The notes under the pieces are model-generated. The model was not told where the DNA came from. It worked only from the letters and a program-made list of their open reading frames with translations, and did no database searches. From a bacterium (GTDB taxonomy: Bacteria > SZUA-79 > Acidulodesulfobacterales > Acidulodesulfobacteraceae), in NCBI GenBank assembly GCA_021825865.1, contig JAKAFU010000005.1:1-63972 (forward strand): DNA of 63,972 nucleotides. The letters are read 5' to 3'. The position numbers and the translations under genes are program-made. Numbering within the stretch: the stretch's first letter is position 1; the number at the start of each line of letters is the position of its first letter. Positions 1 through 63,972 of this stretch are shown in pieces.

Positions 1-690
1 AAGTTCAATTTTATCATTATTGATATCCGGTTTAGCTGTATTTATGGCTGTTTCAAGAGCATTCAACATTATTCTTGCATCGCTGCCGGAATATCTTATA
101 AGAGCTTCCCTGCCGTATTCTTCTAAGTTTATTTTCTTTTTTTTAATAGTTTCATCGGAAGCAAGCGCTCTGTCTATAATCAGGTTTAAATCTTCTTCAA
201 ACAGAGGATGCAAAGTAAATACGGTTACTCTTGATAAAATAGGCGAATTTATTTCAAATGAAGGGTTTTCCGTCGTAGCTCCGATTAAGATGAGACTTCC
301 TTCTTCAATTGAATGAAGCAGGATGTCTTGCTGCGATTTATTGAAGCGATGAATTTCATCAATAAAGATAAGAATAGGCTTTCCGTAATATTTAAAATTA
401 GTATTTGCCTTGTCGATAATTTCTCTTAATTCTTTGACACCGCTTGATACTGCAGAGATTTTATAAAACTCATAACCGGATATACCGGCAATTATAGTGG
501 CAAGCGTGGTTTTTCCGCTTCCGGGAGGACCCCAAAATATCATAGAGCGTATGAATCCCGCATCAAGCATATTTTTTAAAGGTTTGCCTTCGCCAAGAAT
601 ATGATTTTGCCCGAAAAATTCATTTAATGATTTAGGTCTCAGCCTTTCTGCAAGGGGTTGAAGAATGTTTTTATACTCATCGGCGCTCAT
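1..690 (-). CDS. rarA: Replication-associated recombination protein A (RarA/MgsA), 5' part
   Basis: AAA+ ATPase of the RarA/MgsA/WRNIP1 family, which acts at stalled replication forks and is related to clamp loaders. The frame reads from an ATG at 690 to the window edge without a stop, so only about 230 N-terminal residues are present. Walker A GPPGSGKT lies at residues 54-61, Walker B with DEIH at 111-114, and a sensor-1-like GATTENPSF motif near 137-145. The N-terminal LAERLRPKSLNEFFGQ is typical of the family. No clear Shine-Dalgarno sequence precedes the ATG. The next minus-strand gene upstream ends at 795. The missing C-terminal part should hold the lid and the tetramerisation domain. 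Confidence 0.93.
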   Translation of the reverse strand, partial: MSADEYKNILQPLAERLRPKSLNEFFGQNHILGEGKPLKNMLDAGFIRSMIFWGPPGSGKTTLATIIAGISGYEFYKISAVSSGVKELREIIDKANTNFKYYGKPILIFIDEIHRFNKSQQDILLHSIEEGSLILIGATTENPSFEINSPILSRVTVFTLHPLFEEDLNLIIDRALASDETIKKKKINLEEYGREALIRYSGSDARIMLNALETAINTAKPDINNDKIEL

Positions 691-794
691 TTATTGATTT
701 ATTATTTAATTTATTATTTAAGTTATTTAATGACTTATGCGGCTTTGCTTTTAACGATAAGGTCTATAATGCGTAATAATATTGCTCTGTATTT

Positions 795-1415
795 TTATTT
801 TAGTTTTAAATTTTTCTTCATTTCTTCCATTATGCCGAGCCATATATCAATATCCGGTTTTAATTCAAATTCTATTATATCGGTTAACAGCGTATAATCT
901 GCATCTTTTTGCGTTGACATGATAGACGACAGCACTTTTTCTAAATCGCCAAAATGAGATTGTATAGATTTTTCTTTGTAAATAATATTGCTATAATCAA
1001 GCTTTGCAAATTGAGCAATTTTATCCATTATCTGAACAAAGACGGTTAATCCGTTAAGATAGCCGGCAAAATCTGTAAATCCTCCGGAATAATTGCCCCA
1101 CCTTATGCTGTCTGCAGTTTTATCGATACCTTTTTTAAACTCGTTGAAAAAAAGTATTACAGAATTTATTGACCCGTCAAGCATTTCTTTATGGCTCATA
1201 GTTGTAATTTTTATATTATCGCCATCAGATACAATCACGGCTTTTGATTTTTCCGAATCTGCCATAAGTTCGCTGTAATCGTTTCCGTTAACATCTATTT
1301 TCTTAATCAGTCTGCCTTCCGGCAAAATATCTTTAATGCTGCCGTACAAAATATCATTCATAGTCTTCCAGTCAGATAAAACTTGTACCTGATTATCATC
1401 GACAAAAAGCTGCAT
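795..1415 (-). CDS. Hypothetical protein, 206 aa, next to flagellar/sulfation genes
   Basis: I do not recognise the family. The protein is soluble, with no signal peptide or membrane segment. The N-terminal 70 residues (MQLFVDDNQVQVLSDWKTMN) look like a small beta-rich fold, and residues from about 75 on are predominantly helical with charged heptad-like stretches. A good ribosome binding site (GGAGG, 5 bases before the ATG) supports expression and this start. It sits between rarA and cysC on the same strand, at the end of the flagellar/glycosylation island, but separated from cysC by 166 bases of AT-rich repeats. A flagellar or chaperone role would be pure context inference. Confidence 0.75.
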   Translation of the reverse strand: MQLFVDDNQVQVLSDWKTMNDILYGSIKDILPEGRLIKKIDVNGNDYSELMADSEKSKAVIVSDGDNIKITTMSHKEMLDGSINSVILFFNEFKKGIDKTADSIRWGNYSGGFTDFAGYLNGLTVFVQIMDKIAQFAKLDYSNIIYKEKSIQSHFGDLEKVLSSIMSTQKDADYTLLTDIIEFELKPDIDIWLGIMEEMKKNLKLK

Positions 1416-1471
1416 TTGACTCCTCCGAATATAAATAAATATAAATCAATTAATAACTATAAATAATATAT

Positions 1472-1521
1472 ATAAATAAATAATAACTATAAATACATAA
1501 ATAAATAATAACTATAAATAC
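1472..1521. repeat. 25-bp perfect tandem duplication
   Basis: Two exact copies of a 25-bp A/T-rich unit (1472-1496 and 1497-1521, beginning ATAAATAAATAATAACTATA) lie in the intergenic space upstream of the 206-aa gene and downstream of cysC. A degenerate third copy precedes them around 1450. It is one of many short tandem duplications in the spacers of this window. Confidence 0.9.
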
Positions 1522-1581
1522 ATATCAATAAAGTTTTTTAACTAATTTGACTAAAATTGAATATATCAATTATAATATAAA

Positions 1582-2181
1582 TTATAAATTTAACAACCCA
1601 TTTTTTTTAATATAATCAATAATTTTTCTCACGGCGTCTTTAAAACATATATTCGGCGTCTTGATGTGCACATCTGCGGAAAGCGGCTTTTCATAAGGCG
1701 AATCTACTCCGGTATAATTATCTATCTCACCGTTAAATGCCTTTTTATACCAGCCTTTAGCGTCCCTTGCAGCGCAGTCGTGAAGCGGAGCATCTATAAA
1801 AACCTCCACAAAATCATCATCTCCGATAATTTCTTTTGCATATTGTCTGCCATCCCTGAAAGGCGAAATAAAGGGCACTATAGTTATGAGTCCGGCATCT
1901 GCAAAAAGTCTTGCTACTTCGGCAGTTCTTCTGATGTTTTCATTCCTGTCAAAATCAGAAAATCCCAAATCCGTATTGAGCCTATGCCTGATATTATCAC
2001 CGTCCATGAGGTATGTATGAAATTTTTTTTTATGCAGCTCTGCTTCCAGCAAGCCGGCGATAGTGCTTTTTCCGCTTCCGCTCAGTCCTGTAAACCATAA
2101 AACAAAACCGCCGTGTCCGTTTAACTTTTCCCTGTCTTTCCGCTTTACAATATGTTTTTGCCAGATAATGTTTGAAGTCAT
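1582..2181 (-). CDS. cysC: Adenylylsulfate kinase (APS kinase)
   Basis: Phosphorylates adenosine 5'-phosphosulfate with ATP to give PAPS, the universal sulfuryl donor. The 199-aa length is normal for stand-alone CysC. P-loop GLSGSGKST is at residues 32-40. It is followed by the family motifs MDGDNIRHRLNTDLGFS and RDEN-type NENIRR, then FISPFRDGR and the lid region KGWYKKAFNGEIDNYTGVD. No ATP sulfurylase or PAPS reductase is nearby. Instead the gene lies just downstream of a sulfotransferase, so PAPS made here most likely feeds sulfation rather than assimilation. The intervening spacer holds a 40-bp tandem repeat. Confidence 0.96.
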   Translation of the reverse strand: MTSNIIWQKHIVKRKDREKLNGHGGFVLWFTGLSGSGKSTIAGLLEAELHKKKFHTYLMDGDNIRHRLNTDLGFSDFDRNENIRRTAEVARLFADAGLITIVPFISPFRDGRQYAKEIIGDDDFVEVFIDAPLHDCAARDAKGWYKKAFNGEIDNYTGVDSPYEKPLSADVHIKTPNICFKDAVRKIIDYIKKNGLLNL

Positions 2182-2240
2182 TTTTTATCTTTTTATCTTA
2201 TCTATTTTTATTTATTTCAATTTATTTTTGTTTATTTTTA

Positions 2241-2320
2241 TTGTTTTATATTTATTTACATTTATTTTAAGTTATTTTTATTGTTTTATATTTATTTACA
2301 TTTATTTTAAGTTATTTTTA
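2241..2320. repeat. 40-bp perfect tandem duplication abutting the sulfotransferase stop codon
   Basis: Two identical 40-bp units (2241-2280 and 2281-2320, starting TTGTTTTATATTTATTTACA) lie between cysC and the sulfotransferase. The last three bases of the second unit are the sulfotransferase stop codon on the minus strand, so the duplication copied the very end of the gene and its 3' flank. Confidence 0.95.
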
Positions 2321-3316
2321 TTGTTTAGAGAGCACATCAATAGTTTTGCTGAGCTCCGCTATTTTATTATCTTTGTCTATAAGCACTTCATTCATGGCAA
2401 GTAATGTATTATAGGAAGCCTGCATAAAAAAAATAGTAGAACGCAGTTCTTTAAGCCATATTTTAATTCTCATAAACTCTCTGGCAACATTTAAATCTGT
2501 TATAGAAAAATCTTCCGAACATAATTTTCTTAATAAAATGTAAAATTCCGCAACCTTCGGCGGTATATTCTCATCAATTCTTAAATCTTCAATAGTAAAA
2601 GCGGCATGCCTCATACTATTCGTTAAAAAATCCGTCATATATTCTTTAAAAGCAGGGTTATTTTCATGGTCTATTTTAAGTTTTAGCCGTAATGCAATTT
2701 TTAGGAGCTGCGCCTCAGGATTTTCAAGCATATCGTCGTAATCGACAAAAACAGAGTCAAATCTGAATATAGGGTTCAAAATACAGTCTAAAACAGAAAC
2801 CATACCGCTCAGCCATATATAATATGCAATGATGATATCCATATTTCCCCGCTTAACCATAGAAGAAGCAGAGCTTTTCGGATTTCTGCAGACAACAACA
2901 AACGAGACATTCAATTTAAGTTCATTGAAAATTTCCTGCCATATTGGCAGCAGCTTCGCAATAAACGGGTCTTTAAAACCAAAAATATCTGTATTGCTTA
3001 ATCGTTCTTTAAGAATATTTTTAGCAGTATCTTTAAAAATAGTTATAGCCTTTTCCGGTATATTTCTCAAATTTATTAAAATTGCATTATCCGGTTTGCC
3101 TGTTAACATTTTTAACAATCCATAATTAAGCGAATTAATATCTGCATCCTCAAAAAAACCTTTTTCATTTCCCACATCCGGCGGATTATAAAGAGCTTTT
3201 CCAATGTCTATGCCGAGCGCATCAAGTCCCTTAGCGATAGCGCTCGTTCCGCTTCTCGGCACTCCGACTACTGCTATAATGCGTTTTTCTTCAGTTCCTG
3301 TATATTCCTTATTCAT
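2318..3316 (-). CDS. PAPS-dependent sulfotransferase family protein
   Basis: A 332-aa protein with the sulfotransferase nucleotide-binding signature: 5'-phosphosulfate loop GVPRSGTSAIAKG at residues 18-30 and a 3'-phosphate-binding segment CRNPKSSASS near 143-152. The family transfers sulfate from PAPS to hydroxyl groups of glycans, peptides or small molecules. The 60 C-terminal residues form a probable coiled coil (IDKDNKIAELSKTIDVLSKQ). It lies immediately upstream of cysC on the same strand and downstream of glycosyltransferases and flagellin genes. A sulfated surface glycan, possibly on flagellin, is the favoured but unproven target. The start codon itself is included in a 72-bp tandem duplication. 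Confidence 0.85.
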   Translation of the reverse strand: MNKEYTGTEEKRIIAVVGVPRSGTSAIAKGLDALGIDIGKALYNPPDVGNEKGFFEDADINSLNYGLLKMLTGKPDNAILINLRNIPEKAITIFKDTAKNILKERLSNTDIFGFKDPFIAKLLPIWQEIFNELKLNVSFVVVCRNPKSSASSMVKRGNMDIIIAYYIWLSGMVSVLDCILNPIFRFDSVFVDYDDMLENPEAQLLKIALRLKLKIDHENNPAFKEYMTDFLTNSMRHAAFTIEDLRIDENIPPKVAEFYILLRKLCSEDFSITDLNVAREFMRIKIWLKELRSTIFFMQASYNTLLAMNEVLIDKDNKIAELSKTIDVLSKQ

Positions 3317-3454
3317 AATTCAGAATATTATAATAAATACAAGCATATTGAATTATATCTTATTATATTTGCGCATATCTTCATTTATAATCTAGAATAT
3401 TACGATAAATACAAGCGTATTTTATTATATCTTATTATATTTGTGAATATCTTC
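3311..3454. repeat. 72-bp tandem duplication covering the sulfotransferase start codon
   Basis: Copy A is 3311-3382 and copy B 3383-3454. They have equal length and differ at only a handful of bases. Copy A contains the ATG and second codon of the sulfotransferase (ATG at 3316-3314). In copy B, which lies upstream on the minus strand, the corresponding triplet is mutated to ATA. Confidence 0.9.
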
Positions 3455-3482
3455 TTAATATTCGCTGTAAATAGATTACAGA

Positions 3483-3530
3483 AGATTTAATTATAGATTT
3501 AATTATAGATTTAATTATAGATTTAATTAT
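3483..3530. repeat. 12-bp tandem repeat, four exact copies
   Basis: Four copies of AGATTTAATTAT run head to tail, followed by a partial copy. The repeat lies in the spacer between the GT9 glycosyltransferase stop at 3557 and the sulfotransferase leader. Confidence 0.93.
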
Positions 3531-3556
3531 AGATTTTTGATCTAAAAATTTTAAAT

Positions 3557-5611
3557 TTATTTCTCTATCTTATTAATTCTGCCGGTTCTGTATTTTATCG
3601 AAAGTTTATCAAAAAATAGCGACCATATTTTCTTGAATATGAGCAGCTGGTGTTTATAACCGCTGTAATTCTTCAGCAAATCCACAGCCATGCCGAATAT
3701 GTCATAACTGACGGTACTGTTTAAATTTATAACATGAATATAATTTATGAGACACAGTTCATCGTAAGGCGATGAAATATGCTGCAGATTATAATCTATA
3801 GATTTCATATCAGTCATTACGTCATCTATTTTTTTCAAGTTAAGAGGGTCGTTTAAAGCTACATTTACCAAATTTTTTGCTTCATTCATACCTTCCTCGC
3901 ATAAACAGAGCATATCATCAATAGTACTGATTTCGTCATCTACGCCGCCTTCCGCATCGTAAGCATCATATATATCTGTAAATTCGCTGAAACAACCAAT
4001 AAAAAGGTCTATTTCATGATATATTCCGCTATTCTTGTCATAACCGCCATTATTATTATTGTTCTTGTTGTTACTTTCTTCATTAATGTTGTTATTATTA
4101 TCAACAGCGCCATTATTACTGTTGCTGTTATTGCTTTTTTTATTACTATTGTTATTATTACCATCGCTGCGGCCGTCTGTCTTGTTTTTCTTGTCTGAAT
4201 TAAGTTTAAAATCTTGTATATAAAAATATTCGAGCGAAAGTTTTAAAATCCTCAGTTTTAGAGCTTTAAGCGTAAGTCTGCCTCCGGCTGCAGGCAAAAA
4301 GTCGATAAATCCGTTCGCATCAAATCTTGAAATGTATGGTATGATACCGCTATTTTTGTATTTTAAAAAATATTCTTTAGCATCTGCAAAATCGGAAACA
4401 TCAGAGAGACTTGAAACGCCTGAAATATTAGAATTATTAGAAATATTAGAAATATTCGCAATATTAAGATTCTTTTCCAATTTAGTTTTTGCAATATCAA
4501 AAATATATTCCGGTTTAATAAGATTTTTGCAGACAGGATTCATGCACTTAATATGAAAATCGCATGGAAAGCAGCTGATATCCGGCGTAACAAGCGCCAT
4601 ATTTTCGGCGTAAGGTCCTGTTTCCATAAATCCGACGTGTCCGGTATAAATAACTATAAGGTCTATATGCAGACCGACACCTATATGCATTGTTCCGGTA
4701 TCGTGAGTAATAAGGAGTTTGCTCGCTCCCACGGTATAAATCAGACCTGCGATAGATGTTTTGCCTGTAAGATTTATGAGTCTTTGAGCTGATGTGCATT
4801 CTTTGCCGGTTTCTGTTTCGGCAATTTTTTTTTCTATATAGAGTCCGTTTTCTATATCATAAGGGGCGCCCAATAGTACTATTTTTATTTTAGCGTTGTA
4901 ATTTAAAAGCATACGGGCAAGTGAGGCAAAATAATCCATATGCCATTTCTTTGACTTTATCGAAGCGCCTATTGCAAAAGATACTATTATATCCCCTGCA
5001 TCCGGTCTTATGCCGTATTCTTTTAAATTATTTTTGAATTTTGCAATAGTTCTATTCTTAAAAGACAGCGCTATCTCATTTCTGTCTGCAGCATAATATT
5101 TATTTCTGTTTTCAGGCAGTCCGTCAAGACATCTTGCATAAATATCTACAAGATTTAAGACGCTTGCTTTTCTGTTTCTGACCGCAGAAAACAAATATGC
5201 TATCATTTTATCGTTAGAAACTATATTTCCTTCGCGGGTTATAGAAATACCGATATTTCTTTTAGAATTCAGCATATAAAGAAAATAGACGCTGAATTCG
5301 TCATGCGAAAGATTTATAGCTACGTCGTATTTTATATTTTTAATTTCATCTGAAATAGCAGCGTTGACGGCTTCATATACGGCAGAATTAAATTCAAAGT
5401 TTGTAGATTTCAACATTTCGGTTAGCTCTTTTAAATTCACCTGCCTTATATCGTCTATATATGGCAAAAAAGGCGTTATTTCATAAAATTCAGTCGAAAT
5501 GATAAGCGTGACGATACTTTCGGGGTAAAAGAACTTTATTTTTTGAAATAAGGCGGTTGATTGTATAATATCGCCCATTCTGGTGAGATTTAATATTACA
5601 ACCCTTTTCAT
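3557..5611 (-). CDS. Glycosyltransferase family 9 (heptosyltransferase-like) with long C-terminal extension
   Basis: The N-terminal ~370 residues look like a GT9/ADP-heptose:LPS heptosyltransferase. The start is MKRVVILNLTRMGDIIQSTA and the donor-binding segment is THDTGTMHIGVGL. A cysteine-rich segment (DISCFPCDFHIKCMNPVCKN) follows, seen in GT9 enzymes outside LPS loci. Residues ~380-405 are Asn/Ser rich, and ~474-527 form an asparagine-dominated linker; the final 150 residues are unrecognised. At 684 aa it is about twice a normal heptosyltransferase. Neighbours on the same strand are another glycosyltransferase and flagellar filament genes, so flagellin or surface glycosylation is more likely than core LPS synthesis. 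The donor sugar cannot be told from sequence. Confidence 0.85.
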   Translation of the reverse strand: MKRVVILNLTRMGDIIQSTALFQKIKFFYPESIVTLIISTEFYEITPFLPYIDDIRQVNLKELTEMLKSTNFEFNSAVYEAVNAAISDEIKNIKYDVAINLSHDEFSVYFLYMLNSKRNIGISITREGNIVSNDKMIAYLFSAVRNRKASVLNLVDIYARCLDGLPENRNKYYAADRNEIALSFKNRTIAKFKNNLKEYGIRPDAGDIIVSFAIGASIKSKKWHMDYFASLARMLLNYNAKIKIVLLGAPYDIENGLYIEKKIAETETGKECTSAQRLINLTGKTSIAGLIYTVGASKLLITHDTGTMHIGVGLHIDLIVIYTGHVGFMETGPYAENMALVTPDISCFPCDFHIKCMNPVCKNLIKPEYIFDIAKTKLEKNLNIANISNISNNSNISGVSSLSDVSDFADAKEYFLKYKNSGIIPYISRFDANGFIDFLPAAGGRLTLKALKLRILKLSLEYFYIQDFKLNSDKKNKTDGRSDGNNNNSNKKSNNSNSNNGAVDNNNNINEESNNKNNNNNGGYDKNSGIYHEIDLFIGCFSEFTDIYDAYDAEGGVDDEISTIDDMLCLCEEGMNEAKNLVNVALNDPLNLKKIDDVMTDMKSIDYNLQHISSPYDELCLINYIHVINLNSTVSYDIFGMAVDLLKNYSGYKHQLLIFKKIWSLFFDKLSIKYRTGRINKIEK

Positions 5612-5680
5612 AAAACTTTTAATCCTGTTTTGACGTCATTTTTCACAGTCATTGTGTTCTCATCCGCTGTAATGTTTTGA

Positions 5681-7834
5681 TTATGAATCTTCATGGTCTT
5701 TCTCTAATCTTGCGGCGCGGGCTTTCAGCGACCACAGCATAAGGAGCATAGCCTCTGTTTTTGACAGCCTTCCCTTGCCTCTCCTGATATAATCAACCAG
5801 CTCGGCTATAGAAACGGAGCCCTTGCCTTTGAATACCTTAATCAGGCTGTGCAGCTCAGGTTCTTTTTCCGTTTCCTTAAGAAGTTTTAATATATTTTCG
5901 CGTCTCGATACAAGCTTATTTTTTATAACATCATAGGAATTTAAGAGTATTATATTCATCATTTCGGAAACACGCCGTTCGTAAGTATGATGTTTTCTGA
6001 CGGTATTGTAGCCGTGTTTGGCGATAGTTGACCGTTCAGCTTCGTTATCTAAATAATAGCGTATTTTTTTTCTTAAATCTTCCACACTATCAAATACTAC
6101 TAGGTCTTTGCCGTCTTCAAAAATACCTTTTAAATATCTGCGCCTATCAACGAGCTGGAATCCGCCGCAGCCAAGTATCTCATAAACGCGCGGATTTAAA
6201 AAATCTCCGTCGGGGTTTATATCCCAATGCCACATGGATGAATGAAGATTAATATTTATCTTTGAATAATTATATATCTTTACAGCTTCTTCTTCGGTGA
6301 AACGTTTTCCGCCGTCCTGTATTAAAAGGCTCAAAGGCATATCGGCTATCCAGTCGTTGCCCCATATTTTAAAATTAAAATCGGTAAGTTTTGCAAATAC
6401 GTTTTTCCTGTTAAAATAGCCTGCGCCTGCAAAACTCACATCGCTGCCGTATTTTTTTTCATCATCTTCATCATATTTATTGACATTATTATCTGCGGTA
6501 TCGTTATTATTACGCTTATTATTGATATTGCTGTTATTATATTTATTATTAGCATCGTTGTTATCTATAGCATTGCTGTTATTATAGTTATTGTTGATAT
6601 CGTTCTTATCTAGAATAGCATACCCGCTATTATAAACAGCGTTATCGTTATTATAGTTTTTATCGGCGGCGCTATTGTCTGCATCATTGCTGTTGTTTTT
6701 GACGATTTTATCATGGAATGACGGAAGACAGGCAAGAGGCATATAATAAAAATTATGCAGACCCATATTCTCCAGTTCTTTAAAAAATTCATCCTTCTGG
6801 ATTGTGAAAAAATAATCAACATGTTTAGCTATGCCGCTCCAATAGGTGAGCGTTCTGAAATCTTCTACAAACCAGTATGCCGTAATTATTCCCATATTCC
6901 TGAGTCTTAAAATAACCCTCTCTGTCGCAGGCGACTGTGCCATAAATAGCACCATATCGGGCGGATTGTTCATCACTGCCGAAAGGAGGGCTTCGGACAT
7001 GAGATTTGAAAGCATCTGCCTTAATGAATTAATATGGTCTTCATTCCGGGTAAATTCGTTCAGATACTTATAGCCGTCGTAAAATCTGGAAAAATCTATA
7101 ATATCTGCGTTATATCCGCAATTCAGAAAAGCCTTGTATATATAATTTCCTACTGTGGAAGAACCGCCGTACATAGGCTGGGCTATAAGAACCCTGAAAG
7201 AGGAAGGACTAAAAAACTGATTTATATTAAACATCTTATGCATGCGGGCATATTCGTTTTTAAAAATATTTTTATATGAAATAAGTTCAAATAATTGCCG
7301 GTCGGTTTCGCCGAATACAATATCTTTTTCAGACACGGAAATCAATATTTCATTATATAGCAATTCTGAAACGTCACAGCTGCTCAGTATAAAATTAAGA
7401 GATTCCATTGAGGGTTCAACTACGGAAATTTTATGCGGATTTATCTCTCCAAATCTGTCTTCAAGCAGCTTTATGAGCTCTTTTATATGATAGCCGAAAC
7501 CGAGTCCGAAGATAATAATCTTTTCCGGCTTTTCGTGTTTTTTAGCGTACTTTTCAATTACGGAGGCTGCCCATTTTTTTCCTTCCGCAACCGGGTCGTA
7601 CGCCGAATGTACAGTGATGCCGTTGATTTTAAAAGTAGCACAGCCGCAGTATTCATGCGGCATACCTGTTTTCGCCGGCAGAAGTTCAAATGTTAATTTT
7701 GTGTCTTGTTCCGAATTTCTGCCGGATGATTTACGAAAAACTAAAATCTTTTCTAATAAAACCGGATTGATTTTCTTTAAAATTTCGGCATTCTTTTCAA
7801 AATAATTTTTAGCATCCATATCTATTATACTCAT
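5681..7834 (-). CDS. CgeB-like glycosyltransferase (DUF3880 plus GT1-type C-terminal domain)
   Basis: A 717-aa multidomain protein. Residues ~60-200 resemble the DUF115-like nucleotide-binding region of motility-associated proteins (IIFGLGFGYHIKELIKLLE). From ~217 (RVLIAQPMYGGSSTVGNYI) to ~370 is a DUF3880-type domain. Residues ~378-456 are an Asn-rich linker. From ~465 is a CgeB/GT1-type C-terminal domain (VSFAGAGYFNRKNVF, NPRVYEILGCGGFQLVD, HTYERR). The combination is common in proteins near flagellin genes, where they are thought to glycosylate filament protein. It is 70 bases upstream of the 684-aa GT9-like gene on the same strand. Acceptor and donor are unknown. Confidence 0.83.
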   Translation of the reverse strand: MSIIDMDAKNYFEKNAEILKKINPVLLEKILVFRKSSGRNSEQDTKLTFELLPAKTGMPHEYCGCATFKINGITVHSAYDPVAEGKKWAASVIEKYAKKHEKPEKIIIFGLGFGYHIKELIKLLEDRFGEINPHKISVVEPSMESLNFILSSCDVSELLYNEILISVSEKDIVFGETDRQLFELISYKNIFKNEYARMHKMFNINQFFSPSSFRVLIAQPMYGGSSTVGNYIYKAFLNCGYNADIIDFSRFYDGYKYLNEFTRNEDHINSLRQMLSNLMSEALLSAVMNNPPDMVLFMAQSPATERVILRLRNMGIITAYWFVEDFRTLTYWSGIAKHVDYFFTIQKDEFFKELENMGLHNFYYMPLACLPSFHDKIVKNNSNDADNSAADKNYNNDNAVYNSGYAILDKNDINNNYNNSNAIDNNDANNKYNNSNINNKRNNNDTADNNVNKYDEDDEKKYGSDVSFAGAGYFNRKNVFAKLTDFNFKIWGNDWIADMPLSLLIQDGGKRFTEEEAVKIYNYSKININLHSSMWHWDINPDGDFLNPRVYEILGCGGFQLVDRRRYLKGIFEDGKDLVVFDSVEDLRKKIRYYLDNEAERSTIAKHGYNTVRKHHTYERRVSEMMNIILLNSYDVIKNKLVSRRENILKLLKETEKEPELHSLIKVFKGKGSVSIAELVDYIRRGKGRLSKTEAMLLMLWSLKARAARLEKDHEDS

Positions 7835-7900
7835 ACCTGTTATATACCTGCACTTATTTCTATATAGACTGCATCTAAGCTAATTTTCGCAACAATAAAA

Positions 7901-8016
7901 TACCTAATAATATTAAGTAATGTCCGTTATATCAAACAATATCATGTTATACTAAACAATGTCCGGTATATTAAGCAATACCTAATAATATTAAGTAATG
8001 TCCGTTATATCAAACA
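7901..8016. repeat. 38-bp direct repeat with 78-bp period, plus degenerate short repeats
   Basis: An identical 38-bp block (TACCTAATAATATTAAGTAA onward) occurs at 7901-7938 and 7979-8016. The whole spacer 7895-8110 between the two glycosyltransferase genes is built from degenerate ~18-20 bp variants of AACAATATCATGTTATAC and AATGTCCGGTATATTAAGC. No array of spacers is present, so this is not CRISPR. Confidence 0.85.
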
Positions 8017-8119
8017 GTATCGGTTATACAAACAATATCATGTTATACCGATAAGTATCAGGTATATCAAGCAATACCAAATAGTATAAGATAATATCAG
8101 ACAACATCAAGTTGTCCGG

Positions 8120-10024
8120 TCAATAGCGCCGAAGCTGCATTAAAATATTTACCGCCATATTTAAAAGCAAAACTATATCGTTAAAAGTTTTTTCTATAAA
8201 TTCTGAGCCGCCATCAGAACATGCATATGCGTTTTCATCTATGCTTGAACCTGAACCGCAACATGGGTTAGAATCTAAACTTGAGCCTGAGTTTATACAG
8301 AAATCGAGCTCATCAATAAAATAATCTGTAACAAGTTTTAAGTATTCATAATTGCGGCCTATTTCTTTTATTGCTTTCTTAAACCTGTCAAAATACCGAG
8401 CGTCAGAACTGTTTCCCATATTATCCGAATTGTCCGAATTATTTGCCGTTTCGCCGCCTTGCCCTGCAAAAGAAAGCTTTCCGTTTTCAAAAATGGTTAT
8501 AACGAAAGATATTTCCGACAATAATTCTTCCGGAGACGCCGTGCCTATTTTATAATATTTTTTACAATTTTTCAAAATATTATCAATGTCGAGCTCAACG
8601 ACGCATCCTGAAAGAATATAAATCCAGCAGTATTTTAGAATTTCAGATGCCAATTCATTTTTATTTATATATTTTTTTACCAAAGGGTAGTAATGGATAG
8701 AACCTGCATTGGCGCAAAAAAAAACTTCGGAATTACCTTTCTTGATATTGGATATAAGCTCTTTTCTTACAGTACCGCTTTTTCTCAGCGTCATAACAGC
8801 CAGCAAAAATACATCTTCAGGTCTTATATCATTTTTGCATGAAAAATTATATCTGCACAGTTCATGTTCTAAGCACGGATAGCAAGCTGCCTTAGAGCAT
8901 ATAGCATAAGATTTGTTTAAATGGGGACCTGTTTCGTAAAAATTTGCGTTACCGATGAAAATAGAAACTGCCGGCACCTGTAAAATCTGAGCTATATGAA
9001 GCGTGCCTGTATCTGTCGATATTATAAGGTCAAAATCTTTAATTATATAAATAAGCTCGCTTAATGAAGTTTTTCCGGTTATATCTATTATTTTTTTTTT
9101 AATATTCTCTTTATCGCATAAACTGCTTATATTCTCAGTAATATTTGTATTATTATTATGCGGGTCAGATAATCGTGAAAACAGCAAATCTTTAACTGCA
9201 GCAGCAGCTGGAACGTCTTCCTTAGCGCCTACAAAAGTTATTTCGCAGTCAAAATGTTTCAGCAGAAGTTCTGTAAGTTTTGAATAATTTTCTGTACCCC
9301 ATAATCTTTTTTCTGATGATGCGCCTGTCGAAATACATATTCTAAACTTGCTTCTATTTTTTTTATTTTTGTTTTCAGTGTTAGACTTTAATTTTAAAAT
9401 ATCATAATTTATTTTTAATTCAGCCGGCTTATTAAGACCTATAAGAGAAAATATATCAATTATATTGAGTTTATTGAGTTTTCTGTTTTTGACGGAATTA
9501 TAAAAATAATTAGACGCTCCGCGACGCAAAAGAGCTTCGGAAGTTTTAACGGATTTATTAAGACATATAAAGCCTTTTTTATCCGCATGAACAAAAAAAT
9601 CCAATAAAAGACCGCTTAAAATGTCATAATTAAGATTTATAGCCAGACTGTATTTACTTAATAGAAGGAAAATGCGGGACTTTACGTTATCAAAGAAACT
9701 AAAAAAATCTAAATCATTCCGGCGGTTATAATCTTCATAATCCGCCGAAAACAAATCTTTAACTGTTATAAGTTTAATATCGTCGATTAAAAAATCTTTT
9801 ATAGCCGTGATATTAGTATCAACAAATACATCTATTGCAGCTTTCTTTTCTATTTCTTCTTCTTTTTTTAATTTTTCTTTCTCTTTTAATTCCTCTTTGT
9901 TGTTTGCTGTTTCATTAATATTTTTTATGCTTGTCTGTACATAGAGACTATTTATTAAAGGAATAGACTGAAAAAAATCGCCGACCCTTCTCATCTGAAA
10001 AACAAATACTGCGCTATTACCCAT
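8120..10024 (-). CDS. Glycosyltransferase family 9 (heptosyltransferase-like), second copy
   Basis: 634 aa with the same plan as the 684-aa protein downstream. The N-terminus is GT9-like (VFVFQMRRVGDFFQSIPLIN) and the donor site is ISTDTGTLHIAQIL near residue 340. A Cys-rich segment follows (SKAACYPCLEHELCRYNFSC). The C-terminal ~230 residues are long and unrecognised, rich in Ser/Gly/Asn near the end. Low-complexity Lys/Glu runs (residues ~38-62) and Asn-rich runs (~212-225, ~290-300) interrupt the catalytic domain. No signal peptide is seen. It is the first gene downstream of fliS on the same strand, which ties it to filament biogenesis. Confidence 0.83.
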   Translation of the reverse strand: MGNSAVFVFQMRRVGDFFQSIPLINSLYVQTSIKNINETANNKEELKEKEKLKKEEEIEKKAAIDVFVDTNITAIKDFLIDDIKLITVKDLFSADYEDYNRRNDLDFFSFFDNVKSRIFLLLSKYSLAINLNYDILSGLLLDFFVHADKKGFICLNKSVKTSEALLRRGASNYFYNSVKNRKLNKLNIIDIFSLIGLNKPAELKINYDILKLKSNTENKNKKNRSKFRICISTGASSEKRLWGTENYSKLTELLLKHFDCEITFVGAKEDVPAAAAVKDLLFSRLSDPHNNNTNITENISSLCDKENIKKKIIDITGKTSLSELIYIIKDFDLIISTDTGTLHIAQILQVPAVSIFIGNANFYETGPHLNKSYAICSKAACYPCLEHELCRYNFSCKNDIRPEDVFLLAVMTLRKSGTVRKELISNIKKGNSEVFFCANAGSIHYYPLVKKYINKNELASEILKYCWIYILSGCVVELDIDNILKNCKKYYKIGTASPEELLSEISFVITIFENGKLSFAGQGGETANNSDNSDNMGNSSDARYFDRFKKAIKEIGRNYEYLKLVTDYFIDELDFCINSGSSLDSNPCCGSGSSIDENAYACSDGGSEFIEKTFNDIVLLLNMAVNILMQLRRY

Positions 10025-10279
10025 TCATTTATGTTTTATTTAAGTTATAATATATAATTAATTAATATCTGCTTCATATTAATCTTAGTCATTTAATTTA
10101 TACAGCAATACCGTTTTTTTGACTGTGTCTGCTTTTACTTGATTCAGTTTTTATTTTTAACAGCTTACTTCTGCTCCGAGTTCTATGCTTACGACTATCT
10201 TTATATTAATTATTTAATGCTTAATCCTGTTTTTTCTTAAAACAGTCTGCGCAGCTTTACTTTTTTTTACACGCAATAA

Positions 10280-10747
10280 TTATACGCGGCTTGATACCGA
10301 TGACACTGATGCGTTGAGGGTATCAATAGCAGCCGAACCTTCAGGTACGGCATTAGCTAACGCCGCCATACGCTGTTTTTCTTTCTCTAAAATTATTTTC
10401 CAGCCGTTTGCAAGGTTTTCTAAAACCACTAAAGATTCGTCAAGCTTATGAGAATCCTTCTTCAGATTTGCGGTAGTGAGGTGATATGATAAAAAAACAT
10501 AAAGCTTGCCAAGATTTTTTGCGGTTTCTCCGCCTTTCTCCATATTAAGATTTAAATTCAGCTCATTTATCAAAGCAACGGCATTAGATATAGCAATAGA
10601 TTTCCCCGCATAATCATTCTGCGCAAGTTTTTCTTTTGCCTGTTGAATAAAAGTAATGGCCCCTTCATATGCCATTAAAATAACAGTTCCGTTATCTATT
10701 GTAGAAGCTGCAACATTTTGATATTGATACGCGCCGGTGTTAAGCAT
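10280..10747 (-). CDS. fliS: Flagellin export chaperone FliS
   Basis: 155-aa helical cytoplasmic chaperone that binds the flagellin C-terminus and prevents premature polymerisation. Family motifs are visible: the N-terminal AYQYQNV, VILMAYEGAITFIQQAKEKL, and AISNAVALINELNLNLNMEKGGE followed by LGKLYVFLSYHLTTANL. Its length is slightly above the usual ~130 owing to a C-terminal tail rich in Ala/Ser. A GGGAG ribosome binding site precedes the ATG. It lies downstream of fliD, in the usual fliD-fliS order. Confidence 0.95.
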   Translation of the reverse strand: MLNTGAYQYQNVAASTIDNGTVILMAYEGAITFIQQAKEKLAQNDYAGKSIAISNAVALINELNLNLNMEKGGETAKNLGKLYVFLSYHLTTANLKKDSHKLDESLVVLENLANGWKIILEKEKQRMAALANAVPEGSAAIDTLNASVSSVSSRV

Positions 10748-10903
10748 AATCTTTTTTTGCTCCCTTTTAAAAATACAATTTTCATTTTATTTTAAAATTA
10801 GACAATATTAAATTCTTTTTCAATTTATTTAAATTAAATTTGTTCTATATTTAATTTAAATTTAAAATATTTATTCATCAAATCTAATTAAGAGCAAATC
10901 TAA

Positions 10904-12379
10904 TTAACCGCCTGTGGTTGTTGACGGCATCTGACCTATCTGGCTTGCCAATGCGGCACTTGTAGTTTTCATCTCTCCGACGTACTGTTCTAACGCTGCG
11001 AACTGTTTTACATACATCCCCATCTGCTGCTGCACCATTGCAGTTTGAGAAGCAATCTGATTATTCATATTTTTAAGCTGCGAATTAATCTGCTGCTGTT
11101 CAAAATATATAACTCCGCTTGCCGGATTAGTGTAAGAATTTAAAAAATTAGTCATTCCTCCATTCTCGGAAACACCGTCGGCTGTCGGAGAGCCGTTTGC
11201 AAGAGCGCTGAAAAATTGCTGAACCTGCTGAGGATCTGATGTCAGCATACTGTTCAACGTCGTCGTATTAAGCTTCAGCTGACCGGAACCGTCCGCATTT
11301 TCAGTAATTCCGTATGTTGAAGCAAGTCCGCTGCTGCCCGTCATGCCCGGAGCCTCGCTTCCCATAAAACTGTATAAACTGTTTACAAGGCTGGCGAGCG
11401 CAGGATTGCCGCCTAGCGGTCCTGTTGATTTAGTATTCGTATTGTATGCCTGTTGAGACGACACGTCGCTTAGCAGCTTATTATAAGAAGATACAAAATT
11501 ATTTACGGCAGAATCTATCGCATTTGTATTAAGTCCAACCGTAATAGTAGTAGAACCTGTAGAAGCAAGATTTAGTGTTACGCCCGGAATAACGTCATTA
11601 ACTGTATTGGACTGGCTCGTAATACTTATTCCGCCATAAGTCAAAGATGCATTTTGAGCTGCCTGCTTCGTTGTAAAACTAAGATCGGTAGCGGTAGAAC
11701 CCGAAGCAAGCGTCGGAGAAGTTACAGATATATCGTTATTCGTTCCGGTATTATTACTGGTCAGCACAAGCTGGTACGGGTCGGTAGAGCTGCCGTTATT
11801 TATAATAGATGCGCTGACTCCGGCATCCGAATTGTTTATTGCCTGAGAAAGATCGGCAAGCGTATAACCGGTGGAAGAATTTAAAGCCACATCGGTTGTT
11901 TTTCCATTTACCGTTATATCATAAGTTCCTGTAGCTCCTGAGCTGGACACCGCAGTCGAAGTTGCCGCAACTCCCTGAGAAGCCATAACATCCTGAGTAG
12001 CTAGAGCGCTGACGCTTAAACTGTAAGTCCCCGGAATCGCCGATGACGAAGCAGTTGCCGTTGCTACCGAAGAATCGCTTGATGCAGCCGTATATGTATT
12101 AAACAGCGAAGTCTGACCCAACGCGGCGGCAGAAGAATTTAAATTGGACGCAGCCGAACTTATAGTATTCCATGCACTCAATTCACTGTTTAAAGGAGAT
12201 TCCTGGTCTTTCATCAGCGTAATAGGTTCTGAAAGACTTTTATCTATTGCATTGAGCAAGGTAGTATAATCTATTCCGGAAGACAGCCCCGTACCGGCAA
12301 CTATTAATCCCTGATTAGGATATGAAATAGGAGTGCTTCCGCTGCTTGCAGCACTGCTGCTTAATGAAGGGACAGACAT
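10904..12379 (-). CDS. fliD: Flagellar hook-associated protein 2 / filament cap FliD
   Basis: 491-aa filament cap protein that folds exported flagellin at the growing tip. The N-terminal signature GLSSGIDYTTLLNAIDKSLSEPI is followed by DQESPLNSELSAWNTISSA, matching FliD_N. A Ser/Thr/Ala-rich central part resembles D2-D3. The C-terminal coiled-coil portion (residues ~270-480: AVNNFVSSYNKLLSDV, LNSYTNPASGVI, MYVKQFAALEQYVGEM) matches FliD_C. There is no signal peptide, as expected for type III export. AAGGAGG lies 7 bases before the ATG. Strong Ala/Ser/Thr bias is typical of filament proteins and offers O-glycosylation sites. Confidence 0.95.
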   Translation of the reverse strand: MSVPSLSSSAASSGSTPISYPNQGLIVAGTGLSSGIDYTTLLNAIDKSLSEPITLMKDQESPLNSELSAWNTISSAASNLNSSAAALGQTSLFNTYTAASSDSSVATATASSSAIPGTYSLSVSALATQDVMASQGVAATSTAVSSSGATGTYDITVNGKTTDVALNSSTGYTLADLSQAINNSDAGVSASIINNGSSTDPYQLVLTSNNTGTNNDISVTSPTLASGSTATDLSFTTKQAAQNASLTYGGISITSQSNTVNDVIPGVTLNLASTGSTTITVGLNTNAIDSAVNNFVSSYNKLLSDVSSQQAYNTNTKSTGPLGGNPALASLVNSLYSFMGSEAPGMTGSSGLASTYGITENADGSGQLKLNTTTLNSMLTSDPQQVQQFFSALANGSPTADGVSENGGMTNFLNSYTNPASGVIYFEQQQINSQLKNMNNQIASQTAMVQQQMGMYVKQFAALEQYVGEMKTTSAALASQIGQMPSTTTGG

Positions 12380-12551
12380 TTACATCGCCTCCTTAACTTA
12401 TCTTTAATATATAAATAATTTAAATAATATATAAACAATATAAATTAAAATAAAAACAACAAAAAATAACAAATAAAAAAAATCAAACTAACTGTAAACT
12501 ATATAAACTTTATATTCAGTATTATAATTTAATACCGCTAATCTGCAATTT

Positions 12552-13016
12552 TTATAATTTCTCGTTCAGCAATGCCCCTTTCTGGTAATGAGCCATCATG
12601 TACTTTATAAACTCCTCTGACGGGATTTGAGACTCGACTTTTCCGGTTTTTGAATTAACTATATCTATAACTGTCCCGCCTGCTTTCGGGTCCCATTTAA
12701 AAAGAGTTAATGTCGAAAGTGCAGGAACGGGGTTAAAACTTTGTTTTATCTCAGTCTTAAGAACCTCCTGTAAATTTTTATTTGCCTCGACAGCCGGCGC
12801 AACCGTGCTTTTAACTGCAGACTGAACGCTGTCTGTATTTTGCACATAGTTTGCAGGGACAGAAATCCCATTAGCAGTATCAGATTTTACCTTTGCTAAA
12901 ACTGGCTGCACACTTTGCACATTTTGTACATTACCTGCATAATGAACAGCCGCTTTATCAGAAAAGCCTGTCTGCTGAATACTTATCGAATTTAGACTAT
13001 CTGCTATATTATTCAT
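12552..13016 (-). CDS. flaG: FlaG family protein
   Basis: FlaG proteins affect flagellar filament length. The C-terminal domain shows the family pattern VIDIVNSKTGKVESQIPSEE followed by a short helix. The N-terminal ~100 residues are a poorly conserved, Gln/Asn/Val-rich linker. I chose ATG at 13016 over the in-frame GTG at 13025 because the AGGCGG ribosome binding site (13030-13025) would overlap the GTG but sits 8 bases from the ATG. The gene lies between flagellin and fliD on the same strand. Confidence 0.87.
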   Translation of the reverse strand: MNNIADSLNSISIQQTGFSDKAAVHYAGNVQNVQSVQPVLAKVKSDTANGISVPANYVQNTDSVQSAVKSTVAPAVEANKNLQEVLKTEIKQSFNPVPALSTLTLFKWDPKAGGTVIDIVNSKTGKVESQIPSEEFIKYMMAHYQKGALLNEKL

Positions 13017-13087
13017 AGCACACACCGCCTTTTTTTTGTGTCTTCTGTCCGCAGCAAAAAATATGAAAACACTGTTTACGGAATCAA

Positions 13088-13109
13088 CCCGCGGTTTTTA
13101 CACCGCGGG
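13088..13109 (-). promoter_or_regulatory. GC-rich hairpin between flagellin and flaG
   Basis: Perfect 8-bp inverted repeat CCCGCGGT / ACCGCGGG with a 6-base loop, exceptional in this AT-rich DNA. It is 69 bases after the flagellin stop and 72 before flaG. No U-run follows, so it is not a classic intrinsic terminator. It could stabilise the 3' end of abundant flagellin mRNA or act as a partial terminator. A TATAAT at 13130-13135 on the minus strand, preceded by TTGTG, could start a separate flaG transcript. Confidence 0.6.
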
Positions 13110-13177
13110 AATCCCAATTATCAATATGCATTATACACAACTTTCACGTTTCATTTATTTCAGACATTACCTGTTTA

Positions 13178-14083
13178 TTATATTGCCCTTACTAAATTTA
13201 AAAGCCCCTGGTTGACCGTTGATGCCTGAGAAAGCATAGCCTCGCCCGACTGGGCTAATGTTGAAAGCAGCGTATATTGAGACGTCTGTTGAGCGAAATT
13301 AACGTCCATAATATTATCGTACGCCGCAGAAGTATTTGTGCCTTCCGTCTGAAGATTAGCCATAATCTGCGTAACCCTGTTCTGATAAGAACCGAGCTGA
13401 CCGCTTATCCCCGAAACCTGGTTTATAGCAGCCTGAACAGCCGAAAGAGCAACCAGCGCAGAGGTATTATCGGTAGTTGAACCAACAAGGTTTACATTGT
13501 TTAAAGATGAATTAATCACAGTACCGCCAGAAGATGCCAATCCAAGAAGACCAGCGGCTACACCCTGTATAGATACGGAAATCTGGCTTGTAGCAGTATC
13601 TGAATTAGTACCTATCTGAAATGTAAAATCACTTACACCGATAGTGCTGCCACTGCCGCCGGTCAGAAGATTAAGACCGTTAAACGACGTAGAGCTTGCT
13701 ATCTGGGTAATTTCCGAAGCAAGCTGAGAAAATTCGCTTTGAAGCGCCTGCAAATTTTGAGTGCTGTTAGTGCCGTTCGCAGCATTAGTGGCAAGCGTCT
13801 GCATAGTACCGAGCATACCCTGAATTGTCGATAATGCGCCCGAAGCAATGTTAATTAAAGAGTTGCCGTTGTTTGCGTTTGCCGTTGCCTGCGTAATACC
13901 AAGACCTGTCGCATTTAACCCCTGAGCTATTTCATATCCTGCAGGATTAACCCATGCGCCCGTAATTTGAAGACCGCTGGAAAGTTCGTTTAACGACTGA
14001 CCTAACTGGTTATTAGTATTTTGAAGATTTGTTTCTGCAATAACCGCAGACTGGTTTGAGTTGATAAATAGACCGTTGTACAT
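13178..14083 (-). CDS. fliC: Flagellin
   Basis: 301-aa structural subunit of the flagellar filament. The N-terminal D0/D1 helices (residues ~1-130: NLQNTNNQLGQSLNELSSGL) and C-terminal D1/D0 helices (~215-301, ending ANLQTEG and LLNLVRAI) are conserved, with only a small variable domain between. The usual N-terminal stretch with a DDAAG-type core after the SSGL motif is replaced by GAWVNPAGYEIAQGL, an unusual version. There are no cysteines and Ser/Thr/Asn are abundant. CGGAGG precedes the ATG by 8 bases. It is probably secreted by the flagellar type III apparatus with FliS. Adjacent glycosyltransferases suggest that it is glycosylated. Confidence 0.95.
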   Translation of the reverse strand: MYNGLFINSNQSAVIAETNLQNTNNQLGQSLNELSSGLQITGAWVNPAGYEIAQGLNATGLGITQATANANNGNSLINIASGALSTIQGMLGTMQTLATNAANGTNSTQNLQALQSEFSQLASEITQIASSTSFNGLNLLTGGSGSTIGVSDFTFQIGTNSDTATSQISVSIQGVAAGLLGLASSGGTVINSSLNNVNLVGSTTDNTSALVALSAVQAAINQVSGISGQLGSYQNRVTQIMANLQTEGTNTSAAYDNIMDVNFAQQTSQYTLLSTLAQSGEAMLSQASTVNQGLLNLVRAI

Positions 14084-14107
14084 TTTTTTATCCTCCGTGA
14101 TAAATTA

Positions 14108-14127
14108 TTTTGCCTTCCGTGGCAAAA
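14108..14127 (-). promoter_or_regulatory. Hairpin in the flagellin 5' leader
   Basis: Perfect 7-bp stem TTTTGCC / GGCAAAA with loop ACGGAA (minus-strand reading), ending 24 bases before the flagellin start codon and just upstream of the ribosome binding site. It may protect the leader from 5' decay or be a target for a post-transcriptional regulator; function is inferred from position only. Confidence 0.5.
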
Positions 14128-14152
14128 CTTTTAATTAATTTAAACTAATTAA

Positions 14153-14181
14153 TTTAAACCGCTTCAACCTTAAACTGTCAA
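14153..14181 (-). promoter_or_regulatory. Candidate sigma-70-type promoter of flagellin
   Basis: On the minus strand TTGACA (14181-14176), a 17-base spacer and TTTAAA (14158-14153) give a perfect -35 and a 4/6 -10 box, about 70 bases before the flagellin start. No convincing sigma-28 (TAAA-N15-GCCGATAA) or sigma-54 promoter was seen. If correct, flagellin here would not depend on FliA. Confidence 0.35.
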
Positions 14182-14285
14182 CATTAACAGCTTTTTTACT
14201 TTCCCTTATTTATTTATCGTCACTAACCAAAAAAAACTTTAATCTTTTTTAACTTATTTAATTTAATTATTATTTAATTATTTAA

Positions 14286-16070
14286 TTAGAAACTTTTCAT
14301 CCATATATCAGCCATAGCTTTCTCAAAATTTTCAGCAAATTTTGCACCGTCAAATAATGGCGACTTAAGAGAAATATTCCTGAGATTTGCCCGTAAATCT
14401 GCAAGTACGGCAATATCCGAGCTGTTCTCTTTTGCCTTTTTTATATAATCTTCTTTATTTTGCGCTACAAAATGCGGTATACCGACATTATTTGCTATGC
14501 TTTCGCCGACCCTTGATACAAACCTGTCTCCTTTCAGCGTTAATATCGGCACACCCATATATACCGACTCCGCGCCTGTAACACCCCCGTTATAAGGAAA
14601 AGGGTCAAGCGAGATGTCGATTTTATTATAAGAAGCAAGTAGCTCCGCCCTCGGCGAGGCTCCTTCTAAAGTTATCCTTTTTCCTGCTTCCGCCACACCA
14701 TTATCTTTAAATTTTTTAAGCAGAATATCCCGTACGTTTTGAGCTCCTAACTGCTTTGTCTTTAGAAACAGCCTTGCAGCAGGAATTTGCAGCAGTATTT
14801 CTGACCATAGCGCTATAACCTCATCGTTAATCTTGGCAAGATTATTAAAACAGCCGAAAGTTATAAAACCGTTCCTCAGAGCCGGCAGTATTTCCACTTC
14901 AGGTGCTTCACGCGGAGGCGCAAGACATATATATGAGCCGCAGAGTCTGTATATTTTTTCGTTGAAACGGCTTTCTTCGCTTTTAGGTGAAGTATAATAA
15001 TCTCCTATGAAATAATCAATTTCTTTTACTCCGGTACTTGCAGGATATCCAAGCCAGCTTGCCTGCACCGGCGCAGGCTTATACGCAAAAATAGGCAGCC
15101 TGTTGAATCTCGTATGTCCTGATAAATCAAACAGAATGTTAATGCCGTCTTTGAAGATTATACGTGCAGATTCTTCATCATTCTTATCATAAATAGCCGT
15201 CCACTTTTTAAAATAAGGTTTTATTTTCCATGTCAGTTCGTCTTCGGCATTATGCGCGCTGTAAGCATACAGCTCTACATTTTTTATACTGCTAAGCATA
15301 TTTTCCAGCAAAAGACCTACTGCATGATTCCTAAAATCCCCGGAAACAAAACCGATTTTCAGTTTATCCCCTGATTTCGGCATATTATGATTTGTAAATT
15401 TACGGTTAACGCGAGAACTTATTAACCCGCTATATTTTCCTGCACACTTTTCATAATATGAAATGCTGAAATCGGGATTATAATTCATACCCATAAGTAT
15501 ATTATCGTAAGCCTGCAAACTATCCGGCTTTAACTTAAGCGCACAAATATAGCAAAGCTGAGCTTTTGACTGAGCGCCTGTATCATTAAACGCGTTGCCT
15601 AAATTGTAATAGGCTTCTGCAAAATCCGGTTTAAGTTCAATAGCTCTCAGACAGACAGCCTGTGCGTCAAATGGTCTGCCGATATTGTTCAGAACACTGC
15701 CCAGATTATGATATGCTATGGCAAGGTCGGGCTGCAGTTCTATTGCTTTCAAACAGTAAATCTGCGCTTCCCTATATCTGTTTATGTCCTGCAGCGCAGC
15801 CGATAAATTGCTGTATATAATTGCATCAGCGGGAGCCAGTTCTATTGCTTTCTGCATGGCTCCTATAGATTCAAGGGTTCTGCCTTGCATTTTTAAGATT
15901 GCGCCAAGCGCTTTCCAACCAAAAGCACAATCTGGAAATTTTTCTGTCATACTGAGGGCAGCAATCTGTGCTTCGGCGTAATTTCCGCTATCAAAAAGCG
16001 CAGCTACCGCCTCTTTATACTTATCTTGCTCATCGAAACATTCGATAGTTGCCGCCTTGTAATTTTTCAT
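14286..16070 (-). CDS. TPR repeat protein with GT41 (O-GlcNAc transferase/SPINDLY-like) catalytic domain
   Basis: 594 aa. Residues ~15-190 hold about five tetratricopeptide repeats of the type AIELAPADAIIYSNLSAALQ. The C-terminal part from ~235 has the GT41 catalytic features: GFVSGDFRNHAVGLLLENML, LFDLSGHTRFNRLPIF, PVQASWLGYPASTGVKEIDY and FNNLAKIND, then a GVTGAESVYMGVPILTLKG segment. Such enzymes transfer GlcNAc or fucose to Ser/Thr of proteins in the cytoplasm. It is the gene directly upstream of flagellin on the same strand, which makes flagellin the most likely acceptor. Donor specificity is not readable from sequence. Confidence 0.92.
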   Translation of the reverse strand: MKNYKAATIECFDEQDKYKEAVAALFDSGNYAEAQIAALSMTEKFPDCAFGWKALGAILKMQGRTLESIGAMQKAIELAPADAIIYSNLSAALQDINRYREAQIYCLKAIELQPDLAIAYHNLGSVLNNIGRPFDAQAVCLRAIELKPDFAEAYYNLGNAFNDTGAQSKAQLCYICALKLKPDSLQAYDNILMGMNYNPDFSISYYEKCAGKYSGLISSRVNRKFTNHNMPKSGDKLKIGFVSGDFRNHAVGLLLENMLSSIKNVELYAYSAHNAEDELTWKIKPYFKKWTAIYDKNDEESARIIFKDGINILFDLSGHTRFNRLPIFAYKPAPVQASWLGYPASTGVKEIDYFIGDYYTSPKSEESRFNEKIYRLCGSYICLAPPREAPEVEILPALRNGFITFGCFNNLAKINDEVIALWSEILLQIPAARLFLKTKQLGAQNVRDILLKKFKDNGVAEAGKRITLEGASPRAELLASYNKIDISLDPFPYNGGVTGAESVYMGVPILTLKGDRFVSRVGESIANNVGIPHFVAQNKEDYIKKAKENSSDIAVLADLRANLRNISLKSPLFDGAKFAENFEKAMADIWMKSF

Positions 16071-16330
16071 TATTATAAACAGACGTCGAAAACCCTTAAT
16101 TTGTTTTTTTAATAATTTTATCTATTTTCGATATTTATTTTATATTTTTTTATTTAATCGACTATGCTTATTTATTATATATTTTAATTATAAGTAAATT
16201 ATTGTATATTTAATTATTAAGATTTATGTTTTATTTACAAGTTTGTTTATTATATGTATAGTTATAATATGTTTTATTATATATTTAATTATAAGTTTAT
16301 TTATTATATTTGTTTATTTATTATATGCGC

Positions 16331-16891
16331 CTATTTTAAAAATATTTTTATTTCATCTGCCGCGCCCTCGGGCGATATTCCGTCTGTATATATGATTAAA
16401 TCTGCCTGAGCGTAAAATTGCTCTCGCATATTTAATAAATTTTCAATATCCGATATTGAAAAATCCGTCTGACTTAAGATAGGCCTGTGTTTTTCTTCTT
16501 TTACCCTTTCGTAAATAGTATCCGGTCTTGCCTTAAGATAAACAACGGTTCCGGTGTCTTTTAAAAATTTAATATTGTCATTAAAACAGGGCATCCCGCC
16601 CCCTGCAGCAATCACGTAATGTTCATTTTTATTTTTATTATCGGCTGTTTTATTATTAACGCAATTATATTCTGCGCAATTTAAGGCAAAATTCCTGATA
16701 AATCCGGTTTCTAAATTTCTGAAATAATCCTCGCCTTTTAGCTTAAATATCTCAGTAATCGTATTCTGTTCGTTATTTTCTATTATATCGTCAGAATCTA
16801 TGAAATTATAATTTAGTTTCTTAGCCAAAATTTTTCCTGTTTCAGTCTTGCCTGCTCCCATAAATCCGATTAAAAAAATATGATTCTTCAT
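16331..16891 (-). CDS. aroK: Shikimate kinase
   Basis: 186-aa P-loop kinase that phosphorylates shikimate at O3 in chorismate synthesis. P-loop GFMGAGKT is at residues 9-16, the DSDD shikimate/Mg site at 32-35, an AAGGGMP segment near 94-100, and the lid KEEKHRPILS near 131-140. An Asn/Lys-rich insert (residues ~72-90) interrupts the normal sequence. Its ATG overlaps the stop codon of a 19-codon remnant (ATGA), which in turn overlaps the end of aroC, so translation is probably coupled through the operon. Confidence 0.95.
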   Translation of the reverse strand: MKNHIFLIGFMGAGKTETGKILAKKLNYNFIDSDDIIENNEQNTITEIFKLKGEDYFRNLETGFIRNFALNCAEYNCVNNKTADNKNKNEHYVIAAGGGMPCFNDNIKFLKDTGTVVYLKARPDTIYERVKEEKHRPILSQTDFSISDIENLLNMREQFYAQADLIIYTDGISPEGAADEIKIFLK

Positions 16892-16947
16892 TCTTCAGTT
16901 TTACCTGCCCGCATAAATCCAATTAAAAAAAATATATTATTTTTCAT
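16888..16947 (-). pseudogene. Tandem duplicate of the aroK 5' end (19-codon mini-ORF)
   Basis: The sequence just upstream of aroK encodes MKNNIFFLIGFMRAGKTEE and then stops. Aligned to the aroK start (MKNHIFLIGFMGAGKTET) it is a near copy with one extra Phe codon, a Gly-to-Arg change in the P-loop, and a TGA where reading would otherwise continue. DNA copies are about 16840-16891 and 16894-16947. The mini-ORF start overlaps the last codons of aroC and its TGA overlaps the aroK ATG. It is either a decaying duplication or a coupling leader; no function is assumed. Confidence 0.88.
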
Positions 16948-18268
16948 TGAAAACCTGACCTATATATCCTTCGTAATTACGTTTTATTTCTGCAATGCTA
17001 TCGCCGCCGAATTTTTCAAGAAAGAAAAGGCATATTGTGAATGCAAGAGCCGATTCGCATACAGTTGAAGCAGCCGGAACAGCACATATATCGCTTCTTT
17101 CAAGGAAAGCTTTTTCCTGTTCGCAGGTGAGCAAATTAACAGTATCAAGATACGGTTTCATAAGCGTTGGAATAGGTTTCATCGCGCATTTAACGGAAAT
17201 AATCTCTCCATTTGACATTCCGCCTTCTATACCTCCTGCATTATCTGTTTTCCTATAATATTTTTTTCTTGTTATTTCTTCGTCTGAGCAATTTTTAATA
17301 CCGGTACTGCTGCTGCAATAAATGGAATCTTGAAAATCTGAGCCCCTCATATAACCTGCTCTTATGCCTGCGCCTATTTCCACGCTTTTCATAGCTTGTA
17401 TACTCATTATGGACATCGCAATATGCGCGTCTAACTTTTCATCCCACTGAGTAAAACTTCCAAGACCTATAGGAACATTTTTAACCTGCACTAATATAAT
17501 ACCGCCTACCGTATCGCCTTCTTTTTTTAATTCATCTATAAATGTTTTTACTTTCTGTTCCTGCTCCGGAAAAGGCATTCGCAAATCGGAATTACGGATA
17601 TTTAATAAAATTTCATCGTCAAATAAATCAATGGATAATGCAGCGGCATCATCGGCATCTGATATAGTCCTCCCTGAAAAATCTATTCTTCTTCCTGCAC
17701 CGTTGTTATCATATGCACAGCCGTTTCTATAGTCTATACGGTTTACATCATCTTTATCATATGCGCCTGCGCCTATACCGCCAATACTCAGAACTGCTGA
17801 AGAAAACCGTATGCCAAACTCCGTTAAAAGAAGCTCGCAAATAGCGCCTGCCGCAACCCTGGAAGCCGTCTCTCTGGCGCTTGAACGCTCTAAGACGTTT
17901 CTTATATCGTCAAGATTGTATTTTATAGAACCTGCAAAATCAGCATGCCCTGGTCTCGGAATATGAATTTTAATATCCTCCGGAACAGGTTTGCAAACAT
18001 CCATTCTGTCTTTCCAATTTTCATAATCTCTGTTTTTAATGAAAAAAGAAATGGGCGAACCGGTTGTAAACCCGCCTCTGACACCGGATATAAACTCTAT
18101 CTTGTCCGTTTCTATCTTTTGCCTTGCCCCTCTTCCGTAACCTGACTGCCTCAAGGATAACTTTTCATTTATAAAATTTTCATCTATTTTAACACCTGAA
18201 GGAAAGTTATCTATTATCGTGACAAGCCCTTTTCCATGGGATTCGCCTGCCGTCATAAGCCTTAGCAT
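16937..18268 (-). CDS. aroC: Chorismate synthase
   Basis: Converts EPSP to chorismate with reduced FMN; last common step of aromatic synthesis. N-terminal MLRLMTAGESHGKGL is the diagnostic signature. It is followed by RQSGYGRGARQ, GFTTGSPI, RPGHADFAGSIKY and SARETASRVAAGA. At 443 aa it is longer than the usual ~360, because of loops near residues 175-200 and ~325-345 (SSSTGIKNCSDEEITRKKYY). It precedes aroK on the same strand. The nearest GAGG lies 14 bases before the ATG, so the ribosome binding site is poor, but the N-terminus fits the family. Confidence 0.96.
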   Translation of the reverse strand: MLRLMTAGESHGKGLVTIIDNFPSGVKIDENFINEKLSLRQSGYGRGARQKIETDKIEFISGVRGGFTTGSPISFFIKNRDYENWKDRMDVCKPVPEDIKIHIPRPGHADFAGSIKYNLDDIRNVLERSSARETASRVAAGAICELLLTEFGIRFSSAVLSIGGIGAGAYDKDDVNRIDYRNGCAYDNNGAGRRIDFSGRTISDADDAAALSIDLFDDEILLNIRNSDLRMPFPEQEQKVKTFIDELKKEGDTVGGIILVQVKNVPIGLGSFTQWDEKLDAHIAMSIMSIQAMKSVEIGAGIRAGYMRGSDFQDSIYCSSSTGIKNCSDEEITRKKYYRKTDNAGGIEGGMSNGEIISVKCAMKPIPTLMKPYLDTVNLLTCEQEKAFLERSDICAVPAASTVCESALAFTICLFFLEKFGGDSIAEIKRNYEGYIGQVFNEK

Positions 18269-18416
18269 ATTTTTTTATCAGCCTCGCCAAATTTTACAAT
18301 CTATGATTTTATAATATATGATTTATGATTAATAAGTTATAGTTTATTATTTATTTTATAGTTTATTATTTTTAGTTTATGATTTATTTTATAGTTTGTT
18401 ATTTATAATTTATGAT

Positions 18417-19421
18417 TTAATCTTTATATCCGCTTTCCGTCATTGCATAAGCATTATGATTATGAATGCTCTCAAAGTTTTCAGCCTCAACCCTGAACCA
18501 TTCGATATCCTTATTTTTCTTTAATATATCTGCAACGCACCTCACTATATCCTCCACAAACATAGGATTCTCATAAGCGTGTTCGGTTAAAAATCTTTCG
18601 TCCGCTCTTTTTAAAAGAGAATATATAGGAGCGCTCGCGCACGATTCCACATCATTTATTATATCCTCGAACCATATTAGCTTGGAAAATTTAAGTGAAA
18701 CAGAAACAACCCCTCTTTGATTGTGCGCGCCGTATTTGGATATTTCTTTAGAACATGGGCATAATGTAGTTATAGGTACTTTTATACCGATTATAATAAC
18801 GCTTTCATCCTCAGTTTCCGGCACCGCATTTTCTGTTGCACTCATTTTTTTATTTATATCCTTATCTGCCGCTGGAATAGGTCTATCTTTATCATCATTT
18901 TTTTCTAAATTTAATCCATTTTTTTTATATCTTATATTTTCTTCTTCTGCATCAAAATTAAAGTCCGGCTTTTTATCTGTATAATTACCGTATAAATCAT
19001 TGTCATCATCGTTATTATAGTATTTTGTTTTTTTGTTTTTTATTGTACCTCTATAACTGCAGATATACTCCATCAGGCTTTTTTTACCGCTCACAGGAGC
19101 TGTTTTTTCGATAAAATAAGGAAATTCTATTTCGACGGACGCCGAACCGGCATTTAAAACTTTTCTAATTTTTCTTAAGATATCCGGAAAACTGACTATG
19201 CTTATCTCGCCTCTGTACTCGTTCAATACCTCTAAAAAACGGCTCATATGCGTCCCTTTAAAGTAATGAGGAAGATCGACGTACATATTTATATCGGCTA
19301 CGGTGTGCTGAAAGGACTTTTTTTTATCAAGAACAGATATGGGATAATGCAGGTTTTTTATTCCCACTTTATCTATGGGTATGCCTCTTTTATCCTTTAA
19401 ATTTTGAACATCCGTCAACAT
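18417..19421 (-). CDS. folE2: GTP cyclohydrolase FolE2 (type IB)
   Basis: 334-aa FolE2/MptA-family enzyme making 7,8-dihydroneopterin triphosphate from GTP, without the strict zinc requirement of FolE. Family features: DVQNLKDKRGIPIDKVGIKN at the N-terminus, the metal cysteine in ITTLCPCSKEIS, HNQRG, ENPMFVEDIVR, and SIHNHNAYAM near the end. An acidic, Asn/Asp/Lys-rich insert of ~80 residues (about 130-210) splits the two halves of the T-fold; typical FolE2 is ~260 aa. It follows a RelB-like antitoxin gene by 10 bases. A metal-independent isozyme suits metal-limited or oxidising conditions, but that is inference. Confidence 0.92.
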   Translation of the reverse strand: MLTDVQNLKDKRGIPIDKVGIKNLHYPISVLDKKKSFQHTVADINMYVDLPHYFKGTHMSRFLEVLNEYRGEISIVSFPDILRKIRKVLNAGSASVEIEFPYFIEKTAPVSGKKSLMEYICSYRGTIKNKKTKYYNNDDDNDLYGNYTDKKPDFNFDAEEENIRYKKNGLNLEKNDDKDRPIPAADKDINKKMSATENAVPETEDESVIIIGIKVPITTLCPCSKEISKYGAHNQRGVVSVSLKFSKLIWFEDIINDVESCASAPIYSLLKRADERFLTEHAYENPMFVEDIVRCVADILKKNKDIEWFRVEAENFESIHNHNAYAMTESGYKD

Positions 19422-19431
19422 TAAATATTAA

Positions 19432-19686
19432 TTATATGCCAAGCTCTTTAAATAAGTCGTCCGCAGTTTTGTATGTTTCGGTGTTTATATTGCTTTCTAT
19501 ATTTTCGACCCGTTTTTTTACATCCTCGAAAAGCAATGCCGACTCGAACGGAATTTTTTTCTCCATAGAAACAATGCCTGAGAATAAACTGACTGCATCT
19601 CCTAGACTTAATCCCGGTGCATCGAAAACTTCTTTAGAGCTATTATAAAGTTCATTATCTATCTTGACGCTTGTCTGCCTTGTCAT
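19432..19686 (-). CDS. RelB/DinJ-like antitoxin (orphan)
   Basis: 84-aa protein with the pattern of RelB/DinJ ribbon-helix-helix antitoxins: N-terminal VKIDNELYNSSKEVFDAPGL, then LSLGDAVSLF and the IPFE motif at about 46-49, and a charged C-terminus ending LFKELGI. The expected RelE/YafQ toxin would normally follow, but folE2 follows 10 bases downstream and pilQ lies upstream. It is therefore an orphan, either a remnant or a DNA-binding regulator of folE2. No toxin-like reading frame is visible within 1 kb. Confidence 0.7.
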   Translation of the reverse strand: MTRQTSVKIDNELYNSSKEVFDAPGLSLGDAVSLFSGIVSMEKKIPFESALLFEDVKKRVENIESNINTETYKTADDLFKELGI

Positions 19687-19776
19687 TTAGTAATCAATCC
19701 TTTTATTTATTGTTTGCCGCTTACTTGACAGTATATGGCAAAAGGAGTATAAAATCAAGCGCAAAATAGAAATAAC

Positions 19777-21216
19777 TCAGCCTTTTATTATCTTAGGCGT
19801 AATGAAAATCAACAACTGGTCTTTTGAATAGCTGATGCTTCTGGATTTAAAGAGCCAACCTAAAAGCGGAATATCCATAAGTCCGGGAATACCGCTCGTC
19901 GTCGTACTCTTATTTAATTCGTAAACTCCGCCTATGGCTACCGTATCATTGTTATTAACGATAACGGTAGAATTTGCGCTTTCTGTGTCTAAGGTCGCCT
20001 GAGCTCCTGAAACCGGCGGCGCAACAGAGTCGTTTGACGAATTGATTGTGAGTTTCACGCTGCCGTTAGACATAATATGGGGTGTTATTGAAAGCGATAT
20101 CTGCGCCGTGATAGCCTGAGGAGCCGCAACCGCTCCTACGCCTGCTACCGAGGGCAGGTACAATGTTTCTCCTTTGGCAATGGTAGCCGTCTGATTATTA
20201 AGCACTATGACTTTAGGCGACGCAATACTTGTAGCTTTGGCTAAACTTTCCAAAGCCTGCAGTGTTGCGGTAATGCTTGCATATTGATTTACTATTCCTA
20301 CAGAAAATGTCCCCGGCGACGGCGTCGTTAATGTCGGAGCGCCTGCAGTAGGCGTAATTAAACCGGGTCCTGCCGGAGTGCCGGCTAGCTGACCGGCAAA
20401 ATAATTCGGCGTAGCAGCAATATTTGTATTACCGGGAGTGGCAGCCGCATAGCCTCCCTCCCAGTTAATACCCAATTGCGTAGAATATGACTGGTCAACT
20501 TCAACCATTTTAGCTATAATTTCAACTTCAGGGGTCCTTCTGTCAAGCTCCTTTACAAGATTTTCGGCTTTTATAACATTTTTTTTAATATCGGTCACAA
20601 TAAGCGCATGCATTGACTTATCAACCATAACCTTGCCTTCAGAACTCAGCACCGTTTTCACTTTAGGAATTAAACCTGCAACATTGACATAATTTACAGG
20701 AATAATTTTGGTTATTTTTGGTCCGGATATAGCCTTTGCTCTTTTTTGCGCTGAAACGACAGAAGCAATAGAGCTTGACGAATTAATATAATATATACCG
20801 TCTTTTTTTACTATTCCAAGCCCATAGGCGTCAAGTATGACTGAAAATATGTCCTTTAGAGGAACGTTATGCATTTTCATGGTCACTGAGCCTTTTACGT
20901 CAGAACCTATCAAAACATTCATATTTGAGACTTTTGCAATCATTCGTACGACATCAACCAGACTTGCGTTTTGAAAATCAAAACTCACACGCATAGTTGA
21001 GGGGTCGACAAATAATTTCCTTACCGTTTTCTGTCCTGAAGCACCTGCAAAATTTTTGGCAAATGAATTTGCTTGAAATAATATAAGTGTTAAAAATAAA
21101 AAGACCGATAAAAATACAGCTGATAGAAAAATAAGCTTCTTCGCCGTAAACATCGCTTTAATGTCAATATTCTCATTCTTTTCTATGTTTTTTTCTGCTG
21201 CTTCTTTATTCATCAT
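19777..21216 (-). CDS. pilQ: Type IV pilus secretin PilQ
   Basis: 479-aa outer-membrane secretin through which the pilus passes. An N-terminal hydrophobic segment (residues ~28-50) acts as signal. An STN/N0 domain (~75-145, FDFQNASLVDVVRMIAKVSN) follows, then one secretin-N domain (~170-225, IIPVNYVNVAGLIPKVKTVL). The secretin core ends GLMDIPLLGWLFKSRSISYS and ITPKIIKG. At 479 aa it is much shorter than the 650-750 of classical PilQ: it lacks AMIN domains, so peptidoglycan anchoring must differ. It is the last gene of pilM-N-OP-Q. AAAGGAG lies 10 bases before the first ATG. Confidence 0.93.
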   Translation of the reverse strand: MMNKEAAEKNIEKNENIDIKAMFTAKKLIFLSAVFLSVFLFLTLILFQANSFAKNFAGASGQKTVRKLFVDPSTMRVSFDFQNASLVDVVRMIAKVSNMNVLIGSDVKGSVTMKMHNVPLKDIFSVILDAYGLGIVKKDGIYYINSSSSIASVVSAQKRAKAISGPKITKIIPVNYVNVAGLIPKVKTVLSSEGKVMVDKSMHALIVTDIKKNVIKAENLVKELDRRTPEVEIIAKMVEVDQSYSTQLGINWEGGYAAATPGNTNIAATPNYFAGQLAGTPAGPGLITPTAGAPTLTTPSPGTFSVGIVNQYASITATLQALESLAKATSIASPKVIVLNNQTATIAKGETLYLPSVAGVGAVAAPQAITAQISLSITPHIMSNGSVKLTINSSNDSVAPPVSGAQATLDTESANSTVIVNNNDTVAIGGVYELNKSTTTSGIPGLMDIPLLGWLFKSRSISYSKDQLLIFITPKIIKG

Positions 21217-21447
21217 GCCTCCAGCGCTCCTTTACCGTTCTCATTTCATACTAAATTTATATACGCTATTTTTTATTTCATCCCCATTCATTACTTTTCG
21301 ATAGTCGGCTGCGTAAGAATTAGTCGAGCTCCGTACATCGTATCATGAGCATCATCTATTATATTATTTATATTATCATTATTGCCAATATTATATTATC
21401 GCCTTTATTTATATTATTACCTTTATTTATCGGAACATTTTAGTATT

Positions 21448-22527
21448 TTATTCCATGCTCATTACATAATTAACGTTGCGCATCTGTCCTAACTGATTAT
21501 ATGTTTTTTCTGATAAAACAATGGAGTTTTCGGTGATATCCGTTATCCTTGCTCTATTGACGCCCATAATAGAACCTGCCGTTACTATATATGACCTTCC
21601 GTTAGGCGTTGAAACCATAGCATAATATTTTCCGTTTTTTTCCATTATGCCTACAATGTGAAGAGACGACAAACTGTATTGAAGCAGCGGCAGTTCACCG
21701 TATTTAAAAGATATATTCGGTTTTTGCGTATATAAAAACGTTCGGAACGGATTTCTGGCTAAATTATACGGATAGGGATTTACCGTTAAATATTTATGCT
21801 TCAGCAGCTCTATTTTTTTTGCCGGACTATTTTGAACAATATTATTATTGCTCTTAGAAGATGCACTGTTATTTTTTGCAGTTTTACTATTACCGTTAAC
21901 TTTGTTGTTTCCATTAGAGTGTTTTATAGTGCCTGCATTAACATTTTCAGTGTTTAATTTTGGCATAACGCCTATAAAAGAAAACGTAGTACCGTTAAAA
22001 CTCACCGCGACGTTATGCTTAGAAGCATTGCCGGCAATAGACACATCATGAACGTCAACGATTCTATTCATATCTGCAAGTTTGTAAAAAAATTTATAAA
22101 CGTTAAAAAATGTTCCGCTTATACTCATTGAAAAAGGTACCGCTTCATAAAAACTCTTAGGAGCCACCTTTCCGGGTTTAAACATATCTAAATTTAAATG
22201 CAGAGCTTTAGCATAATTCGAAACTTCCATTAAAAGACCCGGTATATCCTTTTTAGAAGGAAGTTCCGACAATAAACCTAAAAATTCTACCTCAAGTCTT
22301 CTCTGTTTTTTTACTAATGCCGGATAAGTCCGAACTTCCGCCATATAAGAGACATATCTGGTCTTGACTATATTGAGCGCAGACTGTTTTTGATTTAAAG
22401 AAGTTTCCAGAGAGGAAAAAAACATAAAATAATAAACAGCTAAAATCGCAATAAAAATAACTGCGCCCGCAACAATACCTATAAATATTTTACTTTTAAA
22501 ATTTATATTTTTAATATTTAGATTCAT
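21448..22527 (-). CDS. PilO-PilP fusion protein of the type IV pilus alignment complex
   Basis: 359 aa. Residues 1-180 look like PilO: one N-terminal membrane segment (~14-33), a coiled coil, and a periplasmic ferredoxin-like fold (SELPSKKDIPGLLMEVSNYA). Residues ~192-230 are an Asn/Ser/Lys-rich linker. Residues ~255-359 look like PilP: NPFR, LPLLQYSLSSLHIVGIMEK, YIVTAGSIMGVNRARITDI, then the final strand. PilO and PilP are normally separate genes in the order O then P, and this single gene occupies both places between pilN and pilQ. No lipobox is possible for the PilP part, which is tethered by the PilO transmembrane helix instead. Confidence 0.85.
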   Translation of the reverse strand: MNLNIKNINFKSKIFIGIVAGAVIFIAILAVYYFMFFSSLETSLNQKQSALNIVKTRYVSYMAEVRTYPALVKKQRRLEVEFLGLLSELPSKKDIPGLLMEVSNYAKALHLNLDMFKPGKVAPKSFYEAVPFSMSISGTFFNVYKFFYKLADMNRIVDVHDVSIAGNASKHNVAVSFNGTTFSFIGVMPKLNTENVNAGTIKHSNGNNKVNGNSKTAKNNSASSKSNNNIVQNSPAKKIELLKHKYLTVNPYPYNLARNPFRTFLYTQKPNISFKYGELPLLQYSLSSLHIVGIMEKNGKYYAMVSTPNGRSYIVTAGSIMGVNRARITDITENSIVLSEKTYNQLGQMRNVNYVMSME

Positions 22528-22705
22528 TATTATCTGCCTATTTCCGATTACGCTTGTTTTATATTTATATTATTATTTGCCTATTTTCAATAATTGACCT
22601 GCCGAATTAAAAAGATTTTTCACTTAAGGCTATTTAAAAACAGATTTTTTTCATTATATTTTTAGCCGTACTCCTCTATAAAAAAAAGCGCCATAGCCGG
22701 CTTTA

Positions 22706-23323
22706 CTATTTCACAGCAGATTTTTTTATTATTTTTTTAGAGTTTAGCCTCGATTCAGGTTTTTTATATTTGCTTTTCATAGTAAGACTAAAATTTTGCA
22801 AATCTAAATCCTGTTTTTTGGTCTGAGCTGTCTGTATAAGGTTAATGGAATTAAAAAATCCGGTTTTCTTTATTTTTTTCATAAACATGGATACTACCTG
22901 ACCGTCTAAAGCTACACCGCTTATACTGATAGTGCCGTTATCCGATTTCAAGGAGTTTATCCACGCAAATTTTGGAATAGCGCCGGTAAGAGAAAAAGTA
23001 TAACCTATAGGTCCCTGCTGCTCTTTTTTTAATGTCTTTATGATATTAATTTTTTGAAGCATCTGGCTCTGTACTTTTTTTATCGCAACCACTTTTTGAA
23101 CTTTTGGCATTAATACGGAGATTTTTGAATTATATGAATCAATATTATTCGTTACATTATTTATTTTATTCTGAACAAAAGACTGCATAAAATAAACTGC
23201 CGCAACCGCCGCTACTATCGGAACAACTATGTAAGGAATAAAAGAAATAATGCTTCTTTTATCAACTTGCGGTTTAAATTTTTTGGATTTCTGTTTTTTA
23301 TTTAAATTTATTTTTATAATCAT
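22706..23323 (-). CDS. pilN: Type IV pilus assembly protein PilN
   Basis: 205-aa inner-membrane protein of the alignment subcomplex. It has the short cytoplasmic N-terminal MIIKINLNKKQK that in family members binds PilM, a membrane segment at ~28-47, a coiled coil (~50-100) and a periplasmic domain with ISISGVALDGQVVSMFMKKI. Its start overlaps the pilM end by 4 bases (ATGA), so translation is coupled. A Lys-rich tail follows the last strand. Confidence 0.92.
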   Translation of the reverse strand: MIIKINLNKKQKSKKFKPQVDKRSIISFIPYIVVPIVAAVAAVYFMQSFVQNKINNVTNNIDSYNSKISVLMPKVQKVVAIKKVQSQMLQKINIIKTLKKEQQGPIGYTFSLTGAIPKFAWINSLKSDNGTISISGVALDGQVVSMFMKKIKKTGFFNSINLIQTAQTKKQDLDLQNFSLTMKSKYKKPESRLNSKKIIKKSAVK

Positions 23324-24390
23324 GGCTCTAATCCTCTGACTGCCAAACCGACTGCAACGCCGAAAAGCGAATATTTAGATTCTATAAAACTTGTATCGTC
23401 GATATTGTTGTCAAATACAATTTTTCTAAACGGATTGATAATTGAAACAGGTATATTGAGTTTAGATTCTATATCTCCGGAAAGACCGGATAGCATAGCC
23501 GAACCGCCGGTAAGAAATATTTTCTTAGGATACTGTTTATCGTTATTAGCCGCAAAATAATCTATCGTCCTCTGTATCTCCGATGTTATTCTTGCAACAA
23601 TCATATTTATATATATCATATAATTAGTTTTGAAGTTTTCGTCTCTTTTTTCAATGCCGCCGGTTTTAATATTTTCCGCCTCGTTAAAATCCATCTGAAA
23701 TTTTTTTGCTATTTCTTCGGTAATATTAACCCCGCCGATAGGTATATCTCTTCTGAATAAGTTAAAACCTTTATTTACAATATGAACATTAGTCTCGGTC
23801 GCTCCTACTTTTATAATTCCGACCATCTGCTCCGTTTCTTCAGGATAATTAAAATTAAACATATTTTCCGTAGCTATGCAGTCAACATCGACTATAGGCG
23901 AATGCAAACCGCATTCATTCATTAAATCGACCCTGTCATTTATAATATCTTTTTTGCCGGCGATAATCATTATCAGATTGCTGCCTGCATCTGCGGCAGA
24001 ATTGCCTAATATTTCATAGTCAAACGATACTTCCTTAATGTCGTATGTTATATATTGCTGAGCTTCGTAAAAAATAGCTGAGTCAAGTTCCGAATCTTTC
24101 ATTTTAGGCATATCTATATTTTTTATAATAACATGTTTGCACGGAATAGATATAACAACATTTTTGTCTTTCATGCCGTGATTAGCGAAAGAACTCTTAA
24201 TATATGCAATCGCAGATGCATGGTCTTTTAGAAATCCGTCGGAAACAATTCCGGCGGGGAGATTGACTAAATCTATAGAGTCCAATGTGTATTTATTGCC
24301 TGCCTTAGATAGTTCCAATATTTTAATAGAACTGTAGCCTATATCTATGCCGACCATTTTTTTTGATGATAAATTAATTTTAAAACCCAT
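23320..24390 (-). CDS. pilM: Type IV pilus assembly protein PilM
   Basis: 356-aa actin-like cytoplasmic ATPase-fold protein that docks PilN. Motifs: VGIDIGYSSIKILELSK (phosphate-1-like, residues ~13-30), a DGFL/SSFANHGMKDKNVVISIP segment, an adenosine-site FLTGGSAMLSGL near 290, and a C-terminal GLAVRGLEP. It is the first gene of the pil operon. Upstream lies an 855-base divergent spacer with a dispersed ~65-bp repeat. Confidence 0.95.
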   Translation of the reverse strand: MGFKINLSSKKMVGIDIGYSSIKILELSKAGNKYTLDSIDLVNLPAGIVSDGFLKDHASAIAYIKSSFANHGMKDKNVVISIPCKHVIIKNIDMPKMKDSELDSAIFYEAQQYITYDIKEVSFDYEILGNSAADAGSNLIMIIAGKKDIINDRVDLMNECGLHSPIVDVDCIATENMFNFNYPEETEQMVGIIKVGATETNVHIVNKGFNLFRRDIPIGGVNITEEIAKKFQMDFNEAENIKTGGIEKRDENFKTNYMIYINMIVARITSEIQRTIDYFAANNDKQYPKKIFLTGGSAMLSGLSGDIESKLNIPVSIINPFRKIVFDNNIDDTSFIESKYSLFGVAVGLAVRGLEP

Positions 24391-24517
24391 TTTAGATATT
24401 TACCGTGTAAAATTAATTATTATTAGTATTATTATAAATTATGACATAATTAATTAACAGCATTATAACGACAACGTAATCAGTAAGTTATAAAATTACA
24501 TAATTAATTACAATATT

Positions 24518-24834
24518 AAGATAAAATAAGTTAAAACAATTGTCAAGTTATTTTTGCTCTTCTTATTATTTTTTATTAAAATAACCACAAACTGTATATT
24601 ATTTTACAATTCATTTGTTATATCCGTCATATCTGTCATATTAAATATGCATATTAAATATATCGGCAATTCCCATCCGACATCTTAAAAATCTAATATT
24701 AACGGCTAATAAACTTATACGGTTATAATAATATATTTATAAAATTATATAGCAGTTATAAAGATAAAATAAGTTAGAACAAATGTCAAGTTATTTTTGT
24801 TATTCTTGCTATTCTTATTATTTTTTATTAAAAT
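24518..24834. repeat. Dispersed ~65-75-bp direct repeat upstream of pilM
   Basis: Copy 1 (24518-24582) and copy 2 (24761-24834) both read AAGATAAAATAAGTTA, then TGTCAAGTTATTTTTG, then a T-rich run ending ATTTTTTATTAAAAT. Copy 2 has about 9 extra bases in the pyrimidine-rich part. They are about 243 bases apart. The TTGTCAAG core could be a protein site, but this is a guess. Confidence 0.8.
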
Positions 24835-25000
24835 CATTAAATTTTGCGTACATAAAACAAAAATAATAAATCAATAAGTATAAAAATATTTAAAAAAATA
24901 ATTCTGCATTTTTTTCTTTTTTGTTTTGAATTTTAAACAAAAATCGTATATGATATTTATTTTAGCTGTTTATGTAAAAGATATAATAATGTATTTGTCA

Positions 25001-25031
25001 ATATGTACGCGCACGCACATACACGCGCACG
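25001..25031. other. 31-base alternating purine-pyrimidine tract (Z-DNA-prone)
   Basis: From 25001 to 25031 purines and pyrimidines alternate without a break, with a GC-rich core of CGCGCACGCAC and CACGCGCACG. Such tracts favour left-handed DNA under negative supercoiling. It lies 215 bases upstream of the GT39 start in otherwise very AT-rich DNA. A similar 16-base tract (GCGTGCGCGTGCGTGC) occurs near 35296-35311. Confidence 0.6.
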
Positions 25032-25245
25032 ACTTGACATGCAGACATAATATACAACAGATATATACGTAAAAATATATAAAACGTGCCGCATGTATAT
25101 ATAAATATAAATGCGCATAACATATTTATAACCGTATTTTATTGTTGTGCTATTATATATGCTAGTGCGGTACTAATTTTATATAACAATAATCAACTAT
25201 ACCATAACATTCTATTACTGATGCATTATCATTCAATTTTTATTA

Positions 25246-26793
25246 ATGAATAAAAACAAATTAATCATAAATTTTCTATTCGGTTTCCTAATTGTTTTAT
25301 ATATTTTCAGGATTATCTTTATTACCCATATCGACATGATTCCGGAAGAAACTTATTACTGGCAGTGGTCACGGCATCTATCGCTTTCGTATTACGATAT
25401 GTCCCCCATGATTGCATATATTATAGCATTGACTACTCTATTCGGAAAACTTAATTCTCAGTTTTTTGTAAGATTGGGCGCTCCCGTAATTTCACTGTTT
25501 ATTGCTCTATTTGTTTATATTATAGTGCAAAAATTAACATCTAATAAAACATATAGCCTCGGCGCTGCCGTACTGCTAAATGTCATACCGATATTTAACA
25601 TAGGTTCTATCCTTATAGTTTACGGAGACGCTCAACTTTTATTTTTTTCGCTTTCTATTTTTTTTTTAATATACTTAATACTCTTCAAAAAAGATTATTA
25701 CATTTATTTAATGGGTGTTGCCGCAGGACTTGCGCTGTTAAGTAAATATACTGCGGTTTTTTTATATCCTATTGTTTTTTTATTCTTTTTGCTGAGCAAA
25801 AATTACAGAAAATATTTGTTAAGAAAAGAACCGTATATCGCTTTTTTAATATCTTTACTTTTATTCTCTCCCGTAATTATATGGAATTATTTAAACGATT
25901 ATGCATCGTTAAGACATTTATTTACTTTATCCGGAAATCACGTAAATTTTAATGCATTTATTCATAACCTGCTTTTATTTATAGGCTCTCAGGCAGGCAT
26001 TTTCTCGCCGTTTATTTTTATTATTTTAATATTTTCTATGTTTTATGGATTTTACAAGGGAATAAAGAATAACGACGATATATATCTTGCGCTTTCTGTT
26101 TCAGCCCTTGTACCGTTTGCATATTTTATATACCAGTGCACAAAAACAGAGGTGCAGCCTAACTGGCCTGTTTTTTTATATTTTCCGGCATATATAATGG
26201 CAAGTCTGCTATTTTTTAAATATTACAACAACAGACTTAAAAAAAATATTTCGAAAAAAATTGCGGCTTCTGCGCTATCTTTTTCTATTATCATAGGACT
26301 TTTATTTTCGGTATTAATTTTCATTGAACCGTCATATCCGATAATAAAATTTAAATTAGACAAAAGCCCTGTGCGCGATGTTCTGGGATGGAAAAAATTA
26401 GCTTCTGACGTCGATAAAATCGCAGCAGCCGATAAAAAAGACAATTTTTTAATTTCGGCAAGAAGATTTCAGGTCGCAAGCGAGCTTGCCTACTATATGA
26501 AAGGACGGCCTGAAACGTATTCATTTAATTATTTCAAAAGAAATAATGAATACAGTTTATGGAATAATTTTAAAACAAAAAAAGGACAAAATTTCCTATA
26601 TGTCATAGATACAAAATACGGCAAACATATAGAGAAAAAATTGTCCTATAATTTTAAAAAATATAAACTGCTCAAAACAATAACTATACGCCATCAAGGA
26701 CAGAAAGTCCGAACCGTAAAAATTTACGGTTTGTACGATTTCCTGTATAAAAATAAATACTTATTTAAAGAATTCGCATCAAAAACATTCTGA
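25246..26793 (+). CDS. Glycosyltransferase family 39 / ArnT-like membrane protein
   Basis: 515-aa polytopic inner-membrane protein with about 11-12 hydrophobic segments over residues 1-360 and a ~150-aa periplasmic C-terminal part. The first loop has EETYYWQWSRHLSLSYYDMS, the acidic-motif region of PMT/ArnT-type lipid-phosphate-sugar glycosyltransferases (usual form DE.YYW.W...L..GYYD). It likely transfers a sugar from polyprenyl phosphate to a surface glycan or lipid. It is a lone plus-strand gene with a weak ribosome binding site. Substrate unknown. Confidence 0.85.
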   Translation: MNKNKLIINFLFGFLIVLYIFRIIFITHIDMIPEETYYWQWSRHLSLSYYDMSPMIAYIIALTTLFGKLNSQFFVRLGAPVISLFIALFVYIIVQKLTSNKTYSLGAAVLLNVIPIFNIGSILIVYGDAQLLFFSLSIFFLIYLILFKKDYYIYLMGVAAGLALLSKYTAVFLYPIVFLFFLLSKNYRKYLLRKEPYIAFLISLLLFSPVIIWNYLNDYASLRHLFTLSGNHVNFNAFIHNLLLFIGSQAGIFSPFIFIILIFSMFYGFYKGIKNNDDIYLALSVSALVPFAYFIYQCTKTEVQPNWPVFLYFPAYIMASLLFFKYYNNRLKKNISKKIAASALSFSIIIGLLFSVLIFIEPSYPIIKFKLDKSPVRDVLGWKKLASDVDKIAAADKKDNFLISARRFQVASELAYYMKGRPETYSFNYFKRNNEYSLWNNFKTKKGQNFLYVIDTKYGKHIEKKLSYNFKKYKLLKTITIRHQGQKVRTVKIYGLYDFLYKNKYLFKEFASKTF

Positions 26794-26956
26794 CGGATTT
26801 AGATTTCAATAGATTTAATAAATTAAATAAATTAAAAATATTAAAAAGATATTTTTTGTTTGGATATTATATATATTTTTACTTATTTGACGTTATATAT
26901 ATTATTAATATTTTTTACTTAATATTTTATATATTTTTTATTTTTAATATTGTTTA

Positions 26957-27334
26957 TTATTCAATTTCTGCTAAAACTTTCTCAAAAGCTTTCATATGCG
27001 CACTTTCTGCTCTTCCCACCATGTCAAACCATTTTGCAATTTCTTCCAGTCCTTCTTCGCGAGCTTCCTTAGCCATTCTCGGATACATTTCGCGTACTTC
27101 GTATTTTTCACCTTCTATAGCTTTTTTTAAATTTTCCGGCGTAGTTTTTATACCGTTCATATGATTAAAATGACCTAAAGCGTGAGCCGTTTCTCCCTCC
27201 GCTATAGACCTGAAAAGTTCTGCAACCTCTGGATATCCTTCGGCATCAGCCTGCCGAGCCCATGCCGTATATTTTCTGTTTGCCTGAGATTCTCCGGCAA
27301 ATGCTTCCGTAAGATTTTTTTCTGTATTGGTCAT
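26957..27334 (-). CDS. Rubrerythrin (di-iron domain only)
   Basis: 125-aa erythrin with the two ExxH di-iron motifs (EGETAHALGH, and GRAESAHMKAF near the C-terminus) and the N-terminal FAGESQANRKY signature. It lacks the C-terminal rubredoxin domain of classical rubrerythrin, so an external electron donor is needed. It reduces hydrogen peroxide in anaerobes and microaerophiles. It is 55 bases downstream of shdrB2 on the same strand and may be co-transcribed, protecting the Fe-S-rich sHdr complex (inference). Confidence 0.93.
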   Translation of the reverse strand: MTNTEKNLTEAFAGESQANRKYTAWARQADAEGYPEVAELFRSIAEGETAHALGHFNHMNGIKTTPENLKKAIEGEKYEVREMYPRMAKEAREEGLEEIAKWFDMVGRAESAHMKAFEKVLAEIE

Positions 27335-27389
27335 AATTGGACACCTTACCTTTTTAAATTTTATGTTTATTTTGCGTTTTATTTGTTGC

Positions 27390-28313
27390 TCAAATAAAAC
27401 GGCCCTTCTCTTTTAATACTTCTAAAGGATTTGATATCATATCGCTAAATTGGGCTTCCTTTTCGGAAAAACCGAAAGCCAGCGCCATCAGCTGCGTAAG
27501 ATATACAACCGGAAGTTCGGAATCTTTACCGAATTTTTCAATAATTTTAGGCTGATTCACGTCTAAAGCTCCGGCGCATTTCGGACAGATAACTGCCAGA
27601 ACATCGGCTCCGGCTTTCTTTGCTTTAGAAAGAGTCTGGGAGCAAAGAGCAAAAGATGTTTCTTCATCCTGTACTACATTTCTGCCTCCGCAGCATTGAA
27701 CTTCGTTGCCGTACTGAACGACCTCCGCTCCTATGCTTTCAAGAAATTCATGCATAAAATGCGGTCTTTCAGAATTATCCATACCCTGTTTTTTATCTGT
27801 AAAAGTATACATTGACGGTCTCGAATATAAACAGCCGTAATATGGGGCAACTTTTAATCCTTTTAAAGGTTTGACCGTATTTTTTTTGGCTTCGTCAGGT
27901 CCTTTCTCGTTGTATAAAAATTCCAGAATATGGCGTGCACCGCCCTCAGGAACATACTCTTCTTCATCGGCTTCTTTCAAAATGGAATTAACCTCATCAA
28001 GTAATTTTTTATCTTCCTTTGCCCGTTCAATAGACCTCGTGAATTCATGGTAGCAGACTGAGCATGCCATAACAAGGTCTTTGCTTCCAAACTCAGATTT
28101 AGCTATTACCATATTTCTAAGCGGCAGGTACAAAGACACGGCGCCCTTAGATTTCATTTCTCCGATACCGCAGCAATTATAATCCGGTATATCAACCAGT
28201 TCTATACCCATTTTTTTAGAAACTAATTTAGAGCTGTTATTATAAGCCCTGTCAATCGTTAATAAAGCGCATCCCGGATAATAAGCAGCCTGATTTTCTT
28301 TTAAATTTCCCAT
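27390..28313 (-). CDS. shdrB2: sHdrB2: heterodisulfide reductase subunit B-like, CCG domain protein
   Basis: About 307 aa with two complete CCG cysteine motifs, which in HdrB bind noncubane [4Fe-4S] clusters. First half: YYPGCALL, YNCCGIGE, ACSVCYHE. Second half: YYGCLYSRP, QCCGGRNV, ICPKCAGALD. It is the last gene of an sHdr cluster. I chose ATG at 28313 over GTG at 28325 because AAGGTGG ends 8 bases before the ATG and would overlap the GTG. In the known system HdrB2/HdrC2 partner with HdrA in a cytoplasmic complex oxidising sulfane sulfur. Confidence 0.9.
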   Translation of the reverse strand: MGNLKENQAAYYPGCALLTIDRAYNNSSKLVSKKMGIELVDIPDYNCCGIGEMKSKGAVSLYLPLRNMVIAKSEFGSKDLVMACSVCYHEFTRSIERAKEDKKLLDEVNSILKEADEEEYVPEGGARHILEFLYNEKGPDEAKKNTVKPLKGLKVAPYYGCLYSRPSMYTFTDKKQGMDNSERPHFMHEFLESIGAEVVQYGNEVQCCGGRNVVQDEETSFALCSQTLSKAKKAGADVLAVICPKCAGALDVNQPKIIEKFGKDSELPVVYLTQLMALAFGFSEKEAQFSDMISNPLEVLKEKGRFI

Positions 28314-28569
28314 TTTATATACCACCTTATTATTTAGTTATTTTGATTATTCCGACAATAACCTGTTCAATCGTTATTATAATATATTGTATCGATGCAA
28401 TACGGTTTAAATCATAATATACACATATAGTTTTTAATTTGAATAAAAATTAAAATATTAATCAAACTTAAAATCCGGTTTAGTCTAATCAGAACTATAT
28501 TGCATCATGCTTATTTTAGTATTATGCTTTTTCGTAAATTCGTTTAGCCTAATCAGAACTATATTGCAT

Positions 28570-29346
28570 CTATTTTTCCTGTTCGAGTGTCCCTGTATGC
28601 CTTAAATAATTATCGATAGCATCCTTAGATTTATGCCATTTATGGGGTTTGCCGAGTCTTAAAACCGACAATGCGCGCCCGTCTTTCATCATTTTAAAAA
28701 TGGCGCCTCTTTCATCTTTGTCGCTCATCAGTTCTGTAGTCTTTCCCATTTTTCTCATAGCCGACGTGTGAAGATTCGCAAGGTCTAATCTGCCGTGTCC
28801 CAATATCATGCCTTCATATATTTTCTTAACCTCTTCATCAATTGTAAGCTGATGATTAGATTTAATTTCTTCCGGAAAATATTTTTTTATTAAAAGAGCC
28901 AACGCCTCCATCATTTCTGCAGGATTAACCTGTTTAGGACACCTCTGCGAACATTTATAGCATCCTACGCAACGCCATGCGACATCTGTATATTTTTTCA
29001 ATAGCTTTAGATTTCCGAGCTGCATCATATATATAAATGCGCGCGGATTAAATCTTCTATACAGGGGCGTTACGGTACAGCTTGCAGTGCACATACCGCA
29101 CTGCCAGCATCTGTTAATTCTCGAACCGACGACAGTTTTTTGAATTTCGTCAAAAAAGCTTCTGTCAAATTCAGAATCCACCCTTGTTTCAATAAAGGTA
29201 TTCCATCTGCCTGAAACATCAACGCCGTCAATAACAAGATTTTTTTCTTCTTTGATTGCATCATCGTCTATAAGATGTCTTGCTATTATATGTTCACCCT
29301 TTTCGGCAACGGGTCTTTCGCTATTTTTATTATGCTCTACAGCCAT
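28570..29346 (-). CDS. shdrC2: sHdrC2: heterodisulfide reductase subunit C-like ferredoxin protein
   Basis: 258 aa with two 4Fe-4S motifs: CWQCGMCTASCTVTP and CVGCYKCSQRCPKQVNP, spaced ~45 residues apart as in HdrC. An N-terminal ~70 residues and a helical C-terminal extension flank them. The ATG at 29346 is preceded by GGAGG with 4-base spacing, so I prefer it to the in-frame TTG at 29373. The upstream 250-base spacer holds a TTAC tetranucleotide run (about 29438-29455). It transfers electrons between HdrB2 and HdrA in the sHdr complex. Confidence 0.9.
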   Translation of the reverse strand: MAVEHNKNSERPVAEKGEHIIARHLIDDDAIKEEKNLVIDGVDVSGRWNTFIETRVDSEFDRSFFDEIQKTVVGSRINRCWQCGMCTASCTVTPLYRRFNPRAFIYMMQLGNLKLLKKYTDVAWRCVGCYKCSQRCPKQVNPAEMMEALALLIKKYFPEEIKSNHQLTIDEEVKKIYEGMILGHGRLDLANLHTSAMRKMGKTTELMSDKDERGAIFKMMKDGRALSVLRLGKPHKWHKSKDAIDNYLRHTGTLEQEK

Positions 29347-29627
29347 AGTGCCTCCATTCCAATCTGATTGCAATATTAATTTAAATTAAGTTCCGGTTCA
29401 TTACTTAATTACTTACTTTCTTAATTAGTTTTTTTCTTACTTACTTACTTACTTAATTAAACGTTCATACATCTATGCAATGTTCATGCGTTTACGTTTT
29501 TAATTGTTATTAATTATAAATTACTCTAATCATTATTTATAAATTTATGTCATTATTAATTATAAGTTATTCTAATTCTTATTTATAACTTGATAAATTT
29601 GTAACATTAACAATAAAGAAATTATAA

Positions 29628-30356
29628 TTATAATCTTTCAATTCCCAGCAATTTTTTCATTAAAGTATATCCATCAGGAACACCGACGGATAAAGACTTA
29701 GATTCCGCGTAAACCATTTTAAAAACATAGTCCGCATACATATAAGCCATTAAAATATCTGCGCCGAACGGAGGCTTAATATCAAAACCGTTTTTATCTG
29801 AAAGTTCGTATAAATAATCTGTTTCATCCCTCATCTCTCTTAGAGTAAACGGCATAATATAAGCATTTCCGTCCCACGTTCTTTTTAAAAAATCAGCCAT
29901 ATAAGGCAGCGAACCGGTTCCGTTATCCGGTTTATAAATCCATGTCGTCCACAAAATATTGTTTTCAGGTTCGAGAAAATGCAAAATTTCAAAAGCAAGG
30001 TCTCTTTTGACCAATATATTGTCATATGGAAAAATCTCAAGAAATTTCCCCACTTTTATTTCCTGCGATTTCTTTCCCTTGAAAACACTAAATGCCGCAA
30101 TTAAATTTTCGCTGCTTATTGTGTCCAATATTTTTTTCTTATGTCTTCGTATAGAAAATATTAGAGATAAAATATCTTCAAAATTTTGATTATACGAGTT
30201 CAAATCTCCGATAAAATTCTTTATTATGCCGGATTTTTTGTTTAAAAGTTTATAAAGTTCATCTAATTTTTCATTATTTAAATTTTCTCTGATTATTTCA
30301 AAAAATTTAATTTCGTATCTTGAATCTATTTTATTATTTTTTAATATATACGGCAT
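29628..30356 (-). CDS. Conserved protein of the sHdr cluster (between hdrA and hdrC2)
   Basis: 242 aa, soluble and helical, with no cofactor motif (MPYILKNNKIDSRYEIKFFE at the start). A hypothetical gene at exactly this place is a constant feature of sHdr clusters (order C1-B1-A-hyp-C2-B2), and size and position match it. Its biochemical role is not established to my knowledge. A conserved-looking stretch LEPENNILWTTWIYKPDNG lies near residues 134-152. Confidence 0.8.
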   Translation of the reverse strand: MPYILKNNKIDSRYEIKFFEIIRENLNNEKLDELYKLLNKKSGIIKNFIGDLNSYNQNFEDILSLIFSIRRHKKKILDTISSENLIAAFSVFKGKKSQEIKVGKFLEIFPYDNILVKRDLAFEILHFLEPENNILWTTWIYKPDNGTGSLPYMADFLKRTWDGNAYIMPFTLREMRDETDYLYELSDKNGFDIKPPFGADILMAYMYADYVFKMVYAESKSLSVGVPDGYTLMKKLLGIERL

Positions 30357-30414
30357 AAAATTATAATAGAACTCGTAAAATTTAAATTAAGCATAAGCCA
30401 AATTAGAAATTAGA

Positions 30415-31458
30415 TTAAGAATTTTTTTTAGCATATATATAGGCATCCATTGCAGCTGCTCCGCCTTCTAATATCGCATCCGCAATAGCTTTAGGACCCG
30501 TGCATGCACCTGCCAGAAAAATACCGTCTTTATTTGATTTGAAAGGCGACAGAGTAACATTCGCCTGTTTTAGAAAACCATGCTCGTCAAGCTCTATGCC
30601 GAGTTTATCCGCCATTTCGGGAGACTGAGGACCGCCTTCCATACCGGAAGCCAGCACCACCATATCGAACGGTATTTCGAAAGGACCCCTGAGCAATGTA
30701 TCTTCGCCCTTGCATATTACCGTATTGTCAGGTCCGGATGTAATTTCTGCGACTCTGCCTTTGACTATCTGCACATCGTGTTCTTCCATGGCTTTCCAGT
30801 ACAAATCTTCGTAAAACCCGTATGTTCTTATATCCATATAGAATATGTAAACCTCCGTTTCAGGAAAATGCTCCTTCAGCTCTATAGCCTGTTTAACCGA
30901 AACGGTACAGCATACTCTTGAGCAATATTGATTGCCGACATGCCTGTCCCTTGAACCTACGCATAAAATTATCGCCACGTTTTTAGGCGGTTTACCGTTA
31001 GAAGGACGCGTAAAATTTCCTTCGCCCATCATTCTTTCTAAATCTTTAATATCTATAACATCGTCAAATAATTGATATGAATATTTTGAATCTTTGGCGG
31101 GGTCAAAGTGTTCAAAACCTGTCGCTACAATCACAGAGTCAAACGTTTTAGTTTCGCTGCCGGTGCTTGATTTTATAACGGCACTAAATTTTTTGCCGTC
31201 TTCCTTAAAGCTTTCAATATTTGCCGAAAGATATTTTTTTATATTATTATTAGATTCAGCGCCTTTGATGAGTTCGCCTATGACATTTTCCGCGGGCTGG
31301 AGGTCTGGAAATAAATATTTATATTTAAATTTTTTCGGATTTCCTCCAAAAAATGTGTCTCTTTCCACTAAACTTACATTTACGCCCAATTCGGCAAGTT
31401 CGATAGCAGCATGAAGTCCGGCGGGCCCTCCGCCTATTACAAGAATATTTTCAGCCAT
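30415..31458 (-). CDS. shdrA: sHdrA: FAD-binding heterodisulfide reductase subunit A-like
   Basis: 347-aa flavoprotein of the short, sHdr type (methanogen HdrA is ~650 aa). FAD Rossmann motif VIGGGPAGLHAAIELAELG is at residues 6-24. The cysteine region CVGSRDRHVGNQYCSRVCC (~173-191) is the conserved Fe-S ligand segment. The C-terminal FAD site FLAGACTGPKAIADAILEGG lies near 313. GAGGAGG precedes the ATG. It is the electron hub of the sHdr complex, in line with its partners in the cluster. The direction of electron flow is not shown by sequence. Confidence 0.92.
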   Translation of the reverse strand: MAENILVIGGGPAGLHAAIELAELGVNVSLVERDTFFGGNPKKFKYKYLFPDLQPAENVIGELIKGAESNNNIKKYLSANIESFKEDGKKFSAVIKSSTGSETKTFDSVIVATGFEHFDPAKDSKYSYQLFDDVIDIKDLERMMGEGNFTRPSNGKPPKNVAIILCVGSRDRHVGNQYCSRVCCTVSVKQAIELKEHFPETEVYIFYMDIRTYGFYEDLYWKAMEEHDVQIVKGRVAEITSGPDNTVICKGEDTLLRGPFEIPFDMVVLASGMEGGPQSPEMADKLGIELDEHGFLKQANVTLSPFKSNKDGIFLAGACTGPKAIADAILEGGAAAMDAYIYAKKNS

Positions 31459-31548
31459 ATAATGCCTCCTCTATTTTAAATATTTAAATATGAAAATAAC
31501 TAATATTATGGTAAAGATAGTAAATATTAACGAACCGGCTATAAATTA

Positions 31549-32745
31549 TCACGCATATTCATATAAATTTTCAGGTTTTTCGCCGGCTCTCAATTTCTCT
31601 AAATATGCGTTGTATTCTTCTTCGGATTTCTTCCAGTCGATTCCGATTTTTTCGCATAACGGTCTCCAATCGGTAGTATGCCATTGAAGCTGAACTATTT
31701 TATAAACATCGGCTCCGCATACGAGAGCGGCAAACATAACGTCCGCCATAACCGGCACCTGTTCGGTGTAGCCCATGGCTTTGCCTATCCATTGATTTTT
31801 ATCGAGGGTTGTGGTACATCCGGTATCCTGAGTTATACAGACGTCAGAATTAGCTTCGCGCACCATAGGTCTTATTTTTCTATCCATGACAAAAGACCTG
31901 GAGGCTTCCCTTTCCGTCAATATATGCCTGAATCCAAATCCGCAGCAGTCGTACCATGTAGAATAATCGGCGACCTGAGCTCCAAGAGCAAGAGCGACGC
32001 CGGTTGAAACGGCAGTTCTTTTTCCTGCGTAGATGTCTTTATCGTAGATGCAGTCTTCGGGAATCATCTTATAACAATGACATGCAGGATGAACAGTCGT
32101 AATAATATTGCTTAAATCATATTTTCTAAGCTTCGCTATTTCAAACCTCATGACGTGAACCCACTCGCTGTAATGGACTATTTCTTCCGGAATTACAAGG
32201 TCCCTACCTATTTTGTGCATTATTCTTCTGACTTCATCTCTCAATTCTTTATTTTCTACAAGCAGATTGCGCATTTCTTTATAATCTCCAAAAGACGTTG
32301 CGCAGTGTATTAACGGAAAAAGTCCTAATTCATAAGACCTATGCCAATTTCTGACAGCAACCGCGGCAAGACCGACCGGATTTGAAGTTGCAGAACCGTG
32401 GTAATTCCACGCGGTACAGGAAGTCTGATTTCTTTCGTCAACATACTCCGTACCGAATTTATTCATAAACCAAAGAAGCGACACCGGATATCCTGGGATA
32501 TTTCCGCACTGTCCGCAAGATTTGTGATGCCATAGTTTTGTTGTAGGTATCTTTTTTTTCCAGCCAAACAGGGTTTCGGCTTCAATAGGTTTGTGCTCGT
32601 CCGTAATGTGAATTACTTTTAGTTCGCCTTTTGCTTCAAGTTCTAAAAGTTCATTATGAATATTTTCAATTTTTCTGCCTGCGATATGTCTAAAGTCTGA
32701 TTTAACATCGGCAAGCCCCAATCTGTTCCTAATCTCAATAGCCAT
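31549..32745 (-). CDS. shdrB1: sHdrB1: heterodisulfide reductase subunit B-like
   Basis: 398 aa with cysteine motifs WHHKSCGQCGNIPG near residues 72-85, HPACHCYKMIP, YDCCGFGFRH and TQDTGCTTTLD, consistent with an sHdrB1-type CCG protein whose motifs deviate from the canonical pair seen in B2. It is downstream of shdrC1 and upstream of shdrA. The 223-base leader holds a 45-bp tandem duplication. GGGAG lies about 7 bases upstream of the ATG. It is thought to form half of the catalytic substrate site in the complex. Confidence 0.9.
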   Translation of the reverse strand: MAIEIRNRLGLADVKSDFRHIAGRKIENIHNELLELEAKGELKVIHITDEHKPIEAETLFGWKKKIPTTKLWHHKSCGQCGNIPGYPVSLLWFMNKFGTEYVDERNQTSCTAWNYHGSATSNPVGLAAVAVRNWHRSYELGLFPLIHCATSFGDYKEMRNLLVENKELRDEVRRIMHKIGRDLVIPEEIVHYSEWVHVMRFEIAKLRKYDLSNIITTVHPACHCYKMIPEDCIYDKDIYAGKRTAVSTGVALALGAQVADYSTWYDCCGFGFRHILTEREASRSFVMDRKIRPMVREANSDVCITQDTGCTTTLDKNQWIGKAMGYTEQVPVMADVMFAALVCGADVYKIVQLQWHTTDWRPLCEKIGIDWKKSEEEYNAYLEKLRAGEKPENLYEYA

Positions 32746-32802
32746 ATTATGTTCTCCCGATTAATTTACTAAAAACGTACAAACAAAAAAAATAAAAATT
32801 AT

Positions 32803-32892
32803 AAATATAATTAATTTTCTTGTTTTATTTATATTTTCTAAAACTACAAATATAATTATTTTTCTTGTTTTATTTATATTTACTATTTGTTG
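32803..32892. repeat. 45-bp tandem duplication upstream of shdrB1
   Basis: Two near-identical units (from 32803 and from 32848) beginning AAATATAATT and containing TTTCTTGTTTTATTTATATT, in the spacer between shdrC1 and shdrB1. Confidence 0.82.
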
Positions 32893-32968
32893 CCATTAAT
32901 AAAAGCGAAAAAGAAATGCACAATTTTTCTCACTCTGTTTCTGCTTTATTATTTTTTCTATTTGGTTT

Positions 32969-33646
32969 TTATTCGCTTCTGACGTCATCTACAATATCTT
33001 GAATTATCTCATACAGCGAAGGGTCAACCACTTCGATAATTTTAAATACGCCTGCTTCCTCAAAAATAGTATAAAGTTCTTTCATCGCTTCAGGAGCGAC
33101 ATCCCACGCTAAATTTGTAACCTGAAGCGTCGGCATAGGAATAGCTTTCCTTTTTAACGGCAAATCCTCGGATGCATAACCTATATGAGGACCCCAGTCA
33201 GGAAAAAAATCAGGCTGAATCATATCAGGAGATAACTGATTCCCATACGCGGTCAACTTTAAAAGAACACGGGAATAAGGTTTTAAAACTTTTTTTGCGG
33301 ATTCGAACCCCCTTCTGACAGAAATTTCTCTTAATATCGCAATAACGCCGCCGGGGTTATTTAAGAACGGACAAATCATAGCGCACGTAAAACACTGAAA
33401 ACATGCCCACACATATTCATCCATCATTCCCCATACAAGTGCAGGGTCGTTAGACTTACAATTTTGAAGGACCATCCTCGGAGAAAAATCAAAAAATCTG
33501 TGAGGCGGACAGCCTCCGGTGCAGACCCCGCAATTCAGACAGCCTCTTACGTATTCTTCGTATCTGAAATCTTTTTTAGCTTCTTCAAAAATTTCCTTTT
33601 TAAAATCATTAGAGACAATACTTACACCGTTTTCATCATATTCCAT
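32969..33646 (-). CDS. shdrC1: sHdrC1: heterodisulfide reductase subunit C-like ferredoxin protein
   Basis: 225 aa. Two 4Fe-4S motifs, CLNCGVCTGGCPP (residues ~35-47) and CFQCFTCAMICPF (~82-94), followed by a C-terminal region with PMPTLQVTNLAWDVAPEAMK. It is the first gene of the sHdr operon; AGGAGG lies 9 bases before the ATG. The six-gene order C1-B1-A-hyp-C2-B2 identifies the sulfur-oxidation type of Hdr-like complex rather than a methanogen Hdr or QmoABC. The lipoate-binding protein, TusA and DsrE genes often found with it are not in this window. Confidence 0.92.
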   Translation of the reverse strand: MEYDENGVSIVSNDFKKEIFEEAKKDFRYEEYVRGCLNCGVCTGGCPPHRFFDFSPRMVLQNCKSNDPALVWGMMDEYVWACFQCFTCAMICPFLNNPGGVIAILREISVRRGFESAKKVLKPYSRVLLKLTAYGNQLSPDMIQPDFFPDWGPHIGYASEDLPLKRKAIPMPTLQVTNLAWDVAPEAMKELYTIFEEAGVFKIIEVVDPSLYEIIQDIVDDVRSE

Positions 33647-33894
33647 TATTTATTGTCCTCCTTATAATAATATTGACTATATTTACTAATTTAGTTTAAA
33701 ACACCGCTATAATGTAGCAACGCTCTATAATAAAACAACTTAATAGCAAAATGCACTATTGTAATTTGTTATAAATATATAAATAAAACCCTTACAATGT
33801 AATATACTATTTTAGCATACTCTTAATTTTAACACACTCTTACTCATACGGCAATTAAATTGCATATATTGGCAATACACCGCTGCAATACCAC

Positions 33895-35271
33895 TCACAG
33901 AGTATCTTCTATATTTTCTACATCTTCCGCTTTCTCTTCCGCCGCCTTGCTGAGTATATCAAGTTCGCTTGACGAATATAGACTCATCTCAGTCTTGCCG
34001 CCGGCGTGAAGTATCTGCAGATATTGAAATATGGTAACAAAGAATAATCCGCCTATCATGTTGCCTAAAATAGTCAACGGAACAAATTCTGCCAACCATG
34101 GAATATATGACATCCCCGAACCTGAATTTATTGATATTAATATTTCGGAAGAAGCAACGACTATATGGCTGAAAGACCCTATATAAATCATAAAACCTAC
34201 CGTCCAGATTATAATTATTCTCGCCAATGTTCCGCTGGAAGCAATTAAAAGCCATGTCATAAGCGTTATGAGCCATCCTGCAAATATACCGCTCAGAACC
34301 ATAATGTAAGGGGAACGGGACATATAGCTGTGGGCTACGGTATGAATGTGGTCAATAACAAAAACCGGCAGAAGCAGTCCTAAAGAGCTGGCGATAACTA
34401 TGGCAAAAAGAAAAATGCCTCCCATATTGCCGGCTAAGGTTAATCCCCATAGTTTAAACAGCTTATTAATTTTAGTTTTCTTAGCTAAAACGGTAGTTAC
34501 CGGAAGTAAAAAGTTTTCCGTAAAAAGTTCGCTTTTGCCTATCAGCAGAAACATAAAACCTATCGGAAAAAACAGGGCGCCGAATATTTTAGACGTGGGT
34601 CCTCCTACCAGCGGTTCAGTGGCTCCTGCAACGTAAGAAGAAGCTATAATACCAAAAGTTACGTTCATTCCGGCTATTAAACCGGACATAAACATTTCGA
34701 GCCAGCTTCTGTTAAGTCTTAGCAGTCCTACTTCGGCGGCGGCTTTAAATATTTCCGACGGTTCTTTGCCGCCGGGTCTTTCAACCCTGCTGATAGCGCC
34801 TATTCTGTTTTTTGTTTTTTCTAAAATCTCGTTTATTTTTTTAGAAAGATATAACGAGTGATGGATTTCATCGGCAAGATTGTTTTCTATTAATGTTTTA
34901 ACCCCTGCATCTTCGATGATTTCTAAAGCGGCGGTATAATCGTTGATAGCAATTTCTTCAAGTTTTAAATCAATCCTCAGCATATCTAAAGGGGCTGAAA
35001 CCTGATGTGAAGCATCTGTTATCCCCTTTTGAATATCGCGAACTTCGCTCACGGAACGCGGTATTCCCCCAAGCTCGGTTATTTTGTCCCTTACATTTAT
35101 TATATGACCGCTTTCGCTTGAAGCAAAAGATTTTAAAGTCTGAATAAGCGACGGGTCGTCAAGGTTTTTTGACTGCTGGAAATATAAATCTCTTCCGGCG
35201 ATTTCAGCATTTAAGAATTTTTGCAGAAGTTCTATTATCTGGTCTTTATTAAGGATATTTTTGTGTTCCAT
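33895..35271 (-). CDS. Ferritin-like domain fused to a formate/nitrite transporter (FNT) channel
   Basis: 458 aa. Residues 1-150 form a four-helix ferritin-like domain with a complete di-iron set: E23, E53xxH56, E104/E105, E134xxH137. Residues ~175-440 form an FNT channel with six hydrophobic segments. Conserved features include the MSGLIAGMNVTFG start, the GKSELFTENFLLP re-entrant region and the central-pore histidine in FIYIGSFSH-type context (YIGSFSHIVVAS). FNT proteins move formate, nitrite or hydrosulfide. The fusion suggests coupling of a di-iron redox or iron site to anion transport. It is upstream of the sHdr operon on the same strand. The start has no clear ribosome binding site. Confidence 0.9.
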   Translation of the reverse strand: MEHKNILNKDQIIELLQKFLNAEIAGRDLYFQQSKNLDDPSLIQTLKSFASSESGHIINVRDKITELGGIPRSVSEVRDIQKGITDASHQVSAPLDMLRIDLKLEEIAINDYTAALEIIEDAGVKTLIENNLADEIHHSLYLSKKINEILEKTKNRIGAISRVERPGGKEPSEIFKAAAEVGLLRLNRSWLEMFMSGLIAGMNVTFGIIASSYVAGATEPLVGGPTSKIFGALFFPIGFMFLLIGKSELFTENFLLPVTTVLAKKTKINKLFKLWGLTLAGNMGGIFLFAIVIASSLGLLLPVFVIDHIHTVAHSYMSRSPYIMVLSGIFAGWLITLMTWLLIASSGTLARIIIIWTVGFMIYIGSFSHIVVASSEILISINSGSGMSYIPWLAEFVPLTILGNMIGGLFFVTIFQYLQILHAGGKTEMSLYSSSELDILSKAAEEKAEDVENIEDTL

Positions 35272-35380
35272 AAAGTTATTAGATGTTTGTTTTAAGCGTG
35301 CGCGTGCGTGCTTTAATTATATTGTATTGATTTATTAATTTTAAATAACAAATTATAAAATTATTATTTAATCGTATATA

Positions 35381-35546
35381 ATAATGATTACAAGTACACG
35401 TAGATTACTGATATTATATCATACATTTTATACTTTTCAAGTAAACAAAAGTTGAACATCTGAAATAATGATTACATGCACGCTATATAATTAATACTGT
35501 ATCATACATTTTATACTTTTAAGTGAGCACAAGTTAAACATCTGAA
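35381..35546. repeat. Imperfect ~83-bp tandem duplication
   Basis: Copy A 35381-35464 and copy B 35465-35546 abut. Both start ATAATGATTACA and contain ATCATACATTTTATACTTTT and end in GAACATCTGAA or AAACATCTGAA. Confidence 0.88.
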
Positions 35547-35561
35547 TTCAATATATAACAA

Positions 35562-35590
35562 TTGACTTTTAAGTCATTTTAGTGTATCAT
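35562..35590 (+). promoter_or_regulatory. Candidate sigma-70 promoter of the MFS gene
   Basis: TTGACT (35562-35567), 17-base spacer, TATCAT (35585-35590): 5/6 and 5/6 matches with ideal spacing, pointing to the MFS gene 210 bases downstream. The 9-bp repeat array would then lie in the leader. Confidence 0.5.
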
Positions 35591-35603
35591 CGCTAATAAC
35601 TTT

Positions 35604-35675
35604 ATTGTCATTATTGTCATTATTGTCATTATTGTCATTATTGTCATTATTGTCATTATTGTCATTATTGTCATT
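35604..35675 (+). repeat. Eight exact copies of the 9-mer ATTGTCATT
   Basis: 72 bases of perfect 9-bp tandem repeat upstream of the MFS gene. Every copy contains TTGTCA, a 5/6 match to a -35 box. The seventh (35659-35664) is 18 bases from a TATACT (35683-35688), a 5/6 -10 box, so the array end may itself be a promoter. Copy number should be prone to slippage. Confidence 0.95.
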
Positions 35676-35799
35676 TGAATAATATACTATTAAAAAAATA
35701 TTTATTATTTAGTTCTATTTAGCTAATTATGCACCTATATATTGACAAGCAGTTAATTATACAGCTGTCTATTTATCAACATTAAAAATTTCATAAACA

Positions 35800-37170
35800 A
35801 TGAATGGTAAAAAAATTACTATAGCAAGCGATTCTGATAAAGCCACAAAATCTTTACTTATAGCTATACTTTCTACTATAGCTTTAGCAGATTTCGGACT
35901 CGGGTTAAACACGGTAGTTTTGCCTTTATACGCTAAAAGCCTCGGCGCAAGTATAGTTACTATAGGTTTAATAATCGCCTCTTTCGGATTAGCACGCATT
36001 TTGATTAATATACCGGTCAGTATATTAAGTAAAAAATTTAAAATGCAGTTTATGCATGTCGGCATGTTTATGATTTTACTTGGAGCTGTCGGGTACTATT
36101 TTTCCACTTTTTACGGTGAATTGTTTATATTCAGATTTTTTGAGGGATTCGGGTCTGGAATTATTAATACGTCTTCTATGATAATGCTTACTAAACATCT
36201 CTATAAAGATGAAAAAAGAGCTAAAGTATTAAGCAAATATATGATAGCAAGACGGCTTTCTATGGGATTAGCGCCTTTCATCGGCGCAGCCGTGGCTTTC
36301 AAATTTCATTTCAAAAGCGCCTTTCTGCTATACGCAATATTAATGCTTATAGGCTTTTCAATTTCATTGTACAATAGAAAATTATTGAAAAAGTTTTACA
36401 ACGGCGAAAAAGAAGAAAGTAAAGAAAAAGAGACTGCGCAGGCGACAGTGATAGAAAAAGCCGGAAAAGAAGAAAAAAATGCAGCCGGAGTTAATAAAGC
36501 AAATAAAATGAATGGGGCTGATGCAATAAATGAAGTCAATAAAATTAGCGACGCTGCCACGATAAATCTAATCAATAAAAATAAATTAGATAAGAAAAGA
36601 AAATATATAAATTTAATAACAAATATAAGTTTTATGCTTTTATGTCTTTTAACCTTTTCTTTTTTCTTCTCAAGAATCGGCTCCAGAAGAGAACTTGTGC
36701 CGTTGGTCGGCGTGGGCATAATACATATAAATCAGGCTTACATCGGACTTCTTGTATCAATATCTGCATTAATAGGCGTGGCGCTGACATATTACTCGGA
36801 CAGGGTTATTAATAAATTAGGTATAAAAAGGTCAATAGTAATATCTTTTGCTATTTCTGCCTCGGGCATACTCTGGTTTATAATATTTAATAATTTAGAC
36901 GGGTTTATCGCCTCAATTCTGCTATTAAGCGCCGGAGGCGGATTTTCCGGACCGGCCAGAAATTTGTATCTTATGGATAGCGTTGATAAAATACATTATG
37001 AGGAAGCAATAGGAATTTACAGGACGTTGAGCGATTTAGGATTTGTTTTAGGACCTGCTGCCATCGGCTTTGTTTTCAGCTATTATAATTATCTTTCCGC
37101 CTATTCTGTTGTTGCGGCGATGATAATTACTGCAGCAATTTTATTTGGAGCTTTTGCAAAAAAATACTAG
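35800..37170 (+). CDS. Major facilitator superfamily transporter
   Basis: 456-aa 12-helix MFS protein. The first six helices span ~18-205 (DFGLGLNTVVLPLYAKSLGA, then FRFFEGFGSGIINTSSM as the motif-C-like region). A hydrophilic central loop of ~70 residues rich in Lys/Glu/Asn/Ala (~205-270) is longer than usual. Six more helices follow. The pattern of YSDRVINKLGIKRSI in the second half matches the MFS loop 8-9 motif. Substrate cannot be inferred; general drug/metabolite efflux is possible. Monocistronic, plus strand. Confidence 0.87.
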   Translation: MNGKKITIASDSDKATKSLLIAILSTIALADFGLGLNTVVLPLYAKSLGASIVTIGLIIASFGLARILINIPVSILSKKFKMQFMHVGMFMILLGAVGYYFSTFYGELFIFRFFEGFGSGIINTSSMIMLTKHLYKDEKRAKVLSKYMIARRLSMGLAPFIGAAVAFKFHFKSAFLLYAILMLIGFSISLYNRKLLKKFYNGEKEESKEKETAQATVIEKAGKEEKNAAGVNKANKMNGADAINEVNKISDAATINLINKNKLDKKRKYINLITNISFMLLCLLTFSFFFSRIGSRRELVPLVGVGIIHINQAYIGLLVSISALIGVALTYYSDRVINKLGIKRSIVISFAISASGILWFIIFNNLDGFIASILLLSAGGGFSGPARNLYLMDSVDKIHYEEAIGIYRTLSDLGFVLGPAAIGFVFSYYNYLSAYSVVAAMIITAAILFGAFAKKY

Positions 37171-37365
37171 CCCGACTTACTTCACCGCTAATAACGGAAC
37201 ACGCTGATTTTATTATTTTTACGGAGCAAACAAATTTTTATTGGGGGGGGTATAAAATAAAATATAATAATATCAAAAGAGATTATAAAATAAAATATAA
37301 AAAATAAAAATATCAAAAGGCTATAATTTTAAATAAATAAAACCGGCGGGGTGAAGTTTGTGCGG

Positions 37366-38082
37366 TTAATAAAATGCGATGAACCTCCCTGCAATAAATC
37401 CTATTGCAGCTGCAATGCCGCCTATTATAACAACCTCCAGCGCACTTTTGAACGGCTTTGTTTTTGTTATTTTAGATTTTGCAAGTCCGGTAAATATAAG
37501 TACGAAAATTGAGAATAATATAGAAATAATTACGGCAATGGACGAGTTTTTAATAAAAAAATAAGGCAGCAGGGGCGGTATTCCGCCGGCTAAAAAAGAA
37601 ACTCCGGTATATAAAGCCAGTTTTATAGGATTTTCATGATAATCGCTTCCTATTCCCAGTTCATCCGATACCATAAAACTTAGCAGCAGCCGCCTGTCAG
37701 ACATAAGTCTTTTTACGATAGGTTTAATTTCTTCAACCGTGAAGCCTTTATCCTGATATATTTCATATATTTCTTCTTCTTCATGCGCCGGGTCTTCTTT
37801 TATTTCCCTTCTTTCCCTGTTGATTTCTTTCATATAAAATTCATTCTGAGATTTAGTCGCGAGATACGCGCCGAAAAACATGGATATAGTGCCGGCTACA
37901 ACCTCTGCCATACCTGACATAAGAACTATTCTGGTATTTACAAGTGCGCCGGTGACGCCGGCTACAAAACCGATTGTAGTAACTAATCCGTCGTTGATGC
38001 CGAAAACAAACTCTCTGACAAGTCTGCCCTCAGGGGTATGCCAATCTTCATTATGAAATTTTTTAAGCGGGTCTGTAGCCAT
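37366..38082 (-). CDS. VIT1/CCC1 family iron/manganese transporter
   Basis: 238-aa membrane protein of the CCC1/VIT1 family. The signature EFVFGINDGLVTTIGFVAGV is in the first helix. A cytosolic Glu/Lys/Arg-rich segment with metal-binding glutamates (~80-135, EEEEIYEIYQDKGFTVEEI) follows helix 2. Then come three C-terminal helices with FLAGGIPPLLPYF. Members export Fe2+/Mn2+ from the cytoplasm or load vesicles. It is near the ferritin-FNT fusion and rubrerythrin, consistent with a metal and oxidative-stress neighbourhood. Confidence 0.93.
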   Translation of the reverse strand: MATDPLKKFHNEDWHTPEGRLVREFVFGINDGLVTTIGFVAGVTGALVNTRIVLMSGMAEVVAGTISMFFGAYLATKSQNEFYMKEINRERREIKEDPAHEEEEIYEIYQDKGFTVEEIKPIVKRLMSDRRLLLSFMVSDELGIGSDYHENPIKLALYTGVSFLAGGIPPLLPYFFIKNSSIAVIISILFSIFVLIFTGLAKSKITKTKPFKSALEVVIIGGIAAAIGFIAGRFIAFY

Positions 38083-38390
38083 TGCAGGATTTTATTTATA
38101 TTGTATATTTCTTTAACTATTTTATTTTTATTAAAGATTTGTTCGACTGTCTGTTTACTGTTTTATTATTATTTAACTATTAACTGTATTATTTGAACTA
38201 TTGAGCCTGTCTATTTATTTCTATATATCTATTTTAACTGTTTATTCAACGATTTATTTATTTGACTTTTGGCTGTTTTATCTATGTATGCTATTTGCAT
38301 ACATATTTATTTAACTATTTGTTTGGCTATTAACTGCTTTATTTAAACTATTTATCCTATTTATCTGTCTATTTTAACTGTTCATTTAAT
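38083..38390. other. AT-rich spacer between usp and the VIT1-family gene
   Basis: Low-complexity TTTAACTATT-type sequence with degenerate repeats. A 9-bp perfect stem (TATGTATGC / GCATACATA, 38283-38305, 5-base loop) lies 86 bases downstream of the usp stop but has no U-run, so I do not call it a terminator. Confidence 0.6.
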
Positions 38391-39314
38391 TTATTTAACT
38401 ACAAGGATTGAACATGGCAAAGCCCCGATAAGTCTTTGAGCCGTGCTTCCGAGAAATATTTCTTTAAATTTCTCTTTAGCCTCGCCTTTATATCCTATAA
38501 CGAGCAGCTTTTTGTCGGTCTGCTCTATAAAATCGGTTATTTCTTTGCACGGCGTCCCTTTCCTGACGGCGATATTAAGATTATTTTTTTCTTTAGAATA
38601 TCTGTAGCGCAAATCCTCTATTATACTTTCAAATTTTTCGGCAATATCGTGCTCAAATGATTCAAGCGCGTTTTTATCTAAATTTCTGATGTATTTTTCG
38701 TCTATAACTGTAAATAACGTCATAGTTTTAATGATATCGGACGGTATTTTGTCTAAAACTCTAATCGCCTTAAGGGATGATTCTGAAAAATCGGTCGCAA
38801 AAACCACATCGGTAAACGTGTTTTTGCAGTCCAGATTATCTTTTTCATCATTTTTTATAAGACTGGACGAATGCATTAATGTTCGCTTGGTTATTAATAC
38901 CGGCTTATTTGATTTAGCTATTATATCGTAAAGCGGCGAATCATAAAATGAAAAAAAAGAATTTACCCTGCCGGCGGTTTTTTTATCAAGAACTATCAAG
39001 TCTATATCTTCTCTATCCGCTTCTTTAACTATTTCATCGGCAATATCACCGACTTTTATAACATAGCTTACGCCAAAACCGTACTTTTCTAAATTTTTTT
39101 TGATATCTTCAAGCCTGATTTCCGATGTTTTTCTTATTTTTTCTTCGTCTTCTTTGTCGTAGCGTGAATAAAGACTATGCTGAAGTTTCTTTATATCAAT
39201 AACATGAATTAAAACAATTTCTTTAAGTCCAATTTTTGCAAGATTAGCGAAACACTCAAGATTCTCAAAAAAAAATTCGCCGAAATTAATTGCGTAAAGC
39301 GCTGTATTTAACAT
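38391..39314 (-). CDS. Tandem universal stress protein (two UspA domains)
   Basis: 307 aa with two Usp domains. The first (residues 1-~135, LYAINFGEFFFENLECFA) keeps DLIVLDKK and PVLITKR strands but is degenerate at the ATP loop. The second (~155-307, VVFATDFSESSLKAI) has LLVIGYKGEA, the GSTAQRLI phosphate-binding loop and the terminal PCSILVVK. ATP binding is likely in the second domain only. Such proteins respond to starvation and oxidative stress. Single gene between the VIT1-family gene and the pseudopilins. Confidence 0.9.
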   Translation of the reverse strand: MLNTALYAINFGEFFFENLECFANLAKIGLKEIVLIHVIDIKKLQHSLYSRYDKEDEEKIRKTSEIRLEDIKKNLEKYGFGVSYVIKVGDIADEIVKEADREDIDLIVLDKKTAGRVNSFFSFYDSPLYDIIAKSNKPVLITKRTLMHSSSLIKNDEKDNLDCKNTFTDVVFATDFSESSLKAIRVLDKIPSDIIKTMTLFTVIDEKYIRNLDKNALESFEHDIAEKFESIIEDLRYRYSKEKNNLNIAVRKGTPCKEITDFIEQTDKKLLVIGYKGEAKEKFKEIFLGSTAQRLIGALPCSILVVK

Positions 39315-39523
39315 ATTGTTGGATTAATATTTTTAAACGGCCGCATTATATTAATATTGTTATTAATCGGCAATATACCGCCACGATTATTATAATATTT
39401 TTCAAGCAAAAATTACAACCCGAAAATTATAAATATGAATAATACCATTTGCTTTTGTGATATTTATTCCAGCCTTAAGCGGCGTGAGCCTCATGTTTCA
39501 AAATCTAAACAGGCACATGCGCG

Positions 39524-40216
39524 TTAATTATTGTTATTAGCAACTTCATTTTCTGCAAAAATAATAGCAGTATAGCGTTCACCGGTACCGCTATCATTGC
39601 CTGTATTGCAGTCAGTACCGACTTCCGCGCTGACTGACCTGACCGTGCCGCCTGCAAATCCGTTGGATGTAATTATCCAATAATAACTGCATGATTTTGG
39701 TTTTTCGGATGAACTAGGCGGCGTATATTGTGTAACAGCAGCGCAAAATGCAGGGGTGTAATTATCAACGCCGATACCGGAATTATTACCGCCAGTGCCG
39801 GCGCGAGAGGTATTCGAGCCGCCTGAATAAAGATTATAGCTATAAATATAATAATAGGAAGATTGTTGGGTTGAAATTGAACTTGAAACACCGTAAGGCG
39901 GAACGACATTATCCGGACAGTTTAGACCGGCAGGTGCCGGCGGCATAGAAAAACCGCTAGGAGGATTAGACAGCAAATCTCCACCGTACCCATACGTGGC
40001 GGTATATGCGGTATATGCTGCAATTTCTATACCTGATTTAGCGGCATATTTTGCGGCGGCGCTTGTTAGGTCTTGTCTTGAATTTATGCTGCTTGAAGCC
40101 GTGAGATACGCAAAGACTGAACCTGCCAGTCCCATTAAAATAATTATAATAATGGCAAATATTATCGATATTCCGCTATTTGATTTTATAACCCTGTTTT
40201 TGATATATTTTATCAT
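39524..40216 (-). CDS. PilX/MshP-like minor pilus protein
   Basis: 230 aa with a type IV prepilin-like N-terminus: short basic leader (MIKYIKNRVIKSNSG), then a hydrophobic helix ISIIFAIIIIILMGLAGSVF. There is no glutamate at mature position 5, as in GspK/PilX-like tip proteins. The remainder is Ser/Tyr/Gly/Pro-rich with several cysteines (GLNCPDN, PAFCAAV, KPKSCSYYW, GTDCNTG). It is the last gene of a five-gene minor-pilin operon. It resembles MshP of MSHA pili in position and design. Confidence 0.78.
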   Translation of the reverse strand: MIKYIKNRVIKSNSGISIIFAIIIIILMGLAGSVFAYLTASSSINSRQDLTSAAAKYAAKSGIEIAAYTAYTATYGYGGDLLSNPPSGFSMPPAPAGLNCPDNVVPPYGVSSSISTQQSSYYYIYSYNLYSGGSNTSRAGTGGNNSGIGVDNYTPAFCAAVTQYTPPSSSEKPKSCSYYWIITSNGFAGGTVRSVSAEVGTDCNTGNDSGTGERYTAIIFAENEVANNNN

Positions 40217-40294
40217 AATATTTTTTAGATTTTTTCCTGCAAATTTATATTAGTTTAAAACAAAGTCTTTTTTTATTGATTATTATCAATATGG

Positions 40295-41023
40295 TTATTG
40301 AAAATTAATACTGCCGATATTATTCGCAACCGGATAGTCGGCAGTAGTTCCATTGCTTGCAGTCACCTGTTTATATAATGCATCATTATTTATACAAAAA
40401 ACTATTAATTCTTCATTGCTTCCGCCTGTGATAGCAATCGGCGGCATATATTTATAAAACGCAATCTCGCTTGGTTCGCAGGGACTTGATTCACCCGGCA
40501 AACAAGCTGTACACGGCGGCTGCAAAGAATTTGCGGACGGCACAGGTACAGAACCGTCGGCGCACGCAAGAATAACAGGTCCGCTGTCGTCAGTGCTATG
40601 TACGGCAGAACTTATATCGTTGAGGCTCTTTGAAGTCAAAGGGCACGCTGCTCCGGCTGGTACCGACAAGACAGGCGGATTGACAGCGGGCGGCATAGCC
40701 GCTTCTTCAGCAGTTTTTCTTATTACGGAACTTGCATAACTGAGAGAATTACTCATATGAAGCGAATTTTGATTATACATATAATTATTTATTCCAAACA
40801 TTATTACCTGATATAATCCGACAGCCATTATACCTGTCAGCAAGATAGTCATAACCAATTCTATAAGCGTAAATGCGCTATTGTTAATGTGCATACCGTT
40901 TCTGAACATGTTATCTTTTTTTGTCTCTTCATTATGTTTTTTATAAAAGGCTTCAGATATTTTCAGTGTTTTTTGAGCTTTTTTATGTCCGAATTGCTCT
41001 AAAATTGTTTTCTTTAAATTCAT
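40295..41023 (-). CDS. MshO/PilW-like prepilin with Ala at -1
   Basis: 242 aa. Prepilin signature NNSAFTLIELVMTILLTGIM: Phe+1 and Glu+5 are present but the peptidase site has Ala, not Gly, at -1. If the ATG at 41023 is used, the leader is 52 residues long. A second Met (residue 38, MFRNGMHINNSAFTLIE) would give a more usual 15-residue leader. The extracellular part contains pairs of cysteines (ACPLTSK, LACADG, PPCTACLPGESSPCEPS). The 5' end including the first ATG is part of a 113-bp tandem duplication. Confidence 0.8.
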   Translation of the reverse strand: MNLKKTILEQFGHKKAQKTLKISEAFYKKHNEETKKDNMFRNGMHINNSAFTLIELVMTILLTGIMAVGLYQVIMFGINNYMYNQNSLHMSNSLSYASSVIRKTAEEAAMPPAVNPPVLSVPAGAACPLTSKSLNDISSAVHSTDDSGPVILACADGSVPVPSANSLQPPCTACLPGESSPCEPSEIAFYKYMPPIAITGGSNEELIVFCINNDALYKQVTASNGTTADYPVANNIGSINFQ

Positions 41024-41241
41024 AGTTTAAAATTCCTTCTTATCAACATTCTCTGCAATCTTAATCACTTAAATATTATAATTAATATCATATAATTAAA
41101 GCTTTCCTATATTTTTTATAAATAATGTAAATTCATGATTTAAAATTCATTCTCGTCAACATTCTTTATAATTTTAATAGCTTAAATATTATAATTAATA
41201 TCATATAATTAAAGCTTTCCTATATTTTTTATAAATAATAT
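41016..41241. repeat. 113-bp tandem duplication carrying a pilin start codon
   Basis: Copy A 41016-41128 and copy B 41129-41241. They are identical over TTAAATATTATAATTAATAT and the following ~50 bases and have scattered changes elsewhere. Copy A contains the ATG of the 242-aa prepilin (41023-41021). Copy B keeps the matching ATG (41136-41134) followed by a few codons and a stop (MNLHYL). Confidence 0.93.
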
Positions 41242-41245
41242 AAAT

Positions 41246-41557
41246 TTATTGAGGATTGCCTACAATAGCAGAAAATCCGCTAGTAACGCTTCTCTGATTA
41301 CCGCTATTCTTATCGTCCGGGTTAACAGCAGTTATCGTAAACTGTGCCGAGCATGATGTTGATATTGTAACGTTAGCCGCCGTCTTGGTCTGGGTGCATA
41401 TATTTGCAGAATTACTATTAGGAACCGCCGGCGCAGTCGGCGGTTGGGGCGGCTGCTTAGTACAACCCGCAAGACTCACAGATATAACAAAAATTATACC
41501 TGCTGCCAATAATAATATTGTTTTTCTTTTTATTAACATTTTGGCATTTTCCTCCAA
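41246..41557 (-). CDS. Small proline-rich lipoprotein
   Basis: 103 aa with a lipoprotein signal: Lys-rich start, hydrophobic segment (~14-30) and lipobox SLAGC (Cys32). The mature part begins with Pro/Ala/Asn-rich TKQPPQPPTAPAVPNSNSAN. It then has two cysteines (ICTQ, TSCSAQF) in a Thr/Ser-rich short domain. It lies between two prepilin genes on the same strand and presumably serves the same pilus or surface machine. ATG at M7 (MLIKRKTI) is an alternative start. I do not recognise the family. Confidence 0.72.
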   Translation of the reverse strand: MEENAKMLIKRKTILLLAAGIIFVISVSLAGCTKQPPQPPTAPAVPNSNSANICTQTKTAANVTISTSCSAQFTITAVNPDDKNSGNQRSVTSGFSAIVGNPQ

Positions 41558-41578
41558 TGATTTAAATGTCTGAGTACA

Positions 41579-42244
41579 TTAACTGCCGGCATTATAATTC
41601 GTGAAAATCATTGTAAACGTAACACCGGGATAATTAGCATCTGCGGGCGGATTAAAAGAAGAGGTGCAATTGCCGCCGTCAACGCTATTATTAAACCATT
41701 CTGTTTTTACAACGGCCAAAATATAATCGGTAGCGGTTTGAGGCGGAACGGGCGAAGAATCCGGAGGCGGATTTATGATAATATTGCCTGAATTAGAGCC
41801 TGAACTCGGGTCGTGTAAAGCGATATACTGCGTCGGATACTCGTTTGCGGCGCTCGGATAAAAAGTAGAACGAAAACATTCATTGTTAATTTGCTGTACC
41901 TGAGGCGAAATAATATAGCTGTATATTGTTGCGCCGTTACTCCATATACTGCTGATACCGCCCTGCGGTGACGCCGCATTAAAATTGTAGCATACGCCGT
42001 TTGTGTTGCCTGCGGTGTTTATGACGCTGCCGCCTTCACTGCAGTAATTTAAATCAGCCATATACTGTTTAGCTAAATTTGCTGCGGTAATTTCATTAGC
42101 AATTCGTGCGCTTGCTGCAGAGCCTGCTATAAAACTCTCCATTACGGCAGTTAAAGATATGCCGAGTATTATAATAGTAATTACTATTTCAAGCAGACTA
42201 AAGCCTTTTCTATTTTTAAGAATATCTAAATTCATAATTAACAT
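41579..42244 (-). CDS. MshD/PilV-like prepilin
   Basis: 221 aa. Canonical prepilin peptidase site KNRKG/FSLLEIVITIIILGIS with Gly-1, Phe+1 and Glu+5, and a 14-residue leader. A long N-terminal helix (~15-55) is followed by a Ser/Asn/Gly-rich head with cysteines at LNYCSEG, GVCYNFN, ECFRSTF and GNCTSSF. It is in an operon with other pseudopilins, the order resembling mshD-O-P. It is probably a minor pilin priming assembly or shaping the pilus tip. Confidence 0.85.
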   Translation of the reverse strand: MLIMNLDILKNRKGFSLLEIVITIIILGISLTAVMESFIAGSAASARIANEITAANLAKQYMADLNYCSEGGSVINTAGNTNGVCYNFNAASPQGGISSIWSNGATIYSYIISPQVQQINNECFRSTFYPSAANEYPTQYIALHDPSSGSNSGNIIINPPPDSSPVPPQTATDYILAVVKTEWFNNSVDGGNCTSSFNPPADANYPGVTFTMIFTNYNAGS

Positions 42245-42262
42245 TAACTACCCCATAAACTA

Positions 42263-42787
42263 CTAATAATCGCCGTCCGGAGACATTGAAGGCATTACCG
42301 CTTCCTGCAAAATATCATTATCCTGATAAATATACTGCATAATGTAGATAACCTTGCCTACATCTCTGCCGTATTGAAGTTTTTCATATTTATCAGGAAC
42401 ATATCTGAGCGTTCTGAATAATATCGGATATCCGTACAAATTTTTTTGAATCAGCTGGCTTAACGGTATAACCGTAGAATTATTAGAAACGGCAAATTCC
42501 AGCCAGCACACGCCGCCTGTATTAAATACCGCTTCATATTTTACTTTATTAAAAATATATTCATACGCTTTAATTCCTGAATTTTTATAATTATATTGTT
42601 CAAGTTCATTCTGATAAAAATACAGTGTGCTCAGCGGAATTCTTTTCATACGGTATCTTTTTTGCATCTGTTTGTAAGTATTTCCTACTGCGGCATAAGC
42701 ATTGCTGCCGTTAAAACCGATGAAAAATGCGGCGTCGGCAGATACGGCTAAAATAATAAACATAAAAATCGATAATTTTTTTTTCAT
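42263..42787 (-). CDS. Secreted hypothetical protein of the minor-pilin operon
   Basis: 174 aa. N-terminal signal peptide (KKKLSIFMFIILAVSADAA, probable cleavage near AYA at ~31-33). The mature protein is rich in Tyr (YKQMQKRYRMKRIPLSTLYF), with one Cys (GVCWLEF). The family is not recognised. It is the first gene of the five-gene pseudopilin group and is preceded by a structured leader (42798-42843). An exported pilus accessory role is inferred from position. Confidence 0.75.
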   Translation of the reverse strand: MKKKLSIFMFIILAVSADAAFFIGFNGSNAYAAVGNTYKQMQKRYRMKRIPLSTLYFYQNELEQYNYKNSGIKAYEYIFNKVKYEAVFNTGGVCWLEFAVSNNSTVIPLSQLIQKNLYGYPILFRTLRYVPDKYEKLQYGRDVGKVIYIMQYIYQDNDILQEAVMPSMSPDGDY

Positions 42788-42797
42788 GAAAAATTTT

Positions 42798-42843
42798 ATA
42801 GCTCGGATACTCCCGTACTTATACAGGAGAGAAGAGCTATCCT
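42798..42843 (-). promoter_or_regulatory. Structured RNA leader with competing stems
   Basis: On the minus strand a GGATAGCTC segment (42843-42835) can pair through ATAGCTC with GAGCTAT (42804-42798), enclosing an inner hairpin CTCCTGTA-TAAG-TACGGGAG (one mismatch). Alternatively GGATA can pair with TATCC (42809-42805). The two pairings are mutually exclusive. It ends about 10 bases before the start of the 174-aa gene. A short ATTTTT follows, so one form could act as a terminator or mask translation. It matches no riboswitch consensus I know. Confidence 0.4.
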
Positions 42844-43063
42844 CCTTGTTTTAAAAGTTTTAATTAACCTTAAATTTGTATATTTAATTAGGGCGTTGAT
42901 TTTCTCTCCGGTCTAATATTTAATATCTAAATAGCCGGATGACCATAATCCGTCAACAACACACCCACACCGTCATATAACACTTCATAAAATCTAAAAA
43001 TTAGAAAACCTGCTCGACCGTATTAACCTTTCTTTACCGCTCTTTAACAATTTAAAATTCAGC

Positions 43064-43222
43064 TTTAAACAGTCTTATTATACTTATAATAGTTTTGGCG
43101 TTAAAGCTTTAGGAATTGCTTTAAACAGCCTTATTATACTTATGATAGTTTTAGCGTTAAAGCTTTAGGAATTGCTTTAAACAGCCTTATTATACTTATG
43201 ATAGTTTTAGCATTTAAGCTTT
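43064..43222. repeat. 56-bp direct repeat, nearly three copies
   Basis: Units start at 43064, 43120 and 43176 with TTTAAACAG and contain CTTATTATACTTAT, then ATAGTTTT and TTAAAGCTTTAGGAATTGC; the third is truncated at AAGCTTT (43222). Copies 2 and 3 are almost identical, copy 1 differs at a few bases. Confidence 0.93.
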
Positions 43223-43250
43223 ATTTTCTTACACATTTATATATTTTACA

Positions 43251-43586
43251 CTATTTTAACCCTTCAAGCCAATTTGCTATCTGAGAAAGTTCCTCCGGCG
43301 GCATATCCGGACTTGGCGGCATTGAAGAAGTCGGATGTAGAATCTGATTTTTTATCTGAATGTAGCTCAGCAGCGAACCGACATTGGAAAGATTGGAGCC
43401 GTTTTTATTTCCTTTGTCGTATATTCTGTGGCAGTAAAAACAGCCTGCAATTTTAAAATCTTCATATCCTTGTCCGGTAAATACGTCAGGTATTTGCGGC
43501 GTAATGGCGCTTACGCTATTTTCAGGAGTTGCCGTGCGAGGCGCTGCAGGGCTGTAAGTCTGCGGCGGCGCAATACTTAACTGCAT
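43251..43586 (-). CDS. Cytochrome c-like domain without its own signal peptide (probably frameshifted from the VWA gene)
   Basis: 111 aa. A heme motif CFYCH (residues 49-53), a candidate distal Met at 89 or 95 (SSMPPSPDMPPEELSQI) and the terminal helix ANWLEGLK are typical of a small class I cytochrome c. It has no signal peptide and no ribosome binding site, and its start lies inside the last codons of the VWA frame (10-base overlap). Reading upstream in this frame gives KIPRLMQLSI, which fits a VWA-family C-terminal strand better than the annotated VWA end. It may thus be the C-terminal domain of a broken or recoded fusion. Confidence 0.65.
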   Translation of the reverse strand: MQLSIAPPQTYSPAAPRTATPENSVSAITPQIPDVFTGQGYEDFKIAGCFYCHRIYDKGNKNGSNLSNVGSLLSYIQIKNQILHPTSSMPPSPDMPPEELSQIANWLEGLK

Positions 43587-44764
43587 AAGACGCGGGATTT
43601 TAATTGTTTTCGTTCCGGTATTGTAGCTTCTATTATAAATACTGTACTGCCTGTTTCGCTGATATTACCCAGAGAATGCGGTTTTATATTTATATCTGCT
43701 TCCGATACCTCAGGATAGACTCTTGTTATTCTGTCTATTTTGACATCATGCACAGCGTTTATAGTCAAAGAAACACCTGTAAGCGATTCGCTTACCGCGC
43801 GGTCTAATTCTTTTATCATAACTTCAGGTATGTCGGAAGGCTTAACGGCAATATTGTTATTATTATTGTAATCATTATTGCTGTTATTGTTATCGTTATT
43901 ATTATTTGCAGTGTCGTTTATATGATTTTTATTTTTATTGTCATTATTTTCGCTGCTGTTTATATTGATATTGCTTCCTATTTTGCCATTAGCGTCTGCT
44001 GCCGGCATTAAAAGGGTTTCAGTAGTGGCATAAAATGGTTTTCCCTGCGTTTTGTCTGTTATATAAGTAATCAAATCTTCGTTCCAGTCTTCGCCTATGC
44101 CTATCGCTATTACAGGCGTATTTTCTTTTGCTAATTCAGACGCTGTTTCTCTGACTAAATTCTCATCGGAAGTCTGACCGTCGGTAAGAATAATAATTCT
44201 TCTGCTTGCCGTTTCTTTAGACATTAATTCTAAGGCAGTCTTCAATCCTGCTCCCATACTTGTGCCGCCGCTATGTTTCAATAAATTTTCAATAGCTTCT
44301 GCTATTATATTTTTATTTTCATCGCCGGCGTTTGTGAACGGCAGAAGAACTTTTGCATCATCGTCAAATTTGACAATGCTGATTCTATCCGTTTTTTTCA
44401 ATTTTGACGAACCGACAAATTTTTTTAACCCCTCTATAATAATTCCTATCTTGGATTCTCCTCCCGTAACCAGATTATAAGTATTACCGTCAATGGTTTG
44501 GGTTTGTCCGGTAAACTGCGTTGAACCTGAGACAATTTCGCGCATTGAACCTGATGTATCTACGACAAATACAATAGACAAAGGAGAAGCGCTAAGTGTA
44601 TGTTCGGCTGCGTCGCCATCCGGATATGAGGCGGAAAATGAGGCAGCAGCCATATTCGATTTATTTGAACTGAGTTTTAATTCAATAAAAAGTTTCTGAG
44701 CAGGCGTATCCGCCATTAAATAACTTCTATGAGGAATAATTTTTACGTCAAGCATTTTGGACAT
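43577..44764 (-). CDS. von Willebrand factor A domain protein
   Basis: 395 aa. A beta-rich N-terminal segment (1-60) precedes a VWA domain (~62-250) with an intact MIDAS: DTSGSM at 69-74, GGTSMG near 166, and LTDGQTS near 195. Residues ~265-306 are almost pure Asn/Asp/Lys low complexity. The C-terminal beta domain (NNIAVKPSDI onward) ends abruptly at KSRVLCS, where a -1 shift would continue into the cytochrome c-like frame. There is no signal peptide, so the protein as read is cytoplasmic. VWA proteins of this type act as metal-dependent protein-binding scaffolds. Confidence 0.85.
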   Translation of the reverse strand: MSKMLDVKIIPHRSYLMADTPAQKLFIELKLSSNKSNMAAASFSASYPDGDAAEHTLSASPLSIVFVVDTSGSMREIVSGSTQFTGQTQTIDGNTYNLVTGGESKIGIIIEGLKKFVGSSKLKKTDRISIVKFDDDAKVLLPFTNAGDENKNIIAEAIENLLKHSGGTSMGAGLKTALELMSKETASRRIIILTDGQTSDENLVRETASELAKENTPVIAIGIGEDWNEDLITYITDKTQGKPFYATTETLLMPAADANGKIGSNININSSENNDNKNKNHINDTANNNNDNNNSNNDYNNNNNIAVKPSDIPEVMIKELDRAVSESLTGVSLTINAVHDVKIDRITRVYPEVSEADINIKPHSLGNISETGSTVFIIEATIPERKQLKSRVLCS

Positions 44765-44882
44765 AGCACTCTCTGAAATAAAGACATATCACTCTATATA
44801 ATAAAATAGATAAATTCAATATAATAAAGGCTTAATAGTATAAAGGCTTAATAGAAAATTTAGAAACATTGCCGGTTACATC

Positions 44883-45128
44883 TTATATCCCATCATCGTT
44901 TCTACTGCTATTATTAATTATAATTTGTTGCGGTTTATTATCGACCGAAGCCGCCCAAACTATTGCAACAACCCAACCGATAAGCGACCAGCCAAGAAAA
45001 AAATTTAGTAGCAATATGGATGTAAAATTTGTTTTTTTTCTGAAACCGGCTATTATTGTCGGTAAAAAATAAAGTGCGACACCCATAATAATAAGAATAA
45101 TAACACCAAGACTAATAATTATTGACAT
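44883..45128 (-). CDS. Superinfection immunity (Imm) family small membrane protein
   Basis: 81 aa, two membrane segments, with the PF14373-like pattern: YFLPTIIAGFRKKTN, then LLLNFFLGWSLIGWVVAIVW. The family is named from the phage T4 Imm protein that blocks DNA injection of superinfecting phage. Most chromosomal members are uncharacterised. GGGAGG lies 5 bases before the ATG. It sits between a lipoprotein and the VWA gene on the same strand, without phage genes nearby. Confidence 0.85.
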   Translation of the reverse strand: MSIIISLGVIILIIMGVALYFLPTIIAGFRKKTNFTSILLLNFFLGWSLIGWVVAIVWAASVDNKPQQIIINNSSRNDDGI

Positions 45129-45159
45129 TTAAAGCCTCCCTTCAATTCCAAATATTAAT

Positions 45160-45900
45160 TTATTTTTTAATAAAATAAGCAGCTTGATTAGCTAAATTGA
45201 CAAGCGCTATGTTATTTTTATGTTTAAGTATAAAATACTGACCGTCTATGGTATTGCCGCTATAATTAAATATAGTCCTGCTCCCGCTGATAGTCATAAT
45301 GTCACCGTAAATTTTAAACCGATATTTCTCCGGTCTAAAAAGGTGCTTATCTTTAGAAGATAATAGAATTTTGTTTTTGCCGCTTATCGTTAAAATGACT
45401 GGTTTATTGGATGAAACCCACTGCAAATAGCTTCCTCCAAACATACCCTGTTCCATTTTTTTCTGATATATAGACATAATACCTTTAAATTTTCCCTGAA
45501 CTAAGCCATGATTTTGATTAGCCAAAGATTTTAATTGAAATTTTTTTAAAAATATCATATTTACTTTAAAAGGTATCTTATCAACGACTTCAAAATGATT
45601 TATTTTGCCTTTCACTTTTAGATACAACGCACCGTTTAAATACCTAAAGTGCAACACTGCTGAATCTGCCTGCATAGTAATCCTATTTTTATGCATGTAC
45701 CATTTTCCCATAGAATCAATATAATTTGTATGTATATAGCAGCGTCTTTTTTTAAATAATTCCACATAGTTTTTTTTGCTCACAGTTGAATAATACGTTC
45801 CGTTTATACCGCCGATACCGTTAGTACAGCCGGACAGCATAAAACTTGGAATCGCAATAGAAAAAAGAAGCAAAAATAATGTCAAAACTGTTTTTTTCAT
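45160..45900 (-). CDS. Hypothetical lipoprotein, 246 aa
   Basis: Signal peptide with lipobox FMLSGC (Cys25). The mature protein is beta-rich with repeated strands such as GKWYMHKNRITMQADSAVLH and ALYLKVKGKINHF, suggestive of a lipocalin- or barrel-like fold, but I do not recognise the family. GGAGG lies 7 bases before the ATG. It is part of a minus-strand run with zinc-ribbon membrane proteins upstream and the Imm-family protein downstream. Confidence 0.78.
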   Translation of the reverse strand: MKKTVLTLFLLLFSIAIPSFMLSGCTNGIGGINGTYYSTVSKKNYVELFKKRRCYIHTNYIDSMGKWYMHKNRITMQADSAVLHFRYLNGALYLKVKGKINHFEVVDKIPFKVNMIFLKKFQLKSLANQNHGLVQGKFKGIMSIYQKKMEQGMFGGSYLQWVSSNKPVILTISGKNKILLSSKDKHLFRPEKYRFKIYGDIMTISGSRTIFNYSGNTIDGQYFILKHKNNIALVNLANQAAYFIKK

Positions 45901-45966
45901 AATTTATCCTCCTAAATACGTTGTTTTTTAATCCCTAAAAACAAAATTTTGCGCAGCCTAATCTAA

Positions 45967-47085
45967 TCATTGTTGAATTTTTAAATTGGCAGCCGCCGAC
46001 TCTTCTATAGTAGCCGCAGAAGTTACGGTCAGAGTATAGTTATAAATCCCTGTCGGAAAATCAGCCGGTACGCTTATTGACAATGCTACCGAATAAATCC
46101 CCGGTTTAGTAACATTAATATATGAATTGTTATAGGCAGTAAAACCGTTTCCGTATATTTCATATGTTAATTTTACACTTTGAGAAGAAAAAACAGCCGG
46201 AGTTTCAGCATAAAATTTTGAATGCAGAATAATAGTCTTACCCTGTGCTGCATTTGCTCCGTTTGATAAAACATCTGAAATTATTACAGCCGGCGCATCC
46301 CCTACTCCTGAATTATTAAGGGGCGATATTCCGGTTATAGAAGCTCTTGCCGAAGCTAAGGAAGCTTTGAAAAGCGTTAATCCGTTGCCGCTGTTAGAAT
46401 GCAAATGCTTTATGGCGACATTATTGCTATATACGTACGTAGGAGCAGAACTCTGCGCGGCAGTTTGCGGCGCAGCGCTTGGCGCAGGCGCAACTGAGGA
46501 TTTTGATTTTGCAGATTTCTTTAAATCTTTTTTCAACTTTGTTTTTGATGAATTTTTCGCAGTTTGATGCTTTTTATGACTTGATTTATGATTTGATTCA
46601 GATTGATTTTTTTTAATATGCAGAATATTATATACATCTTCTTTATATTGATTAAGTTTGCCTGTTGTATAAAAATATACAAGAGTTCCCGCCGTGCCTA
46701 ACACTATAACAAGAACGATAAGAACGGCAAGCAATCTTTTCCCCTGTTTATTGCTATTGTTATTTTTAATTTGCTGCTTCTGAATTTTAGCGGGATGCAG
46801 AATATTTCCCGCCGGTGCGGAATTAGGCGATGAATTTATATTATTATTATTATTGATATTATTGCTATTGATATTATTGCTATCATCAGATTTTTTAATT
46901 TCGTCTGCAATAGGAGGCTGTGAAATATGCGCCGCTTTATTAGAGTTTCCGGCAGCGCTCCTATTATTATTGATACTTTTAACCGTCTGCTCATTCTGTT
47001 TAGGTTCGAATTTCTGTCCGCAATTAGGACAGAATTTGGCGTTATCGTTATCTATTTTTGCGCCGCAATTTTTACAAAAAAACAT
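45967..47085 (-). CDS. Zinc-ribbon membrane protein with extracytoplasmic beta domain
   Basis: 372 aa. An N-terminal zinc ribbon (CKNCGAKIDNDNAKFCPNCG, residues 4-23) is followed by an Asn/Ser-rich cytoplasmic linker (~35-110). Then comes one membrane helix (LLAVLIVLVIVLGTAGTLVY, ~118-137), a Lys/Ser-rich stalk (~160-200) and a C-terminal domain with immunoglobulin-like strands (YEIYGNGFTAYNNSYINVTK, FPTGIYNYTLTVTSAATI). AAGGAG precedes the ATG. The plan resembles zinc-ribbon regulators that sense something outside and act inside; function unknown. Confidence 0.8.
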   Translation of the reverse strand: MFFCKNCGAKIDNDNAKFCPNCGQKFEPKQNEQTVKSINNNRSAAGNSNKAAHISQPPIADEIKKSDDSNNINSNNINNNNNINSSPNSAPAGNILHPAKIQKQQIKNNNSNKQGKRLLAVLIVLVIVLGTAGTLVYFYTTGKLNQYKEDVYNILHIKKNQSESNHKSSHKKHQTAKNSSKTKLKKDLKKSAKSKSSVAPAPSAAPQTAAQSSAPTYVYSNNVAIKHLHSNSGNGLTLFKASLASARASITGISPLNNSGVGDAPAVIISDVLSNGANAAQGKTIILHSKFYAETPAVFSSQSVKLTYEIYGNGFTAYNNSYINVTKPGIYSVALSISVPADFPTGIYNYTLTVTSAATIEESAAANLKIQQ

Positions 47086-47399
47086 AGTTCGCTCCTTTTT
47101 CTATAATGGCTAACTGACTTACTGACTCACCTATGGCTTTCTCACGACTTGTCTGCTTAGCAGCATATTTTTATACTTTCATTTATTTTTTACACTCTCA
47201 TTTATCAGTATTTATCTGATTTATTAATTAGTATTTAATTTATCGGTATTTATTGTTATAAATATATACAAATATATCAGATAATCCATATACTGCTTAG
47301 AATAAGAGTTATTAAACCGAGCTTAGTTTTATTCGGCTTAATTTATTAACCTGTGCGTCTCAATATTAGTATCCTTTTACTATTGCCGCTTAGTCTTAT
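47086..47399. other. Spacer with decayed copy of the neighbouring gene's 3' end
   Basis: 314 bases. A segment near 47318-47350 (CTTAGTTTTATTCGGCTTAA, then TTTATTA) resembles 47386-47415 (CTTAGTCTTATTTAGCTTAA, then TTTATTA), the latter including the stop and last codons of the 396-aa membrane protein gene. No other feature is seen. Confidence 0.6.
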
Positions 47400-48590
47400 T
47401 TAGCTTAATTTATTACCGCAGTTTTCGCAAAATTTAGCGTCGGCAGGATTCTTAGCACCGCAGTTCGTGCAAAATATAAATTTGTCTTCAGTTTCAGAAT
47501 GTCCTGTTGAAGCCGGTTTCTGTCCAACCGAATTTTCACCGGTATTTGTATTGCTCTTTAAGCTCATATTTGCAGCTTTTTCTTTATATTTATCAATATT
47601 AGACTTTAATCTTGACGCTGCAGAACTAAATTGAACTTCGGCGTCATTAAAATCCATATCTTGCATAACATCGATATAAATATAACATTGACCAAGCATT
47701 ATATATACCATTTGCAGAACAATTAAAAGCATATATATTATGGCAATCCCAAACCCTATAAATTCTCCTAACATCATAATCGACGAAAAAGAACCTATTC
47801 CCATAAGCGAGCTCATCGGATTTCCGTATCCGAATCCGCCAAATCCCATTCCGCCGTTGTTATTAAATAAATATGTCGGATGATTCAGCATTAAAATTGA
47901 AGATACTACGCTTAAAGAACCTGTAAACAATGCAAAAAATATGACACCTACCATAAAAGCAACGATGCTTATAAATATCAAATATCCAAAAATTAACGTG
48001 TTATGTTTTTTGAATAATGCGTATGTTTTAATAAATATCTCTTTTACAGTGTTGCCTTCAAATATCATAGGAGCAATCATAAAAGATATCAGTATTATTC
48101 CCAAGAGAATAATTGCATAAATTATAGTAAATGCCGGAATACCGACGAATGCCAACAGGGAACCTATTGCAGGTATTCTGGCAATTAAAAAATATATAAA
48201 AATAACTATAGCCGCAATAAAAGGGATAATAAACAATATTATTTCGGAAAGAATAATTTTAAAAAATGAAAATATTGAAAATATAATTGCGTCAAAAATC
48301 TTTATTGAAGATTTAGTTTTCGCAAATTCCATTAAAATTTTGCCTGCAGCAGTATATCCTATCAAAAAAATTACGAAAGCTATTATCATTCCGATAACCG
48401 AAACAAAAATTGATAATGCTATAGACCTGTAAGCTAATACTTGTGTCTCCTTGATTGTGCCCGCAAAAATAGCGGCTGAAATAATAATAGTGATAAGCAA
48501 AAGGATAATCGCTTTTATTTGCTTGAAGGCTTCAAAAGATTTGATTAAAATTGCAAATTTGAACACGGATTCATTTTCGGTACTTTCCAT
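47400..48590 (-). CDS. Multi-pass membrane protein with C-terminal zinc ribbon
   Basis: 396 aa. About six hydrophobic segments lie between residues 28 and 310 (for example AIILLLITIIISAAIFAG, IAFVIFLIGYTAAGKILM). Gly/Met/Phe-rich loop 255-275 and a cytoplasmic tail lead to a zinc ribbon CTNCGAKNPADAKFCENCGN at the end. The architecture recalls Yip1/DUF975-type membrane proteins with zinc ribbons, but identity is uncertain. AGGAGG lies 5 bases before the ATG. With the 372-aa zinc-ribbon protein next to it, it suggests a two-component membrane assembly using mirrored zinc ribbons. Confidence 0.8.
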   Translation of the reverse strand: MESTENESVFKFAILIKSFEAFKQIKAIILLLITIIISAAIFAGTIKETQVLAYRSIALSIFVSVIGMIIAFVIFLIGYTAAGKILMEFAKTKSSIKIFDAIIFSIFSFFKIILSEIILFIIPFIAAIVIFIYFLIARIPAIGSLLAFVGIPAFTIIYAIILLGIILISFMIAPMIFEGNTVKEIFIKTYALFKKHNTLIFGYLIFISIVAFMVGVIFFALFTGSLSVVSSILMLNHPTYLFNNNGGMGFGGFGYGNPMSSLMGIGSFSSIMMLGEFIGFGIAIIYMLLIVLQMVYIMLGQCYIYIDVMQDMDFNDAEVQFSSAASRLKSNIDKYKEKAANMSLKSNTNTGENSVGQKPASTGHSETEDKFIFCTNCGAKNPADAKFCENCGNKLS

Positions 48591-49461
48591 ATATCCTCCT
48601 AAAGAATTATTAAAAAATACAAATTGTGCTATCTATTATTTAAATTAAAATATTTAGATTAAAACATATTAGTTGCCGGCATCAATATTGTTTTTATATT
48701 AACTAATTATTATACCTGCAAAAATTTAAATTAAAAAAACTAAGCGCACTTAAGAAAATACATTGAACCGAATAAACATGGTCGTACTATATTTTACCGT
48801 ATTATAGTATAGTAGTATTCTATCGGAGCAAAATAATTTGAATAAAAATAACTAAAAAGTAAAATTCAATATTTATGATAATAATATATTTTAAAATAAT
48901 TAAAGTCAACTTATTTTTTAAACCTAAATAACTAATATAACTCAATTTATATTTATACGGCATATTCTATATTATTTGTAGTAACTTTTTAACATAGATA
49001 ATATATTAACAATAAAGATGTGAATATATTAAAATTGACTGCATTATATTAGCATATATTTATTAAAATTTTATGACATTTATGTTAAATTTTTGTTACA
49101 GTTTATGGATATTAGAGCCGTTTAAGGATGCAATATCTTAAATAATAGAATAGCCCGATAATGAAATAGTTTAACGTGTTATAATGGAATGGTTTAAGAA
49201 TTGAATAGCTTAACAACAGGTAAAAAAAATTTTATTCTGTTGTAAAAAATTTATTAAATGATTTATAATTTACATACAGCCGATATAAAAATTTATCGCT
49301 ATGTATGCAACAGACTGTCAAAATTTATTAAACGATTAAATGGTTTATAGTTTGTACGCATTTTTATTTAACTATTAAATGATTAATACTTTGCACGCAT
49401 TATTATTTGCGGTTTCGCCTAAATAATACAATATAATTAAATAATCAACGGGGACGGTACT
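48591..49461. other. Long AT-rich divergent intergenic region
   Basis: 871 bases between the minus-strand membrane protein and ispD. No credible gene. It contains degenerate repeats such as AATAG-TTTAA (49140-49215), an imperfect hairpin ACAACAG/CTGTTGT (49213-49243), and two related ~60-base blocks with GTACGCATTTTTATTT and GCACGCATTATTATTT (about 49350-49412). Function not evident. Confidence 0.6.
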
Positions 49462-50652
49462 TTGCAGCATACGAAACACTATGCCGTTATTCTTTCATCG
49501 GGAATAGGCAAAAGGACGGGCTTTGATATACCCAAACAATTGGTTAAAATACGGGGAACAGAGCTGCTTTTGAGAAGCATTGCAATTTTTAGCAATAAAA
49601 ATTCTATGGTAAATTTTGATAAAATAATTATAACCGTACCGCCAAGCAGCACATTTGACTTTGATTGGAAAAAATTTATCGCGGACAACATATCTATAAA
49701 TGTAAATCCTAAATTAAATAAACTGCAAACAGACACTAAAAATTATCAGAAAGGTTCGAAGTATCAACAAGAGATGCGGTACCAAAATGTTTTTGATAAA
49801 ATTGCAGTAATAGAAGGCGGGGATTTAAGACAGAAATCGGTTTATAACGCATTAGATTATATTGAAAAAAATTTTATCTGCTGCAATGCAGGCAATTCAG
49901 TTCCGGATTCAGGTTTTAATTCAAATACTAATCTCCATTTAGATCCTCATTCATCTTCAGATTCTGATTTTATTTCTTATTCTGATTCTAATTCATGTTC
50001 CGATTCTGATTTTATTTCTTATTCCGATTCCGATTCTTATTCAAGTTCAGATTCAATAGTTTTTATACATGACTCTGCAAGACCGTTTGTCACAAACAAT
50101 GAAATATACACGCTGAATAAAGCCGCATCTGAGTTCGGAGCGTCATTCCTGTTTGGACTTCTAACAGATACGATTAAATCTGTCAAACGCCGTGAATATA
50201 ACGAAAATTATTTGACTGAAGAAAATTTAGGACATAAATATCCTGAACTAAAATATTTTAATACATTAGACAGAAATAATCTGATAGCCGCCAAAACACC
50301 GCAGGTTTTTAAATTTGATATAATTAAAAAAGCTATGGATAAGATTTTCAAAAAAGACAAACAGTTAAATAAGTATAAAATGCCAAACAGCGGCAGCAAT
50401 CCAAAAAACGCGGATACGGAACAGCCTGCCGAGTATGCTGCAGAGAATATCGGCTCGGTTAATAAGACTTGCGAAAAAAGTATAGAAACAAACTTGGAAA
50501 AATTTACGGACGATATATCATTTATTGAAAATTGCGGAATTCCGGCAAAACCTATTCTTTCAAACGAGTTTAATATAAAAATAACGTCGGCATCGGATGT
50601 AGAATTAGCAGAGTTTTTTTTGGATAAATTTGATAGAATAAATAGAAAATAG
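49462..50652 (+). CDS. ispD: 2-C-methyl-D-erythritol 4-phosphate cytidylyltransferase with low-complexity inserts
   Basis: MEP-pathway enzyme joining CTP and MEP. Motifs: AVILSSGIGKRTGFDIPKQ (CTP-binding loop, residues 8-26), GGDLRQKSVYNAL (~119-131), FIHDSARPFV (201-210), AAKTPQVFKFD, DDISFIENCG and NIKITSASDVELAEF. At 396 aa it is ~170 longer than usual. Residues ~141-198 are an inserted Ser/Asp-rich block with a repeated SDSDFISYSDS motif, and ~295-345 is a charged Asn-rich insert; both fall between conserved motifs. The start is TTG with GGGGA upstream. ispF follows 307 bases downstream. Confidence 0.9.
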   Translation: MQHTKHYAVILSSGIGKRTGFDIPKQLVKIRGTELLLRSIAIFSNKNSMVNFDKIIITVPPSSTFDFDWKKFIADNISINVNPKLNKLQTDTKNYQKGSKYQQEMRYQNVFDKIAVIEGGDLRQKSVYNALDYIEKNFICCNAGNSVPDSGFNSNTNLHLDPHSSSDSDFISYSDSNSCSDSDFISYSDSDSYSSSDSIVFIHDSARPFVTNNEIYTLNKAASEFGASFLFGLLTDTIKSVKRREYNENYLTEENLGHKYPELKYFNTLDRNNLIAAKTPQVFKFDIIKKAMDKIFKKDKQLNKYKMPNSGSNPKNADTEQPAEYAAENIGSVNKTCEKSIETNLEKFTDDISFIENCGIPAKPILSNEFNIKITSASDVELAEFFLDKFDRINRK

Positions 50653-50959
50653 CAAGCGGCAAATAATCATAAATAGTCATTAACCCCGCGCCTAAAGGCG
50701 GTGTTTGTAAAAACCGGCTATGATTAGGAGGATTAAAATATATTTAATCAGTAGTTGGTTTAGTTATGATACCCGTGAATGCTCATAAATCATATACTAA
50801 ATTTCACGTCATATATCATCATAAATAATAAATAATAAATAATAAATTAATTATAAAATGCAAAAATAAAATATAATATAAAGTAAAGTAAAAAGTAAAT
50901 TAAAGTACATAGAATAAATTAAATATAACGCAATATTAATATGACAACTGTAATGTAAT
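50653..50959. other. Spacer between ispD and ispF
   Basis: 307 bases. A short hairpin CGCC-TAAA-GGCG (50689-50700) within a locally GC-rich CCCCGCGCCTAAAGGCGGTG lies 37 bases after the ispD stop; no U-run follows. An AGGAGG near 50728 is not followed by a usable frame. An AATA trinucleotide-like run occurs at 50821-50850. Confidence 0.6.
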
Positions 50960-51556
50960 ATGACGATGACGACTTTAAAAATTGGTCATGGCTATGATAT
51001 TCATAAATTTGCACTGCCTACTGAAAATCAAGATGTTCAAGACGTTATAGATATCGGTTTTGATAAAAATAATAAATTATTCCTTCAAATTAAACAAAAC
51101 GAGAATTCTAAGCCGCTTTATTTAGGCGGAATTTTAATAGAAAACCATTGCGGTACTGTTGCGCATTCCGACGGAGACGTAGTTCTGCACTCGCTGACCG
51201 ATGCATTGCTTGGGGCAGCCGGTTTAGATGATATAGGTACTTTATTTCCAGACAATATTGAATCAACAAAAGATATAAGCAGCGTTTTTATGCTGCAGGA
51301 AGCACACAGAATGATTCAAAATAAAGGATATTGCATAATTAATATCGATATTACAGTAATAACGCAGACGCCAAAAATCAAAGCCTATAAAGCTCAAATG
51401 ACGCTTGCAATTTCAAATGCGTTAAAGATACAGCAATCATGCATCAATATAAAAGGAAAAACTAAAGAAGGCATGGACAGCGTCGGCAGAGGCGAAGCAA
51501 TTGAATGTTTCTCCGTCTGCTTAATAAATAAAAACAACAATAAAATAATTGAATAA
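50960..51556 (+). CDS. ispF: 2-C-methyl-D-erythritol 2,4-cyclodiphosphate synthase
   Basis: MEP-pathway trimeric zinc enzyme forming MEcPP from CDP-ME 2-phosphate. Metal ligands in GHGYDIH (residues 8-14) and AHSDGDVVLHSLTDALLGA (~74-92). Further: DIGTLFPD, NIDITVITQTPKI, and the nucleotide site KGKTKEGMDSVGRGEAIECF. A ~20-residue insert (NQDVQDVIDIGFDKNNKLFL) near the N-terminus makes it 198 aa instead of ~160. The start has no good ribosome binding site; ATG at 50966 is an alternative. Confidence 0.95.
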   Translation: MTMTTLKIGHGYDIHKFALPTENQDVQDVIDIGFDKNNKLFLQIKQNENSKPLYLGGILIENHCGTVAHSDGDVVLHSLTDALLGAAGLDDIGTLFPDNIESTKDISSVFMLQEAHRMIQNKGYCIINIDITVITQTPKIKAYKAQMTLAISNALKIQQSCINIKGKTKEGMDSVGRGEAIECFSVCLINKNNNKIIE

Positions 51557-51560
51557 AGGT

Positions 51561-51595
51561 TAGCTTACTGCGATTTATTATAAGCTATTTTTTTT
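51561..51595 (+). terminator. Probable intrinsic terminator of ispF
   Basis: Seven-bp stem TAGCTTA / TAAGCTA with a 13-base loop, followed by eight T residues, starting 5 bases after the ispF stop. The stem is AT-rich, so strength is doubtful. Downstream to 51850 the spacer holds two copies of TTACGCTATAAACTGA (about 51750 and 51806). Confidence 0.5.
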
Positions 51596-51850
51596 ATTAT
51601 GTAAGACTCTTAATAAATAAATAACAATCAGATATGTGAAATCAAAGGACGGTAAATCGGAGACAATATACCTAATAAATACTTAATTTTTACACTAATG
51701 TATTAGAAAAAAAATAGAGACGGACAGGTACGAACGATTCTTACGCTATAAACTGACTTTAAATTTAATTAAATAAAAAATAACTTGCATAAGTAGGACG
51801 GAAATTACGCTATAAACTGAGAGGCTAATATTATACAACACAGTCTTAAA

Positions 51851-53509
51851 CTATATCGTTAATTTTGATAGGACACGTTCTTTGCCGAGTAAGACTGCAA
51901 TTTTAAGTATAGAAGGACCGTTTGTTTTTCCCGTCAAAGCCATTCTTAAATTTTCGTAAATATCTTTTATATTTTTCTTGTTTTCTTTTGATATTTTCTG
52001 TATCGCATTTTTGATTAAAATCTCGTTAAATTCTGACGTTTCCGGTTCATTTCCGGTCGTTTCTTTAAGGTTTTCAAACAGCAGTTCCGCTATGCCTTTA
52101 TCAAAATAATTATATTTTCCTTTATATAAAAAAACATTATCAAGTTCTAAAATTATTTCTTTTACTGTTTTGTATTCATTTTTCAAAAAATCTATAATAC
52201 ATCTTAACCTTTCTTTTCCGTATTCTTTTTCTGCATAATCTATAACGTCAAAAATCTCTGCGTTTATATTTTTTATATTTGTATTATTTTTTTTTATCGC
52301 TAAATCTGCCTTATTGTTTTCTAAATCTATATTGCTGCTTTTTGTATCTTTATTATTCTTATTGTTTTCCAAATTTGTATCGTTATTTTCTATACAGGTG
52401 TTCGTATTATTAATACTGCTGCTGATATTTATGCTGTTTATATCGGATACATTTATATAATCCGTAAGTATAAATTTTTCTTTAATTGCGTAAATTAAAT
52501 CATCTGTATTCAACTGCTGCAGCCATTTCTCATTCACAAATTTTAATTTTTCTTCACTAAATACGGCTCCGGAACTTTTAGCTCTTTTAATATCGAAATA
52601 ATGGGCCATTTCATCAAATGAAGTAAAAATCTCGTCAGATAAACGCTCGTCGTTTACAACGAAAGTATTGCCTGTTATAGCAAGGTAATTAAGAACAGCC
52701 TGCGGTAAATACCCTTCATTTTTATAATGTTTTAAATTAGCGTTAAAATCCCTTTTTGACATTAATTTGCCGTCTTTTCCATATAAAAGAGAAATGTGGG
52801 CAAACATCGGACTGCCGGCGCCTAACGCCCTGCAAAGCAATATCTGCCTCGGCGTATTGGAAATATGGTCTTCTCCCCTGATTATATGCGTTATACCTAA
52901 ATCAATATCATCTACTATTGAAGCAAAATTATACGTAAATCTGTTATCGGAAGTTTTTAAAACAAAATCGCCCAGAAGCTTAACATTAAAAACAACTTTT
53001 CCGTGAACCATGTCTTCAAATTCTACCTGCTCGCAGCCTAACTTCAGCATATTTAATCTTATTGACGGCACTAATCCCGCTTCTGCCAGCTTTTTTCTCA
53101 GACTTTCTTTTTCGGCGCCGCTAAGATGAAGGCACCTGCCGTTATAGATGTAGGGCTTTTTAAGATTAATGGACAGTTCCTTTGCTCTTAGAAGTTCTTC
53201 TTCCGTGCAGAAACATTCATATATATAATCCTTTTCTTTAAGGATTTTTAAATATTTTTCGTATATATCTTTTCTTTCCGATTGCCTGTAAAATTCATCA
53301 TATTTTATATCAAACCATTTTATATCGCTTACGATTAAGTCTTCATATTCTTTTTGGCTTCTTGCAATATCCGTATCATCAATTCTTAAAATAAGTTTGC
53401 CGTTATTTTTTTTAGCAAACAGATAATTAAAAAGAGCCGTCCTCAAACCGCCTATATGCAAGTGTCCCGTGGGGCTCGGCGCAAACCGCACTCTAATATT
53501 ATTATTCAT
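51851..53509 (-). CDS. gltX: Glutamyl-tRNA synthetase
   Basis: 552-aa class I synthetase charging tRNA-Glu. HIGH-type motif in APSPTGHLHIGGLRTAL (residues 10-26), a zinc-type cysteine set (CFCTEEE and later NGRCLH), KMSKS-type KLMSKRD near 248, and the family segment AHYFDIKRAKSSGAVFSEEKL. Residues ~353-418, between catalytic core and anticodon-binding domain, are an Asn/Thr/Lys low-complexity insert absent from ordinary GltX (~470 aa). The ATG abuts the downstream end of the PIN-TRAM gene (one base apart). Confidence 0.96.
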   Translation of the reverse strand: MNNNIRVRFAPSPTGHLHIGGLRTALFNYLFAKKNNGKLILRIDDTDIARSQKEYEDLIVSDIKWFDIKYDEFYRQSERKDIYEKYLKILKEKDYIYECFCTEEELLRAKELSINLKKPYIYNGRCLHLSGAEKESLRKKLAEAGLVPSIRLNMLKLGCEQVEFEDMVHGKVVFNVKLLGDFVLKTSDNRFTYNFASIVDDIDLGITHIIRGEDHISNTPRQILLCRALGAGSPMFAHISLLYGKDGKLMSKRDFNANLKHYKNEGYLPQAVLNYLAITGNTFVVNDERLSDEIFTSFDEMAHYFDIKRAKSSGAVFSEEKLKFVNEKWLQQLNTDDLIYAIKEKFILTDYINVSDINSINISSSINNTNTCIENNDTNLENNKNNKDTKSSNIDLENNKADLAIKKNNTNIKNINAEIFDVIDYAEKEYGKERLRCIIDFLKNEYKTVKEIILELDNVFLYKGKYNYFDKGIAELLFENLKETTGNEPETSEFNEILIKNAIQKISKENKKNIKDIYENLRMALTGKTNGPSILKIAVLLGKERVLSKLTI

Positions 53510-54592
53510 CTAAACCCTTTCCCTCTCATGCTCATGGTTTATTCTTGCAAATATCATTCTGCCGCTAGATGTCTGAAGTATGCTTGTTACCACAACTTCA
53601 AGCTCCGTGCCGACTAATCGCATAGCATCTTCAACGACTATCATTGTTCCGTCATCCATATAACCTATTCCTTGATTTTTTTCTCTTCCTTCTTTTGCTA
53701 TCAAGATATTCATAGTTTCACCGGGGAGGAGAATCGGACGCAATGCTTTTGCAAGATCATTAATGTTCAGCACTTGAATATTCTGAACTTGAGCTACTTT
53801 ATTTAAATTAAAATCATTTGTAATAATTTTGGCATTCATCTCTTTTGCAAGAGCCGTCAATTTTGCATCTACTTCTCTAATTTTTAGATAATCTTTATCT
53901 ATAAATTCTATATTAATATTTTTATCTTCCCTCATTTCGTTCAGCATATCGAGCCCTCTCCTTCCTTTGACTCTTTTCAGGGGGTCCTGAGAATCCGCTA
54001 TATGCTGAAGTTCATGCAGAACGAACGTCGGAATGATAAATTTGCCTTCTATAAATTTTGTCTTTGCAACATCCAATATGCGCCCGTCAATTAGAGAACT
54101 GGTATCTATTATTTTAATACCGCATGAGGGGTTTGAATTTAATTCCCTTCTTGAAAAACCGCCGAAAGAATCTGAAATATATGATTTTGCAACCGAAGCT
54201 GCAACCTCTTCGCTTGCCCTTAGCCCAATAATTAACCCTATATATCCGGCTACAAAATTAATAAATGCGTATGATGCGTATCCTAAAATGCCGCTTGTAA
54301 AAAAAGTTTTAAATAATTTATAAGTTAAATAATTGACTACGTAAAGCGAAATGAATAGCCCAATACCTCCGCTCAATATTTTGCGCGTGGAAATATTTTC
54401 CATACTTTTTTCAAGGGTAATAACTATAAACCCGGTAATAAATCCGAATAAAAGCCCTACATATGCTAAAAAATCATTATGCCAATATTCTTTGCCTATC
54501 AAAAAACCTAAAATAGAAGATACTAAAATAAGAAGCAGCCTGACGAAAAAAATAGGTTTTTTTTTTGATATATTTATATTATTTAACTGCAA
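53510..54592 (-). CDS. PIN-TRAM domain membrane protein (YacL family)
   Basis: 360 aa. Four membrane helices within residues 14-125 are followed by a PIN nuclease-like domain (~159-275) with the acidic site starting IIDTSSLIDGRI (D163), then HELQHIAD and NDFNLNKVAQVQNI. A C-terminal TRAM domain (~290-350, LLPGETMNILIAKEGREKNQ) follows. It resembles B. subtilis YacL. Start codon is TTG at 54592; no other start would retain the first membrane helix. It lies directly upstream of gltX and downstream of carD, an arrangement common in Firmicutes and Deltaproteobacteria. RNA target unknown. Confidence 0.9.
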   Translation of the reverse strand: MQLNNINISKKKPIFFVRLLLILVSSILGFLIGKEYWHNDFLAYVGLLFGFITGFIVITLEKSMENISTRKILSGGIGLFISLYVVNYLTYKLFKTFFTSGILGYASYAFINFVAGYIGLIIGLRASEEVAASVAKSYISDSFGGFSRRELNSNPSCGIKIIDTSSLIDGRILDVAKTKFIEGKFIIPTFVLHELQHIADSQDPLKRVKGRRGLDMLNEMREDKNINIEFIDKDYLKIREVDAKLTALAKEMNAKIITNDFNLNKVAQVQNIQVLNINDLAKALRPILLPGETMNILIAKEGREKNQGIGYMDDGTMIVVEDAMRLVGTELEVVVTSILQTSSGRMIFARINHEHERERV

Positions 54593-54759
54593 TTTTATGA
54601 GCCTGATTATTAGATTAGAATTATACTTACAATATGATTATAAAAAAAATATATATATTTTATTAATTGGATTTAAATAAAGCTCAACATATCCGACTAA
54701 ATAGCAACAGACTTTGAGTATAGCTCATTGTATAATTTATTGCGTAAATTTTAAATAGA

Positions 54760-55251
54760 TTATTGTATGAAAATTCTTCTTATCTGGTCCTCGACATAGC
54801 TAAAAGGTCTTTGCGTAACCGTAGATATTTCAGTAACAATCAAATGCTTTGCCTTTTCAAACATTTTCTTCTCGGCAAAGGAAAGGTCTTTTTCAGCTTT
54901 TAATATATAAAGGTCCCTCAATACTTCTGCCACTTCAAAGAGGCATGCAGAACACAATTTTAAATTATATCCGTTATACCTTTTGTTCCATGATTCTTTT
55001 TTGCAAAAAGAATGTTTATCTTCTTTGCATTCAAGGACATCAAATACCTTTTTGATATCTTCAGCGCTTATCAGCGGCCGTAAACCGACTTCGTCTGAAT
55101 TTTTCACGGGAACCATAATTTTCATATTGTTCTCAATTACAACAATATTGTAAAAAGCAATTTCAACCGTTCCTACTTTTTGGATGGTAGTTTCCTTAAC
55201 AATCCCGACTCCATAGCCCGGATAAAAAATAAATTCATTTGTTTTAAACAT
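54760..55251 (-). CDS. CarD/CdnL-family transcription regulator with four extra cysteines
   Basis: 163 aa. The N-terminal RNA-polymerase-interacting Tudor-like domain (EFIFYPGYGVGIVKE, residues 6-20; KIMVPVKNSDEVGLRPL) is standard. The helical DNA-binding C-terminus has FEVAEVLRDLYIL and LSFAEKKMFEKAK. Between them the usual linker contains C75, C83, C100 and C103 (ECKEDKHSFC and LCSAC), a possible zinc or redox site not seen in ordinary CarD. AGGAGGTG precedes the ATG. CarD proteins stabilise open complexes at rRNA and other promoters. Confidence 0.92.
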   Translation of the reverse strand: MFKTNEFIFYPGYGVGIVKETTIQKVGTVEIAFYNIVVIENNMKIMVPVKNSDEVGLRPLISAEDIKKVFDVLECKEDKHSFCKKESWNKRYNGYNLKLCSACLFEVAEVLRDLYILKAEKDLSFAEKKMFEKAKHLIVTEISTVTQRPFSYVEDQIRRIFIQ

Positions 55252-55477
55252 GACACACCTCCTAATTTATTAAATTAATTACACAAATAATCTTATATTT
55301 ATTAATTAAATTAATTAAAATTTATAAGCATAATTTTATTTAATATGATAATATCTAATAAATCCAAAAGAATTCACTTGTAATTATATAACAAACACAC
55401 GCCTTAACCTTGTATATATTAACTATATTGCCGGACAGACACAAATTACGCCGATAAAAAAGCCAAACAAAGCAGCG

Positions 55478-56551
55478 TCAAACCGCAGCAGTGTAAAATG
55501 TGTCGCGTTCTATCGGGATTTTTCCTGTTTCTTCAATAATTTTTTTTAATCTTTTAACGCTCAATCCTTCTTCGGTATCAGCTCCTGCGCTATGCGATAT
55601 CTTTTCTTGTATAAGAGTTCCGTCAATATCATCCGCACCAAAAGACAAAGAAACCTGAGCTAAATTTATACCTAAATTAACAAAAAAGGTCTTTACGTGT
55701 TTAAAATTATCCAAGTAAAGCCTCGAAACGGCTATCACTTTCAAATCGTCATAACCGGAAGTTTTATGAGAATTTTTTATCGCAGTATTTTTAGGCTGGA
55801 ATGCAAACGGGATAAAAGATTGAAATCCTCCTGTAATATCCTGGGTATCTCTTAGAATTTTCATATGATTAATTCTATCTTCATAGGTTTCTTTTACTCC
55901 GTACAGCATAGACGCATTTGACGGTATGCCTAGATTATGCGCAGTTTTATGAATATCGGTCCAGACTTCGGCACTTATTTTCTGAGGACACAATTTTTTT
56001 CTTAATTTATCGTTAAATATCTCTGCACCTCCGCCCGGCAGACTTCCCAATCCGCTATTTTTTAAATCCATAAGAACCTTTTTAATGGACAAACCCGATA
56101 TTTTTGACATATAATCTATTTCAACTGCCGTAAAAGCTTGAATATTAGCATATGGAAAATTTTCTTTTATCGCATAAATCATTTCAAGATAGTATTCGTA
56201 AGGCAAAGACGGGTGAAGTCCGCCGACTATATGTATCTCTCTAAAATTATTTTCTTTCGCATGAGATTTTATAAAATTAATTATTTCATCTATACGGAGA
56301 GCGTAAGCATCTTTTTGATTTTCTTTCCTGTAAAAAGCGCAAAAAGCGCACTGATTGACGCAAATATTAGTATAATTAATATGTATATTTACAATATAAT
56401 ATACATTGTTGCCGTTTATCCGAAAATTTTTGTAACCGGCGAGCTCGCCGAGCGTTAATATATCATTGGAAGAAAATAAAAATAAAGCGTCCTCATCGCT
56501 CAGTCTTGTATTATTATAAACCTTATTTTTAATAATTTCAAAGTTTGTCAT
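55478..56551 (-). CDS. mqnE: Aminofutalosine synthase (radical SAM)
   Basis: 357-aa radical SAM enzyme of the futalosine menaquinone pathway. It couples 3-[(1-carboxyvinyl)oxy]benzoate to the SAM-derived adenosyl group. The CxxxCxxC cluster is C64, C68, C71 in NICVNQCAFCAF. Family features: EIHIVGGLHPSLPYEYYLEM, GGGAEIF, RKKLCPQKISAEVW, SNASMLYGVKE, and TGGFQSFIPFAFQPKNT. The SNA(S/T)MLYG and ICPxK-like motifs favour MqnE over the paralog MqnC. It is followed by ubiX-, ubiA- and ubiD-type genes upstream on the same strand. Confidence 0.92.
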   Translation of the reverse strand: MTNFEIIKNKVYNNTRLSDEDALFLFSSNDILTLGELAGYKNFRINGNNVYYIVNIHINYTNICVNQCAFCAFYRKENQKDAYALRIDEIINFIKSHAKENNFREIHIVGGLHPSLPYEYYLEMIYAIKENFPYANIQAFTAVEIDYMSKISGLSIKKVLMDLKNSGLGSLPGGGAEIFNDKLRKKLCPQKISAEVWTDIHKTAHNLGIPSNASMLYGVKETYEDRINHMKILRDTQDITGGFQSFIPFAFQPKNTAIKNSHKTSGYDDLKVIAVSRLYLDNFKHVKTFFVNLGINLAQVSLSFGADDIDGTLIQEKISHSAGADTEEGLSVKRLKKIIEETGKIPIERDTFYTAAV

Positions 56552-56671
56552 TATTTACTGTCTGTATTTATTGTTTTATTATAAAGTTATTTTTATTAAC
56601 CAATAATAAAGTTTGTCATTATTTGCCGTCTGTTTTGTATTTATTATTTTATTATCGGTTATTTTTATCAA

Positions 56672-57361
56672 TCAATAATCCGGATTCCATCTTTTATATA
56701 TATTATTTTCAATTCCGAATGAATCCATAATTTTGCCGGTTATGAAATTAATCATATCGCCAATACTTTCAGGCCTGTTATAAAAAGCCGGCGTCGGAGG
56801 CAATATTACGGCTCCTGCCCTGCTTAAAGAAAGCATATTCTTTAAATGTATATCGTTTAGAGGTGTTTCCCTCGGACAAATTACCAATTTTTTACGCTCT
56901 TTTAGCATAACATCGGAAGCTCTTTCAATCAGATTTCCGGAAATTCCGTTTGCAATTCTTGATAAGCTTCCCATAGAACAGGGAATAACAGCCATTCCTT
57001 GAACATCCGCCGCCGAACCGCTGGATATTTTTGCTTCGATAAACATTTCATCTAAATATTCATAATTATTCCTATTGCTGTCTTTGTCTTTGTTGTCTAT
57101 ATTAAATTTAGATTTGATTTCATCATAGACTATGTCTCTGCTATATATCGGATAACCCCCGCCGGCTGTTTTACCGGCAAAATTATTGTCTGCGTCTAAA
57201 CCTCCAAACATATTTAATTCATTTTTTATTACTTTAAAAGCAGGCTTAGAAATAATTAAATAAACATAAAAATCATGCTTTATCAGCTCCTCTAACAGTC
57301 TAAAACCGTATATTGAGCCTGAAGCGCCTGTAATAGCAACTATATATGCTTTCCGTTTCAT
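56672..57361 (-). CDS. ubiX: UbiX-type flavin prenyltransferase
   Basis: 229 aa. Makes prenylated FMN, the cofactor of UbiD decarboxylases. Motifs: YIVAITGASGSIYGFRLLEE (FMN loop, residues 4-23), MAVIPCSMGSLSRIANGI, and KLVICPRETPLNDIHLKNM, then PPTPAFYNRPESI. A ~30-residue insert near 85-110 contains an Asp/Asn/Lys-rich run. In organisms with the futalosine route the UbiX/UbiD/UbiA set (MqnM/MqnL/MqnP) completes menaquinone from 1,4-dihydroxy-6-naphthoate. Confidence 0.93.
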   Translation of the reverse strand: MKRKAYIVAITGASGSIYGFRLLEELIKHDFYVYLIISKPAFKVIKNELNMFGGLDADNNFAGKTAGGGYPIYSRDIVYDEIKSKFNIDNKDKDSNRNNYEYLDEMFIEAKISSGSAADVQGMAVIPCSMGSLSRIANGISGNLIERASDVMLKERKKLVICPRETPLNDIHLKNMLSLSRAGAVILPPTPAFYNRPESIGDMINFITGKIMDSFGIENNIYKRWNPDY

Positions 57362-57507
57362 TCTTGAATTTTAAAAAGATTAGAATGTACCGCATAATAA
57401 TTATATAGTAATTATGCGGCAGTGAATTATTTCCGCCTATCAGGCATGAGCATTCTTGCTTAGTTTTTGATAAATCCCGTCTGTCTCCGATTAAAAAATA
57501 TCCGTAA

Positions 57508-58401
57508 TTAAAATTTTAAAAATATCCTGCTTAAAACACTAACTGTTATAAATAAAAAAAAGCTCAAAGAAATATAGCCGTTCATATTAAAAAATGCCAT
57601 ATCTATATTTTTTAAACTCTTATAAATTAAATAATGTTCGTAAATAAAAAAACCGGCAATTAAAAATAATCCGGCAATATATAAATAGTTTAAATTAAAT
57701 ATAAAATAGATATAGATAAGAAGACCTATCGTTGCAATATGAAGGATTCTTGATATTATTACGGCATTTTTTATTCCAAATTTAGCCGGAACGGAGAAAA
57801 GATTGTGCGCTACATCAAAATCGTAGTCCATCGTGGCATATAAAATATCAAAACCCGCTCCCCACAATAATACGGCAGTTCCAAGTACGATAATCTTATA
57901 GTCTACGCTGCCTGTTACCGCAATCCATGCACCTATGGGGCCGAACGCCATGCTTGCTCCGAGAACAAAATGCGAAAAAAAAGTAAACCTCTTCGTAAAC
58001 GAATAAAATGTGATAAACACAATTACAAAAGGCGATAACGCAAAACATAAGAAATTAAGCTCATGTGCGGAAAAGATTAATACAGCGTACGATATTAATC
58101 CGAAAATTATGCTGTATAGCATAGAAAGCTCGCCTTTAGGAAGCGTTCTTGATTTTGTCCTGTCATTCTGAGCATCTATTTTTGCGTCTATAATGCGGTT
58201 AAAAGCCATCGCTCCGCTTCTCGCAGATGCCATAGCTATTACAACCCACAATATTTTATAATAGAAAAAATATGTATTTATCTCCGACGGAAATTTTATA
58301 TAAAAGGCAAGCAGAAAAGCGCTCAAGGCAAACGGAAGAACAAATACCGTATGCGAAAATTTTACAAGTTCTAACGTATTTTTAATTTTTTTTGATATCA
58401 T
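57508..58401 (-). CDS. mqnP: UbiA-type polyprenyltransferase (menaquinone, MqnP-like)
   Basis: About 297-aa membrane prenyltransferase with roughly eight helices. The first Asp-rich motif is in MAFNRIIDAKIDAQNDRTKS (NxxxD-type) and the second in DYDFDVAHNLFSVPAKFG. It attaches the polyprenyl tail to the aromatic ring. I prefer ATG at 58401 because family N-termini read like ISKKIKNTLELVKFSHTVF and because the longer start at 58437 overlaps the ubiD end by 22 bases; neither has a good ribosome binding site. It is downstream of the UbiD-type gene in the menaquinone group. Confidence 0.9.
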   Translation of the reverse strand: MISKKIKNTLELVKFSHTVFVLPFALSAFLLAFYIKFPSEINTYFFYYKILWVVIAMASARSGAMAFNRIIDAKIDAQNDRTKSRTLPKGELSMLYSIIFGLISYAVLIFSAHELNFLCFALSPFVIVFITFYSFTKRFTFFSHFVLGASMAFGPIGAWIAVTGSVDYKIIVLGTAVLLWGAGFDILYATMDYDFDVAHNLFSVPAKFGIKNAVIISRILHIATIGLLIYIYFIFNLNYLYIAGLFLIAGFFIYEHYLIYKSLKNIDMAFFNMNGYISLSFFLFITVSVLSRIFLKF

Positions 58402-58415
58402 AACAACAATTTTAG

Positions 58416-59861
58416 TTAAAAACCATACTCTTTCCATCTGCCGTCAACTAATTTTTTAATTTCGTCAGACATAACTATATCATCCGGCCATTTCCTTTTA
58501 TAGCCCTCTGTAGCCCATTTTTTTGTAGCGTCTATACCCATTTTAGAACCGTAATTCGGTATATCTGAAGCATGTTCTAAAACGTCGATAGGTCCTTCAA
58601 CAAAAGAAACGTCGCGTTTCGGGTCTATATTATTGCATAGTCTCCAGATTACCTCGCCTTTATCCTGAACATTAACATCTTCATCAAGAATAACTATAAT
58701 TTTTGTAAACATCATAAGACCCAGACCCCAGATACCGTGCATTATTTTTTTAGCATGCCCTGGGTAGCTCTTTTTGATGCTTATAAAAGCAAGGTCATGA
58801 AAAATACCTTCAAAAGGCAAATTCATATCAATAATTTCAGGGAATATTTTTTTTATAGCCGGCAAAAAGAATCTTTCTGTTGCTTTACCTATGTAACAGT
58901 CTTCCATAGGAGGCTTTCCTACTATAGTAGCAGGATAAATTGCGTCTTTTCTATGAGATATTAACGTTACATGAAGAACAGGATAATAATCTTCTAACGA
59001 ATAATAACCTGTGTGGTCACCGAAAGGACCTTCTATTTTTAAGTCTTCTTCCGGGTCAATATATCCTTCTATGACAAATTCTGCATTAGCAGGAACATAC
59101 AAGTCATTAGTTTCGCATTTTACCAATTCTACCGCTTCTCCCCTTAAAAAACCCGCAAACATCATTTCTTCTATGTCAGGAGGAAGCGGGGCCGTAGCGG
59201 AATAGATAACGGCAGGGTCTGACCCCAGTACTACGGAAACAGGAATCTTTTTCCCAAGCTCTTTATATTTCCTGAAATGTCTGGCGCCGTCTTTGTGAAT
59301 ATGCCAGTGCATTCCGCAGGTCGTATCGTCATAAACCTGCATCCTGTACATACCGACATTTACGGAACCGGATTCAGGGTCTTTAGTAAAAATCAGCGGC
59401 AAGGTTATAAAAGGACCGCCGTCTTCAGGCCATGTTTTAAGAACAGGCAATATATCAAGAAACGGAGGCGTTTTTATTATAACATCTTTGCATTTGCCTG
59501 TTTTTACAATTTTTGGCATGTAATCAGCCAGTTTTTTTAATTTTGACAGAGACTTAATCTTTTCAAAAAAGTTTGTCGGTATTTCAGGGTCAATAATTTC
59601 AGAAACACGTTTTCCGACGTCATCAAGACTTTCAACCTGAAAAGCTTGCAGGATTCTTTTGTGAGAACCGAATATGTTCATTAGCACAGGAAATTTGAAC
59701 CCTTTAACATTTTCAAATAATAATGCCGGTCCTTCCTGTTTCACTATCCTGTCCGATATCTCCGGAATTTCTAAAATTCTGTCAACTTGAACGTCTATTT
59801 TTTTTAAATCGTTGTTCTGAGAAAGGAAATTAACAAAATCGTGCAGGTCTCTATAAGCCAT
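58416..59861 (-). CDS. ubiD: UbiD-type prenyl-FMN decarboxylase (MqnL-like)
   Basis: 481 aa. Decarboxylates aromatic acids with prenylated FMN made by the nearby UbiX. Start YRDLHDFVNFLSQNNDLKKI is family-typical. Catalytic region includes GPFGDHTGYYSLEDYYPVLH (with the essential Glu/Asp-Arg-Glu network) and IYPATIVGKPPMEDCYIGKA, later IVILDEDVNVQDKGEVIW and the terminal DATKKWATEGYKRKWPDD. It is first in the minus-strand run ubiD-ubiA-ubiX-mqnE, so the likely substrate is 1,4-dihydroxy-6-naphthoate or its prenylated form. Confidence 0.94.
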   Translation of the reverse strand: MAYRDLHDFVNFLSQNNDLKKIDVQVDRILEIPEISDRIVKQEGPALLFENVKGFKFPVLMNIFGSHKRILQAFQVESLDDVGKRVSEIIDPEIPTNFFEKIKSLSKLKKLADYMPKIVKTGKCKDVIIKTPPFLDILPVLKTWPEDGGPFITLPLIFTKDPESGSVNVGMYRMQVYDDTTCGMHWHIHKDGARHFRKYKELGKKIPVSVVLGSDPAVIYSATAPLPPDIEEMMFAGFLRGEAVELVKCETNDLYVPANAEFVIEGYIDPEEDLKIEGPFGDHTGYYSLEDYYPVLHVTLISHRKDAIYPATIVGKPPMEDCYIGKATERFFLPAIKKIFPEIIDMNLPFEGIFHDLAFISIKKSYPGHAKKIMHGIWGLGLMMFTKIIVILDEDVNVQDKGEVIWRLCNNIDPKRDVSFVEGPIDVLEHASDIPNYGSKMGIDATKKWATEGYKRKWPDDIVMSDEIKKLVDGRWKEYGF

Positions 59862-60018
59862 TTTTAATTTTTGATATTATTTTCATTGATAACAAATTAG
59901 TATGATTATCTGTATATTGTATATCCAATATTTATATAATATACAGACGTATATATAATAATAACCTCAACTTATTATATTATATACTAAATGATTTTTT
60001 AACTCAACAAAATAAATA

Positions 60019-61971
60019 TCATCTTGCTGCTTTTATTCTGTAATTTTCTTTTTTGACGGTAAAGCCGATGCCGTCAAAATATTCTAATAACGGAATAGCA
60101 TATTTTCTGGAAACATTAGCAATATCTTTCATATCTTTAGGTTCAAGTTTATCATTTATTTTGAAAAAATCGTCCAATCCTTTCTGAATTAAATCAATCT
60201 GGTCTTTTAAATAATACAAATCAAATTTTATTTTAATCAATTTTTGAGATTTAACCATTGTGCTTATAAGAAAATTTAACAGCTTTTTATTTATATTTAT
60301 TTTTTTTTCTATTTCATCTGGCGAAGGAGTACTGTTGCCGGACGATTTAAATATGCTTTCTATTTTTTCTATCAGTTTATTATATTCTTCGGATAATTCA
60401 TCTTCAGTATTTTTTACGCTGCCTGCAATATAAATATTGCCTTCTTCGCTGACAACCAGCTCGTCTTTAATCAATTCATTCAATGCAAGGTCTAAAATTG
60501 AAACATGAAAATTTTTTTCATACAGATGATACAGCTCTTTTTTTGAAATTCCCGTCTGAATAGATTTCTTTTCACTAAGCAGTTTTATATTTTCATTTAA
60601 AGTCCTTTTTAAATCAATATATTTTTCTTTTAAAGCGGCAAATTTATTTTTTGAATCTGTAATAATAAATCCATTTTCTTTTAATTTATTAATATAACTT
60701 ATAAAATCTTCGTATGAAAAATACAATTTTTTATAAATATTATCTAAATCGGCAGAATTTCCTGACAATCTGATAAAACCCATGACATTGTCTAATATTT
60801 GAGCCGACAATATTTGTTCAAAATATTTTTCTTGACTTATGTCGTATTTATAATCCATAAACGGGTCTATTATAATACCTCCGCCTATTGTTCCCGCAAT
60901 GCTGTTGTCTCTTATAATAAATCTTTCTTTTGCAACTGAAGAAATTTTTTTGTCTAATTTAATTATTATATACGCCCATGCACCGGGCATTATTTTTTTG
61001 TTATTGTTATGTTTTGGTATAATGATAATTTTTGCAAATAAATTTAAACTGCCGGTCATAAAATTAATGTTTAGCAAGTTTTTTAATTCTTTTTTATTAG
61101 ATTCCAAATAATAAAATTTAGCAAGAATTTGAGCAGACGGCAATAAACTCTTTCTTAAGGAAACAATATCCCCTATATTTATAGCTTGTTTTTCAACACC
61201 GGGAATGTTTAAGGCAGTTCTTGTAGAATTAAATGCAACTTGTATATTCTCATTATGGGATTCGATGCTCTTAATCTTAGCTCTTATTCCTTCAGGCATT
61301 ATTTCAATTTCGTCATTCACTGAAAATTTGCCATATTTTAATGTGCCTGTTACAACCGTACCTATACCCTTTAGTGAAAAAACCCTGTCTATCGGTAAAA
61401 ATGGCTTTGCATTTAATTTTACGCCGGAATCGTCTAAACTTAATAATTCGGAAGCAAAACAGTCCAATCTTTGAATTAAATTATTAATTCCTTCCTTTGT
61501 TTTTGACGAAACCTTAATTATGTTCTCATCATTAATATTTAATCCGTTATTTTCATAAAAATCTATAATTTCTTTTTCTCTTTGAATTATAATATTGTTA
61601 TCTACTGTATCAATTTTTGTAAGAACCGGAATTATAATATTGACGCCCAGTATTTTTAAAATATTAAAATGCTCTATCGTCTGCGCCATAATACCGTCGT
61701 CTGCAGCTATGAGCAAGATAACCATATCCATTCCGGTTGAACCTGAAACCATCGTTTTTATGAACTTGGCGTGACCCGGAACATCAACGAGCCCTGCATG
61801 AATTCCCGACGGTAGAACTATATCGGCATAGCCCAAGACTATACTGATGCCTCTTTTTTTTTCTTCAGCAAGTCTGTCGGTATCTTTACCGGTAAGAACT
61901 TTTATAAGAGAAGTTTTGCCGTGGTCTATATGTCCCGCCGTTCCTATAATAATAAATTTCTTATCATGCAT
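60019..61971 (-). CDS. selB: Selenocysteine-specific elongation factor SelB
   Basis: 650 aa. Delivers Sec-tRNA to UGA codons marked by SECIS hairpins. GTPase motifs: GHIDHGKT (13-20), DVPGHAKFIKTM (G3) and TKID (G4, near 118). Beta-barrel domains 2-3 are followed by C-terminal winged-helix repeats (~400-650, ending YAIPLLEYFDGIGFTVKKEN) that bind SECIS RNA. Length and domain order are standard. selA, selC and selD are not in this window. An intrinsic terminator separates it from htrA upstream. Confidence 0.95.
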   Translation of the reverse strand: MHDKKFIIIGTAGHIDHGKTSLIKVLTGKDTDRLAEEKKRGISIVLGYADIVLPSGIHAGLVDVPGHAKFIKTMVSGSTGMDMVILLIAADDGIMAQTIEHFNILKILGVNIIIPVLTKIDTVDNNIIIQREKEIIDFYENNGLNINDENIIKVSSKTKEGINNLIQRLDCFASELLSLDDSGVKLNAKPFLPIDRVFSLKGIGTVVTGTLKYGKFSVNDEIEIMPEGIRAKIKSIESHNENIQVAFNSTRTALNIPGVEKQAINIGDIVSLRKSLLPSAQILAKFYYLESNKKELKNLLNINFMTGSLNLFAKIIIIPKHNNNKKIMPGAWAYIIIKLDKKISSVAKERFIIRDNSIAGTIGGGIIIDPFMDYKYDISQEKYFEQILSAQILDNVMGFIRLSGNSADLDNIYKKLYFSYEDFISYINKLKENGFIITDSKNKFAALKEKYIDLKRTLNENIKLLSEKKSIQTGISKKELYHLYEKNFHVSILDLALNELIKDELVVSEEGNIYIAGSVKNTEDELSEEYNKLIEKIESIFKSSGNSTPSPDEIEKKININKKLLNFLISTMVKSQKLIKIKFDLYYLKDQIDLIQKGLDDFFKINDKLEPKDMKDIANVSRKYAIPLLEYFDGIGFTVKKENYRIKAAR

Positions 61972-62001
61972 GTTCGTTTAATATTTAAAAAGGATAAAAA
62001 A

Positions 62002-62029
62002 TAATCCGGTCCCTTTCGAGACCGGATTA
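62002..62029 (-). terminator. Intrinsic terminator downstream of htrA
   Basis: Perfect 10-bp stem TAATCCGGTC / GACCGGATTA with 8-base loop (TCGAAAGG on the minus strand), followed on the minus strand by TTTTTT. It lies 158 bases after the htrA stop and 31 bases before the selB start, so it should stop htrA transcripts and isolate selB. Confidence 0.85.
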
Positions 62030-62186
62030 CCTTTAGGAGGAGTGTGATGCAAAGCTTACAGTTTTAAAGTTAAGTTAAGTTAACATTAGTCAAGCTAAAT
62101 AATTAGTTCGCCAATTTGCTTGTTCGATATATCAATTTAATTGTTTTTAATTACTTTTAATTTTTAACAAAGAACTGCAAAGCAAT

Positions 62187-63671
62187 TTATTTTGAATAAG
62201 CTAAATACAGCTTCATGCTTCCGCGTCTGACAAATAACAAGTATTGATTTTCTTTCTCCGCATTTTTTATTTCATGTTTATATTCAGTTAAATTGCTGCA
62301 TGCGGAATGATTTATTTCCTGTATAACATCGCCCGGCAATAATCCCATTTTCTGAGCTATACTTCCCGGTATAATTTTTGTAACAATAACTCCGTGATGT
62401 ACGTTTTGAAGCCCATATTTTTGCTTATTTGCGACAGTTAATGGAACAACGCCTATCCCGAACTTATCAGTTATAACCTTTTTTGCTTTAAATACATTCT
62501 TAGGACTTTTCCAGTTCCCTACAGTAATATTAAGGTTTATTTTCTTTCCGTTTCTTAAAATTTCCATAGGAACGGTAGTTCCCGGTTTAGTATTACCTAC
62601 TAGCCATGGCAATTGCGACATTTCTTTGACTTTATAACCGTTATATTTAATTATAATATCCCCGCTCTTCAATCCTGCCCGTGACGCCGGACTGTTCGGC
62701 AACACTGATGATACTAATGCTCCGTATGTCGTATGCAGATGAAATGCTTTTTCAAGGGATGGGCTGATTGCCTGTATTTCAATACCGAGCCATCCTCTGG
62801 TAATTTTTCCTGTTTCAAGTTCCGGCAAAACTTGCTTAACAACATTTATAGGAATTGAAAAACCTATCCCCGTTGCGCCTTTTATTATCGCGGTATTTAT
62901 GCCGACGACCTGCCCTTTCATGTTAATTAGAGGTCCTCCGCTATTTCCCGGGTTTATTGCAGCGTTAGTCTGTATAAAATCTTCATAAGGACCGCCTATT
63001 GCGCGTCCTTTGGCGCTTATAATACCGTCCGTTACAGTCCAGCCCAAACCAAACGGGTTACCTATAGCAAGAACCCACTCTCCTATTTGAGACTTCGCAG
63101 AGTCCCCGAGCACGGCCGCAGGAAGACTTTTGTTTACATGAATTTTCAGCAATGCCAAATCAACATTAGGGTCTTTGCCGATAACGCGCGCTTTATAAGT
63201 CCTGCCGTTGTAAAGCTTAACATATATTTTAGATGCGCCTTTTATAACGTGATTATTTGTTATAATATATCCGTTTTTACTTATAATAACACCGGAGCCG
63301 AGACTTTCTTCGGTATATGAAGACTGAGGCTGACTGTTGAAAAAATTATGAAAAAATTGACCGAACGGATTCGGTTCGTTACCAAACGGATTCTGATACA
63401 TAGTAGAAGGTCCGCCTTTTATCTGCTGAGTAGTTCTAATATTAACAACAAAAGGTTTATCCTGTTTAATTAATGCAATAAAATTCTTTGGTCCATTTTG
63501 AGCCGGCATCTCAGAATTTTTTGTCGTGTAAATCAACGGCGGATTTGCTGCGGCATTGGATTTTTTAAGCAGATGCAAATTTGCCGTAATAATAACCCCT
63601 GCTATTAAACCGATAAAAACAGCAACGGCTGCACCGATAATTTTAACGTCTGGTTTGAACTTTAATTTCAT
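62187..63671 (-). CDS. DegP/HtrA-family periplasmic serine protease
   Basis: 494 aa. N-terminal membrane anchor or uncleaved signal (IIGAAVAVFIGLIAGVIITA, ~11-30), then a trypsin-like domain with the catalytic triad H141 (TNNHVI), D171 (NVDLALLKI) and S244 (NPGNSGGPL). Two PDZ domains follow (~280-375, RGWLGIEIQAISPSLEKAF; ~400-494, IIPGSIAQKMGLLPGDVIQE). A Pro/Asn/Phe-rich insert (~88-117) fills loop LA. CGGAGG lies upstream of the ATG. It degrades or refolds misfolded envelope proteins. Which of DegP/DegQ it is cannot be told. Confidence 0.94.
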   Translation of the reverse strand: MKLKFKPDVKIIGAAVAVFIGLIAGVIITANLHLLKKSNAAANPPLIYTTKNSEMPAQNGPKNFIALIKQDKPFVVNIRTTQQIKGGPSTMYQNPFGNEPNPFGQFFHNFFNSQPQSSYTEESLGSGVIISKNGYIITNNHVIKGASKIYVKLYNGRTYKARVIGKDPNVDLALLKIHVNKSLPAAVLGDSAKSQIGEWVLAIGNPFGLGWTVTDGIISAKGRAIGGPYEDFIQTNAAINPGNSGGPLINMKGQVVGINTAIIKGATGIGFSIPINVVKQVLPELETGKITRGWLGIEIQAISPSLEKAFHLHTTYGALVSSVLPNSPASRAGLKSGDIIIKYNGYKVKEMSQLPWLVGNTKPGTTVPMEILRNGKKINLNITVGNWKSPKNVFKAKKVITDKFGIGVVPLTVANKQKYGLQNVHHGVIVTKIIPGSIAQKMGLLPGDVIQEINHSACSNLTEYKHEIKNAEKENQYLLFVRRGSMKLYLAYSK

Positions 63672-63763
63672 AATTCTGAATACCTCCGTAAAGTTAATTT
63701 AAAAATAAAATACACATTAATTTCTGATTAGATGAATAAAAAGAGACTACCCGATAATGACAT

Positions 63764-63807
63764 AATTTAAGAAGGGGACAGATTTAAATCTGTCCCCTTC
63801 TTAAATT
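63764..63807. repeat. 44-bp perfect palindrome with GGGGACAG/CTGTCCCC core
   Basis: Two 22-base arms (63764-63785 and 63786-63807) are exact reverse complements around AAATTT-like centre TTT/AAA, with core GAAGGGGACAGATTT. GGGGACAG/CTGTCCCC palindromes of this kind are widespread REP-like elements associated with REP-associated tyrosine transposases (RAYT). No transposase is in the window. As RNA it would form a very stable hairpin. Confidence 0.85.
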
Positions 63808-63877
63808 TGTTAGTTAATATAAGTAATGCATTTTTAATATTTTAATTTTTTAGTCAATATTAATATATGCATTTTTT

Positions 63878-63972
63878 ATGCCAACAATAAATAAATCAGA
63901 TTTTAAAAACTTCGCCGCAATAGAAACAGAACCAAATATGTTCCTTTTTTGCATGAAATACAATATAATCAA
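63878..63972 (+). CDS. Possible 5' end of a plus-strand gene (uncertain)
   Basis: An open frame from ATG at 63878 (MPTINKSDFKNFAAIETE) runs to the window edge without a stop. No Shine-Dalgarno sequence precedes it, and 31 codons are too few to judge. It resembles nothing I recognise. Confidence 0.2.
   Translation, partial: MPTINKSDFKNFAAIETEPNMFLFCMKYNII

Follow-up and report, generated by a model that had tools for sequence, protein, structure and literature searches.

A probable flagellar glycosylation locus with a predicted sulfation module in the Acidulodesulfobacteraceae

Results

The locus and its genes

Within the DNA analysed here (the window, a stretch of 63,972 nucleotides from a genome of the Acidulodesulfobacteraceae), one region is probably a flagellar-filament glycosylation operon that carries a sulfation module of its own, PAPS-dependent and of exchangeable specificity. 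This reading draws on the observed gene identities, gene order, co-occurrence, spacing, allele exchange and source of APS, and it suggests that an uncultured acid-mine lineage puts sulfate on the sugars of its swimming filament.

Gene identities were assigned by Pfam and NCBIfam profile searches with curated cut-offs (Table 1). The ten genes that an earlier note had listed between positions 1582 and 16070 are real open reading frames, all on the minus strand, and their order and positions agree with that description. Flagellin, FlaG, FliD, FliS, a GT9 enzyme, a CgeB-like enzyme and a second GT9 enzyme form a same-strand run, with the sulfotransferase and cysC at its end. One member of the conserved unit had been missed, the gene for a 206-aa protein (hyp206). 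Predicted promoters and terminators in the window scored no better than in shuffled sequence and are not used here.

Table 1. Genes of the flagellar glycosylation and predicted sulfation region, in window coordinates.
Feature	Position	Strand	Evidence
hyp206, conserved 206-aa protein	795..1415	-	conservation, AlphaFold model, distant homologue
cysC, adenylylsulfate (APS) kinase, makes PAPS	1582..2181	-	PF01583 3e-63, apsK equivalog
Predicted PAPS-dependent sulfotransferase	2318..3316	-	invariant GVxRSGTS and R144...S152; AlphaFold, Foldseek
GT9a, GT9-type glycosyltransferase, long C-terminal extension	3557..5611	-	PF01075 1.2e-17; conserved order
CgeB/DUF3880-type GT-B glycosyltransferase, Maf-like N-terminal domain	5681..7834	-	PF13524 4e-35, PF12996 7e-8, Maf_flag10_N 1.3e-4
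GT9b, GT9-type glycosyltransferase, long C-terminal extension	8120..10024	-	PF01075 1.1e-19
fliS, flagellin export chaperone	10280..10747	-	PF02561 9.9e-31; TIGR00208 above cut-off
fliD, filament cap	10904..12379	-	PF07195, PF02465
flaG	12552..13025	-	PF03646 1.6e-7
Flagellin, 301 aa, 23% Ser+Thr, presumed acceptor	13178..14083	-	PF00669 2.6e-28 (Flagellin_N)
TPR-GT41 glycosyltransferase, accessory	14286..16070	-	PF13844 3.5e-50

The sulfotransferase and its PAPS supply

A PAPS-dependent sulfotransferase had been proposed beside cysC. The window protein scores 21.0 bits against Pfam Sulfotransfer_1, just below the cut-off of 22, and an orthologue (L040) clears it with 23.0 bits. Although this family score is borderline, the motifs and the fold make the prediction firm. 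Both PAPS-binding motifs, the 5' phosphosulfate motif (GVxRSGTS) and the 3' phosphate motif (R144...S152, an Arg and a Ser eight residues apart), are invariant in 18 homologues and unchanged across three divergent sulfotransferase types. A search of the PDB with the single sequence gave no match, and a profile gave borderline matches only (5x2b, E=0.03). When the AlphaFold model (pTM 0.80) was compared with the PDB using Foldseek, all seven matches at E<1e-3 were sulfotransferases, human and tick tyrosylprotein sulfotransferases among them, with TM-scores of only 0.38-0.51 and identities of 14-18%. No membrane segment is apparent in the protein.

The identity of the neighbouring CysC is certain: it is an APS kinase that scores 238 bits against the apsK equivalog TIGR00455 (cut-off 138.7) and has an intact P-loop, GLSGSGKST. 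Its gene is the sole true cysC in the genome. The window itself lacks sulfate-assimilation genes, as the earlier note had said; elsewhere in the genome, ATP sulfurylase (sat) adjoins aprBA and qmoA, and this dissimilatory sat-aprBA locus is the source of APS for CysC. The island supplies an APS kinase only, because Sat is already present in the genome. The sole CysD/CysH-like domain in the genome is part of a fusion. We set it aside as a competing consumer of PAPS because the KECGLH tail, catalytic in PAPS reductases, is missing from its complete homologues.

Glycosyltransferases and the 206-aa protein

All three unusual glycosyltransferases described earlier were recovered: two GT9 enzymes, in both of which the domain is followed by a long extension, and a CgeB-like protein that combines DUF3880 with Glyco_trans_1_2. 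The N-terminus of the latter scores 22.0 bits against the Maf domain PF20157 (cut-off 23.5; three of five members match) and matches a true Maf protein at E=3e-6. Its catalytic core is DUF3880/Glyco_trans_1_2, the MptE-like (DUF115) core being absent. This glycosyltransferase block is co-located and co-inherited with flagellin, with a single exception: in G021, an 86% complete bin, the CgeB-like gene is present and no flagellin was found.

The GT41 protein, which carries TPRs, had also been counted as part of the system. This view is not supported. Its gene is found in G005 and in part of the genus only; the other genera, like G002 and G006, lack it between AroK and flagellin, and it lies outside the conserved unit. 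We dropped it from the core.

Searches of Pfam with hyp206 gave nothing convincing. Its AlphaFold model (pLDDT 90) has a small N-terminal strand domain and a four-helix bundle, and beyond generic helical bundles Foldseek found only a ThiS-like protein, at low significance (E=0.06); no function is therefore claimed from the fold. A distant homologue in another family is flanked by FliS and a true Maf protein, and hyp206 is probably a helper of the flagellar glycosyltransferases.

Conservation of the unit in the family

Each of the family's 22 sulfotransferase copies lies next to the flagellar glycosyltransferase block (GT9a/hyp206), and every locus on a long enough contig (14/14) runs on into flagellar genes. 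Of the 20 copies that allowed the test, 19 have cysC as the next gene, in many cases overlapping the end of the sulfotransferase gene. The gene order persists between genera even where sulfotransferase identity falls to about 42%, a conservation that lies far beyond chance. Spacing in the window is rather loose (69-285 bp between glycan genes). The other main genus is more compact: most distances between neighbouring genes from FliS to CysC fall between -23 and +47 bp, and ends overlap at the hyp206-sulfotransferase and sulfotransferase-cysC junctions.

Co-occurrence was scored in 30 family genomes, 23 with flagellin and 7 without. The sulfotransferase is present in 17 of the flagellin-positive genomes, cysC in 19 and hyp206 in 22, while none of the three occurs in the seven flagellin-negative genomes; all 30 are related MAGs, so that p-values for these counts overstate independence. 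Six flagellin-positive genomes do without this sulfotransferase, and sulfation is therefore not essential for flagella.

Other glycan genes were seen in relatives. Some have generic nucleotide-sugar genes downstream of the island, and further GT2, FkbH and nucleotide-sugar genes are also carried. In several, a distinct polysaccharide cluster is also present, whose cysC is a different one and which includes further sulfotransferase-like genes.

In-place exchange of the sulfotransferase

The sulfotransferase has been swapped in place: alleles are 44-47% identical, while the flanking DNA is 87-95% identical. At least four switches of type were detected. As exchange between lineages occurs at a fixed site, the sulfated position or the sugar probably varies among lineages in the manner of a serotype. 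Whether the filament indeed bears a sulfated glycan with switchable, serotype-like sulfation, recombination replacing the sulfotransferase and sparing the glycosyltransferases and PAPS-making kinase on either side, is in our judgment an even question. In one genome (G009) the sulfotransferase has been lost, and the remaining cysC lacks the P-loop and is decaying.

Homologues outside the family

Comparing the neighbourhoods of the sulfotransferase-cysC pair, as the earlier note had proposed, gave a divided answer: the constant association with the flagellar glycosyltransferase block holds inside the family only. Among outside homologues whose neighbours were read, O-antigen/ABC-export clusters are the usual setting, cysC being present in some of them, and a single homologue is beside flagellin; others are fused to, or adjoin, O-antigen glycosyltransferases. 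In Pseudomonas O-antigen clusters (L094-L098), a homologous sulfotransferase (38-41% identical) with an adjacent cysC recalls the window. These clusters differ, however, in their ABC-exported O-antigen setting, in the fusion of the sulfotransferase to glycosyltransferase domains, and in having no flagellar genes nearby. The case beside flagellin is the betaproteobacterium Parasulfuritortus cantonensis LSR1, whose flagellin-FlbT-FlaF locus encodes a glycosyltransferase protein that includes a Sulfotransfer_3 domain, an independent case of such a domain next to flagellin. Together with synteny, co-occurrence and operon spacing, it lends good support to the central idea of the earlier note, that sulfation is tied to flagellar glycosylation. 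Of its further proposals, the membership of GT41 falls away, and an O-linked glycan and a capping sulfate stay conjectural.

Discussion

For the acceptor, the linkage, the order of the reactions and the physiological effect, we infer the following scheme. Before export, while still in the cytosol, flagellin and perhaps FliD would receive sugars from the CgeB-type transferase with its Maf-like N-terminus, assisted by the 206-aa protein. The two GT9-type enzymes would extend the glycan, in relatives also with GT2, FkbH and nucleotide-sugar gene products. CysC would phosphorylate APS supplied by Sat, an enzyme of sulfate reduction, and the adjacent soluble sulfotransferase would move the sulfo group from PAPS onto a sugar. 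Sulfated flagellin would then be exported and polymerised into a filament with more negative charge.

The location of the nearest extra-family homologues in O-antigen/ABC-export clusters, with cysC next door in Pseudomonas, and the nucleotide-sugar genes downstream in some relatives would also fit a pair whose target is a different surface glycan (LPS O-antigen or capsule) and which is simply parked at the end of a flagellar operon. We regard this as unlikely: in relatives, translational coupling links the genes to those of the flagellar glycosyltransferases, the pair is lost wherever flagellin is lost, the island has no flippase or exporter gene, and the separate polysaccharide clusters of several relatives have a different cysC and sulfotransferase-like genes of their own. 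Action on the flagellin protein itself, for instance on tyrosine, is suggested by the tyrosylprotein sulfotransferases among the fold matches; matches at such low identity say nothing about the acceptor, however, and the homologues are domains or neighbours of glycosyltransferases, with the gene always inside the glycosyltransferase block, which makes sulfation of protein very unlikely.

The borderline family scores would agree with a sulfotransferase fold that serves something else, acting on another acceptor or being inactive, with the filament glycan unsulfated. Given that both PAPS-binding motifs are invariant across the three divergent types and that the pairing with cysC is persistent, this seems highly improbable. 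It is extremely improbable that CysC serves general sulfur metabolism, through assimilatory PAPS reduction, and lies here incidentally. The CysD/CysH-like fusion would favor such a role, but its homologues with a complete C-terminus have no reductase tail, seven family genomes live without cysC, and the gene decays in G009 where the sulfotransferase has been lost.

The proposed filament sulfation has partial counterparts in known systems. In Maf-type (motility accessory factor) systems such as that of Aeromonas caviae, cytosolic glycosylation of flagellin is reported to precede export (PMC4065374); the window resembles them in this proposed order of events and in having the genes beside fliD and fliS. 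The Maf-like N-terminus of the CgeB-like enzyme is a further likely link, and the hyp206 homologue of another family lies beside a true Maf. In contrast, a CgeB-type GT-B replaces the MptE-like core here, two GT9 enzymes are present, and a predicted sulfation module is added. In Halobacterium salinarum, VNG1056C and VNG1057C sulfate the N-linked glycan of the archaellin, and their loss partly affects motility (PMC11980604). There, too, sulfotransferases act on the glycan of a swimming filament, a function predicted in the window from genes alone; the differences are an archaeal host, an unrelated archaellum, an N-linked tetrasaccharide and the membrane association of one of the two enzymes. 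Dedicated PAPS supply encoded beside a dedicated sulfotransferase, as in the window, is also found in rhizobial NodPQ-NodH/NoeE and Xanthomonas RaxPQ-RaxST. There the sulfate goes to Nod factors or the RaxX peptide rather than to flagella, and the supply includes ATP sulfurylase, whereas the island has APS kinase only.

Apart from the archaeal case, a search of the open-access literature for sulfated bacterial flagellin, and for sulfotransferases encoded in flagellin glycosylation islands, found no relevant report. Sulfated glycans on a swimming filament are documented for an archaeon, and by that search a bacterial flagellin counterpart would be new. In acid mine drainage, fliC and fliD are among the top transcripts of what is likely the same group (PMC6776010). 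Exchange of sulfotransferase types in place provides a natural experiment for comparing filament surfaces, and the Parasulfuritortus strain, with its related arrangement, is an accessible test case. Switchable sulfation is what selection by phages or predators on filament surface chemistry would predict. If our reading is true, a sulfate reducer diverts APS, an intermediate of its energy metabolism, into filament decoration under very acidic conditions, which would protonate carboxylates but leave a sulfate ester negatively charged.

Organization of the gene block

In the 1.9-Mb metagenome-assembled genome (MAG; 90.5% complete) of which the window is the entire contig C53, ORF and domain searches delineated a minus-strand run (16070 to 795) in the order GT41-TPR, flagellin, flaG, fliD, fliS, GT9b, CgeB-like, GT9a, sulfotransferase, cysC and a gene for a 206-aa protein. 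The gene names and coordinates of the earlier note, which had proposed a flagellin glycosylation-plus-sulfation island, were borne out by ORFs and domain matches; the 206-aa gene was missing from its list. GT41 is restricted to part of the window's genus. Asn-rich low-complexity inserts (9-14 Asn per 20 residues) were observed in five window proteins and in further members of the genus, and are rare in the other genera examined.

Coordinates of the features discussed (G, genome; L, locus read in a genome)
Feature	Location	Strand	Remarks
206-aa protein	window 795-1415	minus	
cysC	window 1582-2181	minus	
Sulfotransferase	window 2318-3316	minus	
GT9a	window 3557-5611	minus	Asn-rich inserts
CgeB-like	window 5681-7834	minus	DUF3880-type GT-B; Asn-rich inserts
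GT9b	window 8120-10024	minus	
GT41-TPR	window 14286-16070	minus	
Other Asn-rich insert proteins	window 43577-44764, 45967-47085, 51851-53509		
CysD/CysH-like fusion	G000:C73, L071:1-2394	minus	homologues L124, L125, L126, L127, L128
cysC remnant, decayed sequence upstream	L058:5468-6239		G009
249-aa slot protein	L135:4367-5116		G007
Parasulfuritortus cantonensis LSR1	L108:2447-15759		flagellin-(?)-FlbT-FlaF-methyltransferase-GT2-[methyltransferase/Sulfotransfer_3/RgpF protein]-FliK-like
206-aa homologue and Maf region	L136:4400-6952		G055, another family; homologue between FliS and true Maf

Identity and conserved context of the sulfotransferase

The window sulfotransferase has a Pfam score of 21.0 bits against a cut-off of 22, and an orthologue scores above it. 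Neither the GVxRSGTS motif (5') nor the Arg144/Ser152 motif (3') varies across 18 homologues; the Arg and Ser lie eight residues apart, as they do in known sulfotransferases. For the AlphaFold model (pLDDT 82, pTM 0.80), seven matches in the PDB reached E<1e-3, each to a sulfotransferase (either a polyketide-synthase domain of this kind or a tyrosylprotein sulfotransferase), with modest TM-scores. Motifs and structural matches make the assignment as a sulfotransferase firm, and the orthologue above the cut-off agrees with it. No membrane segment was apparent in the protein.

When 61 related genomes were searched and neighborhoods were read from the DNA around the matches, close homologues proved confined to the window's own family. 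There, GT9a and/or the 206-aa gene adjoin the sulfotransferase in 22 of 22 copies, and flagellar genes continue from the block in all 14 contigs that are long enough (the remaining eight stop earlier). Of the 20 copies in which the next gene could be read, 19 have cysC there; in the remaining one (G018, L044) an FkbH-like gene takes its place. Loci of the second main genus have the 206-aa gene upstream of the sulfotransferase, directly after GT9a. Their genes from fliS to cysC are packed more tightly than in the window: most gaps measure -23 to +47 bp, and at several sulfotransferase-cysC junctions the two genes overlap, a spacing characteristic of a single transcript. Genes past cysC vary among relatives (GT2 megaproteins, FkbH-like, UDP-galactopyranose mutase-like and CDP-glucose-type, identified by eye and, for some, by Pfam), a variation compatible with an extendable glycan.

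Co-occurrence with flagellin

Flagellin is missing in 7 of 30 family genomes, four of those seven being at least 91% complete. The sulfotransferase is found in 17 of 23 flagellin-positive genomes and in 0 of 7 flagellin-negative ones (Fisher p 8e-4), true cysC in 19 and 0 (p 2e-4), and the 206-aa gene in 22 and 0 (p 4e-6), p-values that are optimistic because of kinship among the 30 genomes. Co-occurrence of the CgeB-like gene with flagellin has one exception, G021.

A window-type sulfotransferase is missing from six flagellated genomes. Three of them, G002, G012 and G025, keep the 206-aa gene along with the block of glycosyltransferase genes, and GT2-type genes follow; in G027, the contig stops within GT9a. 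In G007, the slot directly after the 206-aa gene holds a different protein of 249 aa, whose P-loop (HIGTHKTGTTALQ) resembles that of sulfotransferases but which matches no Pfam family. G009 has lost the sulfotransferase, and its cysC is a 159-aa remnant without P-loop, with decayed sequence upstream. This pattern suggests that a functional sulfotransferase-cysC pair has decayed jointly, a sequencing error in this long-contig MAG being a less likely cause.

Allele exchange

Second-genus-type loci carry two sulfotransferase types (75-100% identity within type, 42-47% between), and different types are found in loci whose GT9a proteins are 95-99% identical. DNA identity between L052 and L038 is 95% and 92% across GT9a and the 206-aa gene; the sulfotransferase is unalignable, and cysC is 87% identical. 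The same broken pattern is seen between L051 and L043. A GT9a tree of 15 loci contains five changes of type, at least four of them forced by strongly supported branches. Some bins contain contigs from more than one strain; mis-binning, however, cannot produce these breaks, as they fall within single contigs of independent MAGs. The sulfotransferase is replaced in place, resembling serotype-converting genes, and is presumably the enzyme setting specificity.

Sulfate donor

By sequence, assignment of the window CysC is unambiguous, and its gene is the sole true cysC in the genome. ATP sulfurylase (contig C58) adjoins ORFs read by eye as aprB, aprA and qmoA, the dissimilatory arrangement, by which APS is available. 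The sole CysD/CysH-like domain of the genome is fused to a sulfatase-like domain. This copy runs off the contig; complete homologues terminate in ...MDKLRxLGYF, without the KECGLH tail that is a PAPS reductase motif, so PAPS has one obvious use, sulfation.

The fusion is conserved (~770-860 aa), with an N-terminal sulfatase/alkaline-phosphatase-type domain, a CysD/CysH-like PP-loop domain and a CysD-like ...GYF C-terminus. It is present in the two main genera and was not found in the flagellin-less genomes tested (G008, G010, G014). A second, distinct cysC lies in a polysaccharide cluster (GDP-mannose-dehydratase/GDP-fucose-synthase/flippase-like) in G002, G004 and G005 (L056, L066, L070), with different sulfotransferase-like genes close by and, in G002, also a CysQ-like gene. 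Two systems for sulfated glycans seem to coexist in some relatives.

Homologues outside the family and resemblance to Maf systems

One scan of GTDB genomes yielded ~30 outside-family loci. O-antigen/ABC-export clusters hold the homologue, often as one domain within a large glycosyltransferase, in Pseudomonas (with cysC directly next to it), a Gallionellales and a delta MAG. A flagellin locus was detected in 1 of the ~30, although distant flagellins could be missed because the search of the others used only the window's proteins and sequence motifs. That locus, in Parasulfuritortus cantonensis LSR1, shows no cysC in the 20 kb read; it is an independent flagellin-sulfotransferase association in a named strain.

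The CgeB-like enzyme shows a weak match to the Maf N-terminal domain (E=1.3e-4, under cut-off; 3 of 5 members), and this N-terminal region aligns with a Maf protein from another family (E=3e-6). The latter has an MptE-like core and Maf_flag10_N, each over cut-off, in a locus ordered flagellin-FliD-FliS-206-aa homologue-Maf. Given these two likenesses, the island resembles Maf-type systems, with the catalytic core, MptE-like in Maf, seemingly replaced by a CgeB-type GT-B. The place of the 206-aa homologue beside Maf suggests that flagellin glycosyltransferases of the Maf type have a conserved partner that had escaped notice.

fliC and fliD are reported to rank with the most abundant transcripts of Candidatus Acidulodesulfobacterales (PMC6776010), in a study whose main text mentions neither glycosyl- terms nor sulfotransferases. 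The best reading of the island, which we hold to be probable, is sulfation of a flagellar glycan: flagellin glycosylation joined to a dedicated, exchangeable sulfation module.
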